Source: Owenia fusiformis
Lineage: Eukaryota > Annelida > Polychaeta > Sabellida > Oweniidae
DNA: 64,000 nucleotides
NCBI GenBank assembly: GCA_903813345.2
Contig: CAIIXF020000008.1
Span: 18,894,822 to 18,958,821 of the forward strand
Direction of reading: 5' to 3'
In this document: piece after piece, positions 1 through 64,000 of the stretch
Numbering within the stretch: the first letter of the stretch is position 1
Layout: every line of letters begins with the position of its first letter
Notes under the pieces: model-generated
What the model was told of the DNA's origin: nothing
What the model saw: only the letters and a program-made list of their open reading frames with translations
Database searches by the model: none
Made by a program: the position numbers and the translations under genes

Positions 1-202
1 TGCATCATTGATCGCTATCACTAACCACCCAAAATCATGATATATATATTTTCTCATTCAACAATCTGATTTGATCTTTATAAGCATTTACTTTGTTAGT
101 CCGAGAGACAACTCTATTAAAAATCTGAATGACAAGCAAAAATGGATCACACATTGAATTAAATGCAAGGACATTTCAGATGGCACCACTTCAGTGACCT
201 AC

Positions 203-2940
203 CTGTCCAGTAAGACTCTCTATCAGAGCTATCTCCTCAGGATCAACATAGAAATCACTAAGTTCTTCAATGTTTGCAATATCATTAGGGAAGGGGTTCT
301 TATTCTGTGTTACTCTTTCAGCAATCTCTGCAGCTTCTTCCAAGAAGGACAGGGTCTGAAATTGAAATAATTTGTCAAAGTTAGAGCCATTTTTATGAGA
401 AATTCTGTGACTGATGTATTGTATCCATCACTCTGGGTATTCAAGGGTTAAGGAGGGATAAAGCTCATCTTTGTTAAAGTAAAACAAGGCATTATCATGC
501 AAAATGTCACAAGCTGCCAATTGTTGCAGACACCGCTAAATGCTGAATGCTGTCCATAAAGAAATTGGAGACTATGACAATATGTCAACACTCTTGGTAG
601 TGTCAAAACGAAATGTGATCGACACAATTTGCATAAGCTAAGTGTGAAACAGGGGATTCATGAAATTAAAATATTCCAATCTGCACTTGGCTTCATATTC
701 CAGATGACTTAAAAACTACAGTAAAGTCTGTTTTAGTGGAACACCTTTGGTACCTCAAAAGTGTTGGAAAGTGTTCGACTTAGAGGTTCATTTAACATTA
801 AGTCAATTGGTCTTGGGACTCTACAAAGTCCACTAACAGAGGTGTTCCATTTCAAGAGACGTTCCACTTAAGAGGTTTAATTGTACAGTCTTGATCAAAT
901 CTGGCAAAAGCTGTATGTACCTGCATAGTGTTGTGAGTGGCTGTAGCGGCAGCTGCTGCCTCCAGTAAGAAATGAACAGTCTTTCCCACATTACCCGCTG
1001 ACCTCCAATGTCTCACCAGCTGTGGATAGACAGATGCAAGAATGTTAACACATTCACAGCTGCGGAAATCAACATCTGGGATAACTGTACTAACAAAAGA
1101 TTCTGTCTTTGTAGGCTCATCTAATCTGTAATACAAAATTATGATTTATCTGTACATAAAAGTGGTTGTAAAAATAGTTTTATGACACCATGATACATAA
1201 ACAGTACTATGGATGAATATGAATGTTCTTATGGGCGTATGCACAATACATATGAATGCATTCATGAACAAATGAGTACAATCTTACACGAGGTATTAAC
1301 ATGCAAAATGTCACTCCCTGCCTTTTGTTACAGATGCTGATAGCCGACTGCCAAATACCAACCACCGAGTGAAAATGTCGTACACCATCCACAAAAAGTG
1401 GGAGACTATAACCACATGTCAACACTTCTGGTGGTCACATAAAAATAAAAAAATCAGTTTTACCATTAAAGGGGTATTTGAGCAGTCATTTCAATGAAAG
1501 TGGGTCAACAGCATAATCTTCAATTAATCATTTTAACAATCACAGATCCATATTTTTAATTAAAACAGGTCTAAAAGCTATCAATTAGAGAATATAGGGT
1601 ATAGCGCTGCTCCATAACAATAGATTTTCACATTGAAAAAAATATTTGAACAGAACCTCAGTACATTTTGCATGCCTGAATCCTTACGACAAGCACCAAT
1701 GGTATTCACTCCTTCAATTATCTTATTTATTTCTAATTTATTGTATTTTATCACATTTTTAAATGTAAAGTATTATCTTTAAAATCATTTTTATAATGGT
1801 ACACACCCTAATGTTATCCTAATAGAGGCACGTCTCTGCTGCGTGTTGGCCAATCGAAGCAGGGCACTAGAATCCACTTGATCCCGAGCTTCCTCTAGCT
1901 CCTCTGCCGTCAAACTTTCTACACTCACTGAAATATTCACAGAATGTTTAACTGTCAAGCTATCAAGAGTATGTACACCTGTCAAACTATTCAGACCCAA
2001 AGAAATACAGTATGTCAAAGGGCTAATAGCTGCTACAAGAAATACCCATTCTTCAAGCATTTATATTTGTATGTGTGGCCCATTTTTTCTTTTGTGCAGA
2101 TCCTTATTTTTATTAGCAAAATGTTGATTCAACAAAATTAAGAAACTGAATATCTGTTGTTACACATTTAAGTTTTGAGAATTTATTCACTTAAAGAAGC
2201 ATCTCAAAATCTGAGGAAATTAGGAGATACATGGGCAGCCCATGGGAGATGTAAAGAAAGAAAGGAACAATAATTCAACGATTTAAGTATTCAGAGACTG
2301 AGAAATACCTGGTACGGATGAGAATGTTATTTCTGGTGTCACGGCTGAGGATCTCCTGTCACGCTTGAACTGACGATCAACCTATGCAATTCAAATTAAT
2401 AAATACATTACAGAAACTTCAGACCACAGGATTGAACTGACGATCAACCTTTAAAATGTCACATTCAAATTACTAAGTACATACATGTACATAGCAGAAA
2501 CTTAAGACGCCAGGATTGAGGGGACATATATATAACTTGATGGAGCATTCGTGTGACGTATCATCACAATGAACACACAAGGTTACTAGATTTAACATAC
2601 TTAAACAAGCAACTTTATATTAAATTGTTGAAAAAAAAGTTATCATACTGAATACCTTGATGCTGCCCCTTGTTATAGACTTTGGATGTTTATTCATTTC
2701 TTTAACATTGCTCTCACGTCTGTTTCTCTCCGCCACAACATTATTGAGCGACTGCCAGGCAATGAATTCTCCACCCCCACAAGATGGGCACTTATGGGCC
2801 TGTGACTCCAGGAATCCCGCAGCCTCGATGTGAAGCATACGTCGCTGTTCCCCCAGAAATGTCTCGTATGCTGTTTCCTGCATCAGACCATTGTGGAATC
2901 GCAAGAATTGACAATTTGTGACAGAGTCATTGGGTCCAGG
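203..2940 (-). CDS. ADCY10: ADCY10 exons 2656-2940 to 203-355: start of the C-terminal helical region
   Basis: Exon 2656-2940 reads CQFLRFHNGLMQETAYETFL then LESQAHKCPSCGGGEFI, which keeps the family's Cys/His cluster. Exon 2309-2381 is a basic stretch (VDRQFKRDRRSSAVTPEI). Exon 1807-1927 reads VSVESLTAEELEEARDQVDS; its donor is GTGTGT. Exon 921-1125 reads CECVNILASVYPQLVRHWRS then KTVHFLLEAAAAATA, matching mammalian CEEILEIVILPLAHHF and KALYYFLEIASA. Exon 203-355 reads TLSFLEEAAEIAERVTQNKN and ends in GQ before GTAGGT. Further exons must lie beyond position 1. Confidence 0.9.
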
Positions 2941-5900
2941 CTGGAGTGAGAATGTATAAAGAACAACATTAGATACTGTCAAGTAAAAATCATTAATGGT
3001 GTAAAACGTGTCACAGGGCTCGGTGCTTTAATTGATCAAATACATGTATTTATAGCTCATTTGAGGACAAATCGTTGCTCCAAAGCTTCATGAATGCATC
3101 TACAACCCATCACACAGATACTTTTTGTTAATGCTGATTAATAAGTCCTGTAGCATGTATTAGCCCATTGAAGTATAAACAAGGCATTGACAGGTAAAAT
3201 GTCACCACCTGCCATTTGTTACAGACACCAACTACAAAAACATTGTACACCAACCGCCTAACACCATCCATAAAACGTTGGAGACTATAACAATATGTCA
3301 ACAAATTTTGGTGGTGACATAACAATCACTCATTGTATTGTATTTTGTTTACCACCAATGAAGGTGAGCAATACCATGGTATGAAGAAGAGTGTGGTACA
3401 AGCAATGACCTGTTGACTATATTGAATTTTATTACCAGCCAGATAAAATTCATCTTGCTCATGATTATTACTTGTTTGCAAATCAGGAAACAGAGAGCCA
3501 GATAAAGTTCATCTTGCTCATGATTATTACTTGTTTGCAAATCAGGAAACAGAGAGCCAGATAAAGTTCATCTTGCTCATGATTATTACTTGTTTGCAAA
3601 TCAGGAAACAGAGATATGACAAGTAATTTTATGCATCAATGAGAAATATAAAATGGTATGAAATCTTGACCTTCCAAAAAGGCTTGAATTATACATATGG
3701 CCTACAACGGTACAATGTACTTACTTTACCATCAGGACGTGGACAGTAACACTCTGCCTTGCTGGTCAATAAGCTTAAGGCATGGATGTCTTTACCAATA
3801 CCACCACTATTCTGGTTCCAAATTTTGCTCTCTTTCATCTGTGCCAGAGAATCACTAGCACACTCAAGTATACCAGACTCCATCAATCTTTTTATCGAAG
3901 CCCTGGGAAATAATTTAACAGATACAGGTACCTGTATATAAACAAGACACATAGTGAACAATATTGAACTTAAAACCAAAATAGCCACTATGAAATTTAC
4001 ACAATATGCTCAAAACTAATCTGTTCAAGATTTTCATACCATTCTGCCTAGGGATTTATATGGAAATGGGCAGATATGAAAAGTGAGATGCACCACATGC
4101 CTGTCTAGCAGACGACAATACTGGAAAAACTTTACCAAGGCATTAACCTGATAAAATTTCACCTCTTAGTTGCAATTTGCAATCAATGTTAAATGACTCT
4201 GTTCACAAAATATGTTTTCTATATTTGTTTATCAAATATGATCAATTCTGAGAAGTTTACAGAAGATGTCTTGAGGTGAACACTGAAGATTTAGTTCAAA
4301 TATTAATTCCAATTTCAGGTCCCTTTCCTAGGTAACATCATTGTACAGATTTTAATTGCACAACATACATCATTCATCCTCCTAAGCAGGTGTCCAGAAT
4401 CCGTACCTCCTTCTTCCCCCTGCTATAACTTATTTGGAAGCGCCCGATTTAACTGAATCGATTTAAGCCAATCAGATTGCGAGTTCTTAATCGGGGAAAT
4501 GCTAACTGCTTATCGCAGGGGGTAAAAAAAGAAAGAATATATATTGTGGATTTTGAAGCCCTGTGATCGGAGGATGACATTATTAGAAGTGAAATTAATA
4601 TATAACGAGCCACATGATGTGAACGAGATCACGCCATCAAAAAACTTTCAAAATGCCTGCCAGAAAAAATGGCTGCCCAGAAGTTAACCTCTTGAATCCC
4701 AGGTTCTAAAATTGGGTTGAAACCAGGGAATTTTTCATTTTGCCAGCCTTTGACATTTTACTACATGCATAAACAACAGATGATGCTTAATTTAGTGAAA
4801 TTAGTTGGTAGAGATCATTTCTACACATTTTAAAACATTTTTGGTGTAAATTGGATGAAAATTGTCAAAATTAGAGTAATTTCAGTGAAAAATGTTATGA
4901 CGGATTTTCTCGTCAATCAAGAGAAATCTTGTCACTCTGGGTAATCAAGAGGTTAATCAGCTCTAGAGCTTGATATCCTCTATCATGTGTGCGAATTTGG
5001 AGAAAATCTGACAAGCGGTTTTCCTGAAATGGCAATGACAAGAATTTCTGGAATTCCTTCAAAATGGGCACCAGAAAACAAGATGGCCACCCAAAAGGTA
5101 ATCAACTCTAGAACTTGATATCCTCTATCTTGTGTGCGAATTTGGAGAAAATCCGACAAATGGTTTTCCTAAAATGGCGATGACAAAAAAGCGGGCCGAT
5201 CACGATAACGATTACTACGACTATGACGACTATATCCCACCGATGGTGTGCTAAAAAGTTTTCTTACTTGATTTTTTCTGGGATCTGGTTCGGCATGATC
5301 ACTTCTACCATTTTCCTTGAAAATTTGGCACCAATGATTGAAGCACATTTGATTAACATCTGATCTGATGGTTCCATTCGGTCCATACGAGCCATCATCA
5401 TTCCTGCAAATGACCCAAATACAAATATGGCACATCATTTTTAATGCAGCATTTTAAAAGACATAATGATATATAACATGCATTCGTACTCTACAACTAG
5501 AAATCAGCAACTCCAAGCATGGAGTAGCACATTCCAACAAACACTATATTCATGAATCTGTATATGTCACAATGTAATATTTACCATCTACTCTAAACGT
5601 GATTAAATTGGCAGATATTGAAAGACAAATATTTTAGAAATATCAGAATTTCCACTGATTTAAGCACAAATTAGAATTGATTATTTCAACAAAGATACTC
5701 ATAATCAATACCTTTCATTGACTGTGACAGGGCAACATTCCTGAGGTTAACATCTGGTTGAAGTACACAGACTAAGTTGGCTGTTTTAGATGCACCCTCT
5801 AAATTGCCACCTTCCATTATGGTGTGGTCCTCTTCTTCTGAGCTTTGCCCCTGTACAGTAAGTATTCAAAAGTGCAATCTAATATTTTTCCTAAAAGCTG

Positions 5901-8900
5901 AAATATTTTACTTTGATATTCATACTGATATTCATACTGCGCTAGGCAGCGACTACTGTAACTACTTTATACTTTTTAAATTGAATAAATATATAACGAA
6001 ATGAAAAATGATTTAAGTTTTCAAATGAAAGTTTCAAAGTTCAATTAATGGAGTCTCAGTCTATGCATGAACCATATTACATGTACATATGTACAGATTT
6101 TAAAGGGTCTTTCTTGCCCATGTTCCCATTAAATCATAAGCAATTGCTCCGATATGACATCCTCGACAATGACAGAAGTATGTAAACTGAACCAGACATC
6201 TATTGAAGTATGAATATTATATGAACATGGTGTTACTGAACACACTGTATAAGAGGTAATTTTGCCCAATCATTTAATTTACCTACATGTATAGCCTAAT
6301 TTCTGCCAGGTTCGGAAAATTAAATTTCGGAACCATTATCTTCATAATGCTATCTAATGGGAAGTTCCTTGTCATCAGGATAATTAAAATCAGGAAAATG
6401 ATAAAATTTGACCATTCGGCAAATTAACCACTCGGATAGAATATACTGAATTCTGATTTATCACTGATAACCAAATACTGTATTTACATGTATGGGAGGT
6501 ACTGTACATGTACATGATCACATACCAAACTGGATATTTTTGATTTCTGCGTAAAGCGTTCCTTTTTCTTGAGAAAGTTTGGTGGTGGTCCAACAAGGCG
6601 GAAATCTTTAGTATCAGGGTGGCCTTCAGGCACCAAGGTGATTTTTGCATCATGGAACAACTCATGTAAGATCTGTTCACACCAAGCAGGCACTCCATGA
6701 GTCTTCATCTTTAGAAAGCTACAAAACAAAGACATATCGATCAGTGAACAATATTGCACTTTTAGGACAAACATATGTACGTACTTGAACAATGATCAAA
6801 ATAGAATAAAATTTTCGGTCATACATGTACATGTATATTATGTCATAAATCATAAAAGCTATAAGTTTGCCACAATTTTATTTCTTTATGAAGTTACTAA
6901 AAGATTTGGTCACATAAGATTTAACTTGTCTTCCCACAGGATATAGTAGTTACCAAGCTCCGTCCCGACATGCTGCTGATATCTCAGCTCAGCAGGAGCA
7001 TCATCATCATCGAGCTCACAGTACCCTGGGAAGACCGACTGGAAATATCCCATCAGCTTAAGAAAGCCAAATACCAAGATCTGGTAGACGAGGCCATAAC
7101 AAGGGGGTGGCATGCAGTGCAGTACCCAATAGAAGTGGGATGTAGGGGGTTCCCAGCCTCCTCGCTGCGCTACCTTCTATCTCAGCTAGGACTAACACCA
7201 TCCAAGCTGAAGTCGGCAGTTAAGGCAGTAGGTGCTGTGGCAGAGTCCAGCTCACGGTGGCTCTGGCTCAAGAGGAATGACAAGTGGTGTCCTTCAGCGA
7301 GCGATGTTTAAGACCTTACCATCGCTGCCCCACTCAGATTATGCATACAGGCTAAGGGGCGAAATGTGACGATCTGAGACGCCTGCTGATGACGCAGTAA
7401 AGGACACTCACTTAATTTTCCTACGAAGCCATCCACAAGTAGTAGTTCCTTTTTCCGTTTGTAGCGATGCATCGTTGATGTTTATTTGAAATGTATCCTG
7501 ATAATTCAGTGACCATGGGGAAAGGCCCATTGACTTCTGCGAAAGAGCAGATGACAGTTTCGGAAAGACGACAACACAGATGCCAGGGTCAGCACCCCGA
7601 AGCATCTAACTCACAATAGCTACAAGTATTAAAATGAGAGAATGCCCCCAAGCAGACCGAAAGGCGGGGGAGGATGATCTGCACCCGACAGGAAGTATGG
7701 ATTTTGACCAAAGCAGCGAATTACGGACTACAATTAGGACTCAGGAAGACATTGACGTAATAGAAACAAGAAGACGGTGCGGAAGTTGCGGCGGCACTTT
7801 CAAGAACGAGAGAGGGGTGAAAATACACCAAGGGAAAACCAAATGTAAGGAAAAGCTAAAACAACGTCAAGCAGGTCATTCAGCTGAAGCGCGAGCCAAG
7901 GCTGTAGATCCTGCTAATAATTCGGTGAAGGTTTGTAGCCAGGAGACACACCACAGTGCTCCAGACCTTCTAGTTGAAGCTAATCCTCTCATTCAGAGTC
8001 TACCCAGCCCAATTGAACACCTCGTTCAAGGGAGGAAGCCTAGACTAAAGTTACCTGCAGCAACCGACAAGCGATGGATAGAACTCGACGAGGAGCTTGA
8101 CATTATCCTCACAAACACATTACGAGGAGACGCAAAGGGAAAGGTAGAGACTATGACTAGAATCGTTTACGAAACTTGTGAAGAGAAGTTTGGAGTCAGT
8201 GAAACATCAGAACGAAAGCACCATGCAGGGCCAAGTAGAAGACAGCAGGAGATAGCTTCCCTTCGGAAAGAGCGGCGCAGCCTTCAGCGTCGATGGAAAG
8301 CTTCATCACTGGCCAGCGAAAGAGATGGAATTAGAGAACTCCAGCAGATTCTTCACAAGAGACTTCTTCATCTTCGTAAGGTAGAGTCTCTCAGGAAAAG
8401 ACAACGAGAGAAGCATAGAACAAGGAAGGCCTTCTTTGAAAACCCATACCAGTTCACTTCAGATTTACTAGGGAAGCCAAAGAGTGGCCGTCTTTCCAGC
8501 ACACAGCAGGAAGTGGAAGCAAGTATTGCAGCAGCACACAGTGACCCAGACAGAGAACTGCCATTAGGCGAGTTCCCGATTGACATCCCACCAGATATAC
8601 CAACTGCACCATTTGACCAGTCAGATTTCAAGCTTGACGAGGTACGAGCTATTGTCAAAAAGGCAAGAGCAGCTTCAGCACCGGGCCCAACAGGTGTGAC
8701 ATATAGGGTGTACAAGAACTGCCCGAAACTGCTCAAACGTCTATGGCGATTGCTAAGAAGCATCTGGATTAAGAAAGACCTGCCAAGGAGTTGGGCGTTG
8801 GCTGAAGGTTGCTTTGTTCCTAAAGAGTTGAAGTCTGAAGGGCTGAACCAGTTCAGGGAGATTTCATTACTGGACGTGGAAGGGAAGATCTTGTGGGCTA

Positions 8901-11900
8901 TTGTGGCCAAGCGACTTACCTCTTTTCTACTGGTCAACCAGTTTATCGACCCAAGCATCCAGAAAGGTGGCATCTCAGGACACTCAGGCTGCCTCGAACA
9001 CACGGCTGCTATAAGTCAACTAGTGAAGGAAGCCAAGAAGGGGAACAAGGCCCTGTCAGTAGTTTGGTTGGACCTCGCTAAGGCCTACCCAAGTGTCCCT
9101 CACCAACTGATATTGGAGGCTTTAGCTCACTACCATGTACCAAATGATGTAATCAACCTGACAATGGGCCACATGAACTCTTTGATGATGCGCTTCACTG
9201 TTGGCAAGTTCACCACCAACTGGCAAAGGCTGGAAAAAGGCATAATGGCCGGATGCACTGTATCAGTAGTCCTCTTCATTACAGCAATGAACCTACTGCT
9301 CAAGGCAGGTACAATGCAGTGTAAGGGTCCAAAAGCAAATGATGGCACAAAACACCCACCATGCAGAGCTTTCATGGATGACATCACAGTTATGACAGTC
9401 TCAGCAGTAGGTGCCAGATGGATTTTGTCAGCACTAGAAAGAATGGCAAACTGGGCCCGAATGCAGTTTAAACCCACCAAATCAAGAAGCATGGTACTGG
9501 TAGATGGGAAGCTTTCTCCCATACAGTTTAAAATCCAGGGGGAGCTAATACCTACAGTACAAGACCAAAGAATCAGATGCCTCGGGAAGAACTATGACAG
9601 GACCTTACGAGATGTGAACAATACAGCTGAAGTGGCAAGGGATTTAGACAAGTGGCTAAGAGCCATTGATTCAAGTCACCTGCTAGGGCGTTTCAAGGTG
9701 TGGTGCTTTCAGTATGGCATTATTCCTCGGCTGCAATGGCCTTTCCAGATGTATGATATACCGTTATCATCTGTCCAGGCCATGGAGAAAACATGCAGCA
9801 AGCACCTTTGGAAATGGCTAGGCTTGCCCCCTTCCTTCAGCTCTGTCAATTTGTACAGCTCTACTTCCAAACTCTCCTTACCAGTGACATCAGTTGTGGA
9901 GGAGTTCAAGGCCACCAAAGTTAGAACAGTCACGACTCTAGAACAATCAAAAGATCCCAAAGCCCGGAAGACTGGTGAAAGCATTACTTGCGGAAGAGTG
10001 TGGAAACCACAGGATGCTGCAGCAGAAGCCAGCGACCGACTAAGTCACCAACAGATTGTTGGAACTGTTTGCAAGGGAAGACTTGGGCTAGGGCACTATG
10101 GTCCACATCAGCTGACCAGCAATAGTAGGAGAACCCAGATTACGAAACAGATACGAAACAAGGCAGAGGAAGACAGACTGGTAAAGGCTGTAAGTCTTGC
10201 TAAGCAAGGAAGTTGGACCAACTGGGAACCTGCTCTGAAGCGTCCCCTGAAATGGAAAGACATCTGGCCCATGGACCAAGGAAGACTCAGCTTCTTATTA
10301 AGAGCCTTCTCTGACCTGCTACCATCTCCATCAAACCTCCGATGTTGGGGCAAGGAAGAGACAGCTAACTGCCCTCAGTGTATGGCTGCTGATTGTACAC
10401 TTAACCATATTCTCAGCAGCTGCCCTAAAGCCCTAGGTGACGGAAGATATAGATGGCGACACGACAGGGTCCTCCAAGAGGTAGCCAAGTGGATAGACCA
10501 GCAAAGACTTTCCCACAACACCAGTAGGGGCAATGTAAGACCAAGACTCATTAAGTTTGTCAAAGAAGGCAGCAAAGCCCATCAGAAGCCATCTCTGCCT
10601 GTACTCCAGCCCAACACTCTCACCAAGGCAACAGACTGGACTTTAAGAACTGACCTCTTCCAAAAACTTGTCTTCCCACAGGATATAGTAGTTACCAAGC
10701 TCCGTCCCGACATGCTGCTGATATCTCAGCTCAGCAGGAGCATCATCATCATCGAGCTCACAGTACCCTGGGAAGACCGACTGGAAATATCCCATCAGCT
10801 TAAGAAAGCCAAATACCAAGATCTGGTAGACGAGGCCATAACAAGGGGGTGGCATGCAGTGCAGTACCCAATAGAAGTGGGATGTAGGGGGTTCCCAGCC
10901 TCCTCGCTGCGCTACCTTCTATCTCAGCTAGGACTAACACCATCCAAGCTGAAGTCGGCAGTTAAGGCAGTAGGTGCTGTGGCAGAGTCCAGCTCACGGT
11001 GGCTCTGGCTCAAGAGGAATGACAAGTGGTGTCCTTCAGCGAGCGATGTTTAAGACCTTACCATCGCTGCCCCACTCAGATTATGCATACAGGCTAAGGG
11101 GCGAAATGTGACGATCTGAGACGCCTGCTGATGACGCAGTAAAGGACACTCACTTAATTTTCCTACGAAGCCATCCACAAGTAGTAGTTCCTTTTTCCGT
11201 TTGTAGCGATGCATCGTTGATGTTTATTTGAAAAAAAAAAAATGGGGTGTCTTTTCATGTCAATGTAAAAGACTGTATCTGAAACATTTGAAATAAAGTG
11301 AATTGAATTGAATTTAATGGAGTTCCATACTCATCTAGTTTTTGAGGTATCTTGGCAACCTCTAGTAGTTGGCAGGCTATGGCAGTAATGTGCTCCTCAT
11401 CAAGCGGTTTTAGACGAATCGTCAGTGAGGTCTCACTGTGGAGAACCTCCCAGAATGCAACTGGCTGTTGTGACTTTTTCGTCTCTGTGAATGGTCTCAT
11501 ACCTATGTAATAATACAAAATACAAGTACCGTACATATAGTTTTTTATTATTTGAAACAAAAATTATGCCATTGCTCATGTTATGTCTCAATCAAAATAA
11601 GTTTCATTGAAATTGTCTGTTGAGAATATGTGACCTCGAGACAAACTTCTCCATGTACCCAACGAGGATATATAAAGAAAGATAATGCCCCGATTTCCAA
11701 GATTAGCCAATGTAGTTATTTAAAATATATAGGTTTGGGTACTTCAATGCATCCTGATTTTAACAAGCATACAAACACCCCTATATCTTGGAATATTTTT
11801 CTAGATTTCATAAAAGGACACACTAAATAAACATTTAACTTTATATCGTAAAATGGTTAATCTTACTGAGGACCACAAGAGTCTTATCATCCCTCCCCAT

Positions 11901-14900
11901 GTCTGACATAAACGTCCAAGACTCGGGATCAACAAACTGGGCATCATCAATCACGAATATTATGAAGCCAGTCTTGGTGGTGATCTACAAACAGTTCTAT
12001 GCATTTGACATGTGGCCAGTATATGATAAGGGTAAGGTAGTTGGAGGTTTTGGATACAGGGTTTATCCCAAGGGAAATATCTAATAAACGAGAAGTATTT
12101 ATTATCCCATGGGATAAACCCTTTATCCAAAACTGCAGACTGCAGAGTGGTTTTCTTTCAAATTAACCCCTACTTTTTAGCATTTAAAATTATCTAATCC
12201 AAAAAAAAATCACATTAGAATATTTCTCTCCATAAGCTCAACTGGAGTTTTGTACAAGAATACTACTTTGAATAAGTATGGTTCACTTCTATCTTTCATT
12301 CAACAACTGATGGCTATAGCTAACATGATTAGAGTCATGATAACAATTTATGTTTTTTCTTACATTTTCCTAAAAGGCCTTTAATAAAGATTCCCTACCT
12401 GGTGCATGATGTGAACAAGGAGCTTCCGCAGTCCACTCGCTCTCTCCTCTTTACTCATGTTCCGAACACTAGCATCACAAGAGAACTGGAAATAAAACAT
12501 TATATATCATTATCAGGCCCGTAGCCAGGATTTGCCAAGGGGGGGGGGGGGGGTTCAGTTTTCAAAAATTTCCAGGGGGGGGTTCACATTTGACAATTTT
12601 GGCCCAAATATGGCTAAAATCACTTGAGAAGTGCTCAAAGTGAAAAACTGCATGATTTTGAAAGAATTTTTGGCCAGGGGGGGGGGGGGGGTCACCCAAA
12701 CCCTACGAACCCCCCTGGCTACGGGCCTGATTATCACTATATGTAACTGGAACTGATACATGTTATACTGCAAATAGCAAGAGTTATATGCCTTTAAATC
12801 ATGCATACCTTGAAAAATCTGGAATGAGCAAATCAAAATTAGTCTAAAATGTTCATTCTCGTTATGCTCGCATATGCAGATCATATCAATTAATGGATAA
12901 AAATCATATCACTCATAAATCATGGGATATCCTCAATATTTTGAAGAGAAATTATAAGATATTCTCTGTATATATTAAAGTGATCAACACAACCAAACAT
13001 ACAACTTATCAAATATTTGAAAATTATAAAATAAATAACTTGCTGTTCAAAAGTCACATTTTCAAAAAATGTCTCAAATAATTTTTAGTAATGGAAGTAC
13101 AAATGTAGGTAATGGAAAGTAAGATTTAAGTGATTAAACTATATTTTCAAACTGTACATGGGGCCTTTAAGGTTATTTAATTTCCATATTTTAAATCAAC
13201 AGACAGTTTATACTCAAATAAACCTAATGGAAAACATTCCTGACTTGTAATCAATTATTACCTGAACAACTAGGAGGTCATTAAGAAGGCAGAGATTCTG
13301 CATGATGTACATATCTTTCTGGAAATACTTCCTAAGGCCGTCCTCTCTCTCCTGGTGTGACATGGTCAGGCTGAACTCAAGCACTGACATCAACAGACTA
13401 CGTACAACAAAGTATGGGGTCTTCGCTTCATTCATAGACAACGATGAAGAAAGTACCCTAAAAAACCAACAGACTACTGTACATACAACAAAGTTTGGCA
13501 TCGCTTCATGCATCGATAATAATGATGAAAGCACCCTGAAATTTGAAATGTTCAACCTTAGTATAGCATCCTGTCACGTCTTTTCCAAATTACTATGAAA
13601 TTATATTTCAAAATAACGTATAATGCAAGAACAAGGTTCCAATTTAATATCAATCTCTTATGTAGTGGATATTAAGCACAAGAATACAAACTCGTTAATA
13701 CATAAAAAGTTGAGTTAGGAAAACAAATTCAGTTAAACAAATGAAGGTTATTATTCATCTTACTTGATGTGACTCTCCTCTGCTTTACACACAACCGCAT
13801 CAAGAATACGACTTTTCCCGATTCCTGCTTCTCCCTCAAATATGATCACCTGACGTTGTGTGGCAGTCCCACCTTTATGTTCCATGATAGACTTAATCTC
13901 GTACATAAGAATACGGATCTCATTTTCTCGTCCAACTATGGGAAAATCAAACTCTTGTATTCCAGGGGCCCTTGTATACAATGAATTGCTGAAATGGGAA
14001 TCCATCATTTAAATGTTGCTTCAAAAACAGATGATGACCTTTTATTTTAAATTAGTTAATAATATAAGATGAAAAAGCTAATTTCAACAAAATGAGACAA
14101 AAGTAGGAAACCGAACTTATGGTGTAAACTTCTAGCATAAACTATCTCTCACTGTTAAATATGAGCATGTATTATCAACAAAATAATAGCAAGGCATTAA
14201 CATGCAAAATGTCATCACCTGCCATTTGTTACAGATGCCAACCTCCATCCAGAAAAAAGACTTGTACAATATACCGACTTATGGTGATGACATAAAAATA
14301 GTATGTCCTACCCCACAGCCTCCTCTGTATACTCTCGTATGGTTCCAATATTGATCAATCCCTTCATTTTCTTCAACTCCAGATTCTTGAAATTTGCCCT
14401 AGATAGTTTAGAGTGGTGATACGTATCATTATCGCACGTTACTTTCCCCGGATAGTGCATCATCAATCTGGCAGCCATATTGACTTTCTTCCCAATGACG
14501 GTGTATTCATGACGATAGGGGTGTCCCACTACACCACAGAATGTCATACCAGTGGTGACACCTATTGATGTCTGTCTGAAAAGATCAATTAATTTTGTCA
14601 TTTGGTTTTATATCATATTGATTGGGTCATAAAAAATACTTTATTTGGGAAAATGTTTGAATTATCAATTGTATAGCATCTCTAAAAGAAAAATTGTCTG
14701 AACTTTTTCAATGAGAAAAATCATTAGATCCATCAAGATGGAAAAATTTTGATGCGAACCCCCCAGGTTTCAGAGAATTGAAAAAACTTGTATAGTGGAA
14801 CACCCATCTTAGTGGGACACCACAGATTTCCAAGACCAACTGACTAACATTAAATGAATAATTGTAAATTAATAGCTCCTAAGTGGAAGAATTTCAAAAG

Positions 14901-17900
14901 GTGTTCCATCTACACAGGTTTTACTACAGGTTTAAACACTGGTCAAAATCATTCATCAATGAACATACTCATCAATATTTTGAACTATTTTCACGAGAAG
15001 ATTAAAACTTACTGTACATTCTTGATCATGTCAAGTTTTTTCTTCATCCTGTAAGAACACTGGAGGGCATGCGCACAATCATTCTCATGTTTGTAGCCTG
15101 GCAGTCCAAATATGACAAGGAAGGTACAGCCTTTGTCAAACATGAACACTTTGTTGAGACAGCCTGGAGTTAATTGCAAGAACAACTAGGCATCAGCGTA
15201 GAAATTTTGAGCCAATTCCATCAACTGATATATGAGTATTATCAAAGATTATGTTTTTTTACGAAAAAATGGCAGCCATTTTGAAATTCAGGTGCCATCT
15301 TCGAAATTTTTTCTTGAGCAGTGCTCATTTGTCCTATGGCATCAAGCCATCTTGAAAATTCCATCTTGACTATATCTCCTGCGTCCCTGGGTATCAGCAT
15401 ATCATGTGAACGCAAATCTGTCTACCGGTACACAGAATTATCATAGATTACATTTTTTTATGAAAAATGGCCGCCATTTTGAAATTGAAAATGTCTTCTT
15501 CAGCTAAGCTCCTTTGCCTTTAGGCATCAGCATATAAAATTTGAACAAAATCCGTCAACTAGTATTTCAGTTTTCAAAGATTAATTTTTTTACGAAAAAC
15601 GGTGGCCATTTTGAATTGAGTGGCTATATTGAAAATTCCTTCTCGAGCAGAGGTCCTACACCCATAAGCCTATAAAATTTGGACTAAATCTGTCGATCGG
15701 TTTTTGAGTTACCGCCTGACAGACTGACAAACAGACGGACGAATGGAAGGATGCATGGATGGAACGGACGGCTTTCCTATATCCCTCTCCAACTGCGTTC
15801 AGTGTGATAACCATATTAATTTTTTTAGCAGAGTAGAAGATTTCAACTGCCGATGAGAAAAAATAAAACTCACTAGGACCAGATTTTGAAATGTAGATCA
15901 AGATCACCAACAGATAATAAAATCATATAGGTCAATGTCACATCTGGACAGGTGAGGCTAACTGGACAGGTGAAAATAGTTGTAAATTCTCTGAGTATAA
16001 AAGCTCATGGGACAAAAATGAGTACTCACCTAGCATAGATCGCACTTCAGGATAGATGATATCAAATGCTGATTGTAATAGTTTTGAGGCCATTCTGTAT
16101 GGAACAGGAGCCAGTACCATGTTCATAAAGACAATGGACACCTGTCTGTTCTCTGAGAGGTACTCCAAAGGCTGGTCATCGTCCAACTAAATGAAACAAA
16201 ACAAGAACACAAATGTGTGCAATATGTTCATAAAGACAATGGACACCTGTCTGTTCTCTGAGAGGTACTCCAAAGGCTGGTCATCATCCAACTATATGAA
16301 ACAAAATAAAAGAATTCATGAAAAGACCTTTCCAATTATTAATATATGATGACACCTATCTCTATAATAGTTTTGAGGCCATTCTGTATGGAACAGGAGC
16401 CACTACCATGTTCATAAAGACAATGGACACCTGTCTGTTCTCTGAGAGGTACTCCAAAGGCTGATCATCATCTAACTATATGAAACAAAATAAAAGAATT
16501 CATGAAATTACCTTTCCAATAATTATCATATGATTATATATAGTAAAACCTGTCTTAGTGAACACCTCTCTTTAGTGAACACCTGTCTCTAGTAGACCCT
16601 TCTTCCATACATACTCTACTGCCTTCATTCTGTGTAAATTACTCTCTCTATAGAAACACCTAGTAACACTGGATTTTTTTCTGGGAAAAAAAATGTTCAA
16701 TAAACGTTTTTTTACGAAAATTGGCCGCCATCTTGAAAATTATTTCTTGAACAGAGCTACTGTGTCCCTAGGCATATTCATATAAATTTCAACCGAATCT
16801 GTTCACTGGTATTTGAGTTATCAAAGATTACGTTTTTTACGAAAAATTGCGGCCATTTTGAAATTAAGCGGCCATCTTGATCATATAAAATTTGAACCAA
16901 ATCCGTTCACTGGTATTTGAGTTATCAAAGATTACATATTTTTACGAAAAATGGCCGCCATTTTGAAATTAAGTGGCCATCTTGAAAATCTCTTTTTGTG
17001 CGAAACTCCTTTGTCCCTAGGCATCAGCATATAAAATTTGGACCAAATCCGTCGACTTGTATTTGAGTTATCAACGATTACATTTTTTACGAAAAATGGC
17101 GGCCATTTGAATTGAGCGGCCATATTGAAAATTCCTTCTCGAGCAGAGGTCCTACACTCATAAGGCATAAGCCTATAAAATTTGAACCAAATCCGTCAAC
17201 CGGTATTGGAGTTAACGCCTGGACGGATGGATGGACGGACGGACGGCTTCTCTATATCCCCCTCTAACTTCGTTCGGTGGGATAATAACCAGCATTTTAG
17301 AAAGAGGGATCCAGCACCAATGGATTACAAGATACAAGAGGGGGTAAGCATTCTGTTTTATTAAAGAAGTAATACAGAAAGAGATTTCATGATAAGAGAG
17401 AGAGGGCAGGAATTGTGTATTTGAGCTATTTGACAGAAAACAGAACTGATGATTAAGGGAGTAATAAGACAAAAAGATGTTAAGGACCAAAATGAAAACA
17501 AACAGATTCTAAGATAATTGACAAATTGTGTTTTGTTTATGTTATTTATAAGTACCCATCTTTAAAGCAAGGAATAAACTAATAGGGGATTCCATAAGAA
17601 GGAATTTTATGGGAAAAAAGATGAATGTATCCAATGAGAATATAATACACACTCTGACTTAACACTTTACATCTTCTCACAGCTTGTTTCCATAGGAACA
17701 CCACTGGAAAGATTCTCTGGTATCGAATTGAAGTACAGTAAAACTTGTTTAAGTGGAACACCATGTCTAAGTGGAACACCTTTGGTACCTCTGGAAATGT
17801 TCCACTTGGGAGGTGTTCCACTTAAAGTGGTTCATTTAACATTATGTCAGTTGGTATTGAAACTCAGAAAAGTGTACTATGCTACTTCTAGAGGTGTTCC

Positions 17901-20900
17901 ACTTTACATGTTTCACTGTATTTTATTCCCTTGCAAATGTTCAATTTATTCATTCCCTAGCAACAAGGTGTAAACAATCCTGTGGAAACATCAGTAACAT
18001 ACCTCCTACAAAGTTGAGATTCATACCATGAAATTAATCTCTAAAGCATTTTCATATTTTGAAAGCAACACCAAGTTTGATAACTTCGGCATATCAAATG
18101 TTAAAGCACCTGATTGCAAACATGCAGAGGAAACCCTGCTACTATTTTAGATATATCTTTAAAATGATTGAAAATACCCTGGGAACATCTGCTAGTACAC
18201 TTTATCCTCTGAGAAATTACATCATTTAAAGTTTGAGATTCAACCAATCAGAGAGCTACAACTGGTTGATTGACTCAACAAGTTTAGATGTATGTTAGTA
18301 AGCGTATCATGTGATGAAATACGAATATGAAGTATATAATACTTATCCCATTGATTTTTCAGTACTAAATGAGTATTTGTATAGTACTAAATTAGCACTC
18401 TGGCAATTTCACGTTCATTAGCTCAAAGCATTTTGAAAATGAGCACCAATAGGTCAAATCTCTTGAAGATGATTTTAAATGCCAAGTTAGACCAACACAA
18501 TGCCAACACAGACCTTTCTAACTGAATTAACAAATACCTAAATTGGTCTACCTAACATTTTAAATGCTGCCTCATCAGAATAAAGTAGGATATCTGTCTT
18601 ACTTTAATAATGAAAATGGTTAGCAAAATAGTCACTTTTCCTCATTGTCTAAATGATTCTCTAACTTCTATGAATCCCCTTAGAAAAATATCATTCTTGC
18701 CAAGTTTAAACTAAGAATTAACATGCAAAATGTCACCACCTGCCAATTGTTACAGATGTCGACCACCATACACCTACTGCTGTCCCCGAAAAAGTTGGAA
18801 AATTAATAACAATGTCATCACTTCTTGTGAATTAAGAGATAGGAAACAGTAGTATACATGTAAATAGTATATGAAAATATGTGGTATATGTATGTAAAGC
18901 CTCGAGTTGAAATCAAAGAAAGGGAGCTTTAATTATATTACATCTTCTGCATGCTTCATATCATGGATAAGTAGGGTTGACATCTACTACATCTAAAAAA
19001 TAAACAAGGTTGTGGGGCCCCTTAACAGCTACAGAGAAGATCATTATACCAAGGAACTGATCCACTTGGTGGTTTAGGTAAAAGTACATTGTATGGACAG
19101 CTTTTTACTAACTTTGGATGGATTCTTACTCTATTTAGAAATTAGAATTACTTATAATGATGAGTAAGATTTGAGATGAACTGTATTTTAAAGCTCATTT
19201 AATTCTGAACGCATCACTATCTTTTAATCTCAACAACTGAATATTCTACCAGCAATGGAATGTTTCCAGTCAAATAATATAGATGGGATTCTTGTGATTG
19301 TTGTACCATTGTAAAGAGATACAAAACTGAAGGAATACACTAGTTTAACACTGTAATTACAATTAACAGTCGGATTAATTCAAGTTAACTCCCATCATAA
19401 CTAATTGCAATGCTGTGGTATCAAGATCACGCCCTGTGAGCAAGAAGATAAAAGCTTGCTATCCTGATATACAGGTATAATGAATCATCCTATCTAGCCA
19501 GAAACCATGACATTAATGGAGTAGAGTATTGTGAATCCCATATTCAGCAGAGTAAAACAACACATATAGTACTCCCATTTACATATAGAAATATTTATTT
19601 ATTTATTTAGCCTCCAATACTGAAGAATAGTTTGACAATTAAAACAATCTTACACTATACCTTATGCTAATTAGACAATTACAATATCATGAATTATACA
19701 TGTATACATGGGCAAAATTTAGACCCAAAATATCAATGGATACATTGGTAAATCAGCTAAAAAATCTTCTGTGGTACATAATTGATACACTCTTACATGA
19801 AATAATCAAAACATGATCCCAATTTTTCATTGGAAACTCCATGCCTAAAATAATGTTATATAATACCTCACATGAAAGTATCTTAAATGTAGGATTTTCC
19901 TTAATCAAATTTTCAATCATAATCTTTCTGATATCAACATAATTATCACAACCCATAATAAAATGATAAAGATCCTCTAATGAGTTATTATTGCATTTCT
20001 TACATTCCCTATTTTCTCTAGGTAAACCATGGTTGTTAATTTCTAAATTATGTATACCACATAGCAACTTAATCATCATATTACATTTTTGCTTAAGTTC
20101 AGGATGTTTAAGTCCTAAGTAATACCAGATAGAAGGAATGTCAACATGCAACTGTACAGTTCTAAAATCTTGAAGTTGAATACTCATTGATAAAGATTGT
20201 CTCCAACTATTAAATTCAAAATCCCTAACATTGTTCTTACATATTTTTTTCCAAAGAAACTTTGACATATTTATACAACCATTGTACATGAAGCTCACAA
20301 CATTGTCCAACAATTTATATTTATTTAAAATAGTAATATACTCTTTAGTAATACCACCTGCTTGATGATTCACTAAACATTCAAACACTCTAAATATAAA
20401 AATGTTTCTATAAATATTACTGGCACCCAAGGACAATATGTTGAAACAGAACATTAGCTTACATAGCTCAATATTATATGATATTCCTCTCCACCCCAAT
20501 AATGCCAAGCATGCATCATTTGGTGTATTCTGAGGTAAATTCTGAATAGATTTACACATGTGTTTATGAGTTTTTTCATAAAGTTCAACCTCCTGCTTAT
20601 TAAAAGATCTAACTTCTGCTCCATATAGCATTTTAGGTATCATTACAGATTGGTAAACCTTAGAAAGTATTAGGGGGTTTAAACCATCATTCCTCATTCT
20701 GGCTCCTACACATGCATAAAAATTACATCTTGCATCACTTATTGTAGCATTAACATTCCTCAACTTATCAGAATTATTATTTGCATAAACATTAACACCA
20801 AGATGCTTATATGAATTCTCCTCATTAATTACAAGGTTTTCAATTGTAATGTTGGTACCTTCAGAGTGTTGTCTTTTCTTTTTCTGACTTTTTGTCTCTC

Positions 20901-23900
20901 CAAAAACCATAATTGCGCTCTTGGAAGCATTAAATTGAAATCGCCACTTATTGGCATAATTATTAGCAAGTTTTAATTGATCAATTAATTTACTCTTGTG
21001 TATAGCTAGAATTGCTAGATCATCAGCATAACACACACAACTCACATTTAATGATCCAACTTTACATGAGTTATTATTTGCAAGCAAGTTAATAAGTGGA
21101 TTTATAAATAAAAGGTACAAATACATGGAGATCTTTCCACCTTGTTTTAAACCCTGTCTATTAACAAACCATTCAGAATTTGCACCATGTATGAAAACAG
21201 AGTCCATAGAGTTTATATAAGATTGACGCAAAATTCTCCAAAATTTCCCTTTAATACCAGCGTCATATATTTGAGCAAATAACCCATCAATCCACACCGT
21301 GTCGTATGCCTTCTTTGTGTCTAAAAATGCAGCAACAATCTTACTTCCATTTTCAACATTATGAGCTATAGCCTCTTGAAGAAGAAGGGATGAGTGAAGA
21401 GAACTACATTTAATCTTATTAGCACCCTGTAACTCTGATATTGTCTGATAACTATGACCATACCGCAATTCCCTCTGAAGTAAAATCTCATCATATAGTT
21501 TACACAATGATGATTGAAGTGTTATACGTCTGTAACTATCTTTATCAAGTTTCTTCTTTTTTCCTCCTTTATATACTGGAATTATAACACCCCGTTTAAA
21601 GTTCTTAGGTGAATATTCTTCATTAATCAACATATTAAATAGAAATGCTATAGTTTTAAAAGTGTGATCACCAGCATACAAAAATTGTTCATATGGTATG
21701 CCATCATAACCTGGTGCCTTGGCCTTAGGTAACTTATAACAGGATTCCCTGACTTCATCTACAGTTATAACATTCTGAAATTGTGGAGAATCATGACCAG
21801 TTTCATCCTCTATACACTTTATTCTCTGTTCAATTGCACATTTAAAAGTATCATCATATATATTGTTCATTTGGTCAGGTGAAGCTAACTTCTCAAAATA
21901 TTGTTTCCATGACTCCCTAACCTCTTCAGCATCAGTCAATAAAATTCCTTCTTCATCAAGTATAACATCAGGTAATCTTGACATTTTCTTGCCTTTGTTT
22001 AATAAATACCACAGGTCTTTTTGTGAAACACTAGCATCTTCAATTGTGATATCAATTTGTTTGTTATATTCATACTCAGCTTGCCTTAAAGCTTTTCTTA
22101 AAGCCTTTTTAGACTCTTTCATTTTAATCCAAAGAACATTATTGGATTCCCTTGGTTTTCCCGCTGCACACCAGTTATCATAAGCAATCTTTTTATCCTT
22201 TGTTATCTGGGGTAATAGTGGGTTACATTTCCAGTAGGGTTTACCATTCTTTTTCCTGAACCGTATTTTAGGTATAGATAAATTGGCAGCTGAATTAAAA
22301 TTTTTAGTTATACTTTCCATAAACTCCTCTATTTCACTAGGTGAGAATTTTCTTTTATCAAATGTGTTGTCATTATCTATAGATTTCTCTTCATTCAGCC
22401 TCTTAAATAAAGATTCCACTAAAGGAAAATAATTGTCATTTATAAAATCTTTAGACACCTTATTCCATGCAAGTTTAGAGGACTGCATAACATTCTCAGA
22501 ATTTTGGAAATTGCACTTTAATTCCAAAATTACTCTCACTGGCAAATGATCAGATGTATTAACAGGATTCTCTATATGCGAAACTTCAACTATTTGACTG
22601 TTCATATTATGTGGTATTAAAATATGATCAATACAAGAAACTGTTCCATTATATCCAGTGTATGTATACCTAGGACCTTTAAGTGTATGTATTGAGCTCA
22701 CACTGTTCATTTCATTCCTGTGAGTAAATTCAGATAACAGTGATCCTTGTGATTGAGGGTTACCACTATTTAAAGCACGAGGATCACCATTTAGATCCCC
22801 AATTATAATGCATCTCTGATGCATATCATTAGTTTCAATAATATTATCAATGATATCTAAGGCATTTGAATATGCAATACCATTGTCATTATCCTTAGAT
22901 GGTAAATAAACATTAAAAATGCACAATTTCTCACTATTCCCTTGTATTGTTAATTCTATACCACAAATTCTCTTATGTAGTACATGATTTACATCAAAAT
23001 GTAAATTAATATCACTTATTTGAATACAATGATTTAAAGATTTCCTCCAAAAAATAGCAATGCCACCACTCGCTCTACCAATCTTAAATACTCGCTTTGC
23101 ACACAGACTTAAACATTCAAAATCCGGGTGAAATGTACTTATTTCATTACATAAACCAGCATTGTATACCCAGTGCTCTGAAATTCCTAGAATATCTACA
23201 GTTGATAATAAATTGTACAGGAATGGTTTACATGTTGAAAATCCATGTACATTAAATGTTGAAATCCTTATTCCATTTACATTCTCCATAGTTCTGTTAG
23301 ATTCTTGTATACTATTATAACATAAAAATAACAATAAAGAAATTACTATTGTAACTGTGCTTAACATTAAAATGAGTTACTGGATATACACATCTACATA
23401 CAAGCTTAATAGCCTTTATCAGACCACCAATCTCTCTGATCATTGGTGTTTGAATAATATTGATCATCATGCCTTTCATCTTTGTACCAATAATCTTCAT
23501 CATAGTCATCATGATTGTCATAACACCTCTCACTTTCCTCATCATTATAATACCTATAGTCTCTATTTGCAAATCTGTTACTATTTCCACTAGCAACATG
23601 CCTACTTCTGTATGACTTTGATTCATACCCAATTTTATATTGAATATCATTTTGAGACCCTTTCAGCGTTGTCTCCTCGCCATCATCATGCTTTTGATAT
23701 CTGAACGCTTTTGCCTGTTGAAGCTTCTTGTTGGTTTTAGTTATCCATTTTTTACATTGGATATTTTGCGGCCAAAAGGATTCAGACATCATTTTTGATG
23801 AATCACCATCAGAGACAGAGACTTTGACGCCTACACTATTACGCTTATAACGGACCCTTACTACATCTGCACTTATAATTTTAACACCTTTGGTGCTACA

Positions 23901-26900
23901 ATATTTCTCCACTTTACATATTATATCTTCATTTTTCATTTCAGATGAAGCTTCCACATTGGATACATACATTCGAACACTCTTCTGACTGTTAACACCT
24001 GTTAGAATACTGTTTTCATTCTTATTAACCCTTTTCTTTTCTTGTCTTTTCTGTCTTTTTGATTTCACCATTTGAAAATCATCCTTTGAACTGGATGATA
24101 TTGCTTCAGCATATGACATATTATTTTGGTCACTAATCCCAGAGTTCATTGGAGAAAGTTTACCAGATGCAACCATAGTGCTATTATTGGATGGTTTAAA
24201 GTTCTCTTTTTCACACTTCTCCTCATCAATTGTAATCATCACTTTAGAATCATTCATTTTCATCCTAATTTCATCAATTTCTAGCATCATCAACTTCTCT
24301 AAAGATTCAACTTTTGTTTCCAGAGTTTTGATAATGCAGTCTTTCTCTTGAAGGTCCTTCTTGAACTTACGCTCAATGGAATCCAATGTTCGTTCCCATT
24401 TACGTTCAAGCTCATTCATTTCATTGGTCCTCTTCATATACTGGGCAAATTTCATATGCAGATCATTCAGTTCAACTGTATTTATCTGAGAATTTAACTC
24501 AACCTGAGAATTATCATGCATCAGATTCATTTCATCATTTGTGTCTGAATGATCAAGTTGGCTTCCCCCAACATTACAAGGATTAGACACAGGAACAGGG
24601 CCCTTTTGTGGAGTAGATGATATGGACTTCTGTTGACTGGGTTGGCATGGTTGAATTATCTTTGAAATTATCTGTCTAATTTCATACAGTGGACCCCCGT
24701 TTATAAAATTGTTCAGAGTGTAACAGTCTTCTGCAACAAATGCTTTGGCTGTAAAAATTAATAATTTAGATTCAAGATTGTGTATATAGGCACACCGTTC
24801 TTGGAAATCATTATTATTTTACTAGCTATACTGAGATACTCAAACAAAGAATAAACGATCTGAAGCTCAATGGATAGATTCATATTGAATTAAAGTATGC
24901 CTGTAACATTTAAGTGGGAACAGAAATTAGTTGGACAAGTAATACAAAATATTAAAACAATGTCATAACGAGTATTGCATATAAGAAAAGAATGAATCAA
25001 AATAATGCAAGTCTGAATAATGCAAGCTTCGGCAATGCAAGTCTAATAAATGCGAGATTCAATAATGCAAGTCTGATAAACGTGAGTTTCAGCAATGCAA
25101 GTCTGAACAATGCCAGCTCCAGCATTGCAAGTCTGAACAATATGCGCCTACTGGACTACAACAATACTTATCTGAACAACAGCTTCAACGCAAACAAAAG
25201 TCTACTGGGCAAATTGGACTGCTTAGATTACAGTGACTACTTGGACTACAAGGCAAATAAAAGTTGCTTTTTGTACTTTTACATTGTGATATTAATACTA
25301 CAAATAGTTGCACTTCTATTTGGATTGATAGGAAACATTTTAGTACTGATAGTTCTGTCAAAAGATAAAACAAAAGGCACACGTGTGTTTCTGCTAAAAT
25401 CCCTAGCTGTCACAGACTTACTCTTTTTGATGTGTTATACCATATTTACATTGCCAGTTGGTATAAACATTGATTTTGACTTAAATCTTTATATCAATCT
25501 GAAAGTCGGTTTCTTCAGAGCTGGAATATTATTAACAAACACCACTTGGACACTGGCAATATGGATGGTTGTCTTGGTGACAGTTGACCGATATATTCAC
25601 ATCGCAAAACCACTTAAAGCTCCAAGTATTGTTACCATCAAACGTATGAGAATATCAGTGGGAGTTTTGACAATTTCATCCGTTATATTAAACCTTCCAA
25701 TTTCCCTTTGTGTTGGTTTCTGTGAAAATTCACTACCTGACATTTTTGGCATCATCTTGAAATACACTGGACCTGTGATCACAGTTTCAATACTAAACTT
25801 TAAACTGGTTCAGTCTGTCAGACGATCAAAGAAGAATATTAAACAACTGAGTGAAGCTGCGGTCGAGGACAGGAAACAAACTTTAACAATGATATCTATT
25901 GTGTCTGTGTTCCTCTTGTGTTCTCTTAGTCTACTCATGAATGAAATAATTATCAAAATACAATTTTCTAACTCAAATTCCATATATATCTTAGATCATG
26001 TTTATCACTTTACAATGAGAGTAGCACACTTTTTGACAGTTTGTAATTCATCCTGTAATGTTATATTTTATTATATCTTTGGGAAAAAATTTAAGAGAGA
26101 ATTGAAAATAATTCTGCTGTGTAAACTAGCAACTTAAATATGCATGAAATAGAATTAACAATAAATATTGATCATTTAAATTATTAATATTTAAAAATTT
26201 GTATTGCCAAGGGTTCCCCAAGTAAAGTAAATCCTGTATATATATAGACTAATATGAACATTGTTTTGCCGAGAAAAAAACATTCATTGTTGGTAGGTGC
26301 TCACTACAGGCTCTACAGAGAGAGTACTTTATACAGAAGTCAGTAGAGTAAGTATAGAGGAGGGGTGTCCAATAGAGATATGTTCACTAATATAAAGAGA
26401 GTTGTTCGCTAAGACAGGTTTTACTAAAAAGTACAGTCTGACTTGACTTTGATATAAACTGTTGTTCAATAGCTAAACTCTTCTCTGATGAAGTTTATCA
26501 TGTTTAACATGTTTTCCTCATTTAAACTTTAAACAGATCTCTTCATGTGATTATCTGTGGAATGATATCACAAGGAACTCTACCCTTTGACAATCATATC
26601 ATTAGTACATTGCCCTCTAACTAGGACAGAGACCTCTTCATTTGATTATCTGTAGAATGATATCACAGGGATCATGATACCATAAGTACATTGTCCTCTA
26701 ACTAGGACTGATAGATCATTTATTGTAAAAAACGTCCCCCAACTTCGGCAATGCACTGTATATTTATATGTATTAAATTGGAATAAAATAGGAAAAAAAT
26801 GTGATTATCTGCTGAATGATATGCATCTTCTTTCTTTCTTTCATCTTTCTATTATTAATATTTCAATAGAGCTCTTCATGTGATTATCTGCGGAATGATG

Positions 26901-29900
26901 TCACAAGGAACTCTACCCTTTGACCATCATATCATTAGCACATTGTCCTCTAACAAGGACTGATATATAATTTGTTGTAAAAAACATCCACCAACTTCAG
27001 CAATGCACTGAATATTTATATGTATTAAATTGGAATAAAAAATGAGAGAAAATGTGATTATCTGCTGAATGATATGCATCTTTCTTCAATATAGAAATGC
27101 GAAGTCATTAATGAAGATTTATCATTCAATCTCTAAAATAGCAGATATGATCTCACTGAGCTTGGCATTTCCATGGTAACTGACATATCAGCCTGTTGCC
27201 TTAGTAATTGGCACTATAACCTCCTGAAAACATATCAGCATTATGAAGAATGGCAACTCTGAAGATCGCATAGATCTGCTTTCATAATCTAAGGCAATAG
27301 CCAAGAAGTTGTTTTTTCTTGTACATAGTATATTCTAGTGGGTTCCAGAAATAGAGTGGCCCTTGCCAATTGTTTTTATGACAGTATGTAGTGTGAAATG
27401 AGTTTACACAGCATTAGCAACTGTTGGGCTACCATATAATATCTAACAAGCTCAAGTGGATTTACAGTATTCATTTATCTAGTCAGTGAAGAAAAAACTT
27501 ATTGATGGTCTTACCTTTTAGCATTTTTACTATCTGATATATAATGAGGAGGCCCTCTGAAAAGCACCTCCTATAGCTTTTTAAGCTTTTCTTTTTTTCT
27601 TTATGAACTGATATTATTCTATATCATGTATATATACCAATATAATCTATTACATATCTAGAGATGTGACCTTTGGTTGACCTTCCGTGACCTTCAAAAG
27701 GACAAAAAAGTGGAACTTTCAAATTGAGCAAATCTTTTTGAGCAAATTCCAATATGACCTTAGATTTGAGATTTGAACTTTGACTGACTGACTTCAAATT
27801 TTCAAATGTGCCTATGGGGTCCTCCATAAGATTGCTTGTAAGCTTAGAATTGTTTTCATGGCCTGAGTTCGTCGCTTACATGCTAAATATAAGAGTTAGC
27901 TGACGTTTGGGAGTCTGACTTACCTTCAAAAGGTTAGAACCCGTATCTTAATGAAACCATATCAACTTTGTTCCGTCAACCATGGAGCATTTGCCACAAC
28001 ATCCAAGAGGTAAATCATGGACCGTGAAAATGAATGATATCCTTGTAAGTTCCGGAAGTTTCAATACGAAAAATTACCGAACATATGTGAAAACCGAATA
28101 TTTGTTCATTGTTTTCACGATTTACAGGTTCGTTTGTTCTTCAATGTTTTGGTCTAAATTATAAAGCATCACCAACAGGTCTTACTCTATTAATCGACTA
28201 ATACAGCAGATGGCTCATATTTCTACGTAGCATTTCGTTCAGACCAATAGTGGGAGTGTAGATCACGCAGTTACGTTCGTTGCGTACTTCACTTGAAATT
28301 GGTAATTTTAAATATTGGCTACTTCACTTAGCTTGGCGGATGTAGAACATTGCTTAATATTCTTTTAATTTTCACACCAGACATGCTTGGTTGACACGTC
28401 AACAAAGTAAAGTTCAAGGGTCAATGCGTGATTTCGTGATAACTACAACGCCTTCCCGGAAGTCAACATTGATGAAAAATGAAAAAGTCGGAAAAGCATT
28501 TACACTAATTTCTATCAAATGCTGTGTTTATGCATCATCATCGATGCAACAAAGGTGATATGGTTTCATTAAGATTTGGGTTCTAACCTTTAGAAGGTAA
28601 GTCAGACTCCCAAACGTCAGCTAACTCTTAAATTTAGCATGTTAGCGACGAACTCAGGCCATGAAAACAATTCTAGTGTCGCGTTATTCTCTATTCTTCC
28701 TCACATAATTTTCTCCTACTTCCAACTAGCTTTCTATTATATGGTCCTACTAGGGACCTGGGCTGAACTTGACAGAAAAGAAATTTCTATCAAAGTGAAA
28801 AATCTTACACATACAGTATTAGTATTAATCAGCTATTAAAATTTTGCACCAATCTTGAGATATTGAAGGCAAAAAAGGACAAAAAAGACTTTTCCAACTT
28901 GCTTCAAATTGGTCAGAAACCATGAAATGCAGAGATGTCCTGGTTCTCAACCATGGAATACTGCAGAATGGGATGTTTTCAAAGGAAAACTAATGCAAAA
29001 AAGTGTTTATAACCATGAAATGCAATGGTGCCATTCAATGATCATAATCGACCATCTAATTTCCATGACATTTTATTGCATTTGATGGCCATAGACCATT
29101 CAGCATGGACAAGTCAGTAATTTATGTGACCATTTCAAAAACCTTGAATTTCCAGAAACATAACATGCACTGCCATCATTGCCTCTATAGCTCAGTGGCA
29201 AAGCACTGAGCTGGAAGAAAATATTTTTAGGTGCTTTATTTTTTGAAAATAAAATCACTGCTATAGTGCTATGATGCCCTTATGCGATTCACACTTACAT
29301 GCTTCTTGGACAACTACTGAATATACAACATTCATTATTATGAATAAATGAAAATTCAAAAAAGGCCAAAAATCGTTACCTTTTTCAATACAGGTCTTGC
29401 AATGTAAAGTCGAACTGCATCTTCAGTTTGCTTGTCCATTGAGGTTAGTACAGACTTGCGAACTGCAAGAGTAAATATAGAATGAAAGTCATGCAAATGA
29501 TTAACAAGGCGTTAACGTGTAAAGTGTCACCACCTGCCATTTGTTATAGACTCTAAACTTGGAACACCAATCACCAACCAATGTCCTCAAAAAAATTGTT
29601 GACTATAAGAATATGTCACCACTTCTGGTGGTGACATAAAAATGGCACAATTATGATTCAACACCGAATGCCAAATAACATCCACAAAAAAGTTGGAAAC
29701 TATAACAATATGTCACCACTTCTGGTGGTGACATAAAAATGGCATCATTATAATTCACTGGGCTCACAGGGTATGGTAGGTGATATTTTGATGACAAGGC
29801 ACAGACGTGAACAATATCGTACCTAAAACACAGCATTGTGGTCTTGTTGACCAAGAAAGCAAGATGGCCGCAGAAAAGTTAATCAGCTCTAGAACTTATC

Positions 29901-32900
29901 ACTGTGTAACATATGTAAAAATTTGAACGGTTTGGCTGGAAACCTGTAGACAAGTCTTGAAAGTGAAGATTTTAGGACGGAAAATCCAAAATGGCCACCT
30001 TAAGATTTACCCAGAATGCCCAAAAACCAATCAGTTCTTGACTTTGATATGTAGAAACATCCCTGAAAATTTCAGATGAATCCCTCAAAAGGTTTGGCTG
30101 AAAATCTGTAGACAAGTCTTGAAAGTGAAGATTTTAGGACAGAAAATCCAAAATGGCCACCTTAAAATTTACCCAGAATGCCCAAAAACTAATCAGTTCT
30201 TGACGTTGATATGTAGAAACATCCCTGAAAATTTCAGATGAATCCCTCAAATGGTTTGGCTGGAAACCTGTAGACAAGTCTTGAAAGTGAAGATTTTAGG
30301 ACGGAAAATCCAAAATGGCCACCTTAAGATTTACCCAGAATGCCCAAAAACTAATCAGTTCTTGACGTTGATATGTAGAAACATCCCTGAAAATTTCAGA
30401 TGAATCCCTCAAATGGTTTGGCTGGAAACCTGTAGACAAGTCTTGAAAGTGAAGATTTTAGGACGGAAAATCCAAAATGGCCACCTTAAGATTTATCCAG
30501 AATGCCCAAAAACTAATCAGTTCTTGACGTTGATATGTAGAAACATCCCTGAAAATTTCAGATGAATCCCTCAAATGGTTTGGCTGGAAACTTGTAGACA
30601 AGTCTTGAAAGTGAAGATTTTAGGACGGAAAATCCAAAATGGCCACCTTAAGATTTACCCAGAATGCCCAAAAACTAATCAGTTCTTGACGTTGATATGT
30701 AGAAACATCCCTGAAAATTTCAGATGAATCCCTCAAATGGTTTGGCTGGAAACCTGTAGACAAGCTGAAAAGTGAGACGCCGCCCGCCCGCCCGCCCGTC
30801 AAGCTGACTACAATATCGTACCTTTTGTTAGGTACGATAAAAAAGCTAACTTCTTCAAAATGAGGCAAAAATCAGAGCCTGAATCAATCCAGTGTAAATT
30901 ACCAGCATTGTCACCCATAAAATGGATACAACCATTAATTTAGTTAGTCAAGAAGCAGTTTTCATTTTGCTGAAAAAAGTTTTTTTGGAATATGTATACA
31001 TACGCAAACCTGTACTTGTACAGGTCAGTATAGCACTGGGGAGGAACTCCAATCACAACAAAATATTCGGCAAGTATGTAGTTTGTGAGTTACAGTTTCA
31101 AAATACGATGATTACAACTTAGAAATTAATAGTGCCATTGCTGGGATATTCACAATTCCCTCGATTAGGAAACCAGGAAAAATTTTCTTGTGAAATGTAC
31201 TTTCCTGGTTTCTTTGAGAAACCTTCCTCCTCAGTGTTGTTTCCTTTCAGTCATGAATTATACTCGAGATAACATTCTGTATTTGGAAAACTGGGTTGGG
31301 TTCCAATAAATGACAGGAACATGAAGATACAACAATATGTGTTAATAATAATACAATATCGAAGGTTGAGATATCGTTACATCACGGCTTCAGAAGCGAG
31401 TCAAATCTCATGTAAACCACCTTGACCGAGACATATTTTAAGATGTAATTCAGGTTCAAAATTGGACTCCTTGATTTTGTGCACTTACATCTTATTTTAG
31501 TAACAGTTCCACCCTTCACTCCTGCTGCTGCTGTTGTTTTGGGTTCATTGTCACTGTCTGAAAATACACAATACAATAAAAACAAGTGCATGTTACGTTT
31601 ACAGGGTAATATCCCATCATGATTCTTGCGTAATCTGAACAATCAAACCAAGTGATATTTCTGATATTATGGAGGCTAGTGTGATATTTTTCAGAAAATT
31701 GTTTATCAGCCTCACATTTGGCTTATATTGTTTATATATATATAGTACTATATATTCTTTATTTATCCCACGATTAATGTGTTATCTGTACAATAACACA
31801 GCTATTGATATTTCAGATATTATTGAAATCCGTGTGATATTTTCCAGAAAATTGTTTATCAAACTCATATGCGTGTGATATCGTTTATCTCACGCATATC
31901 CGTGTGATATCACATTTGCATTTCGCACCACAATATTGTTGGAAATTAGGTCAGATAATTTATTCTCTTTTGAGAAAATACGTCCGTTAATTTATTCTCT
32001 TTAAGTTTCATTGGTGTATTGAATTACAATTGTGTATATAATTTGATTAGAAGGCTGCTAACTAACAATTAAAAATGGTATTTATGACGAACTACATGTA
32101 TATCATGTACAGAAAGTAGTGCATATTACTGCGCAGTGAGTAAAGTACAAATCAAAATGGCCGGTGCGAATTCGTCTGACGAAGAATTTAAAATTAAAAT
32201 TAAAAAACATCACAAGGTGATTGTAATCATGGGATAAACCCAATATCACATAATTTCTCGTGATATCATTTTATCGCCTCGTAGATATCAAATATCAACA
32301 CTCATTCGCTTCGCTCACTCGTGTTGATATTTGATATCAACTCGGCGATAAAAATGATATCACTCAAAATGATGTGATATTCTGTATTTATCATATAGTT
32401 AAGCACACAATTGTTATAACTACAATATTAACCATTTATATAGTGCTGAATCTCAGGAATCTGGTCCTTTTAATAAATCTAATAATCATTTAATTAAATT
32501 ATATCTTGCATTCTACAACTACCAAAGAGTAAATACAGTGTATGTTATTTTTTCGCAAAACTATTATTCATATATATAGTATACTTGTAAGGGTGCAAGT
32601 GAAACACCAGGTTAGAGAAAAAATCGAATACTGAGTAGTTGATAATATCCCTTTAGATTTATTGACAGAAGGAAGCATTTTTCATTAAAACCAAAGTAAT
32701 GGATATCACTGAATGAAATGGTAATAAAGCCCTTCCCAAAAGTGGAATATTTTATCTAATATCATATGTAAAAGGAATCACCCTTGTTTTCCAGGCACAC
32801 AAACTAGACGTTAAAATGAATTCTGCTGTTCTGTTTCCAGTTTAATTACAATATACAATAATTTAGCTTGCTGCAAAAATTGTAATAAAGCATATGTCAA

Positions 32901-35900
32901 TGTGAACTCTCATATAATTAGTTATTTGACATATAATTTCCAAATGCAAATCTGTTGATTAATTAGGAAATATTGTAGCAGAACTAAAATTAGTTTAATT
33001 TTCATTACCGTTATATTTTTTGACATACAATTTCCAAATGCAATCTTTTGATTAAGAATTAAGAATAGCTGAATTCTGTCAATTACATATATAAAAAGTT
33101 GAAAAAAGAAAAGCTTTTTTTAAATCATACAGGCAGCTTGTACATTTGTCAAAAGTGCATCTCATTGGTATCATCTTTGCTATTGGTAAGTAAAGCATAG
33201 TGTTATGTTATATATGTTACTTAAACTGTATACTGTTTATATTTGATTTCAAGATAGAAGTAACGTCATATTCAAAATTGTTTTTATTATGTAAAAAACA
33301 AAATGGTTTCTTAAATTACATCTAAACAAATACATTATACAGTTTTATTATCGTGATTTGGGTTCATACATTTACATTAAATACACAACTAAATATATTT
33401 AAATGACCTCCGGCAAATGCCTGCTTGTGACTCAAAAGACTAGACTATGACATTGGGGTTGGTAGCAATATGAGAGACTTCTCCTTCAGGAGACTGGAAC
33501 AGAGTTGATGTGGCTACTGTATTGTACCATCACATAGAGCCTATCACCTATAATCATCATGGTTTTGTACTGATGTACAGGGTGACCGGAAAAAAAGGAG
33601 ACCATTGAAGTAATCAATTTCTCCTAAACTAGACAAGTGACATCAATGAAATTTTGCATACACTGGAACAGTTATATGGAAATTTGTTACTGAAGGTTTC
33701 AATACAAGCATTCAACTGGTTCAGGAGCTATGATCATTTACATAACATGCTCCAAATAGGCACAATTGAGACCAACGCAGAGTTGGATTCATATGGCAAA
33801 CTACCCTTACATGTTCTGCCCTCTATGGCATTATTATGGCATTACATATAGCAGTAATTGCCTTCTTTAGGTCAACAATAGTCTGAGGATTGTTTTGGTA
33901 TAGATTATCTTTCAAATATCCATACAAAAAGAAATCAGCAGGATTCAAGTCTAGGCTGTATGGCAATGAAGGGTTATCTGACATGTGGTTCATCATCCTG
34001 TTGCCAAAGTGCTGATTTACCCAATCTTAAGAGTCTCTTTAGGTATTGGGCATAGTGCCATGTTACTAAAACCACTATATGGCACAATTAAATCCCATAT
34101 GGAAACCAAGGGCTGCCCAAAACCTCCTTAGGATGATACTGTAACTGAGTGGGACCACTGAGTCAGAAGCCATAGGTCAGATAAGCTTCGTCTCCATACA
34201 CCTCAAACTTGAATCCACCTGATTTCTTTTTGTGGGGCAATTTGAAAGACAATGTGTACCAAAACAATCCTGAGACAATTGCTGACCTAAAGAAGGCAAT
34301 AAATGCTAAATGTAATGCCATAACAAGGTCTGAATATGTAAGGGTATTTGCCATATGTATCCAGTTCTGCGTTGGTCTCAATTGGAGCATGTTATGTAAA
34401 TGATCATAGCTCCTGAACCAGTTGACTGGTTGTATTGACACTTTCAGGAACATATTTCCATAGGACTGTCATGATGTATGCAAAATTTCATTGATGTCAC
34501 TAGTCTAGTTTAGGAGATATTGCCTATTTCAGTGGTCTCCTTTTTTTCCGGTCACCCTGTACTTATTAATGATTTTTGTTATTTATATAAAATACACATT
34601 AATTCATTATTAATATTGTTTCAGGCAACACTTTACAATGAGAGGTTTCATCACTCTGTTGTCTGTCATTGTAACCATAATGATGACCATTCAAGATGTA
34701 CAAGGTCAAGGAGACACTTGCAACCAAGGTTCTGTCTGTCCATTGAATTTCTTCTATAATCCAGCCTTGGGATCCTGCTATAATTTCGTCATATCTGAGA
34801 AGATCTCATGGTACGATGCCCTATCTGTTTGCGCAGGCATGGATGCAAATCTGGTTGCAATAGAAACCCAAGAAGAGCTTGATTTTTTGCGAAATGAAAT
34901 CAAAGGAAGGGGGATTGTCGGTAATGGTGATAGAAATGGGAACTCATTTCATGTTGGTGGTAACATGCTATTTGGGACATGGCAGTGGATGGGTGGTCCA
35001 TCACGGAAGACAAAGCCCATATCGTTTGCTCCATGGCGCCCTAACGAGCCAAATAATCTCAATGTCCAGAAGTGTGTAGTGCTATATGGTGGTGATGACT
35101 TTCTGTTCCACAACTGGGAGTGCCAGATAAAATTCTACTACATTTGTGAAATTAAAATTGATTAAGTACTTTGCCATAGTCACCAAGAACTTTAAATGGA
35201 TTATCAAATATTAAACATTTTGGCAATTTGGAATGTTACATCACAGAGTCAATAAAGTAACTCAGAAACAAAAAAAATTATTTGTGAAATATTCTTTCCA
35301 AAATATAAGAATTGAAGAAAAAGGTGTAATGAAGGGCATGTGGCTCAACTACAGGGTGTCCCCAAAATATTATACCGAGATATACATAGAAGAACTCAGT
35401 GAGTAAGGAAGAAATATTCTTGAAATTTATTCCTCTGAAAGACAATTTAATTATCATAAACATCTGAAAGTTTCACCAAGTAACTTTATTTAGTTTGGAG
35501 AAAAGTATGTTTTGGTATCAAAACTCATATTTCAATGTTGTACTACATGTACCATGCTAAAATTGCTTACAAAAATTTGTGGCAAGTGGAACAATAAGAA
35601 AAGCAAGAGAACATCAAACAAAGAATAGAAAGAAAAGCAATAGACTTCAGAGTTTTAATTTTCAACTTAATGTCAAAAATTGTCTAACCATGCTTTGTTT
35701 TACTAGCAATGATGACAATATCATACCTTTTTTGAGGTAAGATAACTACAGCTCACTGAATATTCATCAATATGAAAAACACACAAAAACTTAAATTCTG
35801 AGCCCTCCATTTTTATGAAATACTATTTTGAGGAAATTAAATTTCACAAGGTTGTTTCTTTTCTTGATATTTAAGAAGTTAGCTCAAATCATGACAAGCT

Positions 35901-38900
35901 AACTACCTTAATGATATCAAATAGCAGTTGATTCACTTTGAGATAAATACCAATTCCTCTTTTCCCAATACTCAACTATGCTATGCTTCAAAGAACATTT
36001 AAATCTTTTATCTTTGGCTTTGGCATTTGCGGATGACCAAAAGAATTCAACCAGTTGTGGTATGATTCCAGCTATAACTGCTGCAAGAGCTTGAACAACA
36101 ACTGACAACTGAGCTTGCCTGTTATATGCCTGAACCACTGATATGCTTGAATATACAAATGATCCTATGACTGATAGGTACACCCCAGAAAGGAAGACTT
36201 GAACTCTTAAAGGAAGATGCTTCTCCACTAAATGATCAAATACGTGTTGATTCACACCGGGAATATTTTCATAATAAGTGATGTATACTTCAGTATTGTT
36301 AACTGGTTTTGATTTTTCAAGATGTTCTGAAATGTGAATAGTCTCATATAATAGGTCAATATAGCCATGATTGATATGCTTGATTGCTTTCCAAACATAC
36401 AAGATAATGGTTGTGTACATGATAGTATAAGTGACTGCCTCAGAGGGGAAGGCCACAATGCCTATAAGTGTAAAGGAAATAGTCTGGTAGATATATGTCA
36501 TAGAGACAGTATAGATAGTATAGAAGCAGAACAGAACATAGAAGAAAACAATGAAAATGAACAACCTCATAGTCCAAACCAAAATCCAATTCAGAAAAAC
36601 ATTTTGCCTATTAACTCTTTTCCAAATAAACCGGTCCACACAGTATGCAATATAATTAGCAAACAAATTCTTAGTCAAGAGCCAAATTGGAACTCCATAG
36701 AAAATAATACATACAACAAGATCAAAAACAATGACTATTATACATAGTAGCCAAATTGGAATCAGGAGTATGAAAAACATGAATTTAGGAAGACAATTTG
36801 GCCTTTTTCTGACTAAACCTCGCAATCTCTCAATCCATGTATGAGTAAAAAGTTTCCAAAATTTCCAGTTGAGAAGCATATATAATCTTGCTCGCATTGA
36901 TGTTGCAAACATAGACCATCCAACTTTCATTGATATGAACTCTAGTCCCCCTAGGTTCTCAATAATGGCAGGGTCCAGGCATTGAAGCAACTTTGATCCA
37001 TTGGCATCGTCTAAGCCTGCACAAAGTATTGCTGCAATGTTATTTGGGATGCAGACTATTGTTCCAGCCATTATAAAAAACAAGGAGTATATAACATAGG
37101 GTCCTCCTAAAAAGTACTTCCAGTTACGACTACTGGCTTGAAATCCAAATGGTATTGCATTAAATCCAACTGGGATATCTTGCTCAATGCGTCTATGTAC
37201 AGCTCCATGTTTATACTTGAAGTACACAATCATTTGAATATAAATGAAGATTGGAGCAATCACAATCAAAAGAAAGATTTTTGATAGACGTCCCATAAGC
37301 AGTGATTGTGTTGTAGAGAATTTCCTAAAACACCATTTTAATATGCTCATTAATGTTATAGGTGGCTCATCTCCAAGATAAAGTATATATTCATCAGATG
37401 GAACCTGTTCATCATCATTCACCAACTCCTTTATTTCTTCATAATCTTTCCGATTGTTGTTGTTAATCCACTTATCAAGTTTAATTGCTTTGATTTCATT
37501 GTCTGATCTTCCGTCAAATACATATAGCAACACAGGGCTGTAGCACAATAGAAAACCTCCACAGATTTGAAGAAATATCAACCAACGAGTTTGTTCATAT
37601 GTTTCACTAAATTGATATGGGTTTTCCGGTTCACTGCACTGAAAGCCACTAGAATCTCTATTTACTCCAATAACATGTACAATAATGTTATAAAATTGTG
37701 TTAATTTGAATTTAATGGCGTAGCACCAAACTGTTGTTTCTTGATGGTCAGTTGCATCTGTTAAATTACGCAGCATGATAAGTAATTGTTCCATTGTGTC
37801 TGATGCTCCCCATTCAGCTTCACAGCCATCTGGACTCACTTCAACATTGACAGAGAGATAGTCATACACGTACCAGGAAAGGAATCCAAGTGATAACACA
37901 TCAAAGTCAAATGGATAAAATAATATTGGGTATCCTGCACCTGCTTCTCCTTTGAAAGTCCATGTAAGAAAGTCAGGGAACAAAAACATGCTGTCTTTAG
38001 CAATTGATGGCACTTGAGAAAAGTTAACTTTAACATACATAAAGTTTATCTTCTTTGCATTGACTAAATGTTGAAATTCAATTGCAGAATTTTGAGCAAT
38101 TTTAAAATTACACAGTTGAGTTCCTTCTTCACCAAGCTTATTGACAACTTTCTCAGATTTAACATCATCTGTAGCATCATCCTTTTCATTAAAAGTTTCT
38201 GTACTTTCTCCAACAATACAAAGTGCCATAAGAAATACTATGACAATTCTAGCACATTTGGCCATTGTTTTATGCTACACTGAAAATTCTAAGATAACTC
38301 CTCAAAACTGATTGAATATTTCTAAAATGAGAAGTAAATGAATTGCTACGTGTTTAAACTGCTAAACAAGGAAGTAATAATTCAAGTTTACTGTATTAGA
38401 TAATCTTCTAATCTAGACTGGTCGTCATCTCTTATCAAATACAAACTAACAAGAGCTTTTATCTTTTTGACCTTGCAGACAAACAAGGGTAATCTTATAG
38501 CGACCACCAACTTACATAAATCATGTCTAGAGGTGCTTGATAGCCAATAGTCAATAAAGATTAATAAACGTTCACATACAGGGTGTCCCGAAAGAATGGG
38601 GGCCCCCTAGGCAGATATATACCAATGTCTCCATAGTATGTTTCATATATCATGATCTGCCAAGTATCACCGTTCAACTCACAAATGGGAAAAAGTTACA
38701 GGCATTTCAAAATATAGTGTTTGGCAAAAATTAAAGTCAGTTTTGAACCAAAATTATAGTCTATCCGAAATTGTTCATTGGTTAGGTGTATGATTAAATA
38801 GATTAAAATTCCTCAATTCACTAACCTTTTATAGCATTACTATCTAGCTTTCGACAACACCTGTTGCCTTTCTCAAGATGTCTGAATTTGGCGGGAAACT

Positions 38901-41900
38901 GGTAGATTTGACCTTGACTTGATCTTTGACCTAGCAACCTCAAGTAGACTCGGGGAAACCTTATATCCTAAGTCTCTGTTAAGTTCAGCACCGCACCCAC
39001 CACGCATTTGGAAGAGATACGTGGATGACACTTGGGTAGTTATACAGGAAGAGTTCGTCCAAGAGTTCACAGACTTTATCAATTCAGTAGACTCAGATAT
39101 AAAATTCACAACTGAAGCTTTAAAAGATAGGAAGTTGCCATTTTTAGATACAGTCACTAAAATTCAGGAGGATAGATCTTTGTCCATTAGTGTGTATAGA
39201 AAACCCACACACACTGATTTATACTTAAAATTTGATTCACATCACCCACTCTCAACAAAGAAAGGAATCGTTAAGACTTTACACAAGAGAGCCAATGAAA
39301 TTATTACAAATCCCGCAGAGCTAGAAGCAGAGAAAACCCATATTAATAAAGCATTAGCCCGGTGTGGTTATCCATCTTGGATGTTAAACCAAGCTCAGAA
39401 TCACACAGTTAGGCAACAGGATCCTGCTAGAGACAGTGAAGATAGGGATATTAAGGTAGTTCTTCCCTATGTGAGTTCGATCGCTCCCAAACTTCAACGC
39501 GTTTTTCAAGACATTGGAGTTAAGACTTGTTTCAAATCAGTGAAAACGATCAAACAAGCGTTAGTTGCACCCAAAGACCCCACTCCCAAGGACCTTAAGT
39601 CCGGAGTCATATATGAAATCCAGTGCTCAGATTGTGATAAGAAGTATATAGGAGAGACAGGGAGAGCCATAGGAACTAGAATAAAAGAACACAGAGACGC
39701 CTTAAGAATTAACCCAGACAAGTCAGCAATCGCTCAACATTCATTTGATGAAGCGCATAAGATAAACTTGGATTATAGAATTATTGACTCAGAGTCTAAA
39801 TACTTTGATAGAAAGATAAAGGAAGCGATACATATTCATAAATATAAACCTGAACTTAACAGAGACTTAGGATATAAGGTTTCCCCGAGTCTACTTGAGG
39901 TTGCTAGGTCAAAGATCAAGTCAAGGTCAAATCTACCAGTTTCCCGCCAAATTCAGACATCTTGAGAAAGGCAACAGGTGTTGTCGAAAGCTAGATAGTA
40001 ATGCTATAAAAGGTTAGTGAATTGAGGAATTTTAATCTATTTAAAATTATAGTCGTTGTGTCTCCCTTAGCCATGTTAACGGCAGGAATGCTGTCCATAT
40101 ATGACCTTGAATGTGCTTCAAATAGGGATTTGGCATTTTGTAATCCTCATAAAAATCTATTTAAGGCATTCTAGAAGAGCTTCCTTGGAGTATCTACCCT
40201 CAACTTCCTCTTTCTAGAACTCAATATCCATCCTTTTGTCGACAATAGCACCCATATTTTCGGTCACATTAAGGTCTGGGCTGTTTCCAGGAGACTGAAA
40301 TGAACTATATTTTTGGCCAAACACTAAGTTTTGAAATGCCTGTAACTTTTTACCATTTGTGAGTTGAACCATGATATTTGGCAAATCAATGTAAGTTTGG
40401 ATAAGCTTTAAAATGATATATGACACATACTATGAAGACGTTGGTATATGTCTGCCTAAGGGGGCCCCATACTTTCGGGACACCCTGTAGATTCGAACAT
40501 TTCGAAATATGCCTACTTTAAATCCAATTGCAAACAAAATAGACTTTTTAGCATGTATTGCCTCCTTCAAAACGCCCAAGATACATCCACTCACATCTAC
40601 ATCTATTTGCAGTGCATGACAAAATTTGTACTCCAAAGTCAAATAACAGGCTTGTGCTAGGTTTAGCATTCCAAAATAATTAAGGTAGTAGAAAAAACAA
40701 AGTCAGCGACCCCAAGTTTTTTTGTTTGATTATAAAGCACAATTATGTCCTGGTCATTTATACACTTAATCATTAAGTTATTTAAGGCCTCCAGGAAAAC
40801 AACCACTTTAATTGTGGCTGTTTTTACAGTTAGCATAGCTACCCAGAGTATACAGCCATTATTTGTGTCTGTGTACATGTTAATTATGGAATGTACTAAA
40901 AACCCTTCGACCCTGCAACCTACGACTTACAGCGTGTCAAGAATTTTTGAAATATATTTTTATAAAAACCCTTCGACCTTCTAGATATTTCTCAGTCCAT
41001 ATGAAGTTGCTGGAAATATTACTTTGTGTATAGAACTTAAGAATCTGTCCCAAGAGAGTTAAAGATATTTAAAGCTGGACTTCGATCGGAGCCGGCGATA
41101 TGATTTTGGAAAGGTTTCTAAATTAAGAACGTGACGTCACTTCCGAATCATAGCATTCAAAATAAGTAGCGTTTAATTACTTCCACCATTCATAAAATCA
41201 CGGTGGTCTAGCGGAAGAATGCTCGCTTAGCACGCGGGAGGCCCGGGTTCGAATCCCGCATTTGCCTTTTTATTTTTTTTAACTTAATGATTGTTCTTTG
41301 ACATTACGCAGATAATTTTTTTTTTATTTACATAAACTTTATATTAGAGCTTGAAAATGTAAAAACAATATATGTCAACATATTGCGTTTTGGAGCGATG
41401 TGCAGGTTTAATGTATTCAAGCACATTCGAATGTGAACGTTTCTTACCTCCTCAGTAAAAATATTTGTGCTTTTCCCAACACATTGTAACAGTGGCGCAT
41501 CGTGCATATTTTCAGGAGGTCAAATTTTTTATATAGTTTAAAGAGAACCGTCTTTTGATTTTATCAACTTTGATTCATTCTGGATTTGTATAGTTAAGAA
41601 TCTAATGCCAACTAAATAAGTAGATTCTTTGTTTTGCATCCTACAAAATCCAAAGCATGCAAGGGTACAAGGAAAATAAACACAAACCGTCAAGAAAAAG
41701 CTTGCAAGCTAGGTCATATCAGGTTCGTATAACCAGCTTTTGCCAATTTAAGTTTTTCAAAAGGATCAAGGGGTGAACATTTGACAATTTTCAAGTGGCC
41801 CAGAAATATTGAAAATGCTCAGAATCGTGAAAAATTGTACTGATTTTGAGAGAATATTTGGCCAATGGAGTGGTCCACTTGAACCCACGAATGTCCCCCC

Positions 41901-44900
41901 CCCTGAATATATACATTTTAAGGGCATAAATGTTATTACAAACACATCTATACAACTATATTTATTAGACATAGATATGAAACATTTCAGAACTAGATAA
42001 CAGCAACGCGAGGTGGAGCAAATCCCATCGAACTTTTGATCTCAAAATCGTTCAACTACTTTTCAAGTTTTAGTAAAAAGTAAAATAAGACGAAAAATTT
42101 CGAACGCAATGCGTGACATATACATAATGCGCGTGAAAAGTCCGAACGAAATGCGTATGTTTTTTTTTCGGCGTTCGTATTTTTGCTGTGTAGACAAACT
42201 TTTTTAGAAATTTTTCTACTGACACATTTTTGCTTGACAATTACCAGGTAAAATGCGTATTTGCGTACACAGGGAGCTCAAGTTGGAACTATACATAATC
42301 ATTTAGTAAACTGGACTGGGAAATCAGAGGTCGAAGGGTTTTTCAATAAAATATATTCCAAAAATTCTTGACACCCAGTAAGTTGTAGGGTCGTAGGTCG
42401 AAGGGTTTTTAGTACATTCCGTTAATTATGTCTGTACAGATGTAAAATTATATTAACTCTACAGACATTCAAACAACACACACATGTGCAAATTATTGAT
42501 TTATATAATGAATACAGGGCATCACAGACGTTTGTTTTAAGCCTGTACAGACGAGAAATTACGGCTGTGCATATGCAGGTCTACATAGGTAAATAGTCAT
42601 ATGCCAGTCTACACAGGCACAAACAGCGCATGCATTGGTCATAAGATATCATTTTGCTGACCAATCAGACACAAGGTATTAAGTAACGTGTTTTGTGTTC
42701 GAACACCGTTGATTGTGAACCAATCACTTTTGCTTACATAGTGGCACAGTCATACTTAAAGTCTGTTTTACAAGTTAAGGAAGTAAAACCTGCTATATAT
42801 CCAAACACCTCTCTAACCTGAACACCTCTCAATATGATCATATTGCCAGCCCTATTTTTAATTTACCTCTTCACAAGCACAATTTCAAGTCTACATGGGT
42901 GTAATTTGACATCTTAGCTACACAGGCGCAAACATCAGGTCATAGATACTAGTATTCCGTAATTCCGCGGCGTGGACGGAATTTGACAAAACTTCAATTT
43001 TTTGCAGAACCCCTGATTTTCATGAAAATCCCGCGGAATTACCAGAATTTCCAGAAATTACATATTTTACGATCTCCTACCTTTGCGGGGTATTTGAAGA
43101 GTGTCTGTTTATGTCCAACAATCAATCATTATTGAGTACAAGTACGATTTTACCGTGAAATTCAACATTCTATCACGTTTAAATTCGCTAAAGCGAGTTC
43201 GCTAATGACGCGCAGTTCTTACCTAGAAAGTAGCTGACTTCCGTTTCCGTTTTCGATGGATAGGTTTGTGAAGAAAATTCCCTTGCTACATCAATTTTCA
43301 TCGTTTTAAAAGATTGCAGAATTTGCTTTTTTTCTTGCAGAATTTTTTGCAGAATTTTTTCATGCAGAAAACTAGTATCTGTGATCAGGTGTATACACTG
43401 GCCAGCTTCTTCAATTGAGTTTGTACCTCTATTATAAAGGTTCTACTATTTTATTGGTCAATTTTCTGGTTACTATGGTTATGATGTCACCCAGGGCAAA
43501 TTACTTGTTTTAGTAGGAAATCACGGAATTAAAACTTTAGAAAGACAATATTATGATAATATTCAAGCATCTTATTTTATCAAAATCATGAACAATTTAT
43601 TATATAACAATGCAAGCATCTTATTTTATCAAAATCATGAACATTTTATTGCACAATAATGCAAGCATCTTATTTAATCAAAATCATGAACATTTTATTG
43701 TACAATAATGCAAGCATCTTATTTTATCAAAATCATGAACATTTTATTGTACAATAATGCAAGCATCTTATTTTATCAAAATCATGAACATTTTATTGTA
43801 CAATAATGCAAGCATCATATTTTATCAAAATCATGAACATTTTATTGTACAATAATGCAAGCATCTTATTTTATCAAAATCATGAACATTTTATTGTACA
43901 ATTATTGTATACATATTACTCTAAATCATTGTCACCATTAGCAATGCATTTTTCCCTACTCTGCAAACACATCTCAAAATCCATGAGAATTAATTTCTTG
44001 GAATGCTCCCACAACACAATTTCTTAAATCATCCATTGAGCTTTCTTTTAAGTTAACCGTACAAGTAAAAGTCAGTTGGGAGCAAATCAATGGAATATGG
44101 ACATGTACAAGTTGTGGCTGTTCCAGTTCATCTATTGTACTCATCAGAATTAACTTGTGTGCTGGGGTGATATCCCAGTTAGAAAATATATCTGTACCCT
44201 CTATATACACTCCCACCACATGCTTGAAGATGTCAAAATAAGTAAGCATAAGTGCAAAATGGGAAAAGACCGATGTGAATCCATAAGGAAACAAACCTTA
44301 ATATCTCTTCCAATGATCTAACACATCAAGAGGCAATCTCTAACATTCCCTCTCACACCATTCAGGAGCCCTTACCACAATCAAAAAAACAACAATACTA
44401 TATTTATGTAATTATATTACATGCTGAAGAAAAAATTAAATAACAAGAATACCAAAACTCTGACACACATGTAAGATACAGCATTTGGGCTTCAGATGAT
44501 TTGGGACAGGTTGATTCATTTGAACAATTTACCCTTGGCCCTTTCTCCTTAAAATACTTATATTAAAATGTGTTTTGAAACAGATTATTTTATGATTCAA
44601 TATATATGTTCAATATACAGTATTATCATAGAGAGAACAACTACAAGGCCTAACATTTGACATTTCGTGTTGTGGCAAACATGATATTATTTATAATTTT
44701 CAATAACACTTTCATACCTTTAAATAGAAAAATGAATGCTACATGTAAAATAGCAGCCATTATTCAAAATGTATGCTATATCTGGCAAACTGTAAAAAAT
44801 AATGTGTCATCATACTTAACAAAAGAGAAAATCAGGTTTTCTAAAAAATCAAGCTACAAAAACTAAATCTAAAATTCAAAAAAATCAGAAGAAAATCTGG

Positions 44901-47900
44901 ATAGCTAAAATAAATCAGGATTTTCAAAAAAAAATTCAATAAATAGGGAGTTTTAAGGAGAAATTGGAGTGTTTCATTTTCATTTTTAATGAAAAATCAG
45001 GGTATCATTTGGAAAGATCGGGATTTTGGAAAATCTAAAAAATTGGGGTAAGCACTAAAAAGTCTGGATTTCTCCCAATTAAAATGTGGATTTGACAGGT
45101 GAGATGTTCACTATATCACCCAGCTCACTGTCTTACCCCCCTATCACACCAAACTAGTTCTTACCCGTTCTTGCCAGTCCTACGAAAATGTCGTAAACGG
45201 GCTTAATCTGGCTGTGGTCGGGAAATATGTCTAAAATAATTAGCTACTTCGTTCATAAACAGTCTTCAATACGTCCATCTCATTCGCAGTTCGTTCAGGT
45301 CGCACCACATTGGTGTGCAACGTCGTGTAACGCGTCCCTTAGTCTAGAAGGTCATCATGACCTGATTACAGAACGGTATGGTCGCCATCGAATTTTGAAT
45401 CGATTCAAAATTCTAAAATCATCTTCCAGTCTGAGAACGTTCATGAAGTTCGTAAATAGACCTTAGAAAGTTGCAGCTACGTTCATTCTGTTCGCTCACA
45501 GTTTAAAACCAGTTTTGAAGAACGCAGTGACAACTTGTTTGGTGTGATAGCAATATTTTTGCTAACTCGTTCATAAGCAGTCTTTAATACGTTCTTAGTC
45601 AGTTTAAACCCGTTTGCAATTAGTTCTACCTCGTTCTCAATACATCCCCAGACAGTTCAACTCGTAAAAACGTCTCTAGTAGGTTGAAGTACAACGGTTT
45701 GGTTCGTAGTACGTCCAGCTCGTCGTAAGTACGTTGTCACTCATTCTTATTGTAGAATGTGACGACCATGAGAGCATTTTGAGCATGTTCTAAGTTCTAG
45801 AGGACCTACCTGTTCGAGTATGTTTGATGAAGTTTGTAAAAAGACCCCAAACGGTTCTAAGTACGTCCAGTCCGTTCATACACAGTTGAAGCCCGTTTTC
45901 GAGAATGTAGTGAGAACTAGTTTGGTGTGATAGTAGGGTTAATGACATTACACTGTTATTGATTCACTTTGAGATAAATACCTACCTCTGTTCTCCATAT
46001 AATCAACTATACTAAACTCCAGGGTCCGTTTGAACTTTTTCTTTTTGGCTTTGGAATTTGCAGATGACCAACAGAATTCAACCATTTGTGGTATGATTCC
46101 AGCTATAACTGCTGCAAGAGCTTGAACAACAACTGGCAACTGAGCTTGCCTGTTATATGCCTGAACCACTGACATACTTGAATATATAAAAGATCCTATG
46201 ATCGATAGGTATACCCCAGAAAAAAAGAGTTGAACTCTTAAAGGAAGATGTTTCTCCACTAAATGATCAAATATGTGTTGATTCACACCGGGAATATTTT
46301 CATAGTAAGTGATGTAAACTTCAGTTTTGTTAACTGGTTTTGATTTTTCAAGATGTTCTGAAATGTGAATAGTCTCATATAATAGGTCAATATAGCCATG
46401 ATTGATATGCTTGATTGCTTTCCAAACATACAAGATAATGGTTGTGTACATGATAGTATAAGTGACTGCCTCAGAGGGGAAGGCCACAATGCCTATAAGT
46501 GTAAAGGAAATAGTCTGGTAGATATATGTCATAGAGACAGTATAAATAGTATAGAAGCAGAACAGAACATAGAAGAAAACAATAAAAATGAACAACCTCA
46601 TAGTCCAAACCAAAATGCGATTCAGGAAAACATTTTGTTTGTTAACTCTTTTCCAACTAAACCGGTCAACACAATATTCAATATAATTGCCAATCAAATT
46701 CCTAGTCAAAAGCCAAATTGGGATTCCATAGACAATGATACAGGCAACCAGATCAAAAACAATAACTATGACACATATAAGCCAAATGGGGATCATGAGT
46801 ATACATTGTATTGGACATTTTGGCCTTCTTCTGGATAAACCCTGCAATCTCATAAACCATGTGTGGATGAAAAGTTTCCAGAATTTCCAGTTGAGCAGCA
46901 TGTATAATCTTGCTCGCATTGCTGTTGCAAACATAGACCATCCAACTTTCATTGATATGAACTCTAGTCCTCCTAGGTTCTCAATAATGGCAGGGTCCAG
47001 GCATTGAAGCAACTTTGATCCATTGGCATCTCCTAACCCTGCACAAAGTATTGCTGCAATGTTATTAGGGATGCAGATAATTGTTCCAGCCATTATAAAA
47101 AACAAGGAGTATATAACATAGGGTCCTCCTAAAAAGTACTTCCAATTACGACTACTGGCTTGAAATCCAAATGGTATTGCATTAAATCCAACTGGGATAT
47201 CTTGCTCAATGCGACCAGATACAGCTCTGTATTTATATTTGAAGAAAACAGCCATCTGAATATAAATGAATATTGGTGCAAGCACAATCAAAAGGAAAAC
47301 TTTTGATAAACGTGCTATAAACAATGATTGAGCTGTAGAGAATTTCCTATAGCACCATTTCAATGTGCTCAAAACTGTGATTGGTGGCTCATCTCCAAGA
47401 TAAAGAATATGTTCATCAGCTTTGGCCTGCTCATTGTTTGTAGTTTCTCCCTTTATTTCTTCATAGTTTCCATGCTTGTTGTCTATCAATTTATCAAGTT
47501 TAATTGCTTTGGTTTCATTCTCCGGTCTTTCGTCAAATACATGTAAGACTATGGGACTGTAGCACAATAGAAAACCTCCGCAAATTTGAAGGAATATTAA
47601 CCAACGAGTTTGATGATAAGTTTTATTAAACTGATATGGATTTTCCGGTTCACTGCATTGAAAGCCACTAGAATCTCTATTTACTCCAATAACATGTACA
47701 ATAAAGTTATAAAATTGTGTTAATTTGAATCTAATGGCGTAGCACCAAACTGTTGTTTGTTGATGGTCAGTTGCATCTGTTAAATTACGCAGCATGATTA
47801 GTAATTGTTCCATTGTGTCTGATGCTCCCCATTCAGCTTCACAGCCATCTGGACTCACTTCAACATTGACAGAGAGATAGTCATACACGTACCAGGAAAG

Positions 47901-50900
47901 GAATCCAAGTGATAACACATCAAAGTCAAATGGATAAAACAATATGGGGTATCCTGCACCTGCTTCTCCTTTGAAAGTCCATGTAAGAAAGGCAGGGAAC
48001 AAAAACATGCTGTCTTTTTTAATCAATGGCACTTGAGAAAAATTCAATTTTATGTACATGAAGTTCACATTTTTGATCTGCACTAAATGTAGAAATTCAT
48101 TCGCAGAATTTTTAGCAATTCTGTAATTGCATATTGTTTTATTTCCAAATTGATTTCCAGGTTCAGATTTCACACTGCCTTCATCCTTGAAATTCATAAC
48201 GTCAGTATTTTCTCCAGTAATGCATTGTGTCATCATGACAAACACTATCAGAAACTTGGTATAATGCGCCATTGATACTTCACGACAATATTTCAAATTC
48301 CAGGAAGATAAGCAATTCCTGCAATCGAGCAAAATCTTGTTCTTTTGAAACAAAACTGCTTTTAGGTCAAGTTTCAAAAGGTGATTCATAACTGCCTTAG
48401 TGAACCGATGAACAAGGAAGTAGTTGAGGTAATCATAATGATCTCATCTTTTTGTTTATGTAATCAACTTATCTATTATGTTTTCTGAATTGTATATCCT
48501 TATCATAATTTTCTGGTGACATCTTTGATATTTGCTTTTTCCATGGTTTTAAAAATATATTTTGCATTTAAGCATATTAATGTCAGGAACAAATACACCG
48601 TATTTCAAAATGTACACTTCTGCAAATATTTGTAAAAGATAAACCTTTACAAACGTACGTATATAAACATTTTTGAAAAAACTATACCTGGCCAAGTTAT
48701 ATCCCAGTATAAATAAAATATGGAGACAAGTTGTATTCCCTACTTTTCGTGGGAAAGTATCATGGCATTGTCTTATCTTAGTAAATCTGGTCAATGCCAA
48801 CTCCATTAAATACCAATATCTAAAAGAATATTTCAAATGGGCGCGGTTTCAATTACTTAATTTATTCAAGTTTCTCATGTTGGATCACCTACAATCCATT
48901 TCTAATTTACCTTACCCAGAGATGCAACAGGGATGATTTCAAGTACCCAGAATAAATATAGTTTTCAAATCAAATCAAATCAAGGAAATACACCCATGCC
49001 TTCATACTTGTACCAGAAAATAATGTGGGCAGGAATAAGATCTATAACAGTGTAACTTTCAGTCAGGGGGGGTGCGATCATCAATTTGGTTTTCAGTTGG
49101 GGGGGGTGCGATCAGGGCATAAGCGGCCCAGAAAATTTGTTTTGAATTTTGAATTTTACAAAAATTGATGCAACTTCCTTCAAAATTGAGCTAGAAGCTA
49201 CAAATAAAAAGCATACGCCTATGAGTGTTATAGTTATATATATTCCCCCCAAAGGTAATGCCCATTGTGAGATGGAGGACAGCAATAGGTCAAGATGACA
49301 TTTGGGTTAAGTACAAAATAGCAACGTGATATATCAATTGTTTTAAAGCATCATAAGTCTTACTTAACCTTTAGTGCTACGAAACATTATCTTTCATTGT
49401 GAAACTAAAACTAGATGAACACACCAAAATACAAAATGTCTTAATTTCAGTTTTTTATGAGTTCCCAGAACTAGTGCAGGTCCATGCTTTATTTATTCAT
49501 TTCTTATGCACCATTCAAAAGTTTGCGTGAGACCCCCCCCCCATGCGGGCATGGGTGGGGAATTTGACAAAAAAAGTTTTGGCCTGTCTAATTCCTTACC
49601 CCGGGGCCAAATAAATGTGTCAATTTCCCTACCCTTGGTGCAATAAATCTGGTCAAATATTTGCGACCCCCGGGTCCTTCCACCATTTGAAATCTATTTT
49701 TAAACATCAGATTTTCTTGTTTGTTGACTGGATGCTCGTAAATTTTGAGTGATACACGTGCAGTACTTTGTTTATGTTAATATTTTGATTAGAGACAGCA
49801 TATATAGTCATATGATTCTTCGCGGAAAGTCCACTACATATGATACAATTAATTTATGAATGAAATGTTTGCTTACGATTTACATTTAACCAATAGAGAA
49901 GCAGCTTTTTAAATGACGCAATTACCCGCGAAATTAGAAGCCAATGAGAGTACAGTCCATTTTATGACGACGTTTTCATTGACAGTGTCATTAGACAGTG
50001 TGCCATTCTTATAGTATTCACATACCAAATATGAACAAATTTGCTCCACTACTTTTCGAGTTAGAGCAAAAATCGTAAAATAGCGAGTAAAGGCTGCCAT
50101 TTTCAAGATGGCTCCCATGTGCTTCTTTAGGATCTACATTTCTAGCTTTATTAATGTTCTATATAATTCTTTTACATTTAAAACATATTGCTATTACAGT
50201 TTTACATATTGCCATTTTTTGAATGAGTTGCGATTTTGAAAATTGGCTTTCCAACAGAACTCTTACACCCATAGGGTATAGAAAATATGAACAAAATCAG
50301 GCCAACCGTATTTGAGTTATTGCCTGGACGGAGGCGTTCCCTATATCCCTCTGAACTTCGTTCAATGGGATAAAAAATAAAGAAAATTGGTTGATAAATT
50401 AGTGAAAAATGAACTCATCCATGCATGGAAGTGGTTCAGAGAAAAATGCATTTTAAAATTTTAGTTCTCATTGAAACCGATGGTACAATAATATTTAAAA
50501 CATAATATATATTCTTCCTTTCAACCTAGTTAGACAATCAACATTGGATTTCTTTGAAAGTTGCACATATCAAGAAAAGATTTTTTGCAAACTAAAGGAC
50601 AGCACAATGATGTCACTTAGGGAGCATAATTCTATTAAAATGTTTAAAAAAGAAGTTAAAAAAATTAAAACATTTATGTCACACATTAGATATGGGATTT
50701 TATTGCTGAAATACTATATAAGTTCTTCATTCAATCTTCACAAAAGGTGTTAAAAAAGATGTGTTTTGCACTGTATAGTGGAATATTTGATGATTAATAA
50801 AAAAATCAATTTTTATTTGAAAAGTGGCGGGAATTAATAATTGCGAAATAAAAAGCTGACAACTTTTATATTTTTTCAAAAATCTCCAAAATAACTTTTA

Positions 50901-53900
50901 AAGTCATGAAAAATAGTAAATGAAATTATAAAAACTTTACATGGGAGCTTTAATTTCTACAATAATATGTTCTCTCTCTTCAATGTGGTCACAAGGATCA
51001 ACCTATATTACACATTTGTGGCAAATTGAGGACTTTGAATCAACAATAACTATACCATGGCCTTTAAGGATATGATAATATGAACATGTTACATTTTATG
51101 TTTTTACACTTCAACATCACCCTTCCTTGTATTGTTCATAAGTTTACATTATTGAACTCTACAGGTATGTTCTAAGTCAAGTAATACAAGCTCATGAGCA
51201 TATCAACTTATCACATCCCCTCAAAAAAATGTAATTTGTATAACCAAAATACAAAAAGTCTATAGCCTGAAGAACTAGATGTAACATTGGTAGTTTAGGT
51301 TACAGAAACCATAGCACGTATAACTTTATCATCTGTGATTTGTTATATAGTTATATTGTATCAATTTCTAAAATACTTCAATATATAAATGGGAAATAAA
51401 GTTATCAATAAATATGCACAGAACATCAGATGATCAGACCACTTTGAATGATATCATCTTTATAGATGCTAATACCAAATGTCAACACATGTGAGCCAAT
51501 GAGTGTTGATATTTGAGGCGATAAAATGATCTTATATTGGGTTTTCCCATGATTACAGTCAAAAATTCAAAAAATTTAAATTCATTTATCAGATATGCGG
51601 CTGATATAAGATACTAGCCACATATCCGTCTGATAAACAATTTTCTAAAAAATATCACACAGATCTCTTTAATATCAGAAAAACATCACTATCAGTTGTA
51701 TATTCAGCTGATAAAAGCTTTTCTGAAAAATATTACATGCCTCTCCATAATATCAGATCTATCACTGGCTTTAATTGTACAGATAACAAAAAATGCAACT
51801 GCCATTACATTATGATTCCTAGTTTTATATCAGAGAATATAACTTCTTACCTTTCCCAAGGCTCGTCCTCTTACTTTGTGGTGATCGAGTTGGGGTTTCC
51901 ACAAAAGTTTCCATACTCAATGTTCTTGATATGTCGTAGGAACCTCTCACTTTAGAAGATAACACCTAGAATTACATAGAAATATCTACATATTATACTA
52001 CACAATGTGATCTCATTTATTCTTATGTAATATAACAACTATATATAAAAAAATAAAAGTATAATTAAACCAGAGACATATATCGGGTGTCCCAAAAAAT
52101 TAAAATCTGATTAAGCCAAGATATTTTTTGAAGGAGCAATCTATGCTAGGCTCCTTTTTTCTAGTTCAGTTTTTGTGCATCCGCAATAATGGATGTAAAG
52201 TAATTTACTATCACAAAAATGAATGTACATGTAATTCATTCTAGATGGTTTCTGTGGTTCATATATCTTAAACACCATGCAAAACAATGTATATTCTTGG
52301 AGTTGACAGATAACGACATGAAAATTTGTTTGTTTTATTTTGTATGATTTGCTATCTGTAACTCCTGGGTGAATAAAAAGAAATGAAATTCCCTATTTAC
52401 AGCTAGATTGCAGCACCATCTAAACATAAAAAATATATTTCCAATCTATATGAGCAATGTGCATGCTCAAGATAATTACTAATCAATAAAATTGATCAGA
52501 ACTAATATTTTTGCGAAAAAAACAACAGGAAAGCAAACTGGACCCAAAAAGTGCCTTTCAAATGTACCATTACACTGTCTCTTAAAACATTCCAAATAGC
52601 TGCCATGTTGATGGAGTCATGCTCAAAACCCTTCCAGCTGTAAAACCAAGTATGGCAAGGGAGATCTTCAAGTGCAGCAAAGAATTTTTTGAAAAAAGAC
52701 AAGAACTTTTGCTTTTCATTTTTTTCAACAGATCCGACTTTGTCCAAAACATTTTTAGGAAGTCATCTGGAAACAATTCTAATTAATTATACATAAATAC
52801 AGACAGACACGTAAAATATTTGGGTATATAAAGCATTAACATGCAAAATGTCACTACCTGCCATTTGTTACAGACATTGACTGCCGATCACCAAACGCCA
52901 ACAGCCATCCATAAAAATGTTGGAGACTACAAAAATATGTCACCACTTCTGGTGGTGACATAATAAAAATATGTCACCACTTCTGGTGGTGACAAAAAAA
53001 AAATCAAATCCCAGACCTACCCTGATATGTTTATCATCTTCCATAACTTCGAACTCAAATTGTTCACTCGGCAGCAACATCCAAGCATAGGGAGAGATGA
53101 CAACAAATCCAGATTCACAAAATTTCTCAGCTAGGTTAACGTCATCTACTGTGATCCCTGTGGTGACATAATGCCTGAATTCATCATTTCCTATATATGT
53201 GACACACATCTCCCCTGCAGCAATACCTACAATCAAAGATAACGTTCTAAGGGCCAAGTCAGATATGTGTCATACTTATGCAAAAGAGGGGGATGAGGGG
53301 GATGTAAAAGCACCTTTTTTATTTCACATGTTGATATACAAGTAAAAGTGCCAAAAAGAGAAATACCAAAAATACATATCAAAAAGAAAGAAAAACAGCC
53401 TTGTAAACAGAAACAGTGTCTAACACCCCTTTCTCACCATTTGAGAGCTAGTCAATATCACAATCCAAAACTGCAAGACCATGAGACCTTTCATTCCCAC
53501 TAAGATCATTAAAATACATCTTGAAGCATGGCCAAACTTACCAAGCTTCACGCGCAATTTTACACCAACATCTGTTAGCCACTCTCCACATCTATCTTGG
53601 ATCCTTAAGGCACAATGGATGACGTGTTTGATGGCATCACGCATCGTCTCAGGCTCCAATCCATCTACTGACCATACAGACAAAATAGCATCACCTGGAA
53701 CAACATGAATTCATGTACATTTTTTCATCATTTTTTTCCCTACAAAATGGCTATAGAAAAATGCTCCAAAAACAACTTTTACACTTATCAAATATCATAC
53801 AAGTTTGTAAAACCAAAGATTATACTATTATATTTCATTATGTAGTAACATATTTGGATAAGATGCAGGGATGCGTAGGATGTAAATGGATTTTGACAGA

Positions 53901-55713: not shown

Positions 55714-55737
55714 CTTCCCAACAGACCTACCCTCAGG
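53021..55737 (-). CDS. ADCY10: ADCY10 exons 1-4: C1 catalytic half
   Basis: Exon 1 opens with CCTGAGGG after a TTTTTTAG acceptor. The first ATG (55713) gives MAKSTPKLNQLATHVPDL, which aligns with the start of mammalian ADCY10, so upstream exons are probably untranslated. FADISGFTALSERYS and KFAGDAILSVW carry the two metal-binding aspartates and the active-site lysine. Split codons join exactly: IS-G-FTAL across 55581/55352, KFAG-DAIL across 55215/53694 and KLG-IAAGE across 53542/53226. Exon 4 ends the C1 fold with TTGITVDDVNLAEKF and ISPYAWMLL. Mammalian C1 has Arg in place of the Asn in DDVNLAEK (see findings). Confidence 0.92.
54362..54932. mobile_element. Mariner-type MITE, intact second copy
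   Basis: This 571-bp element has CAGGGTGTCCCGAAAG ends and TA on both sides. Much of its length is self-complementary: the segment after each end (GGGGGCCCC, then CATTGATTTGCC in one arm) recurs inverted in the other. It lies between cyclase exons 53542-53694 and 55215-55352. Confidence 0.87.
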
Positions 55738-55764
55738 CTAAAAAATGTTAAACACTTATATTAA

Positions 55765-57031
55765 AGGGACCCAACACCATGGTCACATGATCAGTCGTGT
55801 GGAGGTAAGCTCCCAGTTGAAATAAAAGCACTGTCCTCCTTTGGTTTCTTTGAAAAGTAGCTAATACCCTCATGTATTGGTCAGTTTGTGTGTCATACGA
55901 CTAATCCATACCATATGCTTCATTCAACATATTTAATGCTATTGAGCTGCATATATAAACAGTACTTTGCAACTAAGGTCATACAGTATACTTACCCCTT
56001 GCAAATTGTAATTTATTGAATTCACAGTAAACCCATCAATTTTTAAGAAAACAAAGAATATTGTTCTCATGGATCTATTATTTATGTTAGACTAACTATG
56101 AAAATATAAATATGAAATAATATGTTAGCTTGAAGTCATATATAAGATGAAAATATATGTTCATGCATTTGCATTTTTCCAAAGGGAATATTCCCATGTA
56201 AGTAAATTAAATACAGGTGCAACATATAATTTATATGTATATCTATGTCATCTGTCTATACATGCGCGTATAGCCTAGTGTTACATGTGAACAAGATGGT
56301 TCTGGAAAGAAATGAGCGTGTCAGATTTGCTAAAAAGCCACATACACCACAAAAGCAAGACCAATTTGAAAGTAAGTTCATTATTCTCAAGGGTACACTT
56401 CAAGTGAAAGCTACATTGCTACAGGGTGGCCTATATTCTGAGACAAATGTATTATCCAACGATTGTGATTTTCGAAGCTAAAATGTGATATCTTGAGCAG
56501 ATGGAAATACATTCCCATGAGATATGTATATATAGTCAAAAGTGATAACTATTTATTGAGTGTAATGAAATGTATCCTTCGCTAACTGCTTTTGTTTGAG
56601 ATAATTATCATGAAATATTTTTTAATTGATTTTTATGTGTGTCATTGATCCTAATCCACCCTGTAGTCTGGTGTTTGTAGAGCATTGCGACTCGTACAAC
56701 TTATTCTCACAAATATCAAACCTCATTTACTAATTAATTTTTTGTGTGAATATGAAGAGTCCAAGCATTGCTTTTTTATGTTTATTGTATAGCTATATTT
56801 AGCCTTGATATCCATGATTTTTTAAAACAAAATCTCACCGTTAGATTTCGAGCTATTCATGTTTACTCATTTGTCTAATTGGAAAACAATGCAAATCTCA
56901 TTTTTTCAAAAGAAAAAAAATTGAAATTCTAAGACGGTGAAAAATCATTAAAAAATACACAGATTCAGAATCCAGCAAGCATTTTCCCTTACTCCTCTCC
57001 GTTAAGAAGTTTTGTAAGGTGTTGGGTTCCT
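55765..57031. mobile_element. PiggyBac-type MITE, TTAA-flanked
   Basis: The ends AGGGACCCAACACC and GGTGTTGGGTTCCT are flanked exactly by TTAA (55761-55764 and 57032-57035), the piggyBac target. No transposase is visible; the open frame at 56245-56481 is not protein-like. It lies just upstream of the first cyclase coding exon and may carry or displace promoter sequence. Confidence 0.83.
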
Positions 57032-57039
57032 TTAAGGTG

Positions 57040-58080
57040 ATGTTTTCCAGAAAAAGATTTTGAAAAGATTATATACAGTACACGTACCTGTATATTCCTC
57101 ACTCTCTGATTGGTTTATACCCTACAAGTGACAAAAAAATAAAGAGATGTGATATGACTTCCGTTGAATATCAAATGATATTCACCAGTCAGGACTTAAT
57201 CCAGTGAAATTTCAATTCTATATTTTCCCGGGAGTACATGTACATTGTAATGCTTAACTTGACATCAATTGTATGTTATTCCATTAATGTGAGTGTTTGC
57301 ACCTGTTTGCACCTGTTTGCATTATGATATTGGTCATACATACTAGGATATAGACCAGAAAATCCATTGTTCTAGTAATTGTGACGTCACATAACCTATT
57401 ACACCCTTGGTATACGCAGCTAACGAAAATTGACCGGTATGGGTCAAAAGCTGGACCCGTACGGGTTAACGGTTTTATTTGAATTTAAAATAGCCATAAC
57501 TTGCTCAATATTGACTTCCTCGTGTCTAATTTGAAATATATGATGCCTCCCGATGCTTTTAAGTACCCCAATTTTTTACAGATTTTTAAACGGTCCAAAA
57601 CTCTCTAAATGCGCATTTATGCTCTTTTCTCTCGAGAACGACTGTCTCATTTTCACGATAACTTTTATTTAGTACTTCTAACATATAAGATCTATTTTTC
57701 CCCATCAAGGTATGATGTAAATGACATGCTATTTACATCTTGTGAGTTTCAATGACGCGCGTTTGATTTTATAAAAAATGCCAAACTTTGTGACAAAGAA
57801 TTTCATCCTGCTTGCAGCGAGAAGACGGACCGGTTCGGGGCAATCTGCTTGCAGCGAGAAGACGGACCGGTTCAGGGCAATAGCTGATGAAATTCATCTA
57901 TGAGAAAAATACTAGTAATTGCTTTCAATAAGCATACCCCCTTCAATAAAGTTTGCAGTTACCATTTTACCATGTAGATTTGAAATAAAAACTAAAATCT
58001 TGGGGAGGGAAACTCTAAAACGCAACAGCTGCATAAATTAAGCAGGTTGACCATTCACTTAGAGCCACTTTAATAGGAAT
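57040..58080. other. Upstream region of the cyclase, no gene seen
   Basis: It holds the 37-bp direct repeat and a stretch of mixed sequence with CGG/CCG-bearing words (57430-57480). It may contain the cyclase promoter or non-coding first exon, but no TATA box or splice donor stands out. Confidence 0.4.
57808..57881. repeat. 37-bp direct repeat, two copies
   Basis: CTGCTTGCAGCGAGAAGACG and the bases that follow it occur twice in tandem (57808 and 57845) with one or two differences. Confidence 0.9.
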
Positions 58081-58085
58081 GTTTA

Positions 58086-61000
58086 TTATAGTGGGAAAGG
58101 AGCAGGGAAAGTATCGCAACAGACTTTTGATAATTTTGACAGTTGATAATTTTTTTGTGAGTAGTTTCTGGCTGTAAAAAGTAAATGCTTGGGAAAGGCG
58201 AATCTATAATCTTCAAGAAAAGTTCAAAGAATAGTTTCCAGATCAATTGGATTATCTTATAATCCATGTTTAATCCACCCATCAACAAGCTTTTTCAAAA
58301 TACATTCGTCATTTTCACCATCGTCCCTCATTTTTTTACAATTTTTCATGCAAAGTTACATTGTACTTGAACACATGTTTCATCAAGTAAAATATGTAAG
58401 GAACTCCATGAAGTTTGTTTTTGAGTTTTTTTTGAAAAAATGAACCTCTTAAAATGCATGTTTACAAAAGTAATTTAGGAGTGATGTAAAAGATGGCAAT
58501 GTTTTTCAATAATAACATGCATAGGTGGGTGAATTACTCATGTGTGTTGTGTTTTAATCCTGCATTCACTGACTGAGTTAGCCTATTGAAAAATCATAGA
58601 GATTAATAATACAAACAGTAATACTATGAATACTTCTACTTCAAGCTCAAATAGCGCTTTTAGGGTCCTGTGTTGAAATACTAGATCACCTTATGTGCAT
58701 GAATTTTCAAGAGAAACCATCAGTGCAAGCAATTAAATGAAAGCCTCATCCAAACATCACTTGAAAAGTACTAAAGTGGTGAAAAATTGCAGGATGTTGA
58801 CAGAAAATGTGCCTAGGGGAGAGGGTCGTCTCTCAACCCCCCTCCTCCCCCTCCCTGGTCACGGGACTAATACATGTGATATGGCAAAGTCCAATTCATA
58901 GATTAAATTTCCCTTGCAGTCTTGTTGGCATTTTTATTAGAGTTCATGTTTTGTTTATGTTAATGGGTGAGTGGAAGACCCTTGGGTGGGAATCAAATAT
59001 AAAATGTTTTCTAAAATATATATTTGAAATACTTTGTGTATGTACATGTACAGTCACAAACTCTAGGCAACATTAACTAGTAATGGGGCAACACCCCAAC
59101 TCAACTGAGTGAATGTGTAAACCATATAAGGAACAAAAAACATTACATAAAACAAACTCAGCATGCAAACATGTAAAACTGGCATGGCAAAACAATAGAT
59201 TGTGAAACTGAATAATAAAAGCACATACGACTAGAAAACAAGGGATTAAGGACCTGTTAAAATGAAATGAATGGGGATTGGTCAATATGAATAGTAGAAA
59301 TATGAAAAATGTGAAAACTTTACATTTAGTATTGATCATGAACATTAGAGAGGTTAAGTACACAGGCTCGTAGGCAGGTAGAGGGGGAGAGATAAAGGGA
59401 GCTGCTGCTCCCCCAAGAGATTCTTTCAAAATGATGCAGTTTCTCACCAATCTGAGCACTTCGCATGATTTTTTAGCCAAAACTGTCAAAAAGTTCATCC
59501 CTAGGCAAAAACTTTGCCCTTGGTAAAACTGCTCCTACCCCTTGGTAAAAGCTGGCTACAGACTTAGTGTAAAACACTTGTGTGAGAACTTGAACATGAA
59601 CGAGTACTGTTATGACTCAGTCGGTAGGTTTACAGATTATATTCTGTTTCTTGTAGACCACCTGGCAGACTTGACCCAGTCTTTATAACCATCCATATAT
59701 ACGTCACCGAATGGAACTAGTTTAAAAGGAAATCTTATCTGTGAATATTGCCTACAGGCGAGAAAGAGGACATGCTGCCTTTCCCATCCGCCATTTTTTG
59801 TTATCGTTACCGCAAAATTTTGCAAATCGCCTTGATGTAACCGTCATGCTATAATACCGTGAATAGGGGACCATAAGTTTACACATTCCATGTGTACGTT
59901 CATCAAAATAGTGCGATCTTAACCTCCCTAATAACTGAAATTGTTGACTCAACCAATAGAATCATTCTATGTTTGTTTATATTTGTTCACATTAATATGG
60001 AAGAAAATCTGACATTTTGCTAAAAAGATGTTATTGTAAATCTTAGAAATAATGATAAAGGTAGTATACACCACACACTCAATGGTATTGATTGTGGTTT
60101 TCAGAGACTCTCAATAGGGACTTTAAGCTTGCAATGTTTTTCAAAACCTAAATGTGAATGGAAAATATTTAGCGATGCTCTGTATGGGCGATTGGTCATA
60201 GGTTGGCGTTTCGATTTTATATGCAAGCTAATCTCCCTAATGTTAACATTAAGGTATGAGTGTATGTTACTCATAACATTTTCTTAGGATAACATTTCTT
60301 GAATTGATGAATATGCAAAAATTATTCTTAGCATATCATCCTTCATTTCATTATTTGAATAATCAATCTGGATATAAACTCAAATAAGGAAGTGTGTTAT
60401 AACACATCATCATATAGAAACATGTTCAATGTTTTTTCAGAAGCTGGATCAAAATCATAGGCCAAGGGTAAAGTAATAGAAAGCAGTATATAGAAGAGAC
60501 AGGTGAACAACTCTGACTTAGACCACTTGTTGAGATGGAGATTTCAACAATATTTAGTGTATTATTTTCAAAAAGCAATGGGCAGTTGATAGAAAATTGA
60601 TAGTTTGTAGCTCTTACCTAAGATTGAAACTCAGTCAGATGGTGTAGAGTGAATAATGCTGTCTAAAAGAGAGAATTTCTGAAAACCTGCAATTGCCTGG
60701 CAAGTTCATTAGTAAACAAGTGATCTGATTGGTGGTCACTGCTGACCTCCCTGACCTCCACCAGTGACAATCAGTTTCAGCTTGCCAGGCAATTGCAGAT
60801 ATCCATAGTTATTGTTTTATATGCAGTATTATATGCAGTTTTTAGATAAAGATTTGAAAAAAACAATGATATAAGTTTGAAAAACACTTTGAAGAAGATT
60901 TTGGAGAGATTTGGGAATACAATAAAATTTGAAAAATTTTCAATCTTACTTGTGGACCTGTCTCTTCTATATACAGCTTACTATTACTTTTCCCTTGGCC

Positions 61001-61785
61001 TATGATCAAAATATTTGTCTTACTAATTATAAAATAATTGGCAAAGGTATGATGTACTAAATTCTTGTACTGTATTTATGATTTTAATAGCACTGTACCT
61101 CGTGAATCATTACTGATAAACAAGATACAGAAAACCTGTTCAAAGTAAATGCTATAATAAGGCATCATAGAAATTATCATAAAGAGAGGTATTTAGAATT
61201 TCTTAGCAACTTACACACACACAGGTTTAACTGCACTCAAACATTAAACAGTCAACTTGACAGGTATTCAGAATTTTTGGGGAAATGCTGCGGTTATGCT
61301 CCATTGATTAAACAGGGGATCAAACAGCAGGGGATCAAACAAGTCCAACCATTCATTTATGAAAACATTTTGAACTAACTTTATGGCACACTAATGACAT
61401 CTTATATGAGTGTGCTGTACTAAAAGCATAGCCCCATTGGATCCCCTTATATTGGATTATCATAATCCTAATCCACGAGGAGTTCCTTATATATTTTAAG
61501 TGATGAAACATGTGTTCAAGTACAATGTAACTTTGCATGAAAATTGTAAAAAAAAATGAGGGACGATGGTGCAAATGACGATTGTATTTTGAAAAAAGCT
61601 TGTTGATGGGTGGATTAAACATGGCTAATGAGATAATCCAATTGATCTTGAAACCATTCTTTGAATTTTTCTTAAAGATTATACATTGGCCTTTCATATG
61701 CATTCATTTTTGTACAGCCAGAAAGTACTAGAAAAAAATTATTTACTGTCAAAAATCTGTTGCGATACTTTCCCTCGCTCTTTAA
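58086..61785. repeat. Inverted pair of a 300-bp repeat, 3.4 kb apart
   Basis: 58086-58410 and about 61485-61785 are reverse complements with moderate divergence (GGAAAGTATCGCAACAGA against its inverse; AATCCACCCATCAACAAGCT against its inverse). The interval holds the first hAT-like MITE. This may be two independent copies of one repeat or the ends of a larger element. Confidence 0.75.
60456..61004. mobile_element. hAT-like MITE (CATAGGCCAAGGG ends), copy 1
   Basis: The ends CATAGGCCAAGGGTAAAGTA and its inverse are flanked by an 8-bp repeat ATCAAAAT, as expected for hAT-type elements. Much of the 549 bp is palindromic (CAATTGCCTGGCAAG in both directions). No coding sequence. Confidence 0.85.
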
Positions 61786-62194
61786 ATTTGAATGTTGAAA
61801 CAACATGATTGGTATTGGTATATGATTGGTCTGATCACATGACTACCAATGTTTATGTTCTCATAAGACAACATGTTTTCTCTGAATTGTTTGACTTGAA
61901 ACATTCTTCTAAAGCTAATTCTGTTTACTTTTGAGTCAGAAAAATACTATTTTTTGAGGCAAATATATCTGTGTCTATTATTCTGGAAAGAAGGATAGTC
62001 CTGTATGATCCAGTTATTTTTATATCTTATTTTAATGTCATATTAAAGGGGGGGGGGTGGGGCGTTGTTTAATTGCTCGCGGGACATGGGTTTAGTTATG
62101 GGGAAGAAATTTCTGTCTTATCAGGTGCTTATCAATTCCATTCTTGAATTGATTTATTTCTGTGGTGTCTATTACGGATTAGGGAAGATTGTTC

Positions 62195-62237
62195 CACGTA
62201 AGAGGTACCTGCGCTACCGCTGAGCTACACGGGTGGA
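62195..62237 (-). repeat. tRNA-like D-arm fragment on the minus strand
   Basis: Read on the minus strand, GTGTAGCTCAGCGGTAGCGC is a good A box and D arm; no B box follows. Confidence 0.3.
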
Positions 62238-62377
62238 CTATTTTATGTGTCGTGTCTGTGTTTAATTTATGTGTCATTTCCTGCCCAAAACAGGACTAGT
62301 ACAAATTTCATATGGCGAGAACTAATAATTTTTAGTAGTCACTCTTGGCAAGTATGAGCTGAAAACGAAATCGTAGA

Positions 62378-62533
62378 CTGTCTAAGTTCTAGAGGACCTA
62401 CCCGTTTGAGTACGTTCGATGAAGTTTGTAAATAGATCCCAAACGGTTCTTAGTACGTCCAGTCCGTTCGTACACAGTTGAAGCCCGTTTTCGAGAACGT
62501 AGTGAGAACTAGTTTGGTGTGATAGTAGGGTTA
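62378..62533. mobile_element. Right-end fragment of the CTATCACACCAAACTAGTTCT MITE
   Basis: It matches 45792-45938 closely (AGGACCTACC, GATGAAGTTTGTAAA, ending AGTTTGGTGTGATAGTAGGG) and has no left half. Confidence 0.8.
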
Positions 62534-63413
62534 GATAAATTATATACCTTTGCTTGGTGAACTTTTCTTATATGCATAGTGCATACTCACATTACATGCA
62601 TTAAAAGTGAGTAGGTTGAAGACAAATTAACCTTCATATTAAAAGTGCACAAAAAGTAGAAGTATTTGTGTATACATGTAGTTATTTGTCTTGAAAAATG
62701 AAATGAGTGATGTAACTTGTACTTGTCTTTGTATAGGCCTATGTAAATAGACACTGAAATGTTAATAAACTTTGTTCAAAGGAAACCAATATTAATGTTA
62801 TATTATTTCTACAATTTTTATGATTAAGAGACATCTTCCAAGTAAAACATTTGAAACTGGTTTTATAATATAAAAATGCATTAACTGTTGAGTGATTCTA
62901 CACACCCTCCAAGTAAATTGATTAAAAGTTGTATTTTACAATTCCTGATTGTAAGTCCATTACAAAATGATATAAAGAAGTTATTCACCAGGAAGAATTT
63001 GATATTGGGAATATCACAAGGATTATATCAACCGAGGGATATTCCTCATATTATCCCGAAAGGTGAATAACAAACTTATACCCTGGTCAAGAGCAATGTC
63101 TACCAAAAGTCCTGTGTTGAATGAAAGAAAAAAATTGCACTTGATTCATTTTTGAAAAATAGAAAAAATGTAAGGGGGGGGGGGTAATAACGTGTATATA
63201 AGACATGATAAGACATGCTACTTGAATTTATTCTTATGACTCCAAATTTTCCCATTTTTCATTCTCCAGAGATATAATATCCAGTTTCTTACTGGGGTAC
63301 TGAGTTTAGTTTTTTCAAATACACGAGTTCTTGTGAATTTGTTCCATCGCAAAGACATATAAATCCCCCTCCATCCACTTCACATTTTTTCTGAGCAAGC
63401 AGAAGTTTTTAAA

Positions 63414-63990
63414 CATAGGCCAAGGGAAAAGTAATAGTAAGCTGTATGTAGAAGAGACAGGTCCACAAGTAAGATTGAAAATTTTTCAAATTTTTTTAGT
63501 CTTGGCACTAGTTCTCCTTACTGGTATCAAATTGTATTTCCAAATCTCTCCAAAATCTTCTTCAAAGTGTTTTTCAAACTTATATCATTGTTTTTTTCAA
63601 ATCTTTATCTAAAAACTACATATAATACTGCATTTAAAACAACAACTATGGATACCTGCAATTGCCTGGCACGAGCTGAAACTGATTGTCACTGGTGGAG
63701 GTCAGGGAGGTCAGCAGTGACCAATCAGATCACTTGTTTACTAATGAACTTGCCAAGCAATTGTAGGTTTTCAGAAATTCTCTCTTTTAGACAGCATTAT
63801 TCACTCTATATCATCTGACTGAGTTTCAATCTTAGGTAAGAGCTACAAACTATCAATTTTCTATCAACTCCCCATGACTTTTTGAAAATAATACACTTAA
63901 ATATTGTTGAAATCTCCATCTTAACAAGTGGTCTAAGTAAGAGTTGTCTCTTCTATATACGGCTTACTATTACTTTACCCTTGGCCTATG
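63414..63990. mobile_element. hAT-like MITE, copy 2 in opposite orientation
   Basis: It has the same ends as copy 1, with the interior reading in the opposite direction. The flanking 8-mers (TTTTTAAA and GAGTTAAA) match only in part, so this copy looks older or rearranged. Confidence 0.82.
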
Positions 63991-64000
63991 GAGTTAAAGG

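Follow-up and report, generated by a model that had tools for sequence, protein, structure and literature searches.

The tandem at the window locus

The window, a stretch of 64,000 nucleotides from the annelid Owenia fusiformis, contains an R2-like LINE in which a full unit stands directly behind a 5′-truncated copy of its own 3′ end. The features of the locus are as follows.

6923..7491, + strand: 5′-truncated extra 3′-end copy (end of the endonuclease coding region and 3′ UTR), pseudo-LTR-like, identical to 10665-11233
7492..11233, + strand: full unit of 3742 nt, whose start at 7492 recurs at loci L010 and L009
7492..7594, + strand: conserved 5′ RNA structure whose four hairpin helices include several closed by GAAAG-type loops (fold z, covariation)
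7610..11053, + strand: single ORF, 1147 codons from stop to stop and 1139 from the ATG at 7634 (ORF list, translation)
7778..7846, + strand: N-terminal zinc-finger-like motif C-x2-C-x12-H-x5-C, seen in the translation
8843..9586, + strand: reverse transcriptase (RT) domain (Pfam RVT_1, 8.1e-20; phmmer match to R2)
10283..10432, + strand: zinc-knuckle region between RT and endonuclease (Pfam zf-RVT, E 0.0016, under its cut-off; C/H residues in the translation)
10700..10984, + strand: candidate restriction-like endonuclease region, RPD...IELTVPWED...KAKYQDL, a motif in the translation
11222..11233, + strand: 3′-terminal motif GTTTATTTGAAA; similar GTTTA-containing motifs end families B-F
11234..11242, + strand: run of nine further A, present on the outer 3′ end only and not at the inner joint
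11244..11318, + strand: 3′ flank within another repeat, 75 nt matching C6:21703302-21703376 at 99%

Positions 6700-11500 were aligned to the window itself by BLASTN, and 569 of 569 bases were found to be identical, with no gaps, between 6923-7491 and 10665-11233. The alignment bears out the claim of the first-pass annotation that a 569-bp 3′ fragment is joined without spacer to a full element, and the lack of any difference between the ends, let alone many fixed ones, supports its suggestion of a very young insertion. The upstream copy closes with GAAA at 7491, as the outer 3′ end does at 11233, and the full unit begins at the very next base, 7492. The same unit start is seen in L010, where the first 95 nt are 100% identical, and in L009 at ~75%, with a 3′ end directly upstream in both. 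L010 also resembles the window in having an A run on the outer 3′ end and none at the inner joint. By eye, a target-site duplication of ~4 nt (AAAC) can be seen at L039 and perhaps one of 3-4 nt at L010, while none is clear at the window or L040.

The uninterrupted frame of 1,139 codons described earlier was also recovered, although its ATG at 7634 is missing from the relatives compared and is therefore not conserved. The RT is of R2 type, with a best phmmer match of 1.1e-23 (residues 344-784) against R2 proteins in the PDB. The C-terminal RPD..ELTVPWED..KYQDL residues form what we take to be a restriction-like endonuclease motif; in phmmer, residues 1031-1124 align collinearly but weakly to two R2 proteins, a match that is not significant alone. 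Neither a GIY-YIG endonuclease nor an integrase is found among the Pfam matches of the protein at E up to 1. No rRNA match is present in the window, L009, L010, L039, or L040, and the flanks differ among the window, L010, L039, and L040. The RT match to R2 proteins and the lack of an rRNA match agree with the earlier description of a restriction-endonuclease LINE of R2/Hero-like type outside rDNA, and the fixed 28S rDNA site of R2 proper is not used at these loci.

The fold z of the 5′ RNA is -1.95 for 7492-7640 and -3.32 for L009. An alignment of ten sequences from five families gives 21 pairs with 91.7% of cells paired, including 6 pairs with changes on both sides, and its covariation score is matched by 0 of 500 shuffles, the structure itself being derived from the same alignment. 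The window, L009, L010, L039, and L040 have no Rfam match at gathering level. In 6800-11400, no Rfam ribozyme, including the hammerhead of Penelope type, is found at E up to 10, where three weak unrelated matches (E 3-9.7) appear, and no convincing hammerhead or HDV fold is visible by eye at the joint.

Recurrence of the arrangement in the genome

The 5′ ends of related copies were counted across the 498-Mb assembly with a 22-base motif from the 5′ RNA of the element, allowing at most 2 mismatches. The motif occurs at 23 sites and the reversed control at 0; three family-D sites missed by the motif were added, giving 26 5′ ends in all. Own-type 3′-end sequence lies directly upstream of 25 of these 26 (22 of the 23 motif sites and all three in family D), in a direct partial tandem with a pseudo-LTR. 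The genome search suggested by the first-pass annotation has therefore located the same arrangement at 24 5′ ends besides that of the window. The remaining 5′ end, C151, aligns upstream of the joint over 40 columns at 67.5%, which is not significant; it was excluded from the positives and may be a 5′ end without an upstream piece. The position of the joint is constant within each family, with no added bases beyond the ordinary differences between diverged copies. Since this seamless joint is found at many places in the genome, the tandem in the window looks like the normal form of its family and not an accident, and six related families in O. fusiformis, among them family E with a single locus, seem to take the partial tandem as their usual form.

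Motif sites spaced by the length of one unit are absent, and no full genomic dimer is seen. Among the copies read, end points fall at +20, +71, +80, ~+126, and +129 and at -48 to -126 but never precisely on the unit start; no run-off pile-up is seen. A sixth family-B copy outside the copies read, at C12:5280782, starts at +91. Family-B 3′ ends that resemble each other closely, on small contigs and at C4:16.5-16.6 Mb, may form an array. A permuted protein (REL-RT-knuckle order) was considered for the multi-copy 73% family L026-L028 and rejected; this family is treated as a decayed derivative because L026 and L027 have no frame of more than 153 codons and the family lies inside a 5.4-kb repeat. 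In viral contigs, one stretch matched a pattern and no relative was confirmed.

The length of the upstream piece, measured at 21 loci, ranges from 48 to 1875 nt and differs at all 21, so that fixed LTR boundaries are not present. For family F the pieces measure ~470, ~640, and ~850 nt, with a fourth of 1180 nt or more. In nine copies from five families, the upstream piece shows only 0-4 mismatches to the 3′ end of its own copy. These comparisons are listed below, followed by the mismatches to other copies where available.

Family A, window copy: 0 of 569
Family B, C4: 1 of 1875
Family B, C8: 1 of 599; over 598 nt, 1 compared to 7 for the 3′ end of each of four other copies
Family C, C9: 2 of 399; 53-54 in six others
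Family D, C7b: 2 of 490 (plus 7 gap positions); 12 and 17 in others
Family D, C7a: 1 of 508; 6 and 16 in others
Family F, C2a: 1 of 639; 18 and 65 in others
Family F, C2b: 4 of 748 (plus 14 gap positions); 19 and 83 in others
Family F, C9: 0 of 781; 76 and 82 in others

Seven of the nine are informative, with 6-83 differing sites to other copies, and all seven follow the pattern of LTRs, in which the ends are nearly identical within a copy and diverged between copies. The exceptions, whose assigned 3′ end is no closer to them than those of other copies, are C11, C6, and C2 of family C and the 48-nt piece of C8 in family D. In the three family-C cases, the assigned 3′ end is ~4.6-10 kb away and may belong to another copy. 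Because the upstream piece resembles its own 3′ end while other copies have diverged, both ends were probably made in a single insertion event, as with LTRs.

Origin of the partial tandem

The best reading of these families is that of R2/Hero-like restriction-endonuclease LINEs with a partial-tandem form like that of Penelope or HeT-A, in which the usual long insertion is a full unit behind an additional, 5′-truncated copy of its 3′ end. The sequences show directly that the joint is seamless and recurs, that the upstream piece is truncated at variable points, and that the two ends of a copy are alike in the manner of LTRs. In the proposed mechanism, target-primed reverse transcription would begin at the 3′ end of the unit, and the RT would copy the whole unit and run beyond its 5′ end into 3′-end sequence until synthesis halted at varied places, the whole product coming from one insertion. 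The template would be continuous over the joint, as a circular or head-to-tail element RNA. By analogy to the pseudo-LTRs of HeT-A and Penelope, the upstream piece may supply a promoter from which a long copy could be transcribed outside rDNA. On the sequence comparisons, it is highly probable that the partial tandem is regenerated in one event, while a continuous RNA template has about an even chance, and the overall explanation combining the two is given a probability of about 0.5. The further proposal that this lineage replicates via circular or concatemeric RNA, with regenerated LTR-like ends on every long insertion, is tentative and falls a little short of even odds; the conserved multi-hairpin 5′ RNA, with a candidate role in processing or non-AUG translation, is part of this proposal. 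The lack of a full genomic dimer and of a known ribozyme match in Rfam speaks against such a template, and excision of a unit-length circle would require an extra 3′ cut because the partial tandem holds one joint only.

The first-pass annotation had offered template jumping or repeated insertion at one site as the origin of the junction, and the former is one of the two mechanisms still live. A unit-length RNA would be copied to its 5′ end, from which the RT would jump to a second RNA, resume at its 3′ end, and stop at random, giving the correct order, the identity expected of one event, and variable truncation. Template jumping has been reported in vitro for R2 proteins, which, according to excerpts of PMC11371274, jump from full-length cDNA to further 3′ UTR RNAs and make head-to-tail joints without circles. 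The same excerpts report head-to-tail tandem repeats as the major class of transgene 3′ junctions in cells with endonuclease-dead R2 proteins, with tandem template copying as a possible cause. To explain the present copies, however, jumping would need to be nearly completely efficient, with at most one run-off-like product (C151) among 26 5′ ends, and highly precise, as the joints read have no added bases; moreover, the inner joints of family A lack the A run that the outer ends carry. Template jumping is thus left with a substantial but minority chance. Alternatively, the tandem could be inherited, with transcripts that start in the upstream piece as in HeT-A and copy the joint on, while gene conversion or LTR-like homology-guided strand transfer keeps the ends alike. 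This would account for the constant joints, and HeT-A-type promoters in the 3′ UTR with an LTR-like arrangement are on record (PMC5537684, in part). Nevertheless, family-B copies that show 0-1 differences over 598 nt have upstream pieces of 1318-1875 nt, and between-copy differences are common to both ends up to ~50 nt (B), ~16 nt (C), and ~9 nt (F) from the joint. Any separately inherited part must therefore be short, making inheritance improbable.

Repeated insertion, in which an older truncated copy receives a new element at its 3′ end, has a precedent in R1 arrays, in which the target duplication serves as the site for another element (PMC2718515, in part). It is disfavoured here because the upstream pieces fit the 3′ end of their own copy far better than those of other copies (for example, 0 of 781 compared to 76 and 82). 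The window joint also contains neither an A run nor target sequence, whereas the R1 tandems in that source retain 14 bp of target between copies, and separate insertions are accordingly very unlikely. The least credible cause of all is mis-assembly, as the same arrangement recurs, with different truncation points, across several diverged families and at 24 5′ ends besides that of the window. The one-insertion partial tandem copied from a continuous template remains the preferred reading.

Relation to known elements and significance

Among the matches listed in a search of open-access titles and abstract openings, none describes the partial tandem as a regular form of restriction-endonuclease LINEs. 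The single ORF, R2-like RT, zinc motifs, and candidate C-terminal endonuclease motif are shared with R2/HERO-type LINEs, a position in the HERO clade being tentative, and a structured 5′ RNA followed by an ORF without a conserved ATG is a feature of R2. The usual partial-tandem form with LTR-like identity sets the present families apart. They share near-identical ends within a copy with LTR retrotransposons, but have no fixed boundaries and no integrase match.

Penelope-like elements have a telomerase-like RT, a GIY-YIG endonuclease, and often hammerhead ribozymes, unlike the R2-like RT, restriction-like endonuclease motif, and lack of a ribozyme match seen here. Their partial tandem of one full and one 5′-truncated copy, described in excerpts of PMC3846280 and PMC11167929, is nonetheless the same. 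In HeT-A/TART, each element is likewise preceded at its 5′ end by the 3′ end of its neighbour, which has been likened to an LTR retrotransposon (PMC5537684, in part); these form Drosophila telomeric arrays, whereas the present copies lie at many chromosome positions and have a restriction-like endonuclease motif. R1 rDNA arrays are also head-to-tail R-type LINEs, but the 14-bp target duplication stands between their copies, which are attributed to repeated insertion (PMC2718515, in part). Tandem copies with proposed circular RNA templates are described for metazoan retrozymes in excerpts of PMC7229834, although those are short, non-autonomous, and hammerhead-based.

If replication through circular or concatemeric RNA is true of this lineage, a target-primed element would have acquired terminal repeats by an independent route. 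The families provide a sequence-defined system for the origin of terminal repeats in target-primed retroelements, and also bear on the acquisition of promoters by such LINEs living outside rDNA. R2-type proteins are under development as gene-insertion tools, for which head-to-tail products of template jumping are side products. In O. fusiformis, a natural relative of R2 seems to use head-to-tail read-on as its usual form, regenerating LTR-like ends on insertion.

Structure of the window element and its 5' region

The first-pass annotation had described a head-to-tail tandem without spacer, in which the second, full element carries an uninterrupted 1,139-codon frame. The tandem is real, with window positions 6923-7491 and 10665-11233 equal at 569 of 569 positions and 7491/7492 contiguous, and the frame is borne out as well. 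The finding is also larger in extent than was first stated. We will use the term "joint" for the inner junction at which the truncated extra 3'-end copy (the upstream piece) runs into the full unit.

Ending at 7491: truncated first copy
From 7492: full unit, 3742 nt, with 0 spacer
7610-11053: single frame, 1147 codons (1139 counted from ATG 7634)

The outer 3' end has nine extra A compared with the joint. The protein encoded by the unit is similar to structurally solved R2 proteins (best E 1.1e-23) and hits Pfam RVT_1 (E 8.1e-20), while its endonuclease region shows a weak collinear match only, beside a motif that we take to identify the endonuclease. The window also contains the following features.

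19753-24818, minus strand: two long frames, one of 1207 codons coding for a reverse transcriptase (RT) and an APE-type endonuclease, the other a neighbouring frame of 470 codons with no Pfam match; likely another, two-ORF LINE
24956-26137, plus strand: 7TM receptor of the rhodopsin family in a 393-codon frame; its N end has pentapeptide-like repeats (a tandem repeat)
38886-39965, plus strand: 359-codon frame whose GIY-YIG match lies below threshold (E 0.00055); possibly a Penelope-type fragment

The 5' RNA has been aligned in ten sequences from five related families (A-E, the window element belonging to A), and this alignment also served to derive its structure. Its four helices have 91.7% of cells paired. 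Changes on both sides are found in six pairs, a number reached by 1 of 500 shuffles, and the covariation score is reached by 0 of 500 and the number of pair types by 18 of 500, in a control that may be inflated by the relatedness of the sequences. When the pairing partners are shifted by 1-3 columns, the covariation score drops from 0.24 to 0.11 or less.

The N-terminal zinc finger (window 7778-7846, and family B) lies in a frame without a conserved upstream ATG. From a GCT AC(A/G) codon pair just 3' of the 5' RNA, in a start region adjoining that structure, the reading frame is alike in families A, B and C; the A2 and B2 copies have frame breaks further on. Family D has the codon pair and an open frame, with a protein that is not clearly alike. 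Because the window ATG is not conserved among the relatives compared and family B has no ATG ahead of the zinc finger, translation likely starts at a non-AUG codon, which is a feature of R2 elements.

Recurrence of the joint in the genome

The window corresponds to C8:18894822-18958821 in a 498-Mb assembly (525 contigs, designated C plus number). DNA searches of this assembly scored the best candidates, at most 40 for each search, and the counts derived from them are lower bounds. In family A, 3 loci span the joint among the best 40 of 74 candidates. The window-type joint is present at L010 on C9, 99.6% identical to the window unit (upstream piece 780 nt), and at L009 on C120, a roughly 75% relative (~244 nt). 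Family B is a second family with ~61% identity to A and a 3' UTR unlike that of A; its stop-to-stop frames at loci L039 and L040 comprise 1154 and 1202 codons. As in A, its 5' ends adjoin its own 3' end, with upstream pieces of 1875 nt (L039), 599 nt (L040) and ~865, 1318, 1398 and 1471 nt at four further loci. Among the best 40 of 67 candidates for a 440-nt family B joint query, 7 loci span the joint, C12:86741 begins inside the unit, and 32 rows have the 3' side alone, some being outer 3' ends of tandem copies.

The genome contains 23 matches, with up to 2 mismatches, to a 22-base motif from the conserved structured RNA in the first ~100 nt of the unit (reversed control, 0); the motif was built from the families identified beforehand and leaves more distant families uncounted. 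All 23 sites were read, and 22 are immediately preceded by a 3' end of the matching type (A 3, B 7, C 7, E 1, F 4). At the site on C151, the upstream similarity is just 40 columns at 67.5% and is not significant. The evidence for family E is 90 nt at 84% to the family B 3' end, and the family F pieces contain endonuclease coding sequence of 75 to ~300 residues. Three family D sites missed by the motif all have an upstream 3' end (one of 48 nt only), which brings the combined census to 25 of 26 5' ends.

The full copy at L010 carries within its 5' RNA a ~2.1-kb insert (3470-5583) with inverted ends (CCCTTAAGAAAAAAGCCATGG...), probably a DNA transposon. At another locus, L011, a family-A copy is split at 2897-8258 by an LTR-type element with 852-bp direct repeats that are 99.8% identical, and the element coordinates around it overlap by 7 bases. 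Family-B 3' ends that are 97-100% alike occur on small contigs (C383, C325, C75, C65, C468) and in a cluster at C4:16527397-16632153, likely a segmental or satellite array carrying a truncated copy. A multi-copy 5.4-kb repeat, ~96% alike (L026, L027, L028 and, for example, C10:13432600 and C9:23131964), contains fragments of the element arranged as endonuclease, RT, zinc knuckle and has no long frame, which fits a fossil of a deletion across a head-to-tail joint.

Source of the two ends and of the joint

In copies with both ends read, the upstream piece has been compared with the outer 3' end of the same copy (own) and with the 3' ends of other copies.

Table. Mismatches of the upstream piece in seven informative copies
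Family B, C8: own 1/598; 7 in each of four others
Family C, C9: own 2/399; 53-54 in six others
Family D, C7a: own 1/508; 6 and 16 in others
Family D, C7b: own 2/490 plus 7 gap positions; 12 and 17 in others
Family F, C2a: own 1/639; 18 and 65 in others
Family F, C2b: own 4/748 plus 14 gap positions; 19 and 83 in others
Family F, C9: own 0/781; 76 and 82 in others

Because the upstream pieces match their own 3' ends better, the two ends of these seven copies either came from one source at insertion or were converted later. The seven differing sites in family B are present at both ends of each copy, and with C2 as outgroup, 4 look derived in C8 and 3 in the others. The ends are near-identical in the window (0/569) and in family B C4 (1/1875), for both of which the contrast is uninformative, as it is for the young, mutually alike copies (B C4, C11, C12 and C4b; C C12, C9b and C8). 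There are counter-cases: in family C C11, C6 and C2, the assigned 3' ends are ~4.6-10 kb off and no closer than others, and the 48 nt of family D C8 have 1 mismatch to their own 3' end and 0/45 to C7a.

Upstream pieces were measured at 21 loci; no two are equal in length, the shortest having 48 nt and the longest 1875 nt. Family F contributes further lengths of ~470, 640 and 850 nt and one of 1180 nt or more. Five copies end inside the first 130 nt of the unit (about +20, +71, +80, +126 and +129 from its start) with no 3' end upstream, and the search row of a sixth starts at +91. Complete copying of a linear RNA of unit length should yield copies that stop at the unit start, and none among the copies read does so exactly, unless C151 is one. 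R2 proteins are described as jumping onto further 3' UTR RNAs (PMC11371274), and template jumping is a tentative but serious explanation of the joints. Against it stand the lack of copies ending at the unit start, the constant joints and the missing inner A run in family A, and because of these a template continuous across the joint would be preferred, at a probability of about one half. For retrozymes, circular templates have been proposed (PMC7229834).

Relation to known systems

In Penelope elements, a full copy joined to a 5'-truncated one is a known form of partial tandem (PMC3846280; PMC11167929). HeT-A has been called LTR-like, with its promoter sequence in the 3' UTR of the upstream element (PMC5537684), and R1 tandems retain 14 bp of target between copies (PMC2718515). 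Among the literature results listed, judged by titles and abstract beginnings, none describes restriction-endonuclease LINEs with a regular partial tandem, which does not prove absence, and the word "tandem" is absent from the main text of PMC7650587. In the R2/Hero-like LINEs described here, a Penelope-like or HeT-A-like arrangement is the usual long form.
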